Shown: in pieces, positions 1 to 64,000 of the stretch
Layout of the letters: the number at the start of each line of letters is the position of its first letter
Numbering within the stretch: position 1 is the first letter of the stretch
Assembly: GCA_942159475.1 (NCBI GenBank)
Contig: OW804096.1
Coordinates: forward strand, 40,175,744 to 40,239,743
DNA from: Sthenelais limicola
Taxonomy: Eukaryota; Annelida; Polychaeta; Phyllodocida; Sigalionidae
Length of the DNA stretch: 64,000 nt
Reading direction: 5' to 3'
Position numbers and translations under genes: made by a program
The notes under the pieces: generated by a model
Databases searched by the model: none
What the model was told of the DNA's origin: nothing
Seen by the model: the letters and a program-made list of their open reading frames with translations, nothing else

Positions 1-361
1 ACTTTAAAAATATAAATTATATTTTAGAAGATAAGATGCCACTATTACGCGGAAAATAAAATATAATGATTGCTAAAAAAAAGTGGGGGTGGGGGGGCCA
101 AATGTTGGTTGTTCAGCTCATCAATGCTAAAAGGATGCATGTCCATAGCCTTCAATTAAGTTCATACATAACATACCTAGATTGTTATGTCCACCACTTA
201 AAGCAGACTATGCATAGCGTAGTACTAGTAGGACTTCTGGACACTTGGTCAGTAACTCAAATTACTTCCACATTTAAGCTATGAATGTATATAAAAATTA
301 ATTAAAAGAATTCTCTTTGTTAGATTATTCAAATAGTGTTTCCCATAAGTGCATTTCTTAC
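1..361. other. intergenic, nothing recognised
   Basis: AT-rich sequence with a G-rich stretch near 85-100. I see no coding exon, RNA gene or repeat with identifiable ends. It lies downstream of the Harbinger-like exons on the - strand. Confidence 0.5.
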
Positions 362-511
362 TTTGGGTGGCTTGATGTACTTTCGTTTACGTTCAAGTAT
401 TCCACAAACGCGTCCACACTTTGATTAACTGTAGCCCTGGACACTCCCTGGGTGTCATCGATGATCTTGTAATCCGCACCAGTGGCCAGATACCAAAGGG
501 TTAGACAAACC
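362..511 (-). pseudogene. Harbinger (HARBI1-like) transposase, second exon
   Basis: The reading includes LWYLATGADYKIIDD followed by VSRATVNQSVDAFVEYL. This matches the N-terminal helical region of Harbinger-type nucleases, where a LRFLATG block precedes a helix-turn-helix of the kind GVSxxTVS. A good donor (AAA|GTAAG) closes the exon at 362. The catalytic DDE part is not present downstream, which is the window edge side. Joining it to the exon at 623-792 through the AG at about 511 gives a stop, so the gene looks decayed or the true acceptor is not recognised. Family assignment is from motif memory. Confidence 0.6.
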
Positions 512-622
512 TTCAAAGCAATAGTGATACCGTACAATAGGTAAACACATGCGATGATACATGTAGGTAATAATTATTAAATGAACGGGTAACGGAACGG
601 GTAACTAGAGTTTGAATGTTAC

Positions 623-792
623 CTTGTCTTCTGGTGAAATGGCACCCCCACGTGTCTCAGTTGGTATTCCACGATAGGAAGGACTGGCTGCAAACAGGGC
701 AGCAAGGTGATGTAATTCGGTAACCGGTATCGGGAAATGAAGTCATGCGGTCGTTGCCATTCTTCCAAAGGGCTGATGCGCCTACGGTAGAT
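623..792 (-). pseudogene. Harbinger (HARBI1-like) transposase, first visible exon
   Basis: This exon is framed by an acceptor (TATTTCAG at 793-794) and a donor (ACAAG|GTAACA at 621-622). It reads RRRISPLEEW, then DFISRYRLPNYITLLPCLQP. This is the usual Harbinger transposase start, a basic stretch followed by an 'RRYR' helix that leads into the next exon. The exon at 362-511 continues the same domain. Harbinger transposases work with a separate Myb-like protein, which I did not find here. It probably marks an old DNA transposon rather than a host HARBI1 gene, because the rest is missing. Confidence 0.6.
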
Positions 793-849
793 CTGAAATA
801 TTATAAATTCATGGGTTATACAAGTGTAATGATTTGTCAATGTCAGTAT

Positions 850-2380
850 GTGCACCCCGTTATGAAACAGGGGATGATCAAGTTAGGGGCTCAATATGTC
901 ATTAGGAGGATTTAGATGACTGTTAGCACATAAGCGGGAATTTAAATGTTGTTTTTGGTCCGAAATAGAATCAGTGCAATGCACTCCCATTTGTAGAGGT
1001 TTGTCAAAAGATATATCTATGATGTCTATACCAATAATGACAGTTTGTGGTATTTTAAAGATGGAAACGCTTTTATCAGAAAGGTTTTCACTATAAAATA
1101 TCTCATCGAACATGAACTGTCAACCTTAGCCCAATAAATATTACTCTAAATGTCCCTGTAAGACATTAAATCGAATGTTTAAAATACATAGAAATCACAT
1201 ATAAGTTATCACTTATCACATATAAGTTATCACAGAAGTAGTTTCATATAGTTTCTGTCCACTGTATTCCTCCCGCACACCCGGAGCGGGGATGGACATG
1301 AGTACGCTATGCTCGATGCACCCCAAACATTTTGATACCAAACACTTAAGGCATTCCCTAGATGTTACCTTGGAAACGTCATGTGCTCCTAGCTAGCTCT
1401 TAGCAATTCTGCTGGAGGTATTGAAGTTATTAAAAGCTACACAAAGTGTTTTCCCATAATCTCATATTTAAATACTGTAATTCATATAATCTCATATTTA
1501 AATAATTCTGATCTCGTTTTTTAAAATTTGATGGAGGTAATTGAATTACAGTAAGCCATAGTGGCACAGTGCACAAAATTTCCTGCTGTTGGGTGTCCAC
1601 ATAACGAGAATTATTATTTAAGAGACGCAATATCCATGTGGAGAGTGGGGAGGGTTCAAATAAAGGTATTGATATTGAAAAAAATTTGTTTTGTATGATT
1701 CATTAGCCAGACTTGCTACTAAATGTATTTACTGGTATGTATCAAAGTTAGAAATACACGTATTTGTATTTTTGTCTGGATGTCTTCATTTGTGTTCACA
1801 ATAAGTATACTTGTATGTGTGTATGTCTGTGCAAGTATAGCATATAGGAGCGGGGGGAAAAATGGTGGTCACGCGGCGTGTTGACTTCTCGTAGACTGAC
1901 GAAATGGTCACATGGCACAATGCTTCCGATCTCCTCTGTGCTCCGCTCCTGACAAGATGAATGATCGTATCCTCAGAAATGCCTAGAGTGACTCGGGAAT
2001 ATCACTAATACTCATCAAATAGTAGAAAAAAATAGTTCATTACCTTCTTGGCCCTCACTATTCGCCTGGCAGGACGATCTTCCATATTGGGAAGTTAAGA
2101 TAGATGTTGCTTGAAAGACGAAAATGGGGAAAATAACGAAGTTCGGCGAGTAAGCGAGTGTCCAGGGCTGGGTACCCAGAAATGAGGGATGTAGGTCAGG
2201 CATCAGGGCGTGCACAGGGGAGCGGGGGTGGGGTGGGGGGTGGGGGGGGATTCGGGGTGGTTGCGATAATGATTAGGGTGAATAATGGTGTCTAATCACC
2301 AATATTAAAAAAATGACTTTTGGAATCAGAAAATGTTAATTTGACTAGTCCAGTGCCGGGAAACACATTGGCGCAGACGG
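850..2380. other. non-coding stretch with minor repeats
   Basis: No exon is supported. Visible items are two adjacent copies of a 20-bp unit (cacatataagttatcactt, about 1196-1236), a duplicated AT-rich unit near 1455-1505, and a G-rich run with several GGG/GGGG tracts at 2221-2250 that could form a quadruplex. Everything else appears to be neutral AT-rich sequence. Confidence 0.4.
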
Positions 2381-2389
2381 CGTCCGATC

Positions 2390-2800
2390 ACTCTTTTATT
2401 CCACCGGTATCTCTCTCCCTCAATCGTCTCTCTGCCAAAGAGAGACAGTAGGGAGCATTTCGAGAGATGTGAAGAGTGGGGATAGGGATGGGGAGGGGGA
2501 GAAGAAGGGAGAGGTTGGGGGAGAAAGAGAGAGAGTGGGAGTGTAGAGAGAACTCACCCTCTCTCTACCGCTTCCTCTCCCTCTCCTCCTAATGACATAC
2601 ACTATGTAAACGGAGAAGGGGGAACGGGTAACGGAAAATTGGCGGGAAACACTCTTTTATTCCACCGGTAAAGAAGGGAGAGGTTGGGGGAGAGAGAGTG
2701 GGAGTGTAGAGAGAACTCATCCTCTCTCTACCGCTCCCTCTCTCCCTCCCTCTCCCTCTCATCCTAATGGCATAAACTAAGTGAACGGAGAACGGAAAAT
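2390..2800. repeat. tandem duplication, about 261-bp unit
   Basis: The block starting actcttttattccaccggt occurs at 2390 and again at 2651. Each copy is followed by a purine-rich stretch (gagagagag, gaagggagaggttggggg) and by a pyrimidine-rich block ending near 'cctaatgRcataMact'. The second copy is shorter inside. The long open frames on the - strand here follow from the low-complexity composition and are not genes. Confidence 0.65.
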
Positions 2801-2869
2801 TGGCTGGCACAAGAGTTGGGGCACGGGAAATTTTGGTATGAGGAAGATAGAACGCGGAATTGGGCATGA

Positions 2870-3530
2870 GAATTCTCTGGCACGAGAGTTTTAGTGCTAC
2901 AACTGGGATATCTAAAACTCACCTAAGTTGAGTTTTAGGACTTTATGAGCACGAATTTAGCATGAGAGTTTAACATTTTTTTATGAACGCCAGCCCTGGT
3001 TGTCTAATTTTGTGCGTGGATGGAGAAAGTCCATTTTCATGTGAATTGCAGGTTTCTTTACCTTCCTTACCTTTCTTTACCTGTTTCAGTGGAGGAGTAA
3101 AGAACACCTCATCCTCGCTAGTTCTGCCATCCATCTTGCTTTCTTGTGACCAAAGTCGTTGCGAAGATTTCAAATCCGTCTATTGAACGTATTTAGTAGA
3201 TCTATGTAAGCTGTCACTTCTACAACTGTTTGTTCAGATATTCATAATCAATCTTGCTCGAAAGATTAAATTCTGTCCGATAGATATTACCTATTTTAGT
3301 AGGTAAATGTCACTTAGCCAGTCAGTGACATCTCCCGCACTCCAAATCTCCAATCTGTCCAAATATGCTGGAAGATAGTAACACATTTATATGTGAAGTT
3401 ACTTAGTGACACATTTATACTTGAAGTTATTTACTATCATTGTGTTAGGGAAGTAAAAGTGTTTGGAATTTATAACTACTAAGATTTTCCGGTGGCGTTA
3501 TCTTTTCTAATAAAAATGATTTGGTGGTAT
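2870..3530. other. non-coding stretch
   Basis: Open frames overlap on both strands near 2970-3186 and neither has recognisable domains, so I do not call a gene. No repeat with clear ends was found. Confidence 0.35.
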
Positions 3531-3532
3531 AC

Positions 3533-3571
3533 TCCTGACATGTTCGACGGGAGAACCTTCTTCAGAGGATC
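3533..3571 (-). repeat. Penelope-like terminal signature (degenerate hammerhead-type core)
   Basis: Read on the - strand the segment is CTCTGAAGAAGG, a short stem, then CGAACATGTCAGGA. Penelope-like retroelements carry hammerhead ribozymes with a CUGAUGA core, a stem and GAAA. Here the core is CUGAAGA and GAAA is broken, so cleavage is unlikely. A similar segment occurs at 60311-60353. No Penelope reverse transcriptase or GIY-YIG ORF is visible nearby. Confidence 0.35.
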
Positions 3572-3849
3572 TATATTTAATTTTAAAAAATATTCACCCT
3601 CTGATACAGCTGCCCATCCATAGAGGAATCACGTAAGAGGTTCTGCCTCGTTTGTAAGAAATGTATTGATTCCCTTTACAGATTATACAATCTTGTCCCT
3701 GAAGTTCCAGTAAGGTTTCAGGTTGTCAGGGCAATCTGTGTAACATTTCGGCCAAAGTTACTGTTTTCATCAGGTGGGTAAGAATCCCATCGTTATTTTT
3801 TGTTTCTTCATGAGTCGAGATGGTGTTACACTGCCAATTGAGTGTATTG

Positions 3850-4700
3850 TAATGTAACATCCATCTCTTCTTCTAGAACTGGCAATCTTGATCTTAAATC
3901 TTGACTTGCATCAGTATCTACTGTCACTGGCTTATCTGCATCAAAGTATGTCGAGGTGGATGAAGAACTGACCTTCTGTTTTATGGCTTCATAAACTTTG
4001 TCATACTAAGGGCCATGACAAACTCTCTGTCCTTCTTTATTTCCCAATCTCGCAAATGGTGTGTTGAAGGTTGTGCGGTATTTTAAGTTTTCATCAAGGT
4101 TAACATTCCACTATCCAGATCTGGTGTCAAGTATGGAGAATACACTGGCACCCTTGGAAGGACATCATCTATTGTTTGAGTATAGTGGTGAGGTCGTTTC
4201 ACCTACTGGTTTAGGTCCTCTGGGTCCATGCAGATTCTGAGTTCTCCTAATGGCTTTGTCACACACACTATGCTGTGGACCCAATCTGTTGGTTTGTCAA
4301 CCTTTTCTATAACATCAAGGTGTATCATCTGCTAGCTCTTTCTTGAGTGCATCTCTTAGGGATTCTGGTACTCGCCATGGCAGGTGAATTACCAGTTCAG
4401 CACCCTCACATAATTCAATGCCATATTCTCCTGGAAAAAGACCCAACTCCCTGAAAACGCTTCTCATATTGTTTTAGTTCTCTCTTGGGACTGTTGCTGA
4501 GTTAAATATCTCAAGACTTCACTACTGGTATCTCCGTTTCGGCACCCTGGTTGCTTTGTGCAGTTCAGTGTGAGTATCTTGAAATCTAAGCAGGCACTGA
4601 GGCTTAGTATTGTTTTGCCTTTGTCCTCTGTGATGTAGAAAATGAGAGAAGCAGCATTGGGGAAAAAAGTCTTATATTTTTTGTGAAGCTCTCTGTTTTA
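3850..4700 (-). pseudogene. Ty3/gypsy pol remnant (RT and RNase H)
   Basis: Several frames read successive blocks of a Ty3/gypsy polyprotein in the right order on the - strand. FPGEYGIELCEGAELVIHLP and WRVPESLRDALKKELADD (about 4460-4330) are followed by DWVHSIVCVTKPLGELRIC (about 4300-4220). Next come LDENLKYRTTFNTPFARL (about 4100-4040) and the RNase H start TVDTDASQD (about 3930). The YxDD segment between the RT blocks is missing, and there are several frameshifts. I see no LTRs or integrase. Confidence 0.75.
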
Positions 4701-4999
4701 ACTCCTGTTTTTCTACATAGGGAAGATCCCTTTTAACTTGTTCCTGTACAACAAGCATGAAAACAACTATATCTGTGGAGAGCAGGATCCTACATAAGCC
4801 TTCTGCTTTTGGAGTCGAATGGGACTCAAGAGGAAAGATGTGCAACCAGTACATCATACAATCCCTGAACTGATATCAAGGCTCTTATTAAGTGGTTCAA
4901 CCACCTCGTTCCCTCTACTCTAGGGGGGCATCTTTGTTTTTTCCCTAGAACTTTGAACGTCTACTTTACTTTCTTTCTCTATGCACTACTATTCTTGTA

Positions 5000-5720
5000 G
5001 AAGTGATAAAGCCCTGTCAGGAAGGTTATCATACTGCACTTTCTTTGTGGCTTTGAACAAGTCTTTTATAAAGCCAGTTCAAGTCTATGGCAGTGCATGG
5101 TCACTATATATGTAGGTAGTCTTTTTTAATCAAGGTGACTGCTCCTTTCTTTTCCCCATCATGTTGGTAGCTCCATCACAGGCTGTGCCGACAAACTTTT
5201 ATTTGACACTTCTAGCCCAACATCCTCTAGTACCTGTTAGAAGACAGTGACAAGGGGTGGATCCATAGAAAGGTTACGCATTGCGTAAACCCTATCCTAC
5301 TATAGAGTAGGATAGGGTTTACGCAATGCGTAACCTTTCTATGGATCCACCCAAGGTCCTCTGCCTTAGTGCTCTGTGGCTCTTCCATTTTGATGAAGTT
5401 TGAGTTTGAGCTTCTTCTACAGTACCAATATCAGTGCAACCATCCATGGCAATACCAAAGTAATATGTTCACGAACTCTGTCAAGCACAGAATCACTCAG
5501 AACTTCTGCTATATAATCTATGAACTGCCCACAAGCTTGCTCATTTCTGTACATATTGGATTTGCGGAAACCCTTTGCACCATCAAGTTCGTTTAGCCAA
5601 TTCAAGTCTATCATCGAGCGATTCTTGCATGCCACTGCATGTGCATTACAGAAAAGAAGCTGCATTTTATTCCTATGTTATTCTCTGCGATCAAGGATAG
5701 ATTGACCAGCAGGAGTTTGC
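5000..5720 (-). pseudogene. hAT-like (ZNF862-type) transposase remnant
   Basis: The - strand reads, over several frames, FGIAMDGCTDIGTVEEAQT (about 5460-5400) and further on VGTACDGATNMMGKRK, then a segment like TMHCHRLELAL (about 5200-5080). These correspond to the first Asp region, the second Asp block (DGAxxMxG) and the HCxxHRLELA block of hAT-derived ZNF862-like proteins. Stops and frameshifts break the gene. A 98-bp perfect fold-back at 5255-5352 is inserted between the first and second blocks. Confidence 0.6.
5255..5352. repeat. 98-bp perfect palindrome (fold-back insertion)
   Basis: Two 47-bp arms (5255-5301 and 5306-5352) are exact reverse complements around the 4-base loop atag. Each arm begins at the outside with gggtggatcc and includes acgcattgcgt. 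The bases aag lie directly outside both ends (5252-5254 and 5353-5355), so a 3-bp target duplication is possible. It interrupts a hAT-like remnant. Confidence 0.9.
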
Positions 5721-5959
5721 TCCCTTTTCTCATTCTCTCCTTTCCATTTCTGATGCCCACTTGTGTGACACAGCGAAAAAAGGCCTAGAACATTTCCTTT
5801 TTTATGAAAAAAGGCATAAACCAAGAGTTACACATAGTTTCTAACCCTCGTCTAGTGAACTAGTGAAAATATCAATTTCTATTATTCAGTCTGGGTTAGC
5901 CAATACTGTGTCTCTATATAACCGACATGTTCATTGCCTAGATATGTTGGTGTCTTAGG

Positions 5960-7412
5960 TTAGAGGCATAGTAAGGCTGATAAGGAGTCGATGCATGTCA
6001 ACTTCCTGATGCAGCCACAATATATATATCCATCTATTTTGCCGTCGTTCTCACCTTTTTTCTTTTTTGATTGGATTTTAATTTTGTGTTTAGCAGCTAG
6101 TTCTCTTGTTTTCTCCAGCTGCTTTGCGGCTGACAAAGCACCTATCAGATGGACTTGGTGTTCTGGCCTGGATATTCCCATTGGCAACATGCTATTTCCT
6201 TCAATTCCCTGACTCGGTCGATGCTCATTTGCACCCTTTTGTGAGACAATTCCTGGACCTTGGGTTTCTATTGTTTTAGTGGCTGTATCCACTTCTTTGC
6301 TAGGCTTGTCCTTGTTCCTTGACGGCTGCTTCTCCTTGTTTCTTGAGTCACATCATCTGTACTCGCCAAAAATAAGGACACATATTCAGGTGGTAAGGAA
6401 ATTTGTTCCTTCATCAGTCCCCATGAGTTTTACGTCATGTCTATTGGCTCCCTCTGGCAGAGCCACTACAGCCACATTAAGGCATTAAGGTTGGTCAGCT
6501 CATCCAGCCCTCTTTGCGCCATTTTCAAGGCCCTTAGGTATTTCTCAATGGTTGTCGGCTGGGGGGCTGGAAGCTGGCTTGCCTGCTGATTGTACTTATT
6601 TTTCTCTTCCTCTGGCATGCACCTCCACGCAGTGAAAATATCTGTATATCTTTTCATATGCCCTTATGTGGAGGTGTGTTTTGTCATTGGCACACTTGCA
6701 CGCTTTTTTCCTCTTCCGTCCTCGTGACCATGATGGTGTATCCAAGAATTCATCACTTGAGTCGATGGACTTCTTTGTATGCAACTTCTTTTTCTATCTA
6801 CTTTTAGATCGATGCTTGGTGTATGGATCCAGCTCTGGTTCTGACTCCGAGAAGAGGCCAGAGCTACTCGACTCCTCGGATGATGAAGACGAGGAGGTGG
6901 CAGGCGGAGGCGGCCAACGCTTTGACCGGGCGGTGACCCGTCCCGCTGTCATCAACTTAGGGGTGACCTCAGGGGAGGTCGGGGTCGGGTCATTGTTCTC
7001 CTTCTGAGTGCTGGGAAGAATAGGCTTGGTTCCCACGGTCCTACAAAGTTTGTTGAATGCTTCGGCCATGAGCTGGTAAGTCTTATCCTTTTCTTGGACT
7101 TTCTTGGAGTTGGTCTTCTTTTTGGGAGACTTTGCTGGTGTCTTCTTTGATTTTATGGTAGACACCGCCTTCTTCGATATCACCTTCTTTGGTGATTTTT
7201 TAGCTGCGGTGGTTGAGTGGGGGCCAGGCTTTGGTTAAGGGCCTGGGTGTCCCTTGCTCTTTCTAGGCTTATCTTGTGTGCTGTCTCTTTGCTCTGTATT
7301 ATCCTTTTCTGGTGGAGGAGATTGAGGGGGAATAGGCTCCCCTTGTTGAACTACGTTGTCTTCAGAGTCTGTTACATCCTCTAGAAGTACTTTTCGGCGG
7401 GTATTAGCCATT
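5960..7412 (-). pseudogene. decayed Ser-rich basic protein gene, function unknown
   Basis: The frame starts MANTRRKVLLEDVTDSED at 7412. It continues through a Pro-rich, Lys-rich segment (KKTPAKSPKKKTNSKK), a Ser run (SSSSSSEESSSS, about 6880-6850) and SIDSSDEFLDTPSWSRGRKR. A different frame then gives MKRYTDIFTAWRCMPEEEKN (about 6657-6600), which has an HMG-box-like flavour. In-frame stops occur near 7240 and 6794, and at least two frameshifts occur below 6700. A related segment (MKRYTEIFTAI) occurs at 7616-7660 just outside the DIRS element, so this is a dispersed gene family. I do not recognise it. Confidence 0.45.
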
Positions 7413-7711
7413 GTGTAGGCTAAACCTGGCTATAAAATTTCTAAACAGGGCTGAGCACGTGTTCCTGCTTCAATTGCCCGGAGTGGAGAGAGGGCGATGG
7501 CTATGGGTATAGCTTGAAGTGGTGCCTTATGGGTCTAAAGAGAACAGCTAGGCAGCGCTCCCGTCCAATGCCTAGGAATTCCTTAAATTATTTTTCTCTT
7601 CCTATGGCAGTGAAAATCTCTGTATATCTTTTCATATGCCCTTGCTTGGATAACTGTTCAGGCCACTCTTTTTTTCCTAAAACTTGTACCTGCTCTTCAC
7701 TGTGTGCATAT
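7413..7711. other. left flank of DIRS element with partial gene copy
   Basis: On the - strand 7616-7700 reads HSEEQVQVLGKKEWPEQL, then MKRYTEIFTAI, a partial copy of the segment seen at 6600-6657. It shows that the DIRS element lies inside, or next to, another copy of the same repeated gene. Confidence 0.4.
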
Positions 7712-7822
7712 TGGTAAGATATACAAAGCTTACCTTGTTCGCTGAAGTATATCTGTGATTCTTGGAGGAGCAGCCATTAGGTGGGGAGGACACAGGAGAC
7801 GCGGCGCACAGTTGTCAGTCTT
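7712..7822 (-). repeat. DIRS 3' inverted terminal repeat
   Basis: The outer 85 bp (7712-7796) match 7924-8008 perfectly in inverse orientation. The inner part, 7788-7820, is inverted relative to 13072-13104 with a single mismatch. Confidence 0.85.
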
Positions 7823-7923
7823 TAACACCGGGTGTAGCAGCTTGAGCATAAGTTTGACAAAGGAAGAAATGCATAAGTGAAACAAGAGGAGCAGCGGAGG
7901 ACACCTGGGAGAGGTGGGAAGGG

Positions 7924-8053
7924 CCTGTGTCCTCCCCACCTAATGGCTGCTCCTCCAAGAATCACAGATATACTTCAGCGAACAAGGTAAGCTTTGTATA
8001 TCTTACCATTCTTGTCCGTCGCCGCCAACCGGTGGCGCTAGGACACAGGAGAC
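7924..8053 (-). repeat. DIRS internal complementary region (circle-junction template)
   Basis: Two abutting halves meet at 8008/8009. The left half (7924-8008) is complementary to the element's 3' end. The right half (8009-8053) is complementary to its 5' end (13092-13136, one mismatch). It lies between the recombinase stop codon and the 3' terminal repeat, as in DIRS-1. Confidence 0.85.
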
Positions 8054-8101
8054 TTTAACGTCAAACAGCTCAAGGCAAACCAACTACTTAATTTTCCTCA
8101 C

Positions 8102-9343
8102 CTAGTCCTTATCCTTATTGCTTCTCTTTTTCTTCTTAGTCTGAGAAGCTGCCCTTCTGGTATGATCAGACAGGAGAGCATCGGCAGTGGATTGAGTAAC
8201 GTTGATAGGCTTCTGATAGTAATGTCGGAAAGTACTGTCACTTCTCCACATAGCAGTGTCCATAATCTTTTGAATAGGAACGTTAAGGGACGCCAACTTA
8301 GAAGTGGTGGCGCCACGAACAGAATGAGCCTTGAACTTAGTATCTATGCCACTGGCAACTAGAACACAACGTATATACTTTGCAATGGTTGAATTCCCAA
8401 CTGGTTTATAGGGAGCAGTAAAACTGATGAAGAGAGGGCCAGTACTCCTGCCCTCATCATTGGTAGGTCTGAACTCTACCGTTCTGTTCAAATAATGTCG
8501 AAGACAACGTATAATACATAGTCGTTTATCTTGTTCATAAGATTCTAAAACAATTGATCCAAGACACCTCCCCACTCTAGAGGTCTTGAGGACTTCCAAA
8601 AGGAGGATGGTAGCTTTAGTATGGCCTGAGAACACAATATCCTCGCAGCGAATAGTCCTAAGTGTCTGAACACGTTGACTGGTGACTAACATGAGTAAAC
8701 AAGCCACCCTTTGGGTAAGTTGAACTAAAGGTAAATCCGCTAGTGGAAATAAGGTAGTCAAGTAGGTTAACACAATGTTCGGATCCCATGTCTCCGAGTA
8801 ACGGGTCTTAGGAGGGCGAGTCCTAAACATTCCTGTCACAACTCTTGAGACCAAATGATGAGAACCGAATGAATCTCCATCAAATTTTCCAAAAACATTG
8901 GAAAGGGCTGAGCGGGCACTTGAAACCGCTGCCCAAGAATATCCTTGATCGTAAAGGTCACAAAGAAACTCAATACCATGGTATAAGTCCTTTGTATCAT
9001 CTGGAATGTCCTGTTCCATGCAATAAACTCTCCACTTGCGTTAATAGGTCTTATAAGAGCGCCTGGTATTTGGGGCCCAACTATTCCGGAAATGTTTCCT
9101 GGCCCTGGAGGATAGATCAGTGGAGACAATCATACGTTCTAGAAGAGAGCGGCGACGAGAGGAATGTTTCCTATCTTTGGATCCTGCCACAGACTCTTGT
9201 GGGGAATCAGATTCCCCGGACGACGACGAAACCTGAGAAGAGACTTGCAATTCCTGGTCAGCTGGGAATGCCACGGCTGACCTTGCCAGTCTGGGGCTAC
9301 TAGAATGGCAGATAAGCCCAGCATCTCTATCCTCTGCAAGCAA
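8102..9343 (-). CDS. DIRS tyrosine recombinase (one in-frame stop)
   Basis: This is the integrase substitute of the element, expected to insert the circular DNA copy by strand exchange. The frame opens at 9343, overlapping the RT/RNase H gene by about 200 bases, and has one stop (TAA, 9041-9043) between RRSYKTY and RKWRVYCMEQ. From the ATG at 9019 it is open for 305 residues. Catalytic residues are visible: Arg in TSQRVQTL, HxxR in AHSVRGATT, and the tyrosine in FRHYYQKP. The N-terminal part before the stop is Ser- and Arg-rich. The stop removes the start of the core-binding domain, so this copy is probably defective unless it is read through. Confidence 0.9.
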
Positions 9344-11061
9344 CGTCCCACCAATCTGAAAGGTGGGAACAAATAGGGAAGCTCAAAATCCAACCAATCT
9401 AGGGTGAAAGCATCCACATAGGAAGATAAGGGGTCCGGGAACCAGCTGGCGTAAACAGGTAATTGATAATTATGTCGAGAGGCGAAAAGATCGATGTCTG
9501 GGAGACCAAAGGACTCCACAATTTCCTCAAAAATTTCTACATTCAGTTGCCACTCAGTATCATCAGATAAATGCCTGCTGGCTAGGTCAGCTTCAGTGTT
9601 GTCCACTCCGGCCACATGGGAGGCAGAAAGCCAGTTATTCTGAGACTCAGCCCAGAGCCAGATCTCTCTAGCGATATTATCACAATTCCTAGATTTGGTG
9701 CCACCAAATTTATTAATGTAAGCAACCGTGGTGATGTTGTCACTGCGGACCAAGATGTGAGTGTTCCACACTGCTCTCATGAGGGAGAATATACCAAGTT
9801 TGACCGCCAGAATTTCCTTAGTATTGATGTGATATTCCTCCTCATCATCGTCCCAAAGGCCCTTGGCCACTTCACCATCTGCTACCGCACCCCAACCTGT
9901 GTCACAAGCATCAGTGAAAATAGTCAAAGAAGGGGCTAGGGTACGGATACTTCTAACACGCCATGGTAAGTTCTCTGCCCACCAGAAAAGATCATCCAAG
10001 GCTCTTGGCGACAGGACCATGGATGAAGAGAAGTTGCCACGGGATCTGCGAAGAGCTGCTATCTTATCTCTCTCTACAAAACGGTAGTAGGAAAGACCAT
10101 AATCGATTCCTTTGCACAAGTCTATAAGGGTACCTATCAGAGAGGCTACCGCACGAATAGAATAAATCCGTCTAGGATTTTCCAAGAAGGATGATACTAA
10201 GTCCAGAGCAGAATCCCTCTTCTCCTCCGGAGGGTAGACTTCCATTCTGGCAGAATCCAGAATGAATCCTAGGAACTTCATCTGTTTAGAAGGAAGGAGT
10301 GACGATTTTTCCGGATATATGTAGAATCCTGTCTGATGAAGTAAAGATAGAACGATGTTCAGAGATGTTAGGCACTCCTCGGGATTAGGACCCCAAATGA
10401 AACTGTCGTCAATGTAAGAAAAGGCGTGAGCGCCCCTGCTGCGGGCCTCCGCAAAGATGGGGTGCATAATCTTGGTGAAAACATAGGGAGCTGAGGTAAG
10501 TCCAAACGGAACACAATTGAACTGGTAGAACGATTCACCCCAGGGGAACACAACAAAACCCCTATAATCCTGATGAAGGGGTAAAGAGAAGTAGGCCTCT
10601 TGTAAGTCTAGAGAACACATAAAAGAGTGTGGACGGATCATCTCAATTGCCGTCTGTAAACTATACATTTTGAAATGAACTTTCTCCTGACACTTGTTCA
10701 AATCAGTCAGATCAATGATTAAACGCCATTTGTTATTAGGCTTAGGCACCACAAACACATTTGACTGGAAAGAGACTTGATCCTGAGTAATCTCCTCCAC
10801 TACACCTTTGTCGATGAGCTTTTGTACCTCACACTGAACAGCTGCCTGTCGAATCGGCCCAAATTGATACTGAGAAGGCCGCCATTGCTGAATTGGGGGA
10901 GTAATGAAGTGTAGTTGAACACCCGCCACTAAAGATAACACAGTGGGGTCAGAAGTGATATCACGCCAGCTGGGTAGATGGTTCCTTATATTCCCAGGGA
11001 TGAAATTCAAAAGCACAACACCTAAAGGTGTAAGGGTATAAGTAGGAGAATTAGGAGGCAA
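9139..11061 (-). CDS. DIRS reverse transcriptase / RNase H
   Basis: The protein is 640 residues with no stops. The RT domain spans about residues 60-330, with LDLQEAYFSLPLHQD and the catalytic YIDD in AFSYIDDSFIWG. RNase H follows with FTDACDTGWGA, KEILAVKLG, RSDNITTVAYIN and HVAGVDNTEADLASR, which supply its acidic residues. The C-terminal 130 residues (IDLFASRHNYQLPVY, LFPPFRL, ILVAPDWQGQPW) match the conserved tail of animal DIRS elements, sometimes described as a relic of an adenine methyltransferase domain. It lies 26 bases after the gag stop. Confidence 0.95.
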   Translation of the reverse strand: MPPNSPTYTLTPLGVVLLNFIPGNIRNHLPSWRDITSDPTVLSLVAGVQLHFITPPIQQWRPSQYQFGPIRQAAVQCEVQKLIDKGVVEEITQDQVSFQSNVFVVPKPNNKWRLIIDLTDLNKCQEKVHFKMYSLQTAIEMIRPHSFMCSLDLQEAYFSLPLHQDYRGFVVFPWGESFYQFNCVPFGLTSAPYVFTKIMHPIFAEARSRGAHAFSYIDDSFIWGPNPEECLTSLNIVLSLLHQTGFYIYPEKSSLLPSKQMKFLGFILDSARMEVYPPEEKRDSALDLVSSFLENPRRIYSIRAVASLIGTLIDLCKGIDYGLSYYRFVERDKIAALRRSRGNFSSSMVLSPRALDDLFWWAENLPWRVRSIRTLAPSLTIFTDACDTGWGAVADGEVAKGLWDDDEEEYHINTKEILAVKLGIFSLMRAVWNTHILVRSDNITTVAYINKFGGTKSRNCDNIAREIWLWAESQNNWLSASHVAGVDNTEADLASRHLSDDTEWQLNVEIFEEIVESFGLPDIDLFASRHNYQLPVYASWFPDPLSSYVDAFTLDWLDFELPYLFPPFRLVGRCLQRIEMLGLSAILVAPDWQGQPWHSQLTRNCKSLLRFRRRPGNLIPHKSLWQDPKIGNIPLVAALF

Positions 11062-11087
11062 GTTCTCTATGAAGTAGACTACCTCCT

Positions 11088-12674
11088 CTACCGCCTGTAA
11101 TCCTGGCGACGATCGTCTCTCCTTCCGTCTCGACGATCGTGATAATAATCGCGGCTGCGGTAAGAATCCCTCGGATAATAATCCGTATTCCTCCGATTGG
11201 TCTGATAATCCGAGCGGGACCCCCGTCCTCGTTGAGCACCCCTCTGACCCCCCCTGCCCCTGGAAGGGGGGTTTGAGGAGTTTTTTGCCTTAGCAGAAGT
11301 GTTCTCTTGACCTTTGCCCTTCTGCTGACCGCCTTTCTGATTAGCAGCTGCTTGAACATCCACAACAACAGAAAGTTTCTTACTGGCGTCTAAAGATTTG
11401 ATCTTCTGTTCAAGGTCCTCTCCAAACAGATGAGCAGGAGTGGAGGGGAACCTCTTGGAGTTGCTCGCCATCTCTTTGTATTGGTCTTTGAAGACAGAGA
11501 CCAACTCCGTACGACGTCTTTTAGTAAAGATGTGCAAATTCAAGAAAGCCAACATACCAATCCCATCAGCGGTAGTAGAAATAGCAGCTTTGATGCTAGC
11601 AGAAATAAGGGCAAGAGCATCATTAATCTTGGAAGCGACATCACCAACCTTAGCCCTGTCAAGAGGAGCTGGTTTCCCTGACTCGGGAGGAGCAAGAAGA
11701 GACTGAAGTTGTTTCTGCATCTTTTCAGTTTTAATGACCATGGAGCGAAGGGCCATGAGATCATCACCGGTCGAAGCTATAGCACTTATCGCAGCAAGGA
11801 AGGTCTTCTGTAGATTCTGTGAAGTGTTATCGTTGCGTTGTTTCTGAGGGGGAATATTACTCCAAACTTCCGAAGGAATAGAGGGGACCTTAAGCTCATC
11901 AATGTTATTAGGTCTCTTATACTTGGTCCTAGTCTCGTCTAAGACCTTTCCCACAGGAGGCTTTGTGAGGATTCCCCGTAGGAATTCACAAAACTCCTTA
12001 TTCTGGAGGTCCAATCCAACAGAATCATCAATACAGAGTTGTTTCAGCAGTGTGTCAAACAAACCTGATCTGGGTTCCTCATCCCCCGGGCACTCACCTT
12101 CCTCCAACAGAAGAGAATCATCATCTATTGAAGGGATATGAAAGAGACCTGATCGTTGAGGAGAAGGGGAAGAAGATCTGCTGCTCATAGGATGAAGCGG
12201 AGGAGGGCCCCTACAAGGCGAGCGCCGTCTAGGTGAGCGTGAGCGATAATAGGGAGATCTGGAACGTGATCTCCTCTCAGGGCTCCTCGACCTGCGGCAA
12301 GGAGGACCAAAGGGATCATATTCATCGGTATCCTCATCAGCCATAGAAAACCCAAGTCCAGGATGAGAAGAATCCTTGGCTGGGTGGTCCCTATGAAACA
12401 GATCAAAGCTTGAGCGGCCCCACGAGGCATCTCGGCCGCCATTGCCGAAGCCTAGCAGACCACGTGTATCAGAAGCAGGTCGCGATTCCAAAATATCCAT
12501 CCTAGAAGCCACCTCATTAGACAGAGCCGTAGCTTTGGCAACTGCCTCGTTGGTAGACTTAACTGATGTATGAATAGATTTTAGCTGATTCATAATATCC
12601 TGAAGAGGATAATCGGGGGTTTGGGTTTCCGGCGGATTCAACCCCTTCGTCCCGGTCTCCCCTGTCTTCTTCAC
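11088..12674 (-). CDS. DIRS gag-like protein with SR domain
   Basis: The protein is 528 residues with an intact frame. The order is an N-terminal helical segment likely to form a coiled coil (about 25-65), then an arginine-serine segment (about 125-175; SRSPERRSRSRSPYYRSRSP) like that of splicing factors. A conserved central domain follows (about 200-430; FLRGILTKPPVGKVLDETRT). The C-terminus is rich in RGG and RD/YR (about 470-528; GRGGQRGAQRGRG). The basic tail probably binds RNA. It has no zinc knuckle, which is normal for DIRS gag. The ATG at 12674 is the first in frame. Confidence 0.88.
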   Translation of the reverse strand: MKKTGETGTKGLNPPETQTPDYPLQDIMNQLKSIHTSVKSTNEAVAKATALSNEVASRMDILESRPASDTRGLLGFGNGGRDASWGRSSFDLFHRDHPAKDSSHPGLGFSMADEDTDEYDPFGPPCRRSRSPERRSRSRSPYYRSRSPRRRSPCRGPPPLHPMSSRSSSPSPQRSGLFHIPSIDDDSLLLEEGECPGDEEPRSGLFDTLLKQLCIDDSVGLDLQNKEFCEFLRGILTKPPVGKVLDETRTKYKRPNNIDELKVPSIPSEVWSNIPPQKQRNDNTSQNLQKTFLAAISAIASTGDDLMALRSMVIKTEKMQKQLQSLLAPPESGKPAPLDRAKVGDVASKINDALALISASIKAAISTTADGIGMLAFLNLHIFTKRRRTELVSVFKDQYKEMASNSKRFPSTPAHLFGEDLEQKIKSLDASKKLSVVVDVQAAANQKGGQQKGKGQENTSAKAKNSSNPPSRGRGGQRGAQRGRGSRSDYQTNRRNTDYYPRDSYRSRDYYHDRRDGRRDDRRQDYRR

Positions 12675-13136
12675 GTTTTTTTATGGTTCACCCATGATGA
12701 AACCACACACAAAGGTCACAAATGTCAGTTCAGAAGGTCTATTACTAAAACAATTCCGAAGACACAGTAAATATAAAGGTAAAGTCAAACTAGGTCAGGT
12801 CGGACGAGCTGGTCTGGGCGAGAAGCAGTCTAGAAGCAAGATGGCGGCTACACGTGGCCAGCGGGCAGATAAACGCCCAAACTGGGAAACGTTCAATCTG
12901 ACCCTCAAACCAACAAGGAGGATGTAATCCACTCCCTGAAGGATCTCTAGGCGCTTAAAAGTTCGAAGAATGACGAAATTGAGGTAGAAAGTTGAGGTGA
13001 AACACAGAAATAATCCAAAACGACGGGAGGAAAAAACCCAGCGTAGACTGATACGTCTGCGCAACTTGGTGGACTGACAACTGCGCGCCGCGTCTCCTGT
13101 GTCCTAGCGCCACCGGTTGGCGGCAACGGACAAGAA
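12675..13136 (-). promoter_or_regulatory. DIRS 5' leader and 5' inverted terminal repeat
   Basis: This is the untranslated leader between the 5' end and the gag ATG. The terminal repeat is at 13072-13136. CAAGATGGCGGC at 12837-12848 (+ strand) is a good YY1-type site; YY1 sites occur in the promoters of some retroelements. Transcription start is not determinable. Confidence 0.55.
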
Positions 13137-13720
13137 GCCCTTTTCACGGTCACTACGTCACATGACGTTGCCATAGTTTTTAATCCATTTCTGTACCGTC
13201 TCCTTTGGGAACTTTGTCTCCTCCACTGCTTTGTCAAGCAGTGGAGAGCTTCAATGGGTCATCCCCTGATCATAATATGCAAGTAATGCTGGGGTGTAGT
13301 CATCTGTTCGGATTACATTGGCTGATCCCATCCTTGTTATGTATTAAAGATGTAGCAGTCATACATGGATAAATAAAGGTGGTAGATCATGTAGTGTGTT
13401 AGGTGTTTTGTGGTCGATCAGGATTATTGACTTTTTTTTTTTTTTATAAACATTGCATTTTTTTTATTTCTTCATTCCTGCCATCTGGGCTTTTACACTT
13501 CTATCGCTCTCGCGTCGCCTATCTTACTCATTACTTCGCTCTTTTTTATTCTTACGATATATTTTTATTGCTCTTTTTAGATTTTTTTTGGATTTTCTAG
13601 ATTTTCTAGATTTTCTATACTATTGCTTCCTTGAAAAGCGAGGCCAGCTTCTCAAGCACCTATTAATACATTAAAATAAGGTACAGGTCACAGCGTACAA
13701 TACACATCAGTTTTAGGAAT
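13137..13720. other. right flank of DIRS element; T-rich DNA
   Basis: Next to the element, the - strand of 13230-13160 reads AVEETKFPKETVQKWIKNYG, a possible helix-turn-helix fragment of the interrupted sequence. From 13430 to 13680 the + strand is T-rich with repeats of gattttcta. No gene is supported. Confidence 0.35.
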
Positions 13721-13722
13721 TT

Positions 13723-14166
13723 TCATGTCCCCCCCCCCTTTTTGGAGTTTACTTTCTCTCCATACTGAATGGCCCTGAATTTTTTGACTGACTCCCTTAT
13801 AAATTGAATTAGGTATATATCATTTTTGTGGAATAACCGCTGCATGTGTATGAAATTTTTGGCTTGAATGAATAAACAATTGATGAAGTCATACATGTTC
13901 CCGCTTTCCACCGTTCCCAAGATAATCTGGGTAGGTGTTACAATGTTCGGGATGATGTCCTGGAACCTTTCGTATATCCATTCCTGGATTCTATGCCAAA
14001 TGGCCTTGACCTTTTTACACCCATAAAAGAAGTGCACAATGTCATCCTTGTATCCACAGTATTCGCACACTGGATTGTTTTTGATCGTAAAATTACAGAG
14101 GTATTCATTACAACATATATTTCTATGCAATATTTTGAACTGCAATGCTTGCAACCACGGTTCCAC
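13723..14166 (-). pseudogene. LINE ORF2 C-terminal fragment (zf-RVT domain)
   Basis: This 147-residue open segment has NPVCEYCGYKDDIVHFFYGC followed by KVKAIWHRIQEWI. That is the zinc-binding segment found after the reverse transcriptase in L1/Tx1-clade LINEs (CxxC...H...C). It continues to a natural C-terminus. The reverse transcriptase itself is missing upstream, where an endonuclease fragment follows almost directly, so an internal deletion is likely. Confidence 0.75.
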
Positions 14167-14253
14167 TCCAACTTTTTTTTAAATGATTACTCTATTTTTG
14201 AACACTGCGTATGAGGGTATATAGCCTCTTGATCATTCAGAATTACATTCCAC

Positions 14254-14830
14254 TTAAGGAATTTTGTTCTTAATATAAGCACTTTGTATAGGATTATTGA
14301 CTTTAATTAATAACATTTTGTTGTCAGAGTGTTCATTAATCTCATCTTTGGTGTGCAAAACACGATTATTCACACCCCTATCCACAAAGATATAATCAAG
14401 TCTTGATATCAGCCAGATCAAATTCACATAGCATATCTTGTAAAACATTAACATTTTTATATTTCTCTTTTTTATCCATATCAATATTGAAATCTCCCAA
14501 CATGACGATCATAAGTATGCTCTCGCATTATTTTACACAAGCTTTGGATAACCTTCACTATTAACAGACAGTTCCAACCCTTCACTATTAACAGACATGT
14601 AAACATTTATTATAGAATATATTTCATCAACAATTTTGGTTCTAACGTAGATGATACGACCCTGAAGGTCTTTGCCCTCGTGTTTGAACTTTTAATATCT
14701 TTCAGAATAAGTATAGCTACACCTCTGCTGTTTGTTAAGCCATGACTGGCATATAGTAGGGAGACTATGGGAATAACCGTGCACTTTTGGTTTAAAGCAT
14801 CAAACTTCTCATGATTGGTCATTGACCCCT
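14254..14830 (-). pseudogene. LINE endonuclease fragment (L1/Tx1-like)
   Basis: Blocks in order on the - strand are HGLTNSRGVAILILKDI (about 14750-14690), then, across frameshifts, LISRLDYIFVDRGVNNRV and INEHSDNKMLLIKVN (about 14410-14300). The SRGVAILI and RLDYIFV...SDH patterns are those of apurinic-like endonucleases of L1-type LINEs. In the last block the catalytic His of SDH is Asn (SDN). Confidence 0.65.
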
Positions 14831-14839
14831 AGTGATTAA

Positions 14840-15500
14840 AATCTGACATGTATCACTGAAATTCAAGCTGAATCCTGCCGCTAGGGGGCGTTTTAATCTG
14901 AGTATTTAGTTATATAAAACCATAAATAGAGGACATCATGAGCTTTCATTTGATGTTAATTATATGATTCTACCATAAATATCAGCGATGTTATGAATTT
15001 TTGAAATTTTTACATAATTCGAAATTTTCTCAAACCAAATATTCCTTTAGCTGGGAACTGGGAACTATTCAGTTTAGACGTTAGTGACCATAAACAAAGT
15101 GAAAGACCTTTTCAAGAGCTTTCATTTGAGACAAATGCCAAACAGATCGAACAAATATCTGTCCTTTACCATTTAATTTAATCAAAACAAAAAAAGTGAA
15201 TATTTTTAGATTAATTAATATGACGAAAGGAGATTTATAAGTTCCTAATACATACTGCCTTTTCTAATCTTGTACATTGTTAATGCCATAAAATGATAAA
15301 AGGATTGAAATGCACTAACATTACAAGTTATTTATCAAATAAATAAGAAAAATAGTATCTATATATAAATAAGCCTACATTTGCACAAATCATATGCTGT
15401 GGTCATAAGAGAAAAAAGACGAAGTAATGAACCCAGGTAAACATGGCACAAACTGTTAACTGTTGATACTTACAAATCAAAATCTGATGAGGAACTATTT
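14840..15500. other. AT-rich non-coding stretch
   Basis: No coding signal or repeat with clear ends is visible here. Confidence 0.35.
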
Positions 15501-15640
15501 TGTTTGAGATTCTCTCAGAGTACAATTGAGAATAAAAATCGTGGCCCTCCTTCAAGATTTCCTTTTTTTCCGAAGTTAAATTACCATTTACTACCATTTG
15601 GGATATCGTTTTCTTTTGGACATTATTATTCGGGGAGACA
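15480..15640 (-). pseudogene. LINE ORF2 fragment, linker before reverse transcriptase
   Basis: It reads KKTISQMVVNGNLTSEKKEI, then LKEGHDFYSQLYSERISN. In L1/Tx1 elements this 'INGxxTSxxxEIxxxxxxFYxxLY' block lies between endonuclease and RT. Here it lies upstream of the endonuclease fragment at 14254-14830, so it belongs to a different or rearranged copy. Confidence 0.6.
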
Positions 15641-15870
15641 CGTTGTTCTGTCAGGTATGTTGACATGATAGGAAGGGGAATCCCTGAATTCTGGAAGAAC
15701 ATTTTACTTTAGACTGAAGGGACGGTATTACTTTGCACGTGGCAATGTTGACAAACCCAGCTTGGTGGGTAAGCTTTGTTCTGGTGGTCTGGGAGTCGGC
15801 ACCTCTTTTGTGACGTAAGACAGTGTAAGACAGTGTGACGTAAGCCAGTTGACAGCTCTCCGCTCGGCCG

Positions 15871-16150
15871 GTTGAAAGTAAAAGTAATGGCAAATGGAAT
15901 CTGAATGAAGGAAATGGAACGGAATTTTTTTGGGTGTTTCTGCATGTTATAGAAGTAGTTGAAAGTAAAAGTAATGGCAAATGGAATCTGAATGAAGGAA
16001 ACGGAACGGAACTTTTTTGGGTGTTTCTGCATCTTATAGAAATGGTTGAAAGTAAAAGTAATGGCAAATGGAATCTGAATGAAGGAAACGGAACGGAACT
16101 TTTTTGGGTGTTTCTGCATCTTATAGAAATGGTTGAAAGTAAAAGTAATG
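15871..16150. repeat. 87-bp tandem repeat, about 3.2 copies
   Basis: Copies begin with gttgaaagtaaaagtaatgg at 15871, 15958, 16045 and 16132, exactly 87 bases apart. Because 87 is a multiple of 3, the unit stays open on both strands. The repeated peptides are a by-product and there is no sign of a gene. Confidence 0.9.
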
Positions 16151-16269
16151 TGATAAATCATGTTTTAAATATTTAGATGTTTATTAGCAAATATAAATGA
16201 TTCGATTTAGGGAATTTTATGATTATTAAAGTTGTTTAAGAACAAGCTGGATTAAACCATGAGGCTTTC

Positions 16270-16590
16270 ATTTTTTTTTACGAACGACTGACTTTTACGA
16301 CCAACTTTTTTTTCGACCAACTTTCAACTCTTTATTTCCGACCAACTTTCAACTTTTTTTTTCGACCAACTTTCAACTTTTTTTACGACCAACTTTCAAC
16401 TTTTTTTTCAAAAAAACTTTCAACTTTTTTCCGGCCAACTTTCAACTTTTTTTTGAAAGTTGAAAGTTTTTTTTCAAAAAAACTTCCAACTTTCAACTTT
16501 TTTTCCGACCAACTTTCAACTTTTTTTTCAAAAAAACTTTCAACTTTCAACTTTTTTTCCAACCAACTTTCAACTTTTTTTACGACTACC
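16270..16590. repeat. pyrimidine-rich minisatellite (cgaccaactttcaac units)
   Basis: About a dozen units of roughly 20-25 bases follow the pattern ttttttYcgaccaactttcaac, with some units carrying caaaaaaact instead. One short inverted stretch (gaaagttgaaag at about 16454) can pair with its neighbours. The gttgaaagt core also opens the 87-bp repeat at 15871. Confidence 0.8.
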
Positions 16591-17032
16591 CTCCCCCTTC
16601 TTCATCCTTCCCCCTACTCCTCTTCTCCCCTTCCCTCTTCTCACCTCTTGCTTTAAGTTATCATTTTCCTCCGTTTTAACTCCATAACGCCACAACGATT
16701 GAATACTATTACTTATGCCCCAAAAACGATTGAAAGCCCACTTCAATTAATTCAGAAAGTTCAACTGTTTATAATTAGATCTGATCTATCTATCTGATAG
16801 ATATCATATTAAAAAATGTGACTAGTATCATGTACCACGCAGTCAAACTTATACATCTGACACCAATTGATATGAGAGGAATATGAACTGGACAGAGGAA
16901 AAGGCTGATAAAAATGACATGAGGGCAGCTGTATGGTCGACCCGAATTGGGTCGGTAGACCCTTCTCAGGAATGTTAGTACAAAAACCGATTTCATGCTG
17001 TCTTGTATTTCTCTAACGAGCAAAACAATTTA

Positions 17033-18276
17033 TTAGGCTTTCTTTAGTTCTATCTCTTTTAATACATGTCTAATATTTTCTTTTTCATTGATTTCTTCCT
17101 GCATTAACATGGTCTTATTGGTGAGCTCGTCCAACTTTCCTTGGAAAATTTTAACCTTACATCTTCTAGCTTTGGCTAGGTCTGAGCTGACAGTTATCGC
17201 TAACTCTCTCACCTTGGGTTTAAGGAATTCCCATTTTAACTTGTCATCTAAATTATTATGAAATATGAAATATTTCTTACAATATACTCCACTAACAAAT
17301 CTATCTTCATTTAATAGAGTCGCATTGAATTTCCAGTAACCCTTGCCTCGTGGGGACAATCCCAAGAACGCTTTCATACTCAGACATCTATGATCAGATT
17401 GAACACTAGAATTTACTCGAAAATCGTTGACCCTTTGAACCACATTGGAAGATACAAATATATAGTCAATCTTGGAAGTGAGGTCTCCTCTTTCCCAAGC
17501 TTCTTTTCTTCCATCTTTTTCTAGGCTTGATCAGATGTCGACTATGTCCATACCACTCATGAAATCTTTCACTATCTTGGCAGAAGGCGATGCTTGCTTG
17601 TTTACGATGTCTGCATTCACATCTCCTGCCACAGTTAGGTTGTCATACGTTAGTGCTTCCAGCTTTTGTCTTATGTCTTTCCACATCCTAGCTTGTTCTT
17701 TGAGATGCGACGAAGTTGGGGCGTAGACATTGCTTAATACTGTATTCAAACCATTGATACATATTGAGATGATTATCCATTTACCTTCATCACAGGCATG
17801 GAGAAGAGAAACATATTGGTATACATCATTCGGGATTAAAAACAGAACTCCTCTTGAGGATGACACACCATGAGAATACAATATTTTTCCACCCCATTGG
17901 GAATTCGATACCTTTTCTGAGTGGAGTGTGATTCTTGTATTGCAACAATAACCCTCTTTTTACTATTATACTTTGTGAATATAGCTTTTCTTTTCTTGCT
18001 TTCATTTAGACCATTTACATTGTGAGAAAAAACCGTTATAGCACCATTCTCCGGCTCCATAATGAGAGTGGAACTCTCTCCCCGTCCTCCCTCTTCGGCT
18101 ATGGGCTTAGCTGTTTGAGCTTGCTTGGGTGCATTAAGAGAAGCTCTCACTACCATCCACATTTTTTCAAGAAAGTTGCCTGACTTCAGCCACGCTTCTT
18201 GGTTGAGCACTTGTGGATTATCTAACCCCATCCCTATTCCCCACACTCTATCTGTTGACGCTTCTCCTATGGCCAT
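17033..18276 (-). pseudogene. L1/Tx1-like LINE ORF2 5' part (endonuclease), truncated
   Basis: Three frames carry one endonuclease in order. First is ITVFSHNVNGLNESKKRKAI and VAIQESHS (18030-17910). Next come SHGVSSSRGVLFLIPNDVY, LSNVYAPTSSH and VAGDVNADIV (17870-17600). Last are SSVQSDHRCLSMKAFLG and RGKGYWKFNATLLNED (17410-17300). These include the usual N, E, GD.N and SDH catalytic blocks. Two frameshifts and stops break it, and the sequence ends before the reverse transcriptase. The 80 residues before the endonuclease are unfamiliar. Confidence 0.75.
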
Positions 18277-18311
18277 GGGTGAGGAACTCTGATTATGGTT
18301 ACTATACTAAG

Positions 18312-18788
18312 TTAGTCCTGCCAACATGATCCTTCACACAGGCACAGTGCTGTACATTTGAGGGCAGCCTTGTAACACTTGCATAGTCCTTGACATGCCT
18401 TTTTACAATTACAATGGAGCAGTTTGTAACAGTTCTGATGAGCCTGTCCTAGTGTGCTCCATCTAGGCACCAAGTTCGCATTATTTCCTTTTTCCCAACC
18501 CCATTCAGCTGGATCTGGGAGGACTGGTTCCTTTTGCAGCAGCTGACCCCACACATATCCACTGTGGTACACTGCTCTGTGGATATGCTGCTCTAGAGCT
18601 GCCAGTGTTGGTGCTATGTTTTCAATGGATCGAGATTTTCTTGAGATGAGGTGTTGTCTTGCATCATTGAAACAAAATAACTCACTATGTTTGTCATACA
18701 TCAATACAAATCTTTCAACTAATTTAAGAACATTCTGTGCGATGATCATTGGTTTGTCTGATAGGGCTAAGAAGACATCAGTTACATC
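18312..18788 (-). CDS. C-terminal module with Cys-rich CXC-like domain, multicopy invertebrate family
   Basis: The reading is open from DVTDVFLALSDKP to the stop at 18312. It contains a helical middle part (SIENIAPTLAALEQHIHRAV) and a WGW segment. It ends in a Cys-rich stretch, HCNCKKACQGLCKCYKAAL followed by KCTALCLCEGSC, which resembles CXC/CRC metal-binding domains. From memory, the same C-terminal module occurs in many uncharacterised, probably mobile, genes of invertebrates. It follows the exon ending at 18801 after only 13 bases (GTGAGAATTCCAG) that begin with GT and end with AG. Confidence 0.6.
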   Translation of the reverse strand, partial: DVTDVFLALSDKPMIIAQNVLKLVERFVLMYDKHSELFCFNDARQHLISRKSRSIENIAPTLAALEQHIHRAVYHSGYVWGQLLQKEPVLPDPAEWGWEKGNNANLVPRWSTLGQAHQNCYKLLHCNCKKACQGLCKCYKAALKCTALCLCEGSCWQD

Positions 18789-18800
18789 TGGAATTCTCAC

Positions 18801-19638
18801 CGATGTCGGCAAGCACCGCGTCGATGGGTCGGTCTAGGAATCTTTCAGGGAGTTGTTGATATCCTAGGGGAACAAGAGGTTTAACAAGGAGGCAAAAGTT
18901 CTGGTGCTTAAGGCAGAGGCACACATTGGTTGAATTGCACTGCACCGGCAGAATGTACCGGTGCTCACGCCTGACACTAGAGAAGAAGGTGTACCCAACC
19001 TTCAGTTCCGGAAACTCTGCACAGAACCTCTGGTGCAGTATGTGGAGATATTCTGTCAGCTGTACTTTCTGGTGCCGCACTTTGCTGATTGTGACGGCAT
19101 CTTTTTTCCCTGGTAGGGTGAGGGAATGCTCGGGCCATTTGAGATACTCGACGACGATCTCCTTTGCCCTCTGAAAGAGCTGTTTCTTGTTGGCAGCCCG
19201 CTTGGTGTTATTTGCAGCTTGGGCCACAGTCTGCCGGTCTAGGCCGATGTCGAGGGCCACCTGCTTCTTACCGCGTACCTCAGGATCAAGCAGCTTGGAG
19301 ACATATGCCACCCTCTCTCTCTTAGGCATATGCTTCAGGCTTGCAGCAAACCTTTGGTAGAGGCTTGCCTGCATTCTCAGAGTGCGACGACACTTTGGTG
19401 TGTTGGGAGTGGCAGCGTCGTTCGGTGCTGTAGGGGTTACCGGGGGAAGGGGGGTTCCTGTCTGTTTTTCTGCCTTCTTGACAGCAAGCTCCAGCTCTTT
19501 AACCTTTTTGCCCTCTCCTTTCTCAGCAGGTAGTAGAGGCGGGAAGTTTTGGGGCTCCTCAAACGCTTCTTGGCTGAGGTACTGGTGGTAGCACTGGAGG
19601 TTGGAGATGTACAACTGCCCGAGGGTGTTGTTGATGAA
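18801..19638 (-). CDS. transposase-like protein, N-terminal half (KKDxVT exon)
   Basis: This exon has acceptor TTTTCAG at 19639-19640 and donor ATCG|GTGAGA at 18799-18800. It contains a charged helix (KKVKELELAVKKAEKQTGTP), a QASLYQRF...KRERVAYVSKLL region and the block LPGKKDAVTISKVRHQKVQ, then FSSVRREHRYILPV and VCLCLKHQNFCLL. From memory this order (charged helix, 'GKKDTVTRxKxKxQKR', then 'RP..I..P...CLC..HxN') marks a large family of uncharacterised fish and invertebrate proteins with a DDE-like C-terminal half. That half is absent here. Family function is inferred. Confidence 0.6.
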
Positions 19639-20206
19639 CTGAAAACATAATGATAAGAAATGCAAATGAATAACACATTTTAATGTATTACAAGTCAGTA
19701 AAATCATGAGCAGTTCATGTTTAATCATTGATAGGAATTTCATTGAAATGATCAAATAAGTGATGCAATTTCATGAAATTGAATATTCAAATTTCAATGA
19801 TATTACAAGTTATATTTCATGAAGTAGAATTTCTTTTTTGATGGCTTACGTTTGATTGATATAAATGGATAGTTATGGGTGGATGGGTAGGCTAGGGTAA
19901 CCTCTTATGACCTCTTATGACCACTTGGAGAGATAATGAGATAGTCATCCTGAAAAGAAGAGACATGCAACATCATGCAATACTATTCATGCAAGTCATT
20001 TTAGTTCATAGTTCATAGTTTAGTACATAGACACACAGTTATTTCTTAATGTGACACACAGTTATTTCTTAATGTGACACTATTACAGGCTGAGATGCAT
20101 GTACATGCAATCACTTCTGACTAAGCTTCTTAGCTTAATGGTTACAAGTATTGGTGTTGGAGGAGGTTAGTTTGGTTTATTGGGGCATTCAAAATCAAGT
20201 ACTCAC

Positions 20207-20319
20207 TCTAGGTCCCTCTCCATCGCTTCGGACAGGTGGGGTGGGGCGCTCCTCGCCCTCTTCAGCCCGCGAGCTGCTCCTTTCATGAGCACACAGAGAA
20301 GACCTGCTACATCCCCTCT
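20207..20319 (-). CDS. transposase-like gene, linker exon
   Basis: Acceptor CCTTCAG (20320-20321) and donor CTAGA|GTGAGT (20205-20206). Two frames are open. The frame that joins the next exon in phase is acidic and Pro-rich (SSSRAEEGEERPTPPVRSDG). Joining exon 2 requires a one-base shift, so either a splice site is misread or the gene has a frameshift. Confidence 0.45.
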
Positions 20320-20466
20320 CTGAAGGAAAGTTTGAATCAACTTGTTTTTGAGTTTTTTCTTTGTAAATTTAAAACACATCAGTTTTTATCACTAAGTATT
20401 CATGAAAATGCACTGACAAAGGGAAAATGTATGAATTCATGCATGGAATATACGAAATATTCTTAC

Positions 20467-20690
20467 AGTCCGGCATCTCGTTGCTGCAGGCCCTGGTGTC
20501 GCTGGCCCTGCCTCTGCCACTGCCGCTACTGCCGGCCCTGGTTCCGCCGCAGGAACTGGTGCTGCAGGGGGGTCCAGTGCAGGTGCAGGCTCCTCCTCCT
20601 CTCTATCTGCTGCCCTCGCTGCTGCCTCTGTCGCCCTCTTGTTGGCCCTCCAAAGCCGGTTACGCTCTTGCGTGGCAGGCCGGCGCGCAT
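20467..20690 (-). CDS. transposase-like gene, exon 2 (basic then Ala/Pro-rich)
   Basis: The acceptor ACCCAG (20691-20692) joins exon 1 in phase to give ...AEADARRPATQERNRLWRAN. The basic helical part continues the N-terminal module (ERNRLWRANKRATEAA). It is followed by an Ala/Pro/Glu-rich stretch (APALDPPAAPVPAAEPGP). Donor GACT|GTAAGA at 20465-20466. The exon is far more GC-rich than its surroundings. Confidence 0.5.
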
Positions 20691-20923
20691 CTGGGTCAGA
20701 TTTCCAAAAAGGGTAAAATTCAGTTTCAACAATTCTCTCAAATAACCCAAATTTAGGACAGAAACAAGACTAAAAATTCAGTTCAATATGACCAAACAGA
20801 TTGCCTTAATCACAGCAATATCAAATATACTCAGATTTATCTAGTTTTGACTATTTTACACTAATTTTGAAGAATTTGCCAAATATATATTGATCTACCA
20901 AATCTTCTGAAAATCTGACTCAC

Positions 20924-21077
20924 CGGCTTCAGCAGGTATTTCTCTTTCCTTTTTGCGTGCCCGTACACAGCGCATGCGGGCCACATGGCGCTCCAGGTAT
21001 TGCTGAGGCCCTTCTTGGTCCATACACTTCAGCCTGTGGTCCCTATCGATGTCGCGCTTGGACTTCTTCGGTGGCAT
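20924..21077 (-). CDS. transposase-like gene, first coding exon
   Basis: It starts MPPKKSKRDIDRDHRLKCMD, continues QQYLERHVARMRCVRARKKE, and ends at a strong donor (GCCG|GTGAGT, 20922-20923). This very basic 'RxxRxxYLxxxxxRxxxxR' module is typical of the N-terminus of the family described at 18801-19638. A related exon, starting MLRKTNAQIQKDHREKK, lies at 33468-33665 inside the 8.6-kb element. It might bind DNA; that is inference. Confidence 0.6.
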
Positions 21078-21416
21078 CTTTTGTCTCGTCTGTATGTATA
21101 AGTTAAATCTGTAAAGAAAAAGAGAAGAATTGAGCAATACCCTACACAATTAAATCAATTGAACACACCCTTTCTTGTTACATAAATAAAGATTAAAGTA
21201 TACTATCATTATTCGAATTAATTATGCATCTTAAAACCATAAAATTTAACACAAAGTCATGAAAACTGTCAAGTCCAAAGTTGGTCAAAAATCAATAATT
21301 AGAAATTAAAAATGATCATATATTATCATTGGTATAACTATTGGGCATCTTCTGATGCAATATAACAGCAATTGGATCGTTTTTTCTCTATATAATAGAA
21401 AGAAACTTGGTACCGC

Positions 21417-22719
21417 GAGGCGTGCTCAACTTTTTGCCATCATAATAACTCCACTAATATAAGGAATTCAAATTATTTAATACAACCATAATAATCGTTG
21501 GGTTATAATCTTTCTAACAAACCCTCACATGAAGATATATGATAACAAATGACAACGCTATACACCAAAAACCAACGTGATCGAGCACGCCTCGCAGAGC
21601 ATCGAGCACGTCACACGATTGCAATAAGTATTGAAATAAAGGCTCTACCGCGTAGATACATGAATGTTTAAACATTTAATCAATACAATGCAACCTAAAC
21701 TATGATTCTGGAAGCTCAAAAGTGCTCAATTCCCGGATTACTGGGCAATATTAGAACTTTTATGTGACATTTAGAGTGTGGGAGGTGTGCTCGATCTCGT
21801 TTTAGCCAGGTAATCAGGCCCCGGATGCACAATATACCAATACAACGTGAAATCAACAAATGGCAAGATATTTTGAGCATTTAGGTACATCACACATACA
21901 TATAACATCAAAATACAGAGCAAAACAAGGCAATTCAAGTACGAGTGTTGAAAAATCGAGCACGCCTCTTTACCCCCGAACATATTAACAAGAAAAGTTG
22001 GAGATGACCGATTCGGCACCCAAACCCAGATTTTCCCCCCGAAACTTTGTGTCCGCGGCGACCACACTTTTGTTTTGCGGTAAATAACTATCATTTTAAG
22101 TCTAAAGACAACATAAATTGCATATGTGACGGTCCCTTAGATGTTACTTTTTCAGATTTTTGTCATTTCCGAAGAGTATAATCATTAAAATGCTCGATAT
22201 TTCATAAAAAACAGTGGAGAAATGGCACTCGGCCTCGCTCACCTTTAAGTTTCGTTGCTTGCTCTCGCGTGGAGCCTCTGGTTTCCGGTTGGGTGGTTTC
22301 AACGCTAAGAAAATGGTAAAAGTTGTTCTCGCTTCTACCAGACGTCGAGGAGGAGGCGTGCTCGATCGAGCACGCCTCTCTGACACGTTTTGGTAAATAA
22401 CACCATGAAGAAACGTCATGATCGATTTGGTTTTTTACAAATTTAGTTATTAGTTGTAAAGCAACAGGAATATGAAGTGTTGAATGAATAGAGCGTTTAT
22501 TTGCCTATTTTGTTTGTGATTATCATATGGAGGCGTGCTCGATCAAGATGTGTATAATATTTTACTGTCAGCTCTCAGAGACAGACTATGGAACTTGGAG
22601 TATTTATTTTTCGCAACAAGAAAGCTTTATATAGGTGGATAATATTGACATGCGTATTTGATTTTTAAACATTATATTAGGCTAGTATAGACAATTTAAT
22701 GTGAAATCGAGCACGCCTC
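21417..22719. repeat. cluster of GAGGCGTGCTCGAT motifs, both orientations
   Basis: The 14-mer gaggcgtgctcgat or its complement, exact or nearly so, occurs at 21417, 21580, 21601, 21782, 21955, 22353, 22365, 22530 and 22706. At 22353-22378 two copies abut to make a 26-bp perfect palindrome. The cluster lies upstream of the transposase-like gene (first coding exon at 20924-21077). Clusters like this often serve as subterminal transposase-binding sites. No terminal inverted repeat was found around it. Confidence 0.75.
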
Positions 22720-23990
22720 CATGCATCACATTGAAATAGTATAGAGCTGTCAGGACGTCTTATGCACGTTACTAATTTATGAAAATTACCCTGATGATAA
22801 AACACATATATACCTTTATGATATCCACAAACTTTAAGACACTTGGTATATGTTTTTAATGTTATTTCTCCTGTTTTAATAAAAAAAAGAATGCAAAATG
22901 AATAATTTTCGTCATTTGGCGAGATTGTTTCATGATTTTGGACATTGATACTCAGAGTTCCTATATAAAAGTATACATTTTTGAAAACCTTGGAATGTTC
23001 TCTATTTGATTATACAAAGAACAACAAATTAACAACAAAACCGGCATAGATATCTGCTGTTTAAATTGCCAATCAACGTTTTTTTCGATATGTACATAAT
23101 TGGACGATATGACCCATATCCGCAAAGAGATATAGCTATAGTATAAGTACAGTAATACATATATCATATTTTCTTCATTTATTTCTATTTCATATTCATC
23201 TTTTATTATGTCATTGTTACATAGCCAATATACAACCAGAAACTGGACAATAACGAATGCACAAATACCCAGGCATAACAACTATTTATGTGCCACTTTA
23301 GACTCACCAATCTGACACCCATGCTCATCAGCGCAGAGCGTTCTGGCCGCGCTAATAGTTTAAATCAAAACAGCAAGCCTAGGGGGCCGAAAGTAGATGA
23401 ACTTTCAAATTACACAACTTTGCTTGTATTTGATCTAAAAAAAGTTCTGAAAAAGGATATGCCCAGTCTGACTCAGTCTGAATCTGGTCGGTGATGACCA
23501 TTAGAAATTAACCTTTGCTATCATGACGGTGAGATTCTTTCTGAGTCTACCCCTCGTCGCCTCTAGTGAGGTGTAGTGTGGTCAGGGACCACATATAGTT
23601 AATCTATCTCCGAGCTTAATTTTCGCACCTGAGGCGAAAATATCGAAGCTGTTAAATTTTTACTTGTATTTAACCATTCTGTAGGGATGGCTTTTCTTTC
23701 TCGCATCAGATAATAGTCAGGGATAAAACCATATTGCCTCTTTATTTCTAAATTGGACATTAGAAAAGGTTTAACAGATTTGGATACTAACTCTTATTGG
23801 AGTTAGTATGAAAGTATATGTGGGCGGGGGTTGGGGACAGAGACACTAGCGACGCCAGGAAAGAAATGTGATTCACACCTCCAAGGGGGCGCCACAGGAC
23901 TATAGATAACATGGATAATAGACACTCATATATCAACTTCCCTTAAATACGGCGTCATGATCGTAAGAATATCGACTCAGTACAGTATCT
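22720..23990. other. non-coding stretch with small hairpins
   Basis: No exon is supported. Short inverted repeats are present, for example attttcgc...gcgaaaat at about 23620-23641 and actaactc...gagttagt at about 23788-23809. At 23940-23965 the sequence is the inverse of 24030-24053 (taaatacggcRtcatgatcgta). Confidence 0.4.
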
Positions 23991-23997
23991 TTGTAAT

Positions 23998-24298
23998 GTT
24001 TCTAGGGGCAATTCGTCATAAGGGATTGTACGATCATGATGCCGTATTTAAGGCAAACATTTACTTCGGAATTGTACATTACTATTGATATTGGGAGCGT
24101 TTTGTATTATTTCTAGGGGCAATTCGTCATATGGGATTGTTTGGGAATATTAAATGAAACATTTACTTTGGAATTGAAAATTACTATTGATATTGGATGC
24201 GTTTTGTATTATTTCTAGGGGCAATTCGTCATATGGGATTGTTTGGGAATATTAAATGAAACATTTACTTCGCAATCGTACATTACTATTAATATTGG
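23998..24298. repeat. tandem repeat, 102- to 111-bp unit, 3 copies
   Basis: tttctaggggcaattcgtca begins at about 23999, 24110 and 24212. The second and third copies are nearly identical (gggattgtttgggaatatta, then aatgaaacatttactt). The first differs after 24020, where it carries the inverted segment shared with 23940-23965. The last copy runs into the stop codon of the exon at 24289-24639. Confidence 0.75.
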
Positions 24299-24639
24299 CA
24301 AGTCGTTATATGGAATTGTTGAATATTCAGAATATCAAATGAAACATCATCGTCATCTATGTTCAGGTTCTGCATTGCGTCAATGGTATCTCGCCCCGCA
24401 ACACTTAAAACATCAGTGATTTTCACTGATGATCCCACCATCGCGGCCTTGGCCACAATTGGTAGCAACTGCAGGAGTTCATCTAGGGTCACATCCTCGT
24501 CAACGTCCATAATTTCTTGGAACTCAGATTTCTGCGTGTAGCAGTTTTCGCAGTTTTCCCCATAAAATAGTGCCAACTCGTAGCAATCGGGAGAGTGGGA
24601 AGGGGCGTCCATGCCGAAGATGGTAACCTCCTTTGTCAG
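24289..24639 (-). CDS. C-terminal exon of unrecognised protein
   Basis: Acceptor GTGCAG (24640-24641) joins in phase with the exon at 25768-25988 to give NYPDQLV|LTKEVTIFGMD. The protein part is acidic (EIMDVDEDVTLDELLQLLP) with a small Cys cluster (GENCENC) and ends at TAA/TAG near 24289, inside a tandem repeat. I do not recognise the family. A terminal-repeat element (24669-25383) lies in the intron. Confidence 0.5.
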   Translation of the reverse strand: MTKEVTIFGMDAPSHSPDCYELALFYGENCENCYTQKSEFQEIMDVDEDVTLDELLQLLPIVAKAAMVGSSVKITDVLSVAGRDTIDAMQNLNIDDDDVSFDILNIQQFHITTCQY

Positions 24640-24668
24640 CTGCACTTCGAGAAGGAAATATAAAAATG

Positions 24669-25383
24669 CAGGGTTCCCGCGGGTCTTAAAAAGTCATTAA
24701 AAGTCATGAATTCTGAGTTTGGGTTTTTAAGGGCCTTAAAAGTCATTAATTTTCACTGTGAGTCATTAAAAAGTCATGAAAAACTATCTGAGTCCCCTCC
24801 CTGACCATATTATGCATTGAAAACGGCTAAAAATCCTAAATAGCCACCTTACACAAAACTTAGTGACATCCCTGGATCTGCTAAGTAGAAGTGAAAAATC
24901 TATAAAATTGTAGCACTGAAGTCTCTAAGGAAATTATGCTGAAAATACACCAAAGCCACCATTCTTCATGTAAAACTAAAAGTAAAAAATTGTAAAAGTA
25001 CAAGTCTATATTTCTATCTTTTATGTGAATCAAAGTCAGAAGTTTATATTATCATTTGGACAATATTTAACCCCCAAAAATGCTGAAAATGCACTGGAGA
25101 GCAAAGAAAACCCTCTGGCTTTAATGGCTGAGATAATGTCTCGCACATCTGACTTAAAAAAGTTGGCATCTACATTGTATTCAATACAAGTATTCAATAC
25201 AAGTATTCATTGTTTTAAGAAATGTATTCATTGATTTTGAGGAGATTACATTGATATGTTTAAAAAGGTCATAAATAATCGGCTAACATGACTTCATTTG
25301 GTCATTAAAAAGTCATTAAAAAATGGCGGAATTGGTCATTAAAAGTCATGAAAAATGATGGGCTCTGGGCCGCGGGAACCCTG
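24669..25383. mobile_element. non-autonomous element with CAGGGTTCCCGCGG ends
   Basis: The ends are exact inverted repeats, cagggttcccgcgg (24669) and ccgcgggaaccctg (to 25383). Just inside both ends the motif aaaagtcattaaaaagtcat is repeated several times. The CAGGG start and the length suggest a hAT-type MITE, but no 8-bp target duplication is seen (taaaaatg versus aaatggaa), so the assignment is tentative. It contains no ORF of note. Confidence 0.7.
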
Positions 25384-25767
25384 AAATGGAAATTTTAGAA
25401 CAAAAACCATAATAGTATAATGGGTCTCATTAGATCAGCAGTTATTACATCAGTGTAATCCTCATTGATTGTTAGGATAGGTACACGCTTACAGTGTACT
25501 ATCATTCTTTTACAGTCAGCGTATATATTGCCATGAACATCCACTGAATATGTTATACCCTTATACTCATGTATATGTTCAATGATAACAACCAGTTTAA
25601 ACCTATGTTATGTTACATTACTCGCACTATTCATTCTTAAAATCGTGCATCACAATTGGCTGTGTACAGTACAGCAAATAAGTTCATCATCCAATGTAAT
25701 CCATTTGTAATCCTCCAATGTAATCCTGTCAGTTTGATACGAAAGAGCAAAGTAACTATGTACTTAC

Positions 25768-25988
25768 CACAAGCTGGTCTGGGTAGTTGATAGCTATAAC
25801 CCACATCTTGTGAAGCCGGCTATAGCTAATCGAGACATCGAGCAACTCCAGTTGCTGGCCGATGGACATGTCACAGTAAGTGACCGCCACAACGTGCAGA
25901 TGGCGACGGTAGAGTTGTTGCTGATATGTATCTCGCGGACATACTTCTCCTTTTTGTCGGCCATTGCTACAAGGCGCGCTTCATGGGC
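25768..25988 (-). pseudogene. internal exon of unrecognised protein, probable frameshift
   Basis: Acceptor ATTTCAG (25989-25990) and donor CTTGTG|GTAAGT. The first half is open in one frame (LVAMADKKEKYVREIH). The second half is open in another frame that splices in phase to 24639 (HVVAVTYCDMSIGQQLELLD, then SRLHKMWVIAINYPDQLV). A single frameshift near 25900 would explain both halves. Family unknown. Confidence 0.4.
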
Positions 25989-26267
25989 CTGAAATTATGA
26001 ATGTTACAAGTTTATAAACAAATCAATAATACATTTAAATAGTTCCTGTACAATTTTTATTTATATCATTATATGGAATTTTGGCCTAGTCAAGAATAAT
26101 CCAATAGAGCATAGAAATAGTCGGATATTGCCAAAATGTCAGTATAACTGTTCCTATGCGACATATTACAAATGCTGACTTGCTTAGAAAAGCAGACACA
26201 AATCTAGTCCATCAGTCAGGCGCATGCAATCATGCTTCTGATTTTCATCTACTCAGTAAGACCAGTA

Positions 26268-26408
26268 GAATTTATATAAAGAATCGATGCCTTGAGGCAT
26301 CACCCCATCCCCTGAGCCAAATTATGTGATGCCTTGAGGCATCAGCCAGTCCCCTGAGCCATTTTGATGTTGATGCCTTGAGGCATCAGCCCGTCCTCAA
26401 TGGGTTAA
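26268..26408. mobile_element. piggyBac-like element end with three hairpins
   Basis: The end cccgtcctcaatggg is followed by ttaa (26405-26408), the hallmark of piggyBac insertions. Inside it stand three units about 44 bp apart, each with the 16-bp palindrome gatgccttgaggcatc (26286, 26328, 26372) followed by a CCCSTCC-like segment. The same layout is seen at 28239-28363. The partner end is not visible, so this is a truncated copy. Confidence 0.65.
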
Positions 26409-26429
26409 AACCTTTCGATTTTCTCGTAT

Positions 26430-26665
26430 TTAATCTTAAACCTGATGACATTTGCATATCTGTCAAGTATTTGAATGATTCTATGTTATGAAAACTCATT
26501 TTTGACTGTGACTGTCAGATTGTCTGCGAATTGTACTAGTTTTGACTCCCCTCCCCCCAGATCAATACCTTCATGTTTACAACGAGTCTGATTTGCTCAG
26601 CCAATCTTTCTACACATAAAATAAAGAGGGATGAGGAGATGGGGTCTCCCTGCTTCGTCTAACTT
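26430..26665 (-). pseudogene. LINE reverse transcriptase fragment
   Basis: It reads TKQGDPISSSLFILCVERLA and, in a shifted frame, SKLVQFADNLTVTVKN. These are RT motif 4 (RQGDPLSxxLFILC) and the catalytic motif, here FADN instead of FADD, so the copy is inactive. It is of the L1/Tx1 type by its 'ILCVExLAxxIR' segment. It ends at the TTAA of the piggyBac-like end. Confidence 0.7.
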
Positions 26666-26698
26666 TCATTTGAAATTGTTTCAACTTCAACAGGTCCT

Positions 26699-26910
26699 TA
26701 CAGTTGGAACATGTATGTCCAGCAAATTCCCTATGCTGAGGCAACGGACACTTTTTATAGTACCTACAGTTCTTTTGCCCTGAATGTCAGTGGGGAAGTG
26801 GGGAATGGAGCACCATTGTATTGTACCACTTCCATCTCTACCTTCTTTGTACTGGTTCTTGATTTGTGCAAGAGAATATTCTTCATCACCAAGTTTAACT
26901 GACTCCTGGA
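26699..26910 (-). CDS. exon-like segment of unrecognised protein
   Basis: It is open for about 70 codons: FQESVKLGDEEYSLAQIKNQ, then KEGRDGSGTIQWCSIPHFPT and KRTVGTIKSVRCL, ending at a donor (ACT|GTAAGG). The composition looks like real coding sequence. Further coding-like frames lie upstream on the same strand at 26942-27199 and 27261-27461 (QGRTMFICKPC). I do not recognise the protein. It could be a host exon or another repeat gene. Confidence 0.35.
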
Positions 26911-27790
26911 ATATGCCATTGCAAAAGTTTATTCCATTTAGTCAGTTCCTGGCAATCCCTTTTTTTCTTTGGTACAAGGAAAGATTCCATTGAAGGCTGC
27001 TTTCCAGACAATTTCCGCTTACCAGACTTTTCTTGGTGTTCAGGCTTGTCTTGGTCTGCATTATGTGCATCCATGTGGGATGAGCCTGTATGCTACCTCG
27101 CTCAGGGAATAGATGCAGCATTTGGTTCATTTCTTGCAACGAATCATGGATTCTTTTGGTGCTAACTTTAACGATACCAAAGAGTAACCTCCTGGGCAAG
27201 TTAATTCCACCAAAGCCATAGTAGATCTCACTTTATCATCGCTGTCCTGTGTTTGCTCTCCTACTCTGTTTTCAGAGTCCTTCTTACACACGTTTTGTGA
27301 CTTGGTCTTTTGATATGTCCTTTGATATTTGTCATTGACTTATCCTTTGGTCCAGCATCAATTGCTTTAGTTTTACCTCCTGTGCTGCATGGCTTACAGA
27401 TGAACATTGTCCGCCCTTGATCCAGTTCAAGGGAATCTTTTGGGACAAGATCACTTGTCATTTCATATAAGTCACCAGCTGCTTACTCTAAACATTCTCT
27501 TTGTTTTGACATTCTGTATGTCCAAATTTTGAGTGAAGAACCTTTGGACTTTTTCATCCAATTCCTCTTCATCCAATTCCTCTTCATCTTCAATTTCGCC
27601 TGATTTTATCCCATTTATATGCCTTTAGTCTTTATTCCCTTCGATAATCTCCTTAGGCTTGGGCTAGGATTCCTCCAGGCGCCATTTTCTTTTTGCTGGC
27701 GGGGGATTCAAAATATCTTGATTTTAGATTTAATATGTAATTCCGCAATATAAAATCACTGAGAAAGTTCACTTTTAGTATTTCACTTGT

Positions 27791-28363
27791 TTAACCCATT
27801 GAGGACGGGGGCAGTTTACACATAATTTGCCTGGCTGACGGGGGCCATTTTCCCCCTTTTTGGGCTTCAGGACGGGTGTTTAACATGAGGTTTAGGGTAT
27901 AAAAACACTTTAAGAATATTTTCTTTAAATAAGATGTGTCATATGAACATCGTTTAATAGGTGTAAACAGTTATTGATCATATTTTTTCATAATTTCTAG
28001 AATTTGGTCTTCAATAATTAAAATAATGGGTCTCAATTGGGTGCAGTATGGCGGCAACCTTGCCCCAAATTCACTTTCCAGCATTTACATATGTTAGTTA
28101 TGACGTCATCATTATTGTCTCCATGACAACATACCTATAAAGATATTTCTAGTGTGTTTGTATACATATATTTTAAATTTCATCAAAATCCGTTTTTTTT
28201 TTATCAAGTTATGCCCCCTTCAATTTATATAAATAATTGCTGCCTTGAGGCAGCATCCCGTCCTTAATGATGAGGATATCATGCTGCCTGCAGGCAGCAT
28301 CCCGTCCCCAACGCCATTTTGAAAATGCTGCCTTGAGGCAGCATCCCGTCCTCAATGAGTTAA
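27791..28363. mobile_element. piggyBac-like non-autonomous element flanked by TTAA
   Basis: TTAA at 27791-27794 and 28360-28363 flank termini cccattgaggacggg and cccgtcctcaatgag (14 of 15 positions complementary). The right end carries three units about 44 bp apart, each with a 16-bp palindrome (gctgccttgaggcagc at 28239 and 28327; gctgcctgcaggcagc at 28283). The left end has three gacggg segments. The 573-bp body has no transposase, so it would depend on a full-length relative. Confidence 0.75.
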
Positions 28364-28369
28364 GTCCGT

Positions 28370-30090
28370 TAAGTTGTTCTTGAGCTACTCATTGATTTTA
28401 TTTCGGAGCTTCTCTTCTCATCTTCAGAAGGAGAGGGTGGGCGACACGGGGCACCACGCCAATCCAATGGCAGTAAAAACCTCCTTGGTTTGGACTTTTC
28501 GCTTAATTCCTTGTGATCTATATGGTAAAGTCCTCTTTTAACTATCGGTATTGGGTCTCTGAATGTTCATGAGCATTAATATCTCAAGAAAGATTTTGCA
28601 CTGTCCGCTGGCTGAAAAAGAAAAGGATTAATATCAAGGGTGATAAGCCCAACGATTCTCTTCTGTATCAGGTTAAACCGGAAGTCTCCCTCTTTATGTT
28701 ATCTTTTTTTTAATGCTATGATGGCTTTGTCTCTTTTGGCCTGTTTCTTTTGGATCCTGTTCATGTCAAATTTTTAGCTGGTTTGACAAGATTTGAAACT
28801 TTGAGCGTACATACTGTGGGACCTCCAACTGGTCTAGAGGCTCCTCCTCCATGTCCTTGACACTTCCATCACTATCTGATTTCGTTTCATCCTCTCCATA
28901 ATCCATAACATCCTCATCATCATCATCATCCAAAAAGCAGTTGTTGCTTTCGGAAGTTCAACTCATTTACGCCTATTGACAACCATTTTACACTGTGTAT
29001 TGCAGTACAGTATTCAAATATAGTACTCTATGAATAAATTCCATTTCGTCAATATAAATTAAGAAAAGTCCTTTTCACTCACTCTTCCAGATCTTGCAAG
29101 TTTAACGGCTCTTTGGTTTCTCTACAGGGTCCCGCCCTATATTCTACCTCACATTCAGTATGCTTAGTATCACTATCTGTTTGCTCAGATATGGCTTCTG
29201 ATCCTGGGTACTTTTTCTGGACCTCTTGAGATAAATCCTGAAATACCTGAGTTCAACTTCAACAGGTCCTTCAACAGGTATTTCCTGAGTTGGCTTTGTG
29301 GACTTCTTTTCTGCCAGGTAGTCTTGTAACTCAAGCTCATAGAGAGTGTCCTCCTGCGTCTTTGCTGCGTCAGATCTTGCCCTCCTCTTAACCCACTCTG
29401 ATACAACCAAAGCTGCTTCCTGAGAGACTAGTGATACTCTTTTGACCCGCACTTTCAAGCTGTAAGTATCTGGGTGGTGTAGAATTTTTTTACTAAGTTA
29501 GTCCCACTCACTAGCATTTCGTAAAGTGCCTGGTCCTGGGTGGGACCTTAAAGTGCCTTTCTGTCTCTTTTCTCTGTCTCTCTCTCCCTTCTTCTCTATC
29601 TCTGTTTCCTGGGTATGATCATAAACTGCCTCCCTCTCAGCTCTCCCGCCCTTGATATAACGCTTCAAAGTGTTGATAAGGGCGTAAAGCCACCAATCTC
29701 ACTCACTCACCCATCACTTTTCTTCTCTACTGCCAGAGAAATTGTACATTCAGCTACATGCTGCCTGTCAACATATCGCTTAAATGAGGGTAGGTCAAAG
29801 AAGTGACCCAAATGCATGTGGTGAAAGGTGTCCCGCTAGGGGGGGACAAAATCAACTTCCTCCAACTCTCCTTTCAAAGAACTATCCAGCTCAGCATCTT
29901 TACATTTCTTCTGCCTCTTTGGTATCGGTTCTTCATTGTGACCCTCTTCTGTGTCTTCCTTTTCCTTTTGATGCCACTTTTTTCCCATGATAACTTGAGG
30001 TCTAGTCCTAGCTGGCTGTTTCAAAGTGGCAATCGACGTGCTGCATGGGGGAGAATACATGCCTGGAGATGCAGGAACACATGCAGGTGC
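28370..30090 (-). other. scattered coding-like fragments, not assigned
   Basis: Several - strand frames look like protein but cannot be joined or recognised. 28960-28790 is acidic (LDDDDDEDVMDYGEDETKSD). 29458-29144 includes VKRVSLVSQEAALVVSEWVK and YELELQDYLAEKKSTKPTQE. 29990-29836 reads MGKKWHQKEKEDTEEGHNEE and IPKRQKKCKDAEL. They could be pieces of one charged protein. Confidence 0.3.
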
Positions 30091-30333
30091 TCAGTGTGCG
30101 ATGACATCACCTAATGGAGGAGGGAGCCGGCCGACGTCAGGAAGAATTTGCGTTGGGGTTAAGGAAGTGACATGGAACTTGTTTACCATAGCCACCTCAC
30201 TGCCTCCGGACAGTGCTGTTTTAAACCAGCTAGACACAATCCATGAAACGCCTCTGTTGCGGTACTCAGTCAGGTTGGTTCTGACCAGGCGTCTCAGAGC
30301 GGTGACATTGACTTGTGGTGCAGTCAAACGAGC
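30091..30333 (-). CDS. terminal exon of unrecognised protein
   Basis: The acceptor TTTAACAG (30334-30335) opens an 80-codon frame: ARLTAPQVNVTALRRLVRTN, then RNRGVSWIVSSWFKTALSGG and NKFHVTSLTPTQI, ending with a stop at 30091. Splicing and composition are convincing. It is probably the last exon of the gene that includes 31039-31527, although the phase between the two does not fit, because the latter has a frameshift. Family unknown. Confidence 0.5.
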   Translation of the reverse strand, partial: ARLTAPQVNVTALRRLVRTNLTEYRNRGVSWIVSSWFKTALSGGSEVAMVNKFHVTSLTPTQILPDVGRLPPPLGDVIAH

Positions 30334-31038
30334 CTGTTAAATCAAATAATAATTTTGTGTTAAGAGTATATTTCTTGTGTAAATTAACACATAATCGGTC
30401 CATGTTGAATATCAAATTATCACTAACAATAACACAAATTTGGTACTACATTAGTAAATAGTGGTGTGACACAGAAAGGCTACATGAATAAGACAATACT
30501 ATCACTCACAGTAATAACAATTATTGTAATACATTAGTAACTATTGAGGTAACCCTATTGAGGTACATGCCTAAGACTTAAGATAAAATATTAGAATTTT
30601 TTTTTTAATACATTCGTAGCTAGTGGACTGTTAGAACATTCACTCCCTTCACTGCGATAGGCACATGTCAGGACCTCAGGCTGTCCGGGCTCAGGTGGGG
30701 GATTTTGGATAACAGGACTACAAAAACGTTTAATATAATAAGAACTACTTTTAATATTGTAGTACATTTGGCCCTAGTAAAACCAGATACATTTGAACTT
30801 AAAATACGATATTAATCGTAAGCGATCCATATTACAATATTATATAATGACTAAAGGTGACAATATTTATTATTATTTGCCTGACATCGAGTAAGAATAA
30901 GTTTCCAATAACAACAAGGGTGTCAATTTTTAAGGCATAGACTCATGAGGCATAGCAAATCGAAAAAATGAATGCCTTGATGGTTATCACATAAATTAAG
31001 TTTACAGTATGAACTAAAATTATCATATAAATACTTAC

Positions 31039-31527
31039 GCCAAAATAAACGTCTATAAATAATTTTGCCACGGCCCTGGACTGCATGACCCTGCCGTATA
31101 TTAAGGGTGTTGGAAGATACGTCCATGGTCATCACCAGGCCCGCAGGGACCACTACCCTCAAGGCCGAAACAGTTCTGCAGTTCATCGTGGTTACCATCA
31201 CATGCCATGGCAGAGCACCCATAATCGATATCAAAGTGGTTGAGCCGCAAATTGTCGATGACCCCATATAACGGATAAAACCGGCCTTCGGCAGCTGCCC
31301 CTGGGAGGTAACTCTTCAAGGGAGATCGGACCTCGGTTGTCACTGGGAGGAGAGGAGCCTTTGTTGAAACCACTGGAATATCGAACATAACATCGTCTTT
31401 CCTATGAGATGGCTCGTATATCAACACCATCGCTCCTACCCAAGCAACTCCCTTGTCAAGCAATAGATTTGTCGTCTCCTTATTGTTCACCATCTTGAGA
31501 TGAAAGAGTTGGCCCTTGTGGAGCTCC
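31039..31527 (-). pseudogene. internal exon of unrecognised protein, frameshifted near its end
   Basis: Acceptor CATTACAG and donor TTGGC|GTAAGT. It reads ELHKGQLFHLKMVNNKET, WVGAMVLIYEPSHRKDDVMF and YPLYGVIDNLRLNHFDIDYG, then a Cys-containing stretch (DGNHDELQNCFG). The frame meets a stop after RIFQHP, but another frame (GHAVQGRGKIIYRRLFW) runs open to the donor, so one base has been gained or lost near 31110. The start has a faint OB-fold look, which I would not press. Confidence 0.45.
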
Positions 31528-31529
31528 CT

Positions 31530-32170
31530 GTAATGTTGATCAATAATGGTAAATAATGGAAAAAGCATTCTTTATCAATCAATTGGAACCTTTAACTTAT
31601 GTCAATTGGAAAAAAATACGACTAGAACTGATGCAAATGCACGTTAAGTTATTACTAAAGCTAAACAACGGACAAATGTCCATTTAGCGTAGACTAATGA
31701 TCGGGACTTATGAAGAGGGATTAAAAATGATAGGTAAATTTCTTGTCTGTAGCAGCACAACATTAAACACAAATTGCTGCGCTTTTCAACATATTATTAC
31801 ATACGTGTGCGATTTCACGGGTGCTATGCTATTCGGGGGTGCTATTCGAAATGTCAAATAGCATACATATGCTATTTGAGCGGGGCATTAACACCTGACC
31901 AATATGACGCAATTTCATTCGTTTGCCAACGTTGCGCACTTGGTGACGTTGCGCTCTGCTGTGTAGCGCTGCCTTGCACGTTTTGAAAGTTTTCAAGCTA
32001 AGTTCAAGACCGATGTCCGCTAACTCGATGGAAACCAAGGTAAAATGTCATTAAAATCGTCTTCTCTTGTTGATTACGTATGAAATAAATATCTAATAGC
32101 CCTCTGTTCGATGTCAACGTCTCGATCGATTTGACATCTCCATCGGGCCATTAGATATAAGTACATACCT
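31530..32170. other. intron-like stretch left of the 8.6-kb element
   Basis: No exon is supported. A short palindrome, aatagcatacatatgctatt, lies at about 31856-31875 with the related tgctattcg repeated just before it. The last four bases (acct, 32167-32170) are the target duplication of the 8.6-kb element. Confidence 0.4.
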
Positions 32171-32699
32171 GGGTCAAATCGCCCAAAAGTGGCCACAGGC
32201 ATCTAAGGGGGTAAAAAAAAATTAAGAAAAAGATCTATATTCTTAAGTATTTAGATTGTATGCATCCTAAGCTTCATAGAAAGGTCGATTATACTGAATT
32301 TGGCCAAATCCGGTAGTTTTTATCACAATTTTAGAAAACTCAAATTTTTGCATGACGTATGAGATAAAAAAATTATATCTTCACATAAAGGATTACCACA
32401 GGTATGTTTTTTTAACAGTATCTATCAAATGTAGTTGTAATGTAAATCAATATTCAACTGATTTAGGACCATTGAGGAAAAAACTAGTAATTTTATCTTT
32501 CATTGGTTGGGGCCTTAAAAATGTAAATTTTTCGAATTCAAAGATTTTTTTTTCCTTCACACTTGTTTTATTCTCAGACACTCATAATGACCCTAAATGC
32601 CTAAAATAACATTTTTTCATAAACCTTGAGATGTCTCGTTGCGAGAACAAGTAAAAGATAACACCATTATCATCACTATATGACACTTTTGATGTATGG

Positions 32700-34325
32700 A
32701 AATCATCACCAAAACCTCTCGTACGTAACACAAATTATCTTGTACATCATGCACCTACTTGCAAGCATTAAAATCGTCATAACTATCTTAATGAATATCA
32801 AAACCTTCTAATAATTAACAGAATTGTCTATCATACGTAATACTACATGAAGACACTCAACTTGCCGAGATTCATACACCTATACTCCTTTTGACCATCA
32901 GAAATAGGTCAACAATTTTTTTTTTTTCATAATCTCAAACTTTAACTTGCAAGGGAGGAACATCAAATATAGTAAAAATCAAATATAATGGCTAGTATGC
33001 AACCCTGAGTTAGTTGTCATTACATATTAGCACCATTTTGGTAACATAGACAACTTGTTCGAATGTTTCTAATACAATAAAGTAAATCTGTCTGATTATC
33101 TTGTATGTCTTGTGGACTCTCGTACATCCTGCACAGACAACCAAGCGTAAATGTTATCATTATAAAATGATCTCCTTAAAACCTAAAAACCTCAAAAGTT
33201 GCAAAAGAACATATGAAATGCTTGATCAGAAGCAAATGGGAACCTTCCCTCAAGTATTTTTTAGTTTTTTTTTAGTTTTTTTTTCCAAAACAGAAAATTT
33301 CCCCTTTTTTCAATTCTAAACATTAAAAATTTCAGAGATTACACATTGATGATCCCAGTATAATGGACGGAAAAGGACTGTGGAAGTCCTTAGATCAAAA
33401 ATCAATCATTTTCATCAAGCACTGATATGAATTTGTATGGTAGTGGGTTACCATACTGAAAACACTACTAAAAATCTTGTATGTACTGCCGGTTTCTTTC
33501 TGCTGCTTGGGCCAACCGAATCTTTCTCTGACTGTCAGTTTCATGCCTTCTGGCACCCTCTCGGAGGCGCTCTGCTTCCTTCTCATAATATACAGCAGCC
33601 CCCATCTCCTCTTTTTTCTTCTCACGATGATCCTTCTGGATCTGTGCATTTGTCTTTCGCAGCATCTTAACATGAAAAAAATAACAAGCATATATTAGAA
33701 CTCAGCATAGGGGACGAAAACCATTTTAAAATTAGTTTGGGGCCACAAAAATCTGAGAAACAGGCAAAAAGTGACGGGGTTGATTTAGCTAAAAATGAAG
33801 TTCTAAGAAGGAAAAAAATACTGGTGCCAAGTCATAACAGTTAATGAGGCGCATCTTGTGTGAAATTTTCACGAGTCTTAACATAAATATTTCTATATGA
33901 AAAAGGTGATAATAGAAAAAAACGTGATGTACGAGATAATCAATTAGGGCACTAAATCAAAATAAATCAGAGATAAACTTCTAACTGTGTCTGCTATCAA
34001 AAGACCTAGTCGAAACCTTTTCAACAAGACCAAGTATAAGCCTGTAGGACGATTTTTAACATTTCCATCACAAAAAACGTGAAATATCTTGTATGTAATG
34101 CGTAAAAGTCTCCTATGTAACTCTAACAACAGTATACAGCCAAATTACAGGTAAATAATTATAGAACTCTGGATTTACGTATCAGTCTGACACAATCGAA
34201 GGTAAACAAAGATTTGTGGACTGAAAAAGATCAGATAAAACCAGATTCTGCACTTGTTTTGTGTTTTTTCCCCCCAAAAAACAGTTGGTGGGATATACGA
34301 TACATACGAGATCTCATTAAACACC
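32700..34325. repeat. left subterminal repeat cluster (TCTCGTACATC-type)
   Basis: Copies or variants of tctcgtacatcctg / tcttgtatgt are at 32717, 32738, 33099, 33118, 33475 and 34087 on the + strand, with the complement at 33928 and 34311. The copy at 33118 (tctcgtacatcctgcacaga) is matched by 40544 in the right cluster (tctcgtacatccttgtgcaga). Confidence 0.75.
33468..33665 (-). CDS. N-terminal exon of transposase-like protein
   Basis: An acceptor with a long pyrimidine run (TTTTTTTCATGTTAAG) immediately precedes ATG at 33665. The exon reads MLRKTNAQIQKDHREKKKEE, then AAVYYEKEAERLREGARRHE and KIRLAQAAERNRQ. It matches in layout the exons at 21077-20924 plus the start of 20690 (basic module, YL/YY, ExxR repeats, ERNR). 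It lies within the 8.6-kb element, so this family is probably carried by that element type. The remainder of the gene is not present. Confidence 0.55.
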   Translation of the reverse strand: MLRKTNAQIQKDHREKKKEEMGAAVYYEKEAERLREGARRHETDSQRKIRLAQAAERNRQYIQDF

Positions 34326-34692
34326 CATTTAACATGGCCTCACACGCAAAATTTATAGTTTGAACATAGCGGTAAACAATTTGAACACTTTAGCTATCAA
34401 AATCATAAAAAATATGACGGATCATTTTTATTAGGAGTATTTATCAGTCAATACACATAAATAACATTGTAATACAGACATTTAAACATTGTTAATAAGC
34501 AGATAGTGTGTTGAGCAGGTAGGAAATAGCCTCAGTCTTAGTCTAGCTAAGTCTGGTAAATTGGTTATTACCTTTACAAATCTTGACCTTCTTCATGTAG
34601 CTGTAGATGAAAGAGACTATTATATCTAAAGAACTAGGAGATAGCTAAGATGATGGATGGGTTGATGAAAAATAGGAGCACATTTAGTACAA

Positions 34693-35160
34693 TTAAATAT
34701 ATAAGGATAACAAGCTTTCGGCCTTGGTTAGGGCCTTGAAACGGTCGTACAAGTCTATATTTCTGGTTTCAGGGTCTAAGTTGTTCCATAGTTTTGCAGT
34801 TTTTCTCTGTATGCAATTCAAGTCATAGTTTACTGTGTTGGGTTTTTGAGAAAGGAGTACGGGTCCATCCCATTGTCTTGTGTTTCTTCTCTCATTGTTC
34901 AAATATCTGTCCTTTTTGCTTCTCCTAAAGGCAAAATTCGAAATATGTGCTTTTCTTCTGTCTTCTAATTTGGGTACATTGGCCAGCCTGTGAATTAACA
35001 GGGTATCAGTGAGGATGGGAAGCTTTAAAGCCACCTTTATACATTTATTCTGAAGGATTTGGAGTGCATTCAATTCATTCACATTACAGCCACTATAGGT
35101 AATGTCTCCATAATCAAATAATGGTAAAATATGACTTTTGAAATTTTTAGTAAGACATAC
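34693..35160 (-). pseudogene. LINE ORF2 C-terminal region
   Basis: It continues the RT gene past its frameshift: SHILPLFDYGDITYSGCN, then NELNALQILQNKCIKVALKL and LIHRLANVPKLEDRR. This is the usual region after RT in Jockey/CR1-type LINEs ('ILPxxDYGxxVW...LQxxQNKxIR'). It ends with a stop at 34693. Confidence 0.8.
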
Positions 35161-35250
35161 TGAGGTACAAGCCTTGATATTCTTCTTAACAGATAAAGTT
35201 TATGACTTACAGACCTATGAGTTTGCTTAACTTGGGCAGAGAATTTTAAG

Positions 35251-36513
35251 TTAAGAGTCTAGAGTTATTCCCAGGTATTTATACTCTTCTACATTATCCA
35301 GCAGGATATTATTTACAGCAATATTAGGTTGGATATTTCCTACTCTTGATCTTTGTCCTCTAAGGTGCATACACTTTGTCTTGGTTACATTTAGAGTCAG
35401 CTTGTTACTTTGACACCAATTCCAAAAATTAACAGTATCTTCTTGGACTTTCTTATTGAGTTCAACAATATTTTTGTCATTACAATATATTACAGTATCA
35501 TCAGCGAATAACTTAATTTTACAATGTCTGAGACTATGTTCAGCATCATTTATATATATTAAAAATAGTAATGGGCCAAGTATAGAGCCTTGAGGTACGC
35601 CATAATTAATTTTCCTGACAGTGGAGGTAACATTATTGCAAATAGTAACTTGGGTCCTGTCTGATAAGTAATTTTCCAATAAGGACAGCAGATTACCTTT
35701 GATACCATATTTGTTCAGTTTAGACAGTAGAATATTGTGATTAACAGTGTCAAACGCCTTTTTCAGGTAAAAAAAACCCACTGCAATAGAAGTTTCTCCA
35801 TTATTCCTATCATTAAGTATATCATCAATAAGATCAGCTATAGTGTCTATGGTAGATTTCCCTTTTCTATAGCCATTTTGTTTTTCAGAAATGACATGAT
35901 TATTTTCAAAAAATGCTATTAGTCTGCTATGAATTAAAATTTCCATAAGTTTCGCCTGTAATGGTAATTGTGTGATGGGTCTATAGTTTGACATAATCGA
36001 TTGATCCCCACCCTTAGGTAGAGGAGTAACACTTCCATTTTTCCAAGATTGAGGTATACAGTTTGAGGAGAATACAAGATTAAAAATATGGCACAAGACA
36101 TTAGGTATTGTCATAAAGACATCTCTAAACACTAGAGATTTGATATGTTTTATATTACTAGACTTGTTCACATTTATTTCCCTGGCTATTTTTTTGATTT
36201 CTTCAGGAGAAGTGTTCACATTGTCTAGAGAGTTTGCGCATTCTAGGCCAATGAAATTCCATTGGGCATTAATGTTTTCAGCTAATGATTCACCAATTGA
36301 TGCAAAGAATTCATTAAACTTAGTGGCCACTTTAGTTACTGGTACAGGTACATTTGAGGTACTGTCTATAATATGTATTTCTTGATCTTTGTTTTTTGAT
36401 TTCTTGGGTAATAAATTATCTACTAGCTTCCAAAACTTCTTATCGTCATCTATACATTCATTACTTAATTTAGTTAAATATTTTCTCTTAGCTCTTCTAC
36501 ACAGTCTGGTCAA
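35251..36513 (-). CDS. LINE reverse transcriptase
   Basis: A 420-residue open frame in a -1/+1 relation to the endonuclease frame, which it overlaps by four bases (36510-36513). Motifs appear in order: IPQSWKNGSVTPLPKGGD, SNYRPITQLP, EKQNGYRKGKSTIDTI, LKKAFDTVNHNILLSKL, YGVPQGSILGPLLFLIYIND, the catalytic KLFADDTVIYC, and LTLNVTKTKCMHL plus EYKYLGITLDS. The first catalytic Asp block reads FYLKKAFD where most have DLxKAFD, so one Asp is replaced by Tyr. The final catalytic pair is intact. Confidence 0.92.
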   Translation of the reverse strand: MTRLCRRAKRKYLTKLSNECIDDDKKFWKLVDNLLPKKSKNKDQEIHIIDSTSNVPVPVTKVATKFNEFFASIGESLAENINAQWNFIGLECANSLDNVNTSPEEIKKIAREINVNKSSNIKHIKSLVFRDVFMTIPNVLCHIFNLVFSSNCIPQSWKNGSVTPLPKGGDQSIMSNYRPITQLPLQAKLMEILIHSRLIAFFENNHVISEKQNGYRKGKSTIDTIADLIDDILNDRNNGETSIAVGFFYLKKAFDTVNHNILLSKLNKYGIKGNLLSLLENYLSDRTQVTICNNVTSTVRKINYGVPQGSILGPLLFLIYINDAEHSLRHCKIKLFADDTVIYCNDKNIVELNKKVQEDTVNFWNWCQSNKLTLNVTKTKCMHLRGQRSRVGNIQPNIAVNNILLDNVEEYKYLGITLDS

Positions 36514-37574
36514 ATTATTTCTAGCTTTTTATCTTCACGCTTTCTAGATTTTTTGGCTTTCATTAGGGCTTTGTCTTTATCTCTAATCATTATCAATAGG
36601 TCATCAGTTAGCCATTTCTCTCTTGGAGGAGTAATGTTTCTCTGAACAATAGGACATGTGTTGTCTAAGATATCACCTAACATCAATAAAAGTTTTTCCC
36701 ATGCTTGTTGTGGGTCATTCATTTCAGTTATACAGTTCCAATTTAAGTATTTAACAGCAGCAATAAAATCATGTGAGCTATGATTCTTGTAATTTCTATA
36801 CTCAACAACTCTACAGCTTTTCTTCTTTAGTTTTTGGTTTTTGAGAGTAACAAAAGTCATAAGATGGTCAGCTACCCAGATATCTATAACACCACTTGAA
36901 CTTACATAGTCCTCTTTACTTAAAATAAGGTCAATACAGGATTCAGAGATATGGTCTTTGTCCCTTCTTATGTCAAAGCGTGTAGTTTCTTTTATAAGCT
37001 GAGTTAGTCCAAATTCATGAGCAATATCAGTGAGAGATGTTACATGCCTACATTCGTTATCAAACATGTTTATATTAAAGTCCCCAGCTACAACAATATC
37101 ACAGCTGTTATAATTTAGTATTTGAGATGATAATGTATTTTGTAGTTCTTGTAGGAATAAGTTAGAGTCTCCATCCGGTGGTTTGTAATTTCCTATTAAA
37201 TGTAAATTTCTCTTATTTTCAAATAAAATAGTACAGCACATTAACTCAATGTTTGGATTTGATTTAAACATATTTTCTTGTATTTTAAAAGTTAGACCAT
37301 TTTTTATGTAGCATCCTACACCTCCACCTCCCTTGATGGTACCATCATCATGTAACACTGCTCTGTCATTACGAATAATGTTGTTGTATCCCTGTATTTC
37401 AAAATCAATTGACCTGTCATAAGATGTTAAGAAAGTTTCTGTACATATTACAATTTCTGGGTTAAACTGAGAGATCCCATTTTTAAGATTAAATAGATTA
37501 GTTTTGAGCCCTCTAACATTGATACTTATAATACTGAAACCATCCTTATCAAAACCATGCTGGTCACCCATCAA
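36510..37574 (-). CDS. LINE apurinic-like endonuclease
   Basis: A 354-residue frame. It has the exonuclease-endonuclease-phosphatase fold blocks SIISINVRGLKTN, EIVICTETFLT, GGGGVGCYIKNGL, LHLIGNYKPPDGDSN, IVVAGDFNINMFDN and SCIDLILS, and then WVADHLMTFV, where the usual SDH has become ADH. It nicks the target DNA to prime reverse transcription. After the domain comes the basic linker (REKWLTDDLLIMIRDKDKAL) that leads into RT. It starts 105 bases after the end of the SGNH-like frame. Confidence 0.9.
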   Translation of the reverse strand: MMGDQHGFDKDGFSIISINVRGLKTNLFNLKNGISQFNPEIVICTETFLTSYDRSIDFEIQGYNNIIRNDRAVLHDDGTIKGGGGVGCYIKNGLTFKIQENMFKSNPNIELMCCTILFENKRNLHLIGNYKPPDGDSNLFLQELQNTLSSQILNYNSCDIVVAGDFNINMFDNECRHVTSLTDIAHEFGLTQLIKETTRFDIRRDKDHISESCIDLILSKEDYVSSSGVIDIWVADHLMTFVTLKNQKLKKKSCRVVEYRNYKNHSSHDFIAAVKYLNWNCITEMNDPQQAWEKLLLMLGDILDNTCPIVQRNITPPREKWLTDDLLIMIRDKDKALMKAKKSRKREDKKLEII

Positions 37575-37678
37575 TGATAGTGTTGAATTGAATCACTTTG
37601 TGTGAACTCCCATAATAATGAGGGTGATGGAGATATATTATCTCTAGTTAGTTATATCTAGTTAACTTAAGACATTGA

Positions 37679-38310
37679 TTAGACGGTGTCAGGTTGCTTT
37701 AGACCTTCAATAATATCAGTAAAATAGCTATTTTCCATGAAGTTTAAGATGTTTGCCTCCAGATTTCTCCAAAGAGTACAACTTTGCTTATCGATCAAGT
37801 CGTCACATTGATGGATTCCATCTTCAAGTAAGCTGTAGTTGTGTTTTATAGATCGACCATTCGTCATGTGGTTATATCTTGTGATCCAGGGAGTTGTGAC
37901 ATTATTTTCCTGATTAATTTGCTGTATATACCTGTTTATTTCAATGATGGCCTCATTTAAAATCTGTTGTTTATCATTGCCTAGGTTCAAGCAAAACTTC
38001 CCAGATCAGCTACTATGATCGGGCATATGATTATCGGTGAATTTTGATGATGACTTCTCAAGCGATCAGTGTTTGTTGCTATTTCTGTCTTCATATGAGA
38101 TAAGAGTGATTCAGTCGTAGACCATGAGAAGGTGAAAACATTCTTTCCTTGCCCTTTTCTTCTCTTTGTAGTAATGTCGCAGATACCTGCCATTGTACCA
38201 AGATGTGTCCGAATAGGGTTTAGTTCAGACTTTAGTTTCCTTCCACGTGAGTCTGTGAATAGGTTTGCGGTGATTTGAGATCCATATGTCGGCGAGAAAT
38301 CCATATCCAC
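37679..38310 (-). CDS. SGNH-hydrolase (esterase)-like ORF, split by a frameshift
   Basis: The first frame (38310-37987) starts MDMDFSPTYGSQITANLFTD and carries SRGRKLKSEL. The second frame (37990-37679), overlapping by four bases, carries TPWITRYN and LLEDGIHQCDDLIDKQ. This fits the SGNH pattern of a nucleophile Ser in 'DSxG/R' near the start and a catalytic Asp-His in 'DGxH' near the end. Some CR1-type LINEs carry an esterase domain in ORF1, so the role may be similar. A one-base shift would join the halves. Assignment rests on short motifs. Confidence 0.55.
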
Positions 38311-38333
38311 CTCTTGTTTACATTTGTTTGAGA

Positions 38334-39528
38334 CTATCGAAGGACGGCCCTGACCTCCTCAAGCTTCCACCCGAGTATGTTTCGGAAGCCTTCGGTAATT
38401 CCCGTAACCTCCTTTGCCTTTCGGATATCCTTACCGACTCCCCATTTTTTGTTATCTGTACACTCATACAGGTGTTTATTACCTGTGGAGACAAGATAGT
38501 CCCGATGCTTCGTATTTTGGTCGAACTTAGCCATCAAGACCCTTAACATCACATCATCTTCTCTTGCCAACCACTCAACATTATCATTCGGGAAATTCCG
38601 GGCGAGGTATTTACAGCGCCTCGGGTCCTTCTCGTTTGTTATGGTCAGAGCCAGATCTGGGTCACCGAAGTGAATGGCCTTCTCCGCCTGGAACATGGCC
38701 TCCGCACTTTTATAGACATATCCAGTGTCTGTATCTACGATTCGGCAAGGGCTAAAGTTGGAAAGATATGCCCTCTCCCCCTTGAAGCCTATACCATCGT
38801 CTCCAGTGGTTTCAATAGCCGTAGCATTGAGACTTACGTCGGCAGGAAGGCGATCCCATTCACCCCATTTAATTTTTCTATCATTGATAGTTAACATGAG
38901 GCCCCGGACTTGGGTCGTTCTATAACCACCTAATTTTTTCATCACATATGCTAGCCCTCGTAGATCACCCTGCTTCTTCCTGTCGTTGATCGATAGGTCA
39001 TCATTCAGGAATACGCCATTGAAGCCTACTTTCAGCTTTTGGGCATTTTTTAACATGGCTGCCTTCTGTTCGACGTTCCTCAAGTGGATCATGAGATTCC
39101 TTGCCTTTTGTGGACGTTTCTGGCCTAGCCTGAAGGCGCGAAGAGTATCCCTAGCTGTGAAATTAACTCCGAGGTGAGTCAACAAGTCATTTATTTTTAC
39201 TTGCAGATCCTCGTTGTTTTCCTCTGCCAGGCCCGTGACAACCACATTGAGTGATCGTTTAAGCCTGTCAGCGTTGTCAACCCGATCCGCAATGGCTGTC
39301 AGCTCTCTCTTCCCGATCAGACCTCGCCTCCAACTGCCGTACTCGATTCCTAAACTTGGTGTTGTCTTTTCGTTCTTGATCTAACGCCTTTCTCAGATAG
39401 TTTAGTTCATTGCTGTTATTCCTTACTAGATTGTCAAGGAACATCAACTTTTTCCTAAGCAACTCCGAGCGAGCCTTCTCTGTTTTGGCACCAGCCGGCC
39501 ACTCATCTAACCCCAGTAGGTCGGCCAT
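38334..39528 (-). CDS. LINE ORF1: coiled coil + RNA-binding domain + NADAR domain
   Basis: It starts MADLLGLDEWPAGAKTEKAR at 39528 with a helical segment (LRKALDQERKDNTKFRNRV), then a one-base frameshift near 39300. The frame then reads LKRSLNVVVTGLAEENNEDL, LRAFRLGQKRPQKARNLMIH and MLKNAQKLK, which is the RRM-like domain of L1-type ORF1 proteins. The last 150 residues are a NADAR (YbiA/RibX) domain: AYLSNFSPCRI, YKSAEAMFQAEKAIHFGD, CKYLARNF, EWLAREDDVMLRVLMAKFDQ, KKWGVGKD and ILGWKLEEVRAVLR. The E of SAExxFQAxK and the WGxG are kept. NADAR enzymes act on N-glycosidic bonds of ribosyl or ADP-ribosyl substrates. Confidence 0.88.
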
Positions 39529-39600
39529 GTTTGGTTCACAAAAACATTTCCGGTTTTTATGGCGTAAATCTCCGGGATAGAAAGATAAACTAATGTTCAA

Positions 39601-40764
39601 CGACTGGTAGAACTATTTATACGTCTGACAGACTCGATATGCGAGCGGTAATCCAGCTGGTGCTTTAATTCAGTGAGTTATAAGGTGGAGCGTGATGCAA
39701 CTACATGTGTATAGTTTTTGAGGTGCAAATTGTGATGAATTGTACATCTTGCTAAAGTTAGGAGAAATGATCCTGGGCCAAAACTCTCGTTTGTCCTGCA
39801 AAGATCGGCCCGAGTGAAAGTTATATTCAACGTATTCTTTGTTACAATGAAAATCACACCTGCAGACTATAAACAACATGGCCACACGCGCTCCCCTACC
39901 ACTTCGCTACGAAAATAAACCCCGGTTTTGCCGTTTTATCCATGTAATCGGGCATAATAAACCTCCACACAGAACCTTGACATGATCAACTTCGAAAATC
40001 TAAGATAGTTTCATGTTTGGTATAATGTGAATATAACTATTTATGTAAAAAAAAACCGTAAGAATTACGGCCGTTGCGAACTTACCTTGCTACTTCCAAA
40101 GCGTCACTGAAGGTGGCAGTGTTGTAGTTCCGGTGTAACAGGTAATAGCGTCATGAAAAAAAGGCAAAAGAGTCCCGCGCTCTCGTACGTAACCCGATCG
40201 TTATGTACGTCCTGTGTCTACATTTGCATTCGTTTGGGTATGTTCCCATGATAGAAGACTTCCGATTTTTTTACACATTAAAGCTATATACATTGACATA
40301 CTGGTCAGTTAATATGATGATATTTCTGGCATTTCCCTTTAAGATTTGAAAGGAATTGTTTTTGTTACATACAAGATGTCAGTTAGTATAATTTTGATTC
40401 AAGTGATCCAGCTCTGTCAATTTTAGGATCAAGTATTTAATATTTCTCATGATAAACTCATCTTAGTGGAGGTTCGAAAAAATGTTTTCCTTAGATTTCT
40501 ACATCAATTACAAATGGCCAGTATACACACTTTTTACATAATATCTCGTACATCCTTGTGCAGACATGGATTTTGATTTCATCATTTTTTGACAGAACCA
40601 ATAATCAGAATTCCTTCAAAATTACTGAGGTATCAAGGGAGACCCTATTCTTGCATACGAAGTAGTAAAAATGAGTCCCTGTTCCTGTATATCATTGTAA
40701 TTTGATCATATAATAACGAATACCACTGATGCCAAAATGTGGCCATTTTTGGGCGATTTGACCC
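39601..40764. other. right part of the 8.6-kb element, with subterminal repeats
   Basis: No coding exon is supported. Variants of tctcgtacgtaa / tctcgtacatcc lie at 40191, 40368 (inverse) and 40544, and the terminal inverted repeat ends at 40764. The part up to about 39990 may be LINE 5' untranslated sequence. Confidence 0.5.
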
Positions 40765-40771
40765 ACCTTAC

Positions 40772-41017
40772 GAGTAATAGTCTGTCATAAGCAACTTCGA
40801 CTTTTTGCATCTTTCGGCCGTCTTGGCTTTTTTGCACCCGTCACAAACCACCTTTCTTAGCCTTCACTACCTGGCCGACCATATAGGTGTCATCCAGTCC
40901 ACCAATATCGATGAAATCACCGAGAGTCACCATGGTCGTGTCATCGCGCATGGCAAACATCCAAGCTTCAGGGAAATTCCCTCTCAACACTAATGTGCCA
41001 ACATGGCTGGCCATTTC
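40772..41017 (-). pseudogene. exon of unrecognised protein with Cys motif, frameshifted; interrupted downstream by the 8.6-kb element
   Basis: The acceptor GGCTTGCAG opens EMASHVGTLVLRGNFPEAWM, FAMRDDTTMVTLGDF and DDTYMVGQVVKAKK, followed by a stop. In a +1 frame the sequence continues VCDGCKKAKTAERCKKSKL, then LMTDYYS, and meets the donor CTC|GTAAGG at 40770-40771, so one base was gained or lost near 40860. The CxxC...C pattern could bind zinc. The target duplication of the 8.6-kb element covers intron positions +4 to +7, and the natural next exons may be at 31527 and 30333. Confidence 0.5.
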
Positions 41018-41496
41018 CTGCAAGCCAAAACAAACCCATTAAATTAACAAGAAATTCATATGATGACAAAATGACAATGAAAGGCGATTGTGCCTCGTGC
41101 CACCCACAAAACACGAGAAATAAGTAGAGAAGCAGTAATAGCCGTGTTACTCTTAAGTTTCGTACTCGGCGTGCTACGTGTATGTACAACAGTCACAGCA
41201 TTACTATTAAGGCAAGCATGGAAAAATTGATAGTCGTGACTTAAGTTTAATAGGTTCTATTGATATTGGCGATGACAGTTCTGCCACATTTGGTTAACAG
41301 GACGATCTGAGTCCTACTTCTATGGTCATAACAAATGCACATGGCGTGCAGTTAAATGTAAAGACGAGATTGTGCGAGTCAATGGACATTAATGTGAATC
41401 AGCCGGGTAATAATCGCAAGTAAATGTTACTGTCACTACCGATATTTAAGCCCAGTATTCAATATGAATTTGTATGGGAGAATATATTTTCAGTTT
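41018..41496. other. non-coding stretch
   Basis: Upstream flank of the exon at 40772-41017. No further exon or repeat is recognised. Confidence 0.35.
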
Positions 41497-41805
41497 AGTG
41501 TCTGACCAATTAGTTATCCGATAGTACAGTGGTGGCACAATCGTGTCACGCTTGTGCTCCTCCTTTGCCCATCTAATGGCACTTCCCCGATTAAAACAAT
41601 GAACAGCAGTGACAATACTAGTCGATTGTGGAATAAAGGAATAGCAGAATAATAATTAGTGTCTGACAAATTAGTTATCCGATAGTACAGTTGTGCCACA
41701 CTTGTGCTCCTCCTTTGCCCATCTGATGGCATTTCCCCGATTAAAAACAATGAACAGCAAAGTGACAATAGTACTCCAATGTGGAATAAAGGAATAGCAT
41801 ACCTA
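41497..41805. repeat. tandem duplication, about 161-bp unit
   Basis: The unit agtgtctgacMaattagtta starts at 41497 and 41658. The copies share cgcttgtgctcctcctttgc-type and gtggaataaaggaatagca blocks with scattered differences and small deletions. Confidence 0.8.
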
Positions 41806-44800
41806 TTGTATGTAGTTCAAGAAGTGTCAACTTACCACTAAGTTAATATCAGTGTTCGCTTTGATTAATTTTATGGAGAGCGATGACCATCCGTAGTTTC
41901 ACATGTAGCAGTAGCGGTAATACTGAGGGGATAGTAGGACACCTAACGTGACTCAGACGAAGTATAATTCAGGTGTCATCAAGGATCCCACATTGTTACA
42001 GTAGTGACTGAAAGAACCAGTGTAAAAGCGAACAAAGTGACACTAAATTACACTCCCTATAATATACGCCAACACATTAGTTTAAGTGTACGACAGAAAT
42101 TCTATATATTAAAAGAGTTATGGAAATGAGTAATGCAATGTTACATTGACCGCACCTGAAAGATCCTCCATACAGTAACTTTTAACGACAGAAGGCGGCA
42201 CCGTCGCATGGGTGGCATGGCTCCGCTTTCCCGCCACTGTCAAATGACGATGACAGAAGTTTTGCTAAAGGGTGGGTAGGACATATATTAGGTCGACTGG
42301 GTTTGAAATACATGCAAATAAAAGTAACTGAATGAACATAGGATTGAACCAAAATAACGCCCAAATAACCAAAACAACTATAAAAACTATAATTAAAAAT
42401 GAAAAAATTCGTCAAAGGAAAAAAATTTATCTGGCGGCTATACTTCTGGATTCCATTAATGTCTGAGACGGCCTGCGTATCCCATGGGAAAACCAAATTT
42501 AATGTCAGACAATAGCTCCTGGTCGTTGTCTGAGTCAGTGAGCCTTATCTCCCATTAACAGGATATAATAATCGTTCAACACCATTGAAATAATGTTTGC
42601 AGACCTTTCCTCTTTTTGCTGTTCTTTCCGAATAAATAGCACTGACACGTCAGTAACTAGCAAGTCTAAAGACACTGACCCCCCAGGAATAAGTCTGATA
42701 TGAGCTTAAATTTATTTTAGTTCACTTTATATAGACCATGTCCAGATTGGGTAACACCTTCCTTTGTTTCACTCCTTCAAACACTCGCTGAGAGGCCTTC
42801 TCTTAACCACCCTGGAGGAGACCTAGAGTTTTAAGATGGCAACTAGCATGTCCAACTGTGTGCCTTGTGTCCTGACATTGAACCTTCTAGAAATATCCTT
42901 TTCTTGCCTGAACTATATTGTTGTCGCTGTCATTTGTGCTATCTAGAGATCAATTAAAATATGAGAAAGCCATTGTTGATTGCTCGAGTTGTTTCTATTC
43001 TGGAGTTGCTCTGGAGTGATGCTGCTTCGTCTCTGTAGAGTTCTCAGTAGGACGAGTATATTTCAACCAGGACGATTGCTTAGGATAAGTAAGTAAGTGA
43101 ATGGGGGGGGGGGGGGGGGGGGGACGAATAGATACAGAGACGGCTATCCGTCCTTGGTCAGGGATCGCACTGGACCAAGGGTCTCTGATTATTTAAGCAT
43201 TACTGTTACTGGGACGAGTCACTGCAGCCGAGTTCTAGCAAAGCTAGAGTGATAACTTGAAGAGGAAATGCCGGTCTCAGCCACAAAGGCTCCTTTATTC
43301 GCTGTCAACTGGAAAGGGGGAGGAGTTCCTTCCCCTAGCAGACCCAATTATAAACTGACTAAACCCCTAAACTTAGCCCTTATTTATAGTCCCTCTCCCA
43401 CAGAACCACGCCCACTCACAGTGTGGGACCCGACCCCTGGTGGTGGACGAGTGTACCCAAATACTCACTCATCCCGCCACCACCCGTCCCTCTGCTACTA
43501 CAATATATATCCAAGCATGCCTGAACCCTTCCATGTCTGTGAGCTTGTGAAAATCCCGATTTGCTGGGAAAAAAGAAGACAATAAAAATAGGCCTGAACC
43601 TAACCAACACTTCTGTCTCAAAACTAAACGGGAAACCTGAAGGTGTGAATGTTAGCATGGGAGCATGGCAAATAGTACAATCAATCACAATCAAAAGACA
43701 GATGGAACCGATTGAGTTATAAATTCCCCCGCTGGGACTTGAATTACAATCCTAGTCGGATTTAGCTGTGTTTTAAATCTTTTCTGACATGTAAACTGGA
43801 GGACTCGTGTCAGGCTTCTAAATGGGGGAAAAGCGTACCAAAATGCAGCAGGCCATTCTTGAGCAAACATAATGATAACCACTATATGGGCTTGCCCATA
43901 CTGTATGGGCAGATGTGTAAGCAATCATCGGGTCTACTATTTCCGTAGCTTAGATACATTATTTGCTTAGTATGGTGACTTGCTACCATGGAAACTTTCA
44001 GAAGTAAAAAAGGCTAATTTTGTTTATGAGTGACCTTAACCTTGGTATCATGTTAAAGTTTAAAGTCCTGTTATTGGTCATGCATGTGCAAAAAGATATA
44101 TGGATAAAATGTTTAGTTCTTTATTTTTGTGTGACCTTGAATCCGACCCCCTGCTGTACAATCAGTCCCTAATATGACTAACAAATGTCAGATACTGCTC
44201 CGCAGGATCTTCTGCACAAGAAAATCAGTCACCCAACGACAATTTTGGGGGGCACACCTCATTTCTTGAGGTTTGGGTCCTGGACTCGTGGGTTTAATAG
44301 AACAATCGGTAGAAAAAGACGTATGTAGATCTACAGATTTGACTTGTTGACGCATGGCTGTAAAGGTTGTGGACATATGCACTACTTCTCACTTGGTGCT
44401 ATCATTAAAAATTAAAATCGGTAACAGTCTGATATATTATATTCTTTATTCACAGTCTGACAATATTTATTGTGTGACTGCAAACTCTGAAGTTTTCCCA
44501 TGTGCCTTTGAACTTTGTGTTATGCATTAATCAAAAAAGTACAAACCATTGAATTGGAACTAGAACTATGTCTATGATAAATATTATACATGAATAGAAA
44601 GTAACAAAAAACTCACGGCCTGATCGAAAAACTGACACTAAAACCTAGCGATGCTATGTATGACCTTCAAACAACAGTTTCTATATCATAATATGTCAGG
44701 GAGTAATTATTTTCATCTAGTTGATTAGATATTTATCTTGGTGTGTTTGATGAACCTGACTAAGTTTTGATTAGTTATAATTTAAGCTGACTTCTACTTG

Positions 44801-46020
44801 TTCTCAGTTGATATTATTCATTTTCACTTTGTTGACCCATTGAGAGCTGAGTGACTGATGGATGTATTCATTTATTAGCCTATCATGATTTAGGAAACCA
44901 TGTATAACTTGAACTTTTATTTTGTTTTGTCTGAGTACTAGGAGAATCCTGCGGCTGAGGTAGTCTCTGGATTCCATGGTGCTTCCATGAATGCTTGTTG
45001 ACTGGTATTTAATAATGAGAATCTAATAATGAAAATTGTAAATAACATATATAATCTGTGCGTATGTGTTATATGTGCAACCAGGAAGGAGGTTTTGTCC
45101 ATTTGTTACCTACACCATTGAATACGCTTACATATTAAGCATGGAATTTACATGTTGGTAAAACCTTTTTACATGATTGGGTAAATTTATTGATGAAATC
45201 TGTCAACTGGTAAACACTCTAAAAAGGTGGATAGTTAATTATATACAGGACAACTCAGGTGGTTTCATTTCCTGACTTGATTTCAATACAGACTGTCCGT
45301 GATGTCATGTAATAAATCATTGATATACAAACATAATTGTATAAGTATTTCCATAGCTTGGGGAAAGCATGTACTTTAAGGAAAATACAAATAAAGATCA
45401 ATAATCATTACATATATTCATGTGTTTAAATAATTTTTATTGGTCATTCTCTCGTGCCATTGTTTAATTGTATTGTATTAACTGTTCGCTAGATGAAGTT
45501 TATTGTCTCTGTCTCAATGGCTATGAACTGCTTCTCAATTTTTGTTTTCTTTTGTCCAACATCGGATTTTTATTCATAAAACATGTTAACATAAAAGTGT
45601 ATATTCAACGGTATGAGAGGAAACATTCACCTGCTCATTTTGATTTTTGCTCTCTGAGTTATTCTATATGTAAAATAAAGGACACAAGATGTTATTGACT
45701 CTGCTTTTTGTTGATTTGTTAAATCAGTGCTGGTCTAAACACGCTTAAGGGAGATATTATAATGTTTTTTCAAATATTAAAGACAAAGTTTTTCCACCTG
45801 TCGTAGAGTTTGCTAACCGAGGGGTTGTATTTAGCTGCCACCCTCATCGCTTCGACTCTATTTTTAAATTCATTTAAGAAGGGTTCCAACCTGAGCTGCT
45901 TCTCAATTTAACTTTAACTAAATACTCCTAGATTAGATATTAGAAAATAGCCGGTAGCAACTAGTCGGGAACCTGCTGGAAGACCTGGAAGTTACCTTTC
46001 AGATACGGGTCTCCTTTTTA
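41806..46020. other. large non-coding region
   Basis: No exon with splice support was found in 4.2 kb. The only strong local feature is a run of 21 G at 43103-43123. A fragment on the - strand near 44970-44900 reads RDYLSRRILLVLRQNK. It resembles one at about 49010-48960 (YYLSRRTPLLGRW), so a dispersed repeat with a coding origin is possible. An open frame at 43268-43585 is Pro-rich without a known domain. Confidence 0.4.
43103..43123 (+). repeat. homopolymer of 21 G
   Basis: Twenty-one consecutive G flanked by agtaagtgaat and acgaatag. It may be an assembly-sensitive length and could form a quadruplex. Confidence 0.95.
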
Positions 46021-46043
46021 AACGCAGGTTCTCAACCTGCGTT
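46021..46043. other. perfect hairpin, 10-bp stem
   Basis: aacgcaggtt-ctc-aacctgcgtt: ten exact complementary pairs and a three-base loop. Part of the arm (aacctgcgtt) recurs at about 47981 near a LINE-like 3' tail. No RNA gene is recognised. Confidence 0.6.
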
Positions 46044-46324
46044 TATAGGAATGGGTTCGCCCGTGACCGTTTCAGTGACCGTGCGCTCTGGTCAGCATTG
46101 CCACAAGTTCCTAAGGGAAATCCGACTGCTGCGCAATTGCGGCTGACGGGACGCGTCAACATACTGGTCCGTCGGGAGCCATCTTTTTACGCTGCAATCC
46201 TAAAATGACATATACTACTCACAGATCCCCCATGTTACAATTCCTATGTAAGCTTATCGTAGGCTTAGTTCTGGATTCGGTAGGCATAGGTAGGGTTTGG
46301 TGCTGCGTTTTGCAGCTGAATTGG

Positions 46325-46618
46325 TATTTTTGCGTACGATTGCGTGATAGGACCCCTACTTCGTCGTCAAACACTCTTTCTCCTCCTGCTATAAATCTTT
46401 CTCAGAGGCCTTATAGGCCGATAGGTCCTTTTGTGTAGACAGTACTAAAAGGTTTAGGGTTGACAAGTGGTATTCTCCTCCTACTCCTCCTCCTCCCTCT
46501 CTATCTCTTGCTTCTCTTTGCGTGATTGGACCCCTACTGCGTTCCTATGGGTAAATTGCCTTGGAATTTTTTTTAAAAAAAATGGTTTCTCAGCCCTGGA
46601 AACTAAATATTTTTCCCA

Positions 46619-46681
<63 letters not shown>

Positions 46682-46740
46682 GCTCCCGCTCCCAATGATT
46701 GGACGCCTACTGCGCTCACTCTCCCTTTTATAAGCTTTGC
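46325..46740. repeat. diverged repeat units (gattggacccctactgcg) with a CT microsatellite
   Basis: A segment like gcgtgatWggacccctactK is found at about 46343, 46519 and 46693, roughly 175 bases apart, each preceded by ctc-rich sequence. A (ct) run of about 53 bases lies at 46627-46679. The last unit leads directly into the tRNA-like unit at 46763. Confidence 0.6.
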
Positions 46741-46762
46741 CTAAAGAAATCTCTCCCGTCCC

Positions 46763-46895
46763 CTCTCGCGGTTTGAACCCGGGACCCCTCGTTCAGCACT
46801 CTAAGCTACTCTAGGCTAGCGCCTTAGACCGCTGGGCCACCGGTTACAGTTGAAAATTGCTCTCTAGTCTAGTGCTCTAACCACTCGGCCATCAG
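46763..46895 (-). repeat. tRNA-derived SINE-like unit (A and B boxes)
   Basis: On the - strand an A box TGGCCCAGCGG (46829-46839) is followed by CTAAGGCGCTAG and a B box GGGTTCAAACC (46770-46780). The spacing and sequence are like Leu/Ser-type tRNA. A second A box (TGGCCGAGTGGTTAGAGC, from 46891) lies just upstream without its own B box. The repeats at 46325-46740 would be the tail of such a SINE. The cloverleaf was not checked in full, so I call a SINE and not a functional tRNA. Confidence 0.5.
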
Positions 46896-46923
46896 TCAGT
46901 TGAGAGTGGCATGCACAAACCTA

Positions 46924-47375
46924 AAGGTAGGATCCCACTGGCTCGCTTGTATCTGCGCTCATTGCTCGCTCTTGCTGCGCTTGTTTATGGGGTGCTTGTC
47001 AGTCGCTCTTCATCCGCTAATATTTCTAGCGCAATACAAGCGCAGAGCGATTCTACTGAGATTCTACTGTTGTGCTTGTTTCCTATATTAAATCAATGGT
47101 AAATGTGTTTGTGCGCTCTTGGTCCGCTAGTTTAACAGGTAGAAAGAGCGCTGTGTAGTTGCGCTCAAATCAAACACGTCAGATATGAGCGCAACGTCCT
47201 GCGCTCTTCTAAAGAAGCGCACATAGCCACTTTTTAGAGCGTACAGAGAGCGCAGTAACTGATTCCATTAGACCGCTCTGGTTTCGCTCAACCTTCGCTT
47301 GTTATGCGCTCAAGACAATAAAAAAGAGCGGGCCATGAGCGCGCCAAAAGAGCGAGCCAGTGGAAACGCAGCCTT
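46924..47375. mobile_element. MITE-like element with inverted ends (CACTGGCTCGC)
   Basis: The left end aaggtaggatcccactggctcgc and the complement of the right end (aaggctgcgtttccactggctcgc) match over most positions. The interior is rich in gagcg and its complement. No ORF is supported and no clear target duplication is seen. Confidence 0.55.
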
Positions 47376-47583
47376 AGACTAAGTCCCAGCCGTCATAGCG
47401 TGAGGGGAGGCTATGTGCGATCGTACTGTCAGAAACGATCCTATAGCTATAGGATAAACAACTGTATCTAGGCCGCCGTTAAACAAAAAAAAATTTAAAT
47501 TAAAAAAAAAATTTAAATTAAAAAAAAAAGTCAATTCGGTCCATCAGTCCATCCTTCAATCCCTCCATCAATCCATCCATCAC

Positions 47584-47862
47584 TGTACTTGTGTGTGCAC
47601 ACAGTACTGTACTTACGGTACTTGTGTGTGCACACTGTACTTGTGTGTGCATGCAGTGTGCACACTGTACTGTACAAGTTTACTGTACTTGTGTGTGCAC
47701 ACTGTACTTGTGTGTGCATACAGTGTGCACACTGTACTTGTGTGTGCACACTGTACTGTACTTGTGTGCACACTGTACTTGTGTGTGCACACTGTACTTG
47801 TGCACACTACTTGTGTGTGCATACAGTGTGCACACTGTACTTACTGTACTTGTGTGTGCTTT
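47584..47862. repeat. minisatellite (cactgtacttgtgtgtgcaca)
   Basis: About a dozen copies of an 18- to 21-bp unit, cactgtacttgtgtgtgcac, some shortened or extended with catacagtg. The unit is nearly self-complementary (tgtgcaca), so long frames appear on both strands; they are not genes. Confidence 0.9.
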
Positions 47863-47979
47863 CTCTGATATATTCATATTTTTAATTATAATTATGTAAT
47901 CGACCTATATTTATACTTATGATAAAAAATATACTTAATTTTTACTTATAATTACAATTCTATATAATTCGAAAAATTA

Positions 47980-48065
47980 AAAACCTGCGTTTACACAAGC
48001 TTATGCTTGTAATTCTTGTTGTACACCTTCTCGTATAAATAAAAAATGCTTTGAATTGAATTGAA
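47980..48065. repeat. possible LINE 3' tail ending in (ttgaa)n
   Basis: The segment ends aataaaaaatgctttgaattgaattgaattgac. Short tandem repeats of this sort close the 3' ends of CR1/Jockey-type LINEs. No ORF is attached. Confidence 0.35.
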
Positions 48066-50856
48066 TTGACTTGTGAAAAGGAAAGGTTGAAAACATAATT
48101 TATCATTTTCAATATACATTGTACATGATATGCAATAATAAAATCAACAACAAAATGACGAGTTTATTTCAGGAATATCTTCCTTCACATATATTTTCAA
48201 TATAAATTTCCCTGAATTTGATGCAACACGTGTGTTATATAAATGCAAGGCTGCTCAGGTTTGAGTCAGTCCTTGATAGTTTATTATTTCAGACTTTAAA
48301 AATGGCTTTCTCCAGTCCAAACTCGTCCATGACATTTCTACAGTTACGGTCAAAAGAAAAGCAGCCACGTAGCTTGTCACAATATTGGGAACGCAGATAT
48401 ATACCTGAAACCAATTGGAAAGAATTATTGTAACTAGATCAACTATGTAAAATGTTTAATATCCTTTACTCTGATAATGGTGAAATCAAACAATAGCAAA
48501 AAAAGATATACATGGAAACCAAGGTAACTTTCGAAATATAATAAAAGATTGAATTCGACTTCTCTAAAATCATCTAAGGCCAATCAGTAGATCCATTTAT
48601 CATGCTCAGCAAGCTTTCATCTACCTATGACCATAACATAATGTTGGGGAGCCAATCCCTGATTCTAATCTCTGACACCATTATTTGGCATTGATGCCTG
48701 TAAGTTTAGTTATTAAAATGTTTCCCAAATTCTGAGAAAGAAACCCAATCACAAGGCAAATACATAGGTTCACATCAGCTTATCTAAACATATTATGTGC
48801 AAGTAGCCTACCAAGGACTATTTCATCTGGTAGAAAGTTAACTGATGCAATAGCTGATTACTATATATAATATAAAGTTGCTTGAGGTAAGTAAATATCG
48901 TTGGGACATTTTCACACGTAGCAATTACACAAAGCATTACTGAAGACAGCTCACCAGGTTGCCATCGTCCCAGTAGAGGAGTCCTACGGCTGAGGTAGTA
49001 CCGCTGTATGATCATAGGGTGCACCTCGGCTGAAGAGCACCTGATGTATCCTACTGCCAATAAAACTGATTTTTGTATTAAAAAAACCTACCTTCATTTG
49101 GACTCAAGTCCATGTTGCTATGAAGAGGAAGCTCTATATCTTCACCATACTTCTGGTATAATACCTGCTAATCATCATCCTTGACCTTGGGGCAATCACA
49201 TGTTCGTTTAACAAAGAGGTCTTATATAGGGCCCGCAACTGTCAGTGCTCCAATTATGCCCAATATAACTCTGGAAGTAAAGTAAATATTGAAAGTGAAA
49301 GGAAGTCGTATAAAAGTTGTAATCATTGCACCACGCTGCTACAGATGAAACCACATTTATATTTTGTTATTTCAGGAGGAAATGTGTGAAGCTTACATAA
49401 AGTTTTACTATTGCAGTTTCCTGTCGATAGTTTCACATTTTGCTCCTGATATTCGAAAATCATTCGTTGAAAATGCCTTTAGCACTGGAAATCCAAACAT
49501 TAGGAAACTATAATTGCAGAAGGAACGCAGATTAGAAGGAGCTCATGGCGACACGGTAGTCATGGCTTTGCTACACATAATCATGGGTGAGGGTGTCATA
49601 AAATGTACAATTCGCTTTCACCAATCCTCTAAAAAACAAATTTCAGACAAAAACGTGTAAAAGAGTTTTTATACGTAAGAGAATTTTGTAATCAACCAAA
49701 TATAATAATACCAAGTATATTTAAATATAACTACACTTTTCTGCCCAATTTAGCAGAATTTGCAAAGCAAAGTGTTAGTTGCCGATTGCACATTTATTGA
49801 CCTTACCCGTATACGAAACCATGGCGCCAATAAGGCTCACCTATGTTTAGTTGTATTTTGTAAATTCCAAAAGTAGGCCCACATTTAATGATTTGATAAG
49901 AATGAGCAAACACTATCATAATAATAATGCAATCATACAAATATGCGAAAAGTTGGTAAATACCAATTTTACATTGTCGATGTAACCTTACGTAAGAAAT
50001 ATCCTTTTCAGTTCAATAGATGACACAACTAAATTGCACATAATAACCTACAGAGGGCAGCAGCAGTAGGGGCATCGCTAACTGTACAAGACTGGGGTAG
50101 ACGCATGCCTAACTGGGCAGAAACGAACTGAAGCATAAGGCAGAACTATTAGAAACTTCTTTAAATGGATTTTAAAAAAACAGCATAATACACGAGCAGT
50201 TCTTAGTCGGCATTTTGTTCTCTTGCTGATTTTAAATTCAAATTTCAACCGACATGCATTTATAATTCTGTTTGCATTGATTGATCTGAAAATTTAATCT
50301 GTATTCTCATTTACATTTATTTCAGTACAGGGATGCAGCTGACCTATAGCTTATTGTGTATGACCGGGTAATGTTGACCATGTCTATTTTTTCTAGAGGA
50401 GTCAATGGAGTACTAAGAAATTAAGGATTTGAGTACGGTAGTATATAAAAAGGTTGGTTTAAGAGTATGAGTAAAAAGAACAAGCAGTGTTTTGTAATAT
50501 GTTACTTTATTAATGATTATGCTCATCATGAAAACTTGGGAACAATATTCTTGTTATTTTGACAATCCAGCTTTATTGAAGGAGACTGTATACATAATTA
50601 GAGACTTCATTGTCAAGTCGGGAGTCGAGTTTGCCATGCTATTGCGTTCTACAACTTTACATGTCTTTTATATATTGTTATGTATTTGTATGTCAAGTTG
50701 TGTTTATAATAAATTACATATATAGATCTCATTTCTATGGGTCATAATAATCATCAAGTAAGTTTACAGGTTTGGTTACCCTATAATTGCTTACCATTGC
50801 GTCCCTTTCCTTCCATCTCCCATCTCCCCTTTCCCTCCATCACAGTGCTCTCTATT
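48066..50856. other. non-coding region
   Basis: No exon or structured repeat is supported in 2.8 kb. A short frame on the - strand near 49060-48818 (YYLSRRTPLLGRWQPGELSS) may be a degraded repeat gene. Confidence 0.4.
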
Positions 50857-53800
50857 AGTCCGGGAGCCAGAGGGTTGAACCCCGCAATGTCGGATAAAGT
50901 TTTTTTTTTCGCTGTTTCATGTAGCCTAGGGGTAGGTAATCACAAATCAGGGGGGTGACCGTTCCCACCTATTGAGCAATTTTAGATATTAACCCTTTTA
51001 TCCTGGTCATGCCAATATACCCCAAATACAGGATTTTATAGGATTCATAGCATTCATTTATTCTGATCTGAATAGTGCACTTTGTGACACCTTTTTGAAA
51101 TTTGGTATGCTGTTAGAACAGGTCATAAGGTTTTTAAAAATCACTGGCTACAAGTTGGGGGAGAACCCTGGTGGCCGGTAGCTGCAAAATTCAAAATGGC
51201 TGCCACCAAACATCAAATGCACCATAGTTTGGCTTCTACTGGCTGGATTTTCAAGTGTGATACCACTTTTCAGATGTTTTTAAGTATGAGAAATTCATTT
51301 CTGTGGACTGTATTGAGTTTCAAGGTCATTTCAAGGTCAGAATCCAACATGGCTGCTGCCATGAAACTAGAATGTCATAGCTCAGCTCCAATTAACCACA
51401 CATACTTCTGTAACACCAGTTTTAATGTGTTTTCAGGAGTGAGGAAACTATTTCTAAAGTCATTTCTCTCTTTTGAGGTCATTTTCTAGGTCAAAATCCA
51501 ATATGGCTGCCATTGAGGGGCAAGAATGTAATATCTCAGCTGCTATTTGCACTATAACTGTGTTAGTGAGGTAGCTTGAGGCCAGATTTGAGATAGATGT
51601 GGATGGATCAAAGGGCCAAATTTACCCCACATGCTGTCCATGTACTTTATGATTTCTATATGAACTACTCTTGTATATTATGGTGGCCATCTTGGATTTC
51701 CAAGGTCACCATTATGTAAAAACCTATATCTACCAATATCTCAGCTTCTAAACTACTCAGGATCACCATCTTGGTGTCTAAACATACATTTTCTGGGTCA
51801 AGGAATACAACTACACCATTTAGAAAAGGGCGAGATTGGTTTTAGTAACACACAATTTGTATTTGACAATATATTCTCATTAGGCACATGCTATTTAATG
51901 TTGCCTCACTTCTCAAAATGACAAATAGTAGAGTTCAGTGCAGTACTGACTGTCTTCATTTATAGACCAGCCCAAACCTTCTTGACTAGATGAAGTGGTC
52001 CATTCCAGAAGTTGGAAATATTGAGCACCAACCTCCATTTAGAAGCACCATTACTTGCCTTTACCAAAGAATGTAGACTTGAAACCCCAGGCAAGTAATT
52101 GTAGATCTAGCATTGATGTGATGATTTCTAAAGTTCTTGCCTGTACAAAGGCCATTACCAGCTTACTCATAATCACATTGTGCCATGCATTGATCAGTTC
52201 CTCAATAAAAGATTTGTGACTCCAGATTGTTGGTTGGGTCATGCACAAAGTCAGCCAGATTGGTTGTTCTTATCACTTTTCTCAAAGACCCTTATCTTAC
52301 TAAGTTCAACACCTTTTTTGAGTTCTCTAGTTGTTTTAAAAGATCTGACCATCATGCTTAAGAAATATTATAGTGTTATCAATAGGAAGCAAGTGCAGCA
52401 CATCAACTCCATCAAGAAACATCACATTAAGGATGGTACCCTTGGTGTGAATGTTCAGCAGATTAGATGTCTTTCTGAAGTACAATTTTTCACCATCTAA
52501 TAGGGCAGAGGCAAGGGATTCTGAAAGCGGAAGGATTCCCAGTCAAACTGACTATATACCCCAAGACCACTTGACCATTTCATTATATTGTGTATGGGCT
52601 TTATAAATTGGTATATTCAAGAATTTATTGGCAGATTTGTGAAAATCCCAGTGACTGTGCTAGTCAGACTCTTTGAGAATGGATGGAGGTTGGTAATCTC
52701 TCCATGTCTCAGATGTGTATTGAGATCCACCATGGGATTTCGATTACATTGTCCAATCCACAGTGGCAAAATGTTCATCTTTCTTGGTTGGGTCATGCAA
52801 AATGTCAGCTGGGGTGTTCTAGAACAACATGATCATAGAGCCAGTACCTTCATGTCTTCAATGTGCAATGTGATGAAGATAAGGCATAGGTGTTCCATGT
52901 TGTGAACAGCATCCCAACACTTGAATATTGGACTCTATTACACCATTTCCTGCCTCCATGGTTCCATTGATAAGTACCTTTTTGGAGAAGGGGAGGGGAC
53001 CAGCCAGAGCTTTGCAAGAGCCAAAACAGCCACATTACATGGTTTTTAACAAGAGTCACAAGTGGCTGATTATGCAATGGCTGATTTTGCAAGTGCATTC
53101 TTCCATTGAAATCCCTCCAAGTAGTCTCTGTAATCTTATCTCACTGTTATTATGTACAGTCCACCCGACATGGATATGAATCTTTCTTCTCCAGGGATGT
53201 GAACTTATTATTAGTATTGGTGATATTACTTCGGAATGAATTAATAGATGTTACTGTTTGGTTATCACTACTATAATAAAGAAAGTATAACACAGCTCAC
53301 ATAGCCATTTCAAATGTCAGGTATGATATATATAAATGTCTTTCATAGGTATGTCAGACAAGAAATGTACAATAAAAGAACAACTGTAAGGTGGAAAAAG
53401 TATGTAGCCCAATGCAGCACATTCATTCTATGTCTGATCATTATTATTGTAGCTGCTCTCTTGTAGAAAATGGGCAAGAACTATGTATTCATGTGGGCCA
53501 TGTTATCTGTGGACAGTGGGGCCTACAGTGAACTGCAATAGGTGTGTCAAAGAGTGAAAGAGAATGTGGTACAATGTGGGCATGTTGGAAGTGCACTAAA
53601 GTCTCCTGTTGCCAATTTTGAGAAGTGAGGAAAGCTTAAACGGCCAAAAGGGCCTGATGAGAATATACTGTGAAATACAGTTGTTAAAGCCAATCTGGTC
53701 TTTTTTTAAATGATATAGTTGTATTCCTTGACCCAGAAAATGTATGTTTAGACACCAAGATAGTGACCCTGGGTGGCTTAGAAGCTGAGATATTGGTAGA

Positions 53801-54682
53801 TATAGGTTTTTACATAATGGTGACCCTGGAAATCCAAGATGGCCACCATAATATACAAGAGTGGTTCATATAGAAATCATAAAGTACATGGACAGCATGT
53901 GGGGTAAATTTGGCCCTTTGATCCATCCACATCTATCTCAAATCTGGCCTCAAGCTACCTCACTAACACAGTTATAGTGCAAATAGCAGCTGAGATATTA
54001 CATTCTTGCCCCTCAATGGCAGCCATATTGGATTTTGACCTAGAAAATGACCTCAAAAGAGAGAAATGACTTTAGAAATAGTTTCCTCACTCCTGAAAAC
54101 ACATTAAAACTGGTGTTACAGAAGTATGTGTGGTTAATTGGAGCTGAGCTATGACATTCTAGTTTCATGGCAGCAGCCATGTTGGATTCTGACCTTGAAA
54201 TGACCTTGAAACTCAATACAGTCCACAGAAATGAATTTCTCATACTTAAAAACATCTGAAAAGTGGTATCACACTTGAAAATCCAGCCAGTAGAAGCCAA
54301 ACTATGGTGCATTTGATGTTTGGTGGCAGCCATTTTGAATTTTGCAGCTACCGGCCACCAGGGTTCTCCCCCAACTTGTAGCCAGTGATTTTTAAAAACC
54401 TTATGACCTGTTCTAACAGCATACCAAATTTCAAAAAGGTGTCACAAAGTGCACTATTCAGATCAGAATAAATGAATGCTATGAATCCTATAAAATCCTG
54501 TATTTGGGGTATATTGGCAAGACCAGGATAAAAGGGTTAATATCTAAAATTGCTCAATAGGTGGGAACGGTCACCCCCCTGATTTGTGATTACCTACCCC
54601 TAGGCTACATGAAACAGCGAAAAAAAAAACTTTATCCGACATTGCGGGGTTCAGCCCAAAAATGGCCTTTGGCTCCCGGACT
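50857..54682. mobile_element. 3.8-kb element with about 1-kb inverted repeat arms
   Basis: The ends are agtccgggagcca at 50857 and its complement ending at 54682, with tat on both outer sides if the terminal t/a is included. The arms, 50857-51930 and 53600-54682, are reverse complements. They are almost identical over the outer 950 bases (a 97-codon frame at 51196-51489 recurs exactly at 54333-54040) and diverge toward the centre. The right arm carries a 12-base insertion near its end. The 1.7-kb centre has decayed coding-like sequence on the - strand (LDLQLLAWGFKSTFFGKGK) that I cannot assign. Fold-back transposons have this form. Confidence 0.8.
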
Positions 54683-54954
54683 ATATCAGTTTCAAGAGTA
54701 GCCTACTTTATTTTGTCTGTCCATGTTTTAGGTTACCCTCTTGATTTGCCTACCATTGCATTATTTATCATTGCATCCCGTTGTCTATGGGGCGCCAAGT
54801 GTCAACCTCACAATTTCGTTGATTACTAACCTTTTTCGTTAACAAAATGGGCATTTAATAACGAAATTGTAATTTTGTTCATTTACAAATGAATTTTGTA
54901 AATGAAATAACTATTTTGTTCATTCAGCAATGAATTTTGTGAACGAAATGAATT

Positions 54955-55560
54955 TTGTGCAGTTGCAAAGTAGATTTTGTCTACGAAATGGATTTTGTGC
55001 AGTTGCAAAGTAGATTTCGTCTACGAAATGAAAATTGTGCAAAGCCACAGTCAATTTTGTCAACGAAATGGATTTTGTGCAGTGCCAATGTCAATTTCGT
55101 CTACGAAATGGATTTTGTGCAGTGCCAAAGTCAATTTCATCTACGAAATGGATTTTGTGCAGTGCCAAAGTCAATTTCGTCTACGAAATAAATTTTGTGA
55201 TGTCTCAAAGTCAATTTCGTCTACGAAATGAAAATTGTGCAAAGCCACAGTCAATTTTGTCTACGAAATGGATTTTGTGCAGTGCCAATGTCAATTTCGT
55301 CTACGAAATGGATTTTGTGCAGTGCCAAAGTCAATTTCGTCTACGAAATGGATTTTGTGCAGTGCCAAAGTCAATTTCGTCTACGAAATGAATTTTGTGA
55401 TGTCTCAAAATCAATTTCACGAAATGGATTTTGGATGGATGGAGTTGCCAAAGTCAATTTCGTCTACAAAATGGATTTTTGGCAGTGCCAAAGTCAATTC
55501 TGTCTACGAAACGAATTTTGTGCAGTCCATTCGTCAATTTTGTCAATGGGTTTTGTGCAG
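54955..55560. repeat. left tandem array, 57-base type units
   Basis: Units like caatttcgtctacgaaatgg plus attttgtgcagtgccaaagt repeat about ten times. Several are nearly identical, and a longer block of several units is itself duplicated (55021-55140 resembles 55222-55341). Within each unit atttcg and cgaaat can pair. Confidence 0.85.
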
Positions 55561-56450
55561 TGCCAAAGTCAATTTCGTCAATTTCGCCAGTTTCGCCAAT
55601 TTAGTCAGTTTCACCAATTTAGTCAGTTTCACCAATTTAGTCAGTTTTGCCAATTTAGTCAGTTTTGCCAATTTCGCCAGTTTCGCCAATTTCGCCAATG
55701 GGTTTGGTGCAGTGCCAAAGGCATTTTCGTCAGTTTTGCCAATTCCGCCAATTTAGTCAGTTTTGTCAGTTTCGCCAATTTCGTCGGTTTCGCCAATTTC
55801 GTCAGTTTTGCCAATTTTGTCGGTTTCGCCAATTCAGTCAGTTTGGCCAATTTAGTCAGTTTCGCCAATTTAGTCAGTTTCGCCAATTTAGTCAGTTTCG
55901 CCAATTTAGTCAGTTTCGCACAGTTTTGCCAATTTCTCCATTGGGTTTGGTGCAGTCATTTTCGTCAGTTGCGCCAATTTCGTCCGTTTCGCCAATTTCG
56001 CCGGTTTGGCCAATTCCGTCCGTTTTGCCGGTTTGGCCAATTTCGTCCGTTTTGCCAATTTCGCTGGTTTGGCCAATTTCGTCAGTTTCGCCAATTTCGT
56101 CGGTTTGGCCAATTTCGTCAGTTTCGCCAATTTCGTCAGTTTCGTCAATTTAGTCAGTTTCGCCAATTTAGTCAGTTTCGCCAATTTCGCCGGTTTTGCC
56201 AATTCCGTCAGTTTTGCCAATTTCGTCAGTTTCGCCAATTTCGTCGGTTTGGCCAATTTCGTCAGTTTCGCCAATTTAGTCAGTTTCGCCAATTTAGTCA
56301 GTTTCGCCAATTTAGTCAGTTTCGCACAGTTTTGCCAATTTCTCCATTGGGTTTGGTGCAGTCATTTTCGTCAGTTTCGCCAATTTTGTCGGTTTCGCTA
56401 ATTTAGTCAGTTTCGTCAGTTTCGCCAATTTCGTCAGTTTCGCCAATTTC
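55560..56450. repeat. central 18-base tandem array
   Basis: About 45 units of the type ttYgccaatttMgtcagt. A larger block that includes ttgccaatttctccattggg occurs twice (around 55920 and 56330). Because 18 is divisible by 3, all frames stay open. Confidence 0.9.
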
Positions 56451-57060
56451 ATTTTGTACTTGTATCAATTTTTCAAAATTCATTTCGTACACAAAATTGG
56501 TTTGAGATAGCACAACAATCATTTCATACACCAAATCGACTTTGGGAGTGCCCAAAAATCATTTCGTAGACAAAATTGACTTTGGGACTGCACATAATTC
56601 ATTTTGTAGACAAAATCGAATTTGTGAAGGCACAAAATTCATTTCGTCAACGAAATTGATTTTGTGACTACACAAAATCCATTTCGTCTACGAAATTGAT
56701 TTTGTAACTGCACAAAATTCATTTCGTCTACGAAATTGATTTTGTGACAGTACAAAATCCATTTCGTCTACGAAATTGATTTTGTGACTACACAAAATTC
56801 ATTTCATAGACGAAATTGATTTTGTGACTGCACAAAATCCATTTCGTCTACGAAATTGGTTTTGTGACAGTACAAAATCCATTTCGTAGACGAAATGGAT
56901 TTTGTAACTGCACAAAATTCATTTCGTACACGAAATTGAATTTGGGACTGTACAAAATCAATTTCGTAGACGAAATTGAATTTGGGACTGCACATACTTC
57001 ATTTCGTACACGAAATTGAAGATGAATGGACAAATTAACTATTCCGTTGACGAAATGAAT
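56450..57060. repeat. right tandem array, inverse orientation
   Basis: Units of 57-60 bases, aaattcatttcgtctacgaa plus attgattttgtgactgcac, repeat about ten times. They are the inverse of the left array, so the arrays can pair across the element. Confidence 0.85.
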
Positions 57061-57168
57061 TTGTAAATGAACAAAACTACAATTTTGTTCTTAAATGACC
57101 ATTTTGTTAACGAAAATGGTGATTAGCTAACAAAATTGTTAACTTGACACTTGGCGCCTCATAGTTGT

Positions 57169-60100
57169 CTACCTCTCCCCGACTCTCTCTTTCCCCTCTC
57201 CTCTCCTGTCTGGCACATTGCTCTCAGTTCCAAGCATGCTTTATTTTCCACAGAAACATGCTCTATCATTTCTAGCGTGCAGGTAATAAATGATTGTTGC
57301 GGGTTTGTGCCGTCTTAAATAACCGTTGCTTTGATTAGGCCTACAGCAGAGGCCCTCCTGGGGGTGTTTGAAGTGCCGACTTGAGACACCCAAAAAAGAT
57401 GCATATATCCGATCTAAGACATTGCCGTTTATGGCGGTTTAATTAGATTCTGACGACCTGCTTGCTATAATACAATTTTAAAGGACCGAGTATAAGAGAC
57501 GTTATTGATCAACTGCAATGGAAAGGCAGCATCACGTATACATTTATCATAATATATTGATTATGTGATTGTCTTATATAGTGTTATCACATGCTTGACA
57601 GTTCTGACGCCATTTCAGATGTCCAGGGCGTGTGCCACAGTTAGAAAAATGTACGCCTATCATATTTGATTCTGAGTTCATGAATCAGAGTTTAAAGATG
57701 ATAATTTTAAAAATGTTCATTTTAGAGCTATAAATGAGCGAACAATACATAATGATTGATCTTCCGACGATCAAGTAGCATTCTTTAACCAGAGATTTAT
57801 TTTTTCCCCTTTTTCCACCTAAACTTATCGGTCTACTACTTGTTAGACATGACAGCAGACGTGCATAGGTTATCTGACATTTAGGGCCTATATTCTTTTA
57901 ATATATAGGCCCTAGGCCTTTTTTTTTAAGATTTTTATTCTGGGAATGCCCGGTCACGCCCAGTCAGAAGAGTGGTTTTCGTTGTGCCCTGACAGTGCTT
58001 ATTTACAATTCATATCATATGTTGGTGCAGGTAAACAATTCTTTCCATAAAAGACGCTTAAAATAAACATAAGTTTGCTACTTATTACTCAGTAGGTAAT
58101 ACAAGTTGATGTGTACAAATACAATCTATCTATTTCAAATAAATCATGGGTGATAACATGATGGATGAGTGAAGGGGGTGAAAGCTACTGACTCCTGGAT
58201 TCAATAATGATATATTCATTGTGAGGATTATGATCATGATCAATCGATCTAATATAGGCCTAATAGGTATTTCGTCGACTAGAATGTGTGTGGCACCAGG
58301 GCTATCGGCACAATTTGATGGGAAGGGCAGGGAAGTCTTGGACTATTTACGTTCATAAATATATATTGTTTTTGTGGATTAACACTGTCAACACCCTACC
58401 TGCTTCCCTCTCCCCATGGCGTCTCCCGACGCATCAAAATCATTTCGTTTTTTAGCTTTAATCCATGTGGACGCCATCGCCGAGGCAATGCCTTCCACTC
58501 CAGAGTCAGAGTGTGGAATCCCTGCTGCTATGACGTCATTACATGGGCCTAGTTCTGGAGAGGGTTCCTCTGGGGAATCCCCGTGACTATGATGTCATTA
58601 CCCGGGCCTCGTGTTAGACGAAGCTCAACGATAGTCGAGCCACCGATGTCGGATTTTGAATCTTAGGCATAGGCGTAAGCATGTAATGCTGGAACTGCGT
58701 AATTATACTAGTAAGACCTTAAATTTTTCGGTGAAATGTCTCTTATAATCAATAAGCTTGAGACTGGGACAGGTTTGAAGTGTACATATGGGAACGTAGG
58801 GATTTTTGGAAATTATTTGCAGGTTTCCCCAATAGTGTTGGGCCAATGGGCTTGGGTCGAATTGCCGAGCTGAGGTGTATTATGCATGGCATGGCCACTT
58901 GGCGACTTCTCGTCGAGAGACAGTCAAGGAGTATGTACATTCTACAGGCAACTAACAATATTCCATAAAAATGTAACATACATTGATGTGTGCATGTATA
59001 GATCTACATGGCTATACAAGCAGATTTAATATAGGCTAACCGTAAATTATATTTCCAGACACCGTACTATACGTGAAACCCACCATGCGCACACACAAAT
59101 TAACGTCTAGCGTCTCATTATATATTGGGATATATATTGACGGATACAGGTGAGATTACAGGTGAGATAATCAGAACATAACAAGACACTCCTTCCTATT
59201 ACCGTGTTTGAGCAACCAAATTTGGGTGTTAAATTGGTCTACGGTAAGAAGGGACCATATAGCGGCCGGTGCCTCGTCGGCTCTTATCCACTAACACATG
59301 TTTGGAGCATGAGGCCCTCTATGAGTAGGGTGTTTAGGTCAAAATTAGATATAGCTGAATATAATTAAGTTTAAACAATAATGCAATAATGCAAACTAGA
59401 CGCACAGTGGATTCAAATGCAAAAATCCGAATTAAAATATCTTTAATAAAAAAAAAGTTATGCCATGTCAAATGTTAGAAATTTGGGAGAAAATTACCCT
59501 CCTTAACTTCAAGAGCCCCAGTCTCAGTAACACTACACCTTGTGGTGACAGCCTAAGAGATGTTATTGGTAAAGGGCGATCAAGCGCGCAGGGGGTAAGG
59601 GAGATGCTATCTGGACGATATGGCGTCAAAAGTGGCCATATTTATGGGCTATATAGGTCATACCGCTTAAGATTTTAACCACGCCCCCTTTATTTCGAAC
59701 TGCCAGCTTTATACTCGACTCTGCATCGATCGTGTGAAACTACTACTTCCCGGCATCCCATCGACCCAAACAATGTCTCCAGGCCTAGGGAAAATGTATA
59801 GACTTAGGTTGCCTCCAATACAACAAGGTCTTTCTGGTATAATACGTGAGAAATAACCGATTCCCTGACCCCTATGCTAAAGCATGAACAGATATTTTAC
59901 CCTGCGTACGGCCGCATGGCATCTTCGGTAACACTCGGCATCGCATCTTCGGTATTCTCCGGGGAAAAAATCGACCAATCACAGGGCGCGTTACATCAAG
60001 CTTCAGCTAGGCTCTCAGCCAATGGGATCACCTCTTCCAAACGTTACTCGGCGTGCCATGTAGACGGGCAGACGGGCCCGGCTAGCATGGCTGCCATGGT

Positions 60101-60310
60101 GTTGGGTGACGGGTGACGGGGGGACGGTGACGGCGAAGGCTTTTTAAATAGCCTAATGTTTCATTATCAGGCAAACCGTATCCTATCCTAGTTAATTTAA
60201 GATTTCTTTGACTTTGTTGTTATCTGGTGCCACTAACCCTCTGGACCCTGCGGAAGTAGGTAGGAGTGAAGAAGAAGATTTCATTGTTGTTTTATTGAAA
60301 TATATTCATG
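57169..60310. other. non-coding region
   Basis: No exon with splice support was found. An open frame at 59874-60116 lacks any domain. CpG content seems higher at 59880-60120 than elsewhere in the region. Confidence 0.4.
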
Positions 60311-60353
60311 TCCTGACATGTTTTGACTACAGTTAAGACTTCTTCAGAGGATC
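60311..60353 (-). repeat. Penelope-like terminal signature (second copy)
   Basis: On the - strand it reads CTCTGAAGAAGTC, a short stem, then TCAAAACATGTCAGGA. It shares tcctgacatgtt and cttcttcagaggatc with 3533-3571. The core is again CUGAAGA, so the ribozyme-like fold is degenerate. Confidence 0.35.
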
Positions 60354-60639
60354 AAGAATATTAATCATTAGCCTATTATTATTCTCGAGTCCATTTTTTT
60401 TTATCAAAGAATACGAAAAGAAATTTTATTGAACACCCTTTCAGGTCTTCAAGTGAGCAGGGGTTTTGAGTATTTACAAATGGATATAGAACCATCTGAT
60501 ATTTCGCCACTCAGATGCAAATAAAATCGATTAAATTACAACTACACATCATCATGACGTCACAGAACTCCAACAAGTGCATCGCCAACCCCGCCAGCCC
60601 CTATAACTGGATAACTGACGCGTCCACACCTGTGGCGGG

Positions 60640-60710
60640 AACTGACGAGGCCCTCGTGTTGCATTCTGGGTAGGCCACGTAGTTTACACAACCTCGTCTT
60701 CATTTCCAAG
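60640..60710 (+). promoter_or_regulatory. probable SLC39A7 proximal promoter / 5' UTR
   Basis: The start codon lies in ccaagATGgcagc. This is both a strong Kozak context and a YY1-type site of the kind often found at start codons of housekeeping genes. No TATA box is seen. Confidence 0.4.
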
Positions 60711-61190
60711 ATGGCAGCTTCCGTAGCAGGCCGGCTTGTTGTGACTTCGCTGTCCATATTTATTGTATTTTCGTGCTTTTCGTCTATCTCTAGTCATGGC
60801 CATGGCCACGATCATCACGGCCACAGTCACGATGAACCTTCACATTTTAAATATTCGAAGGAAGCTAATGAAAACGCTGATTTAAATCAAAATGCAGGCC
60901 ATCACGGCCATAGCCATGAAGACCACCACGGCCACGATCATGGCCATGGGCACGATCATCATGCACACAATCATGATCATGGACACCAGCATGGACATGG
61001 TCATTCTCATGATCACACAGAAGAAGCCAAACCACAACAAGCTGCTAAGAAGGCTGCACCTAGGAAAGACACTGGGTTGATGTTGTGGGCTCAAGCCCTC
61101 GGCTCTACTGCACTCATCAGCGCCGCCCCCGTTGTCATTCTGTTCCTTATCCCCATTCACAACGCCCATGAACGTCAGCCCCTTCTCAAG
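60711..61190 (+). CDS. SLC39A7: SLC39A7 (ZIP7) zinc transporter, exon 1
   Basis: 160 codons, from the ATG to the donor CTCAAG|GTATGG in phase 0. ZIP7 moves zinc out of the ER and Golgi into the cytosol. Residues 1-27 are a signal peptide or hydrophobic segment (VVTSLSIFIVFSCFSSIS). Residues 29-110 are a lumenal His-rich segment with HGHDHHGHSHD and many HxH pairs that may bind zinc. The first conserved membrane segment follows (WAQALGSTALISAAPVVILF, then LIPIHN). The ATG is the first in frame and has a strong context. Confidence 0.93.
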
Positions 61191-62751
61191 GTATGGAGTG
61201 AATTTATATATCACTAATAGAAAAGTAGATGAGAGGGAACGATATAAGGGGATTTTTGTTAATTCAAGGGTGCTCAAAAGGTAGAGAATGACCAACTGAT
61301 TTGGAAAGATCTGGTCCCATAATGGATCCATAGTTTTAGCAGGGAGCCACCGGCCTGGTTTTAATATTTTTGGTAAGTTTTACTCTTTAGTTTAGTTCAG
61401 GCATAGGCATAGCCGTGGCCCATGCCCATCATGGCCATATGCCCTAAGGCAAATATCATAAATATGCCCATAATATATTGCCGATTACCAGGTAGCCCGG
61501 TAGGCCTATCTGTAACCTGGTTTTCTTTATTCTGCTTTTTTCAGGTGCATTTGTCCATGATTTGAGGTACGGTAGATGAATAGGCCTATATTGATTAGGT
61601 TGAATATCCACCTCTGGGTCAACTCGGGATAGGCCGAGTTGGTGATACAAACTATATATTGATGATTATGTTTCATGTCCGTCTACCCGAGCTAGAGACA
61701 GTGTTGCATAAAAACGGAAGGAATACCGAGCCAAAGGGCATGCCATGTGTATCTGCCATAGACCCAATTTTGACTACTTTTCACTCATTTTAATTGATGC
61801 AAACAAATCCACTTGTTCAGTATCATTGAATATTTCGTACGGTTAACAGTCAGTGGACTGCAGAATTCTTCCTCTGCTATCACTGCTGTAGTAACCAATA
61901 ACACCCAACGTGTGGGGTCAAAACAAAAACTATTCTCTATTTACACACCTCTCTAACTCTTAAGTTGCTGATTTGATATCAGTCCTACAATCAGGAAGTC
62001 ATATTTGTTATTAACTTTTTCTTTTCATTACTTATATATGGGGAAAGTCTGATAGACTCTCACACCCGCTCTTGTATGTAGGCCTATGGACCTCCCTTCT
62101 TTGTCAGTAATGAAGGTTGGCAATACTTCACTGAGTAGAGAGGGAGTAGAATTGAACTAAGTTGCTTGTCTGACTCTAAATGCACTGATAAGGGATACTT
62201 CACCTAAATGTTAGAGATACATACTTCCATAATAATATCTATATATAGGAAGTCGAATGCCACGTTAGTGCGTAGAGTTCAATTATCATTCAGGATCGTA
62301 CTCTCCCCCTTCTATTTCTTCTATTTCTTCTATCTCTCTCTCCCCCCCCCCCCCCACACACACACACTGTCAGAGTGTGTCTGTGTGTGACTGTCTGTCT
62401 CTCTGTATTTGACTGTCCATATATGTGTGTTTGACTCTGTCTCCCTCTGCCCCCTCTCTCTCTATCTATCTGTCTATCTATCTATCTCCCTTCTCTCTCA
62501 ACTATTCAGAAAATGATACATCTTCACCTCCATTCTCTTTGTTATACTAGTATGTTTCATACACAACCCAATTTTCTGTTATCGTCATCTTTTACTTTTA
62601 TGTTATTTATAGCTGAACTTAAATAAATCACCCTATTCATCTCATCTCATTTGACTAGCCCTCACTGCCGTGAATATGACTCCACTTGGTTGTTGTCACG
62701 GCATTAAGCAACCATCACTCAACTCACCCACTCTTCACCTTCATTCTGCAG
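61191..62751 (+). other. SLC39A7 intron 1
   Basis: A 1561-base intron, GT...AG (TTCATTCTGCAG). It holds a microsatellite cluster at about 62330-62492, with runs of C, CA, TG/TC and tatc. No other feature is visible. Confidence 0.85.
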
Positions 62752-63118
62752 GTTCTCCTCGCATTCGCATCTGGCGGACTTCTAGGTGACGCTTTCCTCC
62801 ATCTAATTCCCCATGCCTTGATGCCCCATGACCATTCTGAGGAGGGACACGCCCACAGCCATAGCCACTCCCACTCCCACAGCGAGGAAGGCCATGGCCA
62901 TGACATGGGTGTAGGTCTCTGGGTCCTTGCTGGTATCATAGCTTTCCTCTGTGTAGAAAAGTTTGTCCGTGCTGTGAAGGGTTCCTCCCATGGCCACGGT
63001 CACTCCCATGGCCCTGCCAAACCGATAGCAGAAAAGAAAGAAGAGAAGAAAGATAGTAAAGGAAAGAAAGATGACAAAGGTGCCAAGAAGAAGAAGGACG
63101 ATAAAGAAAGTGAACCAG
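62752..63118 (+). CDS. SLC39A7: SLC39A7 (ZIP7), exon 2
   Basis: 367 bases, phase 0 to phase 1, acceptor CTGCAG and donor CCAG|GTCAGG. It encodes membrane segment 2 ([20 protein letters not shown], with the conserved GDAxLHLxPHA), then a second His-rich loop ([18 protein letters not shown]). Membrane segment 3 follows ([20 protein letters not shown]), then a cytosolic loop with SHGHGHSHG and a long Lys/Asp/Glu stretch. The His-rich loops are typical of the LIV-1 subgroup. Confidence 0.93.
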
Positions 63119-63599
63119 GTCAGGGTACATTCTATGGTTGATGAACTATTATCTTTTCTTTGAATTTGTTAGTATATCTTTCAATCTTGCATTACAGCTT
63201 AGACTCAATGATTTAGTTTTCCTTATCGACATAGCGACGCTTTTCCAAGACAAAACTCTTTCTTACTCATAAAATACATTCCTTCTTGTATCCGCTGACT
63301 TGTATTCTGTCCCAGCAACACTTAATATTCCAAACCCCTACCTCTTATTCCTGGAGCAAATATAGACGAGATTTTCTTGGTATTTTTTCCCTTCAAAATC
63401 TTGTATTTAGATGAAAGTAATTAATCCTCTGGTATTTTGAACGATTTTGTGAGGGTCACACAGGCTAGGTTCTAAGGACTTTAAAACCTAGTTTGGTGCA
63501 TACTATTGAGAAAAAAAACCCCATTCATATATATATTTATGGCAAAGTGGCTTATTTTCAGTTTACCAATTTTCTGATAATTTACATTCAATTTTCCAG
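63119..63599 (+). other. SLC39A7 intron 2
   Basis: A 481-base intron from GTCAGG to the acceptor ATTTTCCAG. Nothing else is visible in it. Confidence 0.85.
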
Positions 63600-63802
63600 C
63601 TGGTGAAATCAAGGTGTCCGGCTACCTAAATCTAGCAGCAGATTTTGCACATAACTTCACAGATGGCCTGGCCATAGGGGCCTCGTACCGGGCGGGCCAC
63701 GCTGTGGGGGTGGTGACCACTCTAGCAGTTCTCTTCCACGAAGTGCCTCATGAAATAGGCGATTTTGCTATCCTTATACAATCTGGCTGCTCCAAAAAGA
63801 AG
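63600..63802 (+). CDS. SLC39A7: SLC39A7 (ZIP7), exon 3; gene continues beyond window
   Basis: 203 bases, phase 1 to phase 0, donor AAGAAG|GTAGGT. It begins [20 protein letters not shown] and holds both metal-binding helices of the transport core, [12 protein letters not shown] and [13 protein letters not shown] (the LIV-1 form of HEXPHE), then SGCSKKK. All catalytic-type residues are intact, so the gene looks functional. The remaining exons are outside the window. Confidence 0.93.
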
Positions 63803-64000
63803 GTAGGTTGGAACTCTGGTTTCTGCGACTCTTTTGACGGATTTATATTTTATTGACGTGCCGCAACTAAAACTGAATTAAATCAGACTTCAGACAAACT
63901 TTCATAAAGAATAAATTAAGGTTTCTTATAATTATGTAACATCATTTTAGAATTCCGGATAACACTTGAATATCAATAAATGTTAATGATGAGAGATTCC
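63803..64000 (+). other. SLC39A7 intron 3, start
   Basis: Intron sequence from the donor GTAGGT to the window end. The short open frame after the donor has a stop at about 63854 and is not coding. Confidence 0.7.

Follow-up and report, generated by a model that had tools for sequence, protein, structure and literature searches.

The window analysed here, a stretch of 64,000 nucleotides from the 1.13-Gb genome of the polychaete Sthenelais limicola, contains on its minus strand a degraded LINE copy (element A) at positions 34425..39715. The copy is around 5.3 kb long, its bounds being the limits of DNA similarity to the loci L009 to L016. Alignment to other copies places the 5' end near 39709-39715 and the 3' end, with an AATAAAA-type tail, near 34425. 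Element A has LINE features, namely an APE-type endonuclease and a reverse transcriptase (RT) in ORF2, an A-rich 3' tail and the lack of LTRs. A repeat search of 33500-41500 found no long direct repeats flanking it, and Rfam and tRNA scans of the window gave no matches.

A NADAR domain of 154 aa forms the C-terminal end of ORF1 (38337..38798, minus strand), and an L1-type RRM and CTD are encoded in frame with it at 38799..39302 (-). The N-terminal part of ORF1 (MADLLGL..., 39277..39528, -), a coiled coil by eye, is in another frame in the window copy. The original prediction gave its span as 38334-39528. The motifs on which it relied (LKRSLNVVVTGLAEENNEDL, LSNFSP, SAEAMFQAEKA, VMLRVLMAKFDQ, KKWGVG and ILGWKLEEVR) do lie in one stop-to-stop frame of 348 codons at 38334-39380 (-), but the full span crosses a frame break near 39300, and the MADLLGL frame that starts from 39528 stops at 39277. 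The 348-codon frame comes into register with ORF1 only after its first 26 codons; continuity with relatives covers 38337-39302 (322 aa). In intact relatives the N-terminal part is in register with the RRM.

The predicted NADAR domain was confirmed by profile search: PF08719 matches residues 202-348 of the 348-codon frame with E=4.3e-27 and 95.8 bits (cut-off 35.1). Because this match spans profile positions 9-163 of 163 above the cut-off, the domain is complete and is no chance match; its predicted fold is of the YbiA type. The L1-type RNA-binding part, which had also been proposed, is clear in the predicted fold of ORF1 as an RRM followed by a CTD, but is not significant by sequence (E=0.03 for the profile against L1 ORF1p in the PDB). 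The N-terminal region, outside the structure model, is helix-rich and heptad-like by eye in relatives and matches coiled-coil Pfam models weakly. The order of ORF1 in this LINE is a putative coiled coil, L1-type RRM, CTD and then NADAR.

Frameshifts in other parts of the LINE were found as reported. The SGNH-like second ORF remains in two frames at 37679..38358 (-), with frame changes and around 110 nt missing compared with L010 at 38214/38194; its motifs are seen in intact relatives. ORF2 is broken into the frames 37592-36510, 36528-35251 and 35199-34693. Its endonuclease part lies at 36510..37592 (-; PF03372 E=3e-07, PF14529 E=3.5e-07), and its RT and C-terminal part, split by a stop, at 34693..36528 (-; RVT_1 E=9.3e-36; 84% in the alignment to the L010 ORF2).

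Several other features were recognized in the window. At 8102-12680 (-), an RT (RVT_1 E=1.7e-24) is combined with a tyrosine recombinase of the phage-integrase type (E=1.5e-09), and we therefore regard this element as DIRS-like. An inverted repeat at 50872-51849 and 53680-54657 has arms of 978 nt that are 98% complementary and 1830 nt apart. Long tandem arrays with units of 18 and ~40 nt occupy 54860-57019, and one of them forms an open frame of repeats of 401 codons. Two histidine-rich frames at 60615-61217 and 62680-63141 (+) resemble, by eye, exons of a zinc transporter gene of the ZIP type (SLC39); the 60615-61217 frame had no match in Pfam.

NADAR-carrying LINEs in the genome

Searching the genome with the element A NADAR, 150 of 5013 candidates were scored, all with E<=2e-17 and 135 without an internal stop. 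With PF08719 as the query, 150 of 5561 candidates were scored; all lie above the cut-off, and 148 are stop-free. Both counts are lower bounds (at least 150 each) and no census; at least two places are common to both searches, and some matches are pieces of one copy. Identities to the element A NADAR fall in steps of about 90-94, 80, 77, 71, 47, 41 and 38% among the matches listed.

We fetched 20 stretches of 10 kb and six of 6 kb, selected by their NADAR matches. The further LINE copies with the same domain order that had been called for exist: contigs C1 to C9 contain many open ORF1 frames with that order. In seven of the 20 long loci (L010, L011, L012, L019, L020, L022 and L028) all three ORFs are open, with an ORF1 ending in NADAR, an SGNH-like ORF and an ORF2 of 960-992 aa. 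An SGNH-like frame of that length is missing from L018, L023 and L025, for example, and ORF2 is broken in L013, L015 and L017. ORF1 is 414-457 aa long in the relatives of element A and 582-778 aa in more distant elements, where an RRM-CTD-like stretch, recognized by eye, again precedes the NADAR and a tail often comes after it. Pfam recognized NADAR in all 20 of the ORF1 proteins scanned, which were taken from 29 ORF1 frames (L009-L036 and P0001). One of these is P0001, a 654-aa protein from a public contig, which was found with the ORF1 alignment (E=1.9e-44) as the sole match among 7999 candidates scored. Single-sequence searches with the 348-aa frame (2680 candidates, none at E<=0.001) and with the 154-aa NADAR (eight candidates, none at E<=10) were negative, and an IMG/VR scan gave six pattern matches, none of them confirmed.

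Elements were also picked by their RT. Three came from an RVT_1 search, in which 150 of 29006 candidates were scored: ORF1 contains NADAR in L035 (E=2e-22) and L036 (E=1.7e-17), and L037 has no readable ORF1 upstream, making it uninformative on ORF1. Four more were picked from 69 matches of the L028 RT, and all have NADAR upstream, although in L047 only as a 116-codon piece. NADAR is thus found in six of the seven, which is no genome-wide rate for LINEs, since the second set of four is related to L028 (72-79% RT identity), itself chosen by its NADAR.

The NADAR carriers appear to be of two kinds. ORF2 of L010, an intact relative of element A, matches human L1 ORF2p with E=1.7e-15 (59 bits over 969 aa), and, judged on L010, element A does not have the ORF2 close to L1 ORF2p that would be expected of the Tx1/L1 clade. 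The L010 ORF2 has the GVPQGSILGPLLF motif, which, together with the form of this ORF2, we take to indicate the CR1/L2/Jockey group; on this we base the assignment of element A as CR1/L2-like. By sequence, L036 and the second RT of L027 are L1/Tx1-like, because they match L1 ORF2p at 2e-31 and 1e-57, respectively. In L027 the ORF1 and the remains of an SGNH-like ORF are followed by this L1-like RT and, further down, by a CR1-like endonuclease.

The window also contains a 5'-truncated element of the L1/Tx1-like kind (element B, minus strand), which we compared with the loci fetched here. A C-terminal NADAR piece at 18106..18306 shares its frame with the beginning of the endonuclease and matches the ORF1 of L036 (E=2e-10) and P0001 (E=7.6e-07); taken alone it is under the Pfam cut-off (E=0.0076, 17 bits versus 35.1). 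The endonuclease part of ORF2, in several frames, lies at 17036..18114 (L036 ORF2 E=4e-49, L037 ORF2 E=2e-50), and the stretch just before the RT domain at 15475..15624 (L036 ORF2 E=9e-06), with an insertion of around 1.4 kb containing tandem repeats (15870-16646) ahead of it. Against L036, the NADAR end aligns at 18300-18106 and the endonuclease at 18114-17036, and the alignment resumes at 15624. Since element B aligns with the L1/Tx1-like L036, the window has, by these alignments, NADAR pieces of both LINE kinds. Within the element B stretch (13723-14828, -) we also noted a second set of L1/Tx1-like endonuclease fragments at 14753-14299 and, at 13723-14178 (-), a C-terminal piece with a Cys/His-rich motif by eye; several LINE fragments are therefore nested here.

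In the best tree, 25 NADARs (from the genome and P0001) are separated from six others (five phage proteins and E. coli YbiA) with a support of only 71/76, which neither shows nor rejects one capture; NADAR may have come once, with later exchange of ORF1, or several times. ORF1 exchange between LINE lineages is described in PMC4120745. A near-identical lone NADAR frame of 162 codons exists at two places on one contig, L038 (396-853 region) and L039 (G000 C1); it is outside any long ORF1, and its place in the tree is among the NADARs of L1/Tx1-like LINEs. When the 23 LINE-type sequences were forced into a group that excluded L038 and L040, both lone frames, the constraint was rejected (p-AU 4e-07; the group was chosen post hoc, from the tree), which suggests that these two frames are of LINE origin.

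The second ORF of the relatives of element A is termed SGNH-like on the basis of its motifs: D18-S19 (block I), G77 (block II) and D199-x-x-H202 (block V) are invariant in all nine aligned proteins. Six SGNH-like proteins scanned with Pfam gave no match, and the PDB gave no relevant match. This ORF lies between an RRM-CTD-NADAR ORF1 and ORF2 in L010, L011, L012, L019, L020, L022, L028 and L034, so that one element would combine two ORF1-type functions, each in an ORF of its own.

Selection and the active site

Purifying selection on the NADAR part, for which the original prediction proposed a test, is borne out by omega values and by counts of codon changes. The NG86 omega of the NADAR is 0.066 for window-L010, 0.058 for window-L011 and 0.058 for L010-L011 (0.070, 0.065 and 0.065 with one codon more; bootstrap limits inside 0.024-0.137), and 0.124 for L012-L013. 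In the same first three pairs the RRM-CTD part gives 0.083-0.103, and ORF2 gives 0.063-0.095 in four unsaturated pairs. The SGNH-like ORF is looser, with 0.22 for L010-L011, 0.079 for L012-L013 and 0.76 for L015-L016, where the end of the L016 frame looks shifted. Many pairs are saturated at synonymous sites and have no omega, and pairs with dS <0.05 are uninformative. For the L019-L020 NADAR, pN is 0.106 and pS 0.776.

Among ten copies of the family of element A, seven of 67 single-change codons are nonsynonymous, compared with an expected 78.7% (p=8e-33; 30 multi-change codons were skipped, and L009 was left out beside L008, which is the same place). The nonsynonymous share is 5/37 among singletons and 2/30 among shared changes. 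Changes found only in the window copy (12 synonymous, four nonsynonymous) fit a recent loss of function. Across the 13 of the 20 long loci that were compared, NADAR and RT distances are correlated (Mantel r=0.921; none of 5000 shuffles as high). Families far apart share 25-40% identity in NADAR and 24-49% in RT. These codon patterns indicate that the NADAR lineage is under purifying selection; because the copies are related by descent, the tests speak for constraint on the lineage and not for its cause or purpose.

Active-site residues and their numbering follow the account in PMC11543638. The NADAR in the window retains the equivalents of all eight (E43, K50, K75, R79, W89, R93, E125 and W133), and the residues of the YbiA subfamily are present in it as E33 (E43), K40 (K50) and E112 (E125). 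We compared 31 sequences: 23 of LINE type, two lone frames and six from phages or E. coli, the phage sequences being five of 169 matching records. The equivalents of E43, W89 and E125 are invariant in all 31, and that of W133 is kept in 30. The K50 equivalent is Met, Leu or Cys in four of the 23 LINE-type sequences (L019, L020, L022 and L036) and Arg in three (L033, L034 and P0001). The equivalents of R79 and R93 are each kept in eight of the 23, and that of R93 is absent from all six phage and E. coli sequences as well. In the E. coli C7 NADAR, K50 is described as essential, and Arg at this position works in vitro without rescuing cells (PMC11543638). Judging from these residues, most LINE families should be competent for the known NADAR reaction, but perhaps not all, because the K50, R79 and R93 equivalents are partly lost. 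The NADARs of L019, L020 and L022 are well conserved and lack both the K50-equivalent Lys and the R93-equivalent Arg; a change of ligand is possible in these three.

Proposed role of the NADAR domain

The conservation of an intact NADAR suggests that it protects or processes the RNA or DNA of the element. We propose, at a probability of roughly 0.45, that the NADAR tethered to ORF1p removes guanine-linked ADP-ribose from the RNA of the element and possibly from cDNA or target-site DNA. An ORF1p multimer would coat the LINE transcript, and the attached NADAR would thereby be placed on the RNA and near the cDNA and the target site. There it would cleave the N-glycosidic link, freeing guanine bases of ADP-ribose, and the template could still be copied in the face of guanine-directed ADP-ribosyltransferases, whether from the host or from the host's parasites.

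This proposal draws on computed evidence, namely domain identity, predicted fold, retained ADP-ribose-site residues, a domain order conserved across many families and purifying selection. From L1 we infer the RNP setting; the enzymatic activity, what it acts on and the transferase that it would oppose are likewise inferred. L1 ORF1p is reported to trimerise and to coat the RNA of its element (PMC3905857). According to PMC11833690, no hydrolase family other than the NADARs has been found to undo the ADP-ribosylation of guanosine bases in RNA, and NADARs also reverse guanine ADP-ribosylation on DNA (PMC11543638, PMC11125620). An activity that ADP-ribosylates guanine N2 on DNA is reported from six edible clams (PMC11209040), and by analogy such a transferase could be the opposing enzyme. 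Three points count against the proposal. According to PMC11125620, NADARs outside DarT operons are active yet rescue poorly from DarT1, so that guanine-ADP-ribose in DNA may not be their natural substrate. YbiA, moreover, acts on riboflavin intermediates. Furthermore, the loss of the K50 equivalent in some LINE sequences and the retention of R79 and R93 in few would weaken it. On known NADAR chemistry, cleaning of guanine-ADP-ribose seems the most economical reading, and the original suggestion that the enzyme counters a host defence or modifies the element's own RNA/DNA complex is plausible.

Rather unlikely, in our estimate, is that the NADAR targets other ADP-ribose, on modified RNP proteins, in soluble derivatives or in immune nucleotide signals, as has been proposed for viral NADARs. 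PMC9503650 puts forward macromolecular ADP-ribosylation as the target of NADARs in RNA viruses of animals and soluble derivatives as their target in phages, and the phosphate-binding residues lost in some LINE families would allow such a shift of ligand; however, fusion with an RNA-binding protein favours a nucleic-acid substrate, and the cited NADAR literature, an unsystematic sample, describes no activity on proteins. We consider it improbable that the domain is mainly a non-catalytic binder of ADP-ribosylated nucleic acid or protein, or an extra RNA-binding surface: the invariance of the two catalytic Glu equivalents in all 31 sequences and the complete set of eight site residues in element A argue against this, although L019, L020, L022 and L036 have lost the K50 equivalent while the whole domain is conserved, and the low pN of the L019-L020 pair would also suit a binder. 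Less probable again is processing of the element's RNA outside defence, for example by removal of another base adduct. Such a role is suggested in passing for Ectocarpus and oyster elements (PMC12477816), and YbiA cleaves N-glycosidic bonds of riboflavin intermediates (PMC11543638), but no such substrate is described for any NADAR in the literature cited here. Chance insertion of a host NADAR gene beside a dead LINE, or a chimeric assembly, would fit the degraded window copy but is rejected because many open ORF1 frames, distributed over contigs C1 to C9, have the same order and because both sides of the junction are under purifying selection; neither the lack of a NADAR match nor the lack of other fused copies, either of which had been named as refuting the original prediction, was found.

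Returning to guanine-ADP-ribose removal, a wider claim would be that in this animal two or more LINE supergroups have equipped the protein coating their RNA with a base de-ADP-ribosylase, a counter-defence that offsets ADP-ribosylation of guanine in the RNA or DNA of retrotransposons. This claim is tentative and, we think, somewhat doubtful. If it is true, base ADP-ribosylation would be an undescribed layer of retrotransposon control. The role of NADAR in animals is stated as unclear in PMC11125620, and a NADAR kept by selection in the ORF1p of a large, diverse set of LINEs provides a concrete setting in which that role could be tested. It raises the question of whether base ADP-ribosylation restricts retrotransposition and whether ORF1p undoes it. 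If active, the NADAR would join the SGNH esterase as a second enzyme of LINE ORF1 proteins, for which few catalytic functions are known.

Comparison with known elements and NADAR proteins

Known NADAR proteins such as those of Phytophthora nicotianae (8bau) and E. coli (YbiA, 2b3w) and the DarT1-linked and phage NADARs are described as stand-alone proteins or antitoxins, whereas in element A the NADAR forms the C-terminal end of the ORF1 protein of a LINE. The 169 phage records that match this NADAR all have <60% identity, and at most ~35% among the 30 matches listed. The type II (L1-type) ORF1 protein, as described in PMC4120745 and exemplified by human L1 ORF1p (2ykp), consists of coiled coil, RRM and CTD, to which element A adds a NADAR after the CTD; the term NADAR is absent from the main text of that paper. 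SGNH esterases are described as ORF1 proteins of CR1 and RTEX elements and of ZfL2-1 (PMC3905857), and the likeness to the relatives of element A lies in the SGNH-type motifs. The survey in that paper (2013) reports no esterase ORF1p with an RRM; the relatives of element A pair both, as separate ORFs.

Among the papers listed from the open-licence PMC literature (bioRxiv excluded), PMC12477816 (2025) is the only one that joins NADAR domains with transposons. It describes a YbiA-family NADAR in the Pol of one Gypsy lineage of the brown alga Ectocarpus, adds that NADAR also seems to be present in Repbase ORF1 proteins from several Tx1 LINEs of Crassostrea gigas, and suggests a role in processing RNA intermediates. 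The fusion of NADAR with ORF1 is thus already in print for one LINE clade (Tx1, oyster). The oyster elements take up a few sentences there, and we found no selection test, fold or residue survey for them in that paper. Their NADAR is inside ORF1, as in element A, and that of Ectocarpus is inside the Gypsy Pol. Element B of the window as well as L035 and L036 (L1-like ORF2) look, judged by the published description, like the same kind as the oyster Tx1 elements. Element A differs from these in having three ORFs and an ORF2 far from that of L1. New here are this CR1/L2-like three-ORF carrier, the scale of the family, the selection on it and the survey of its active site.
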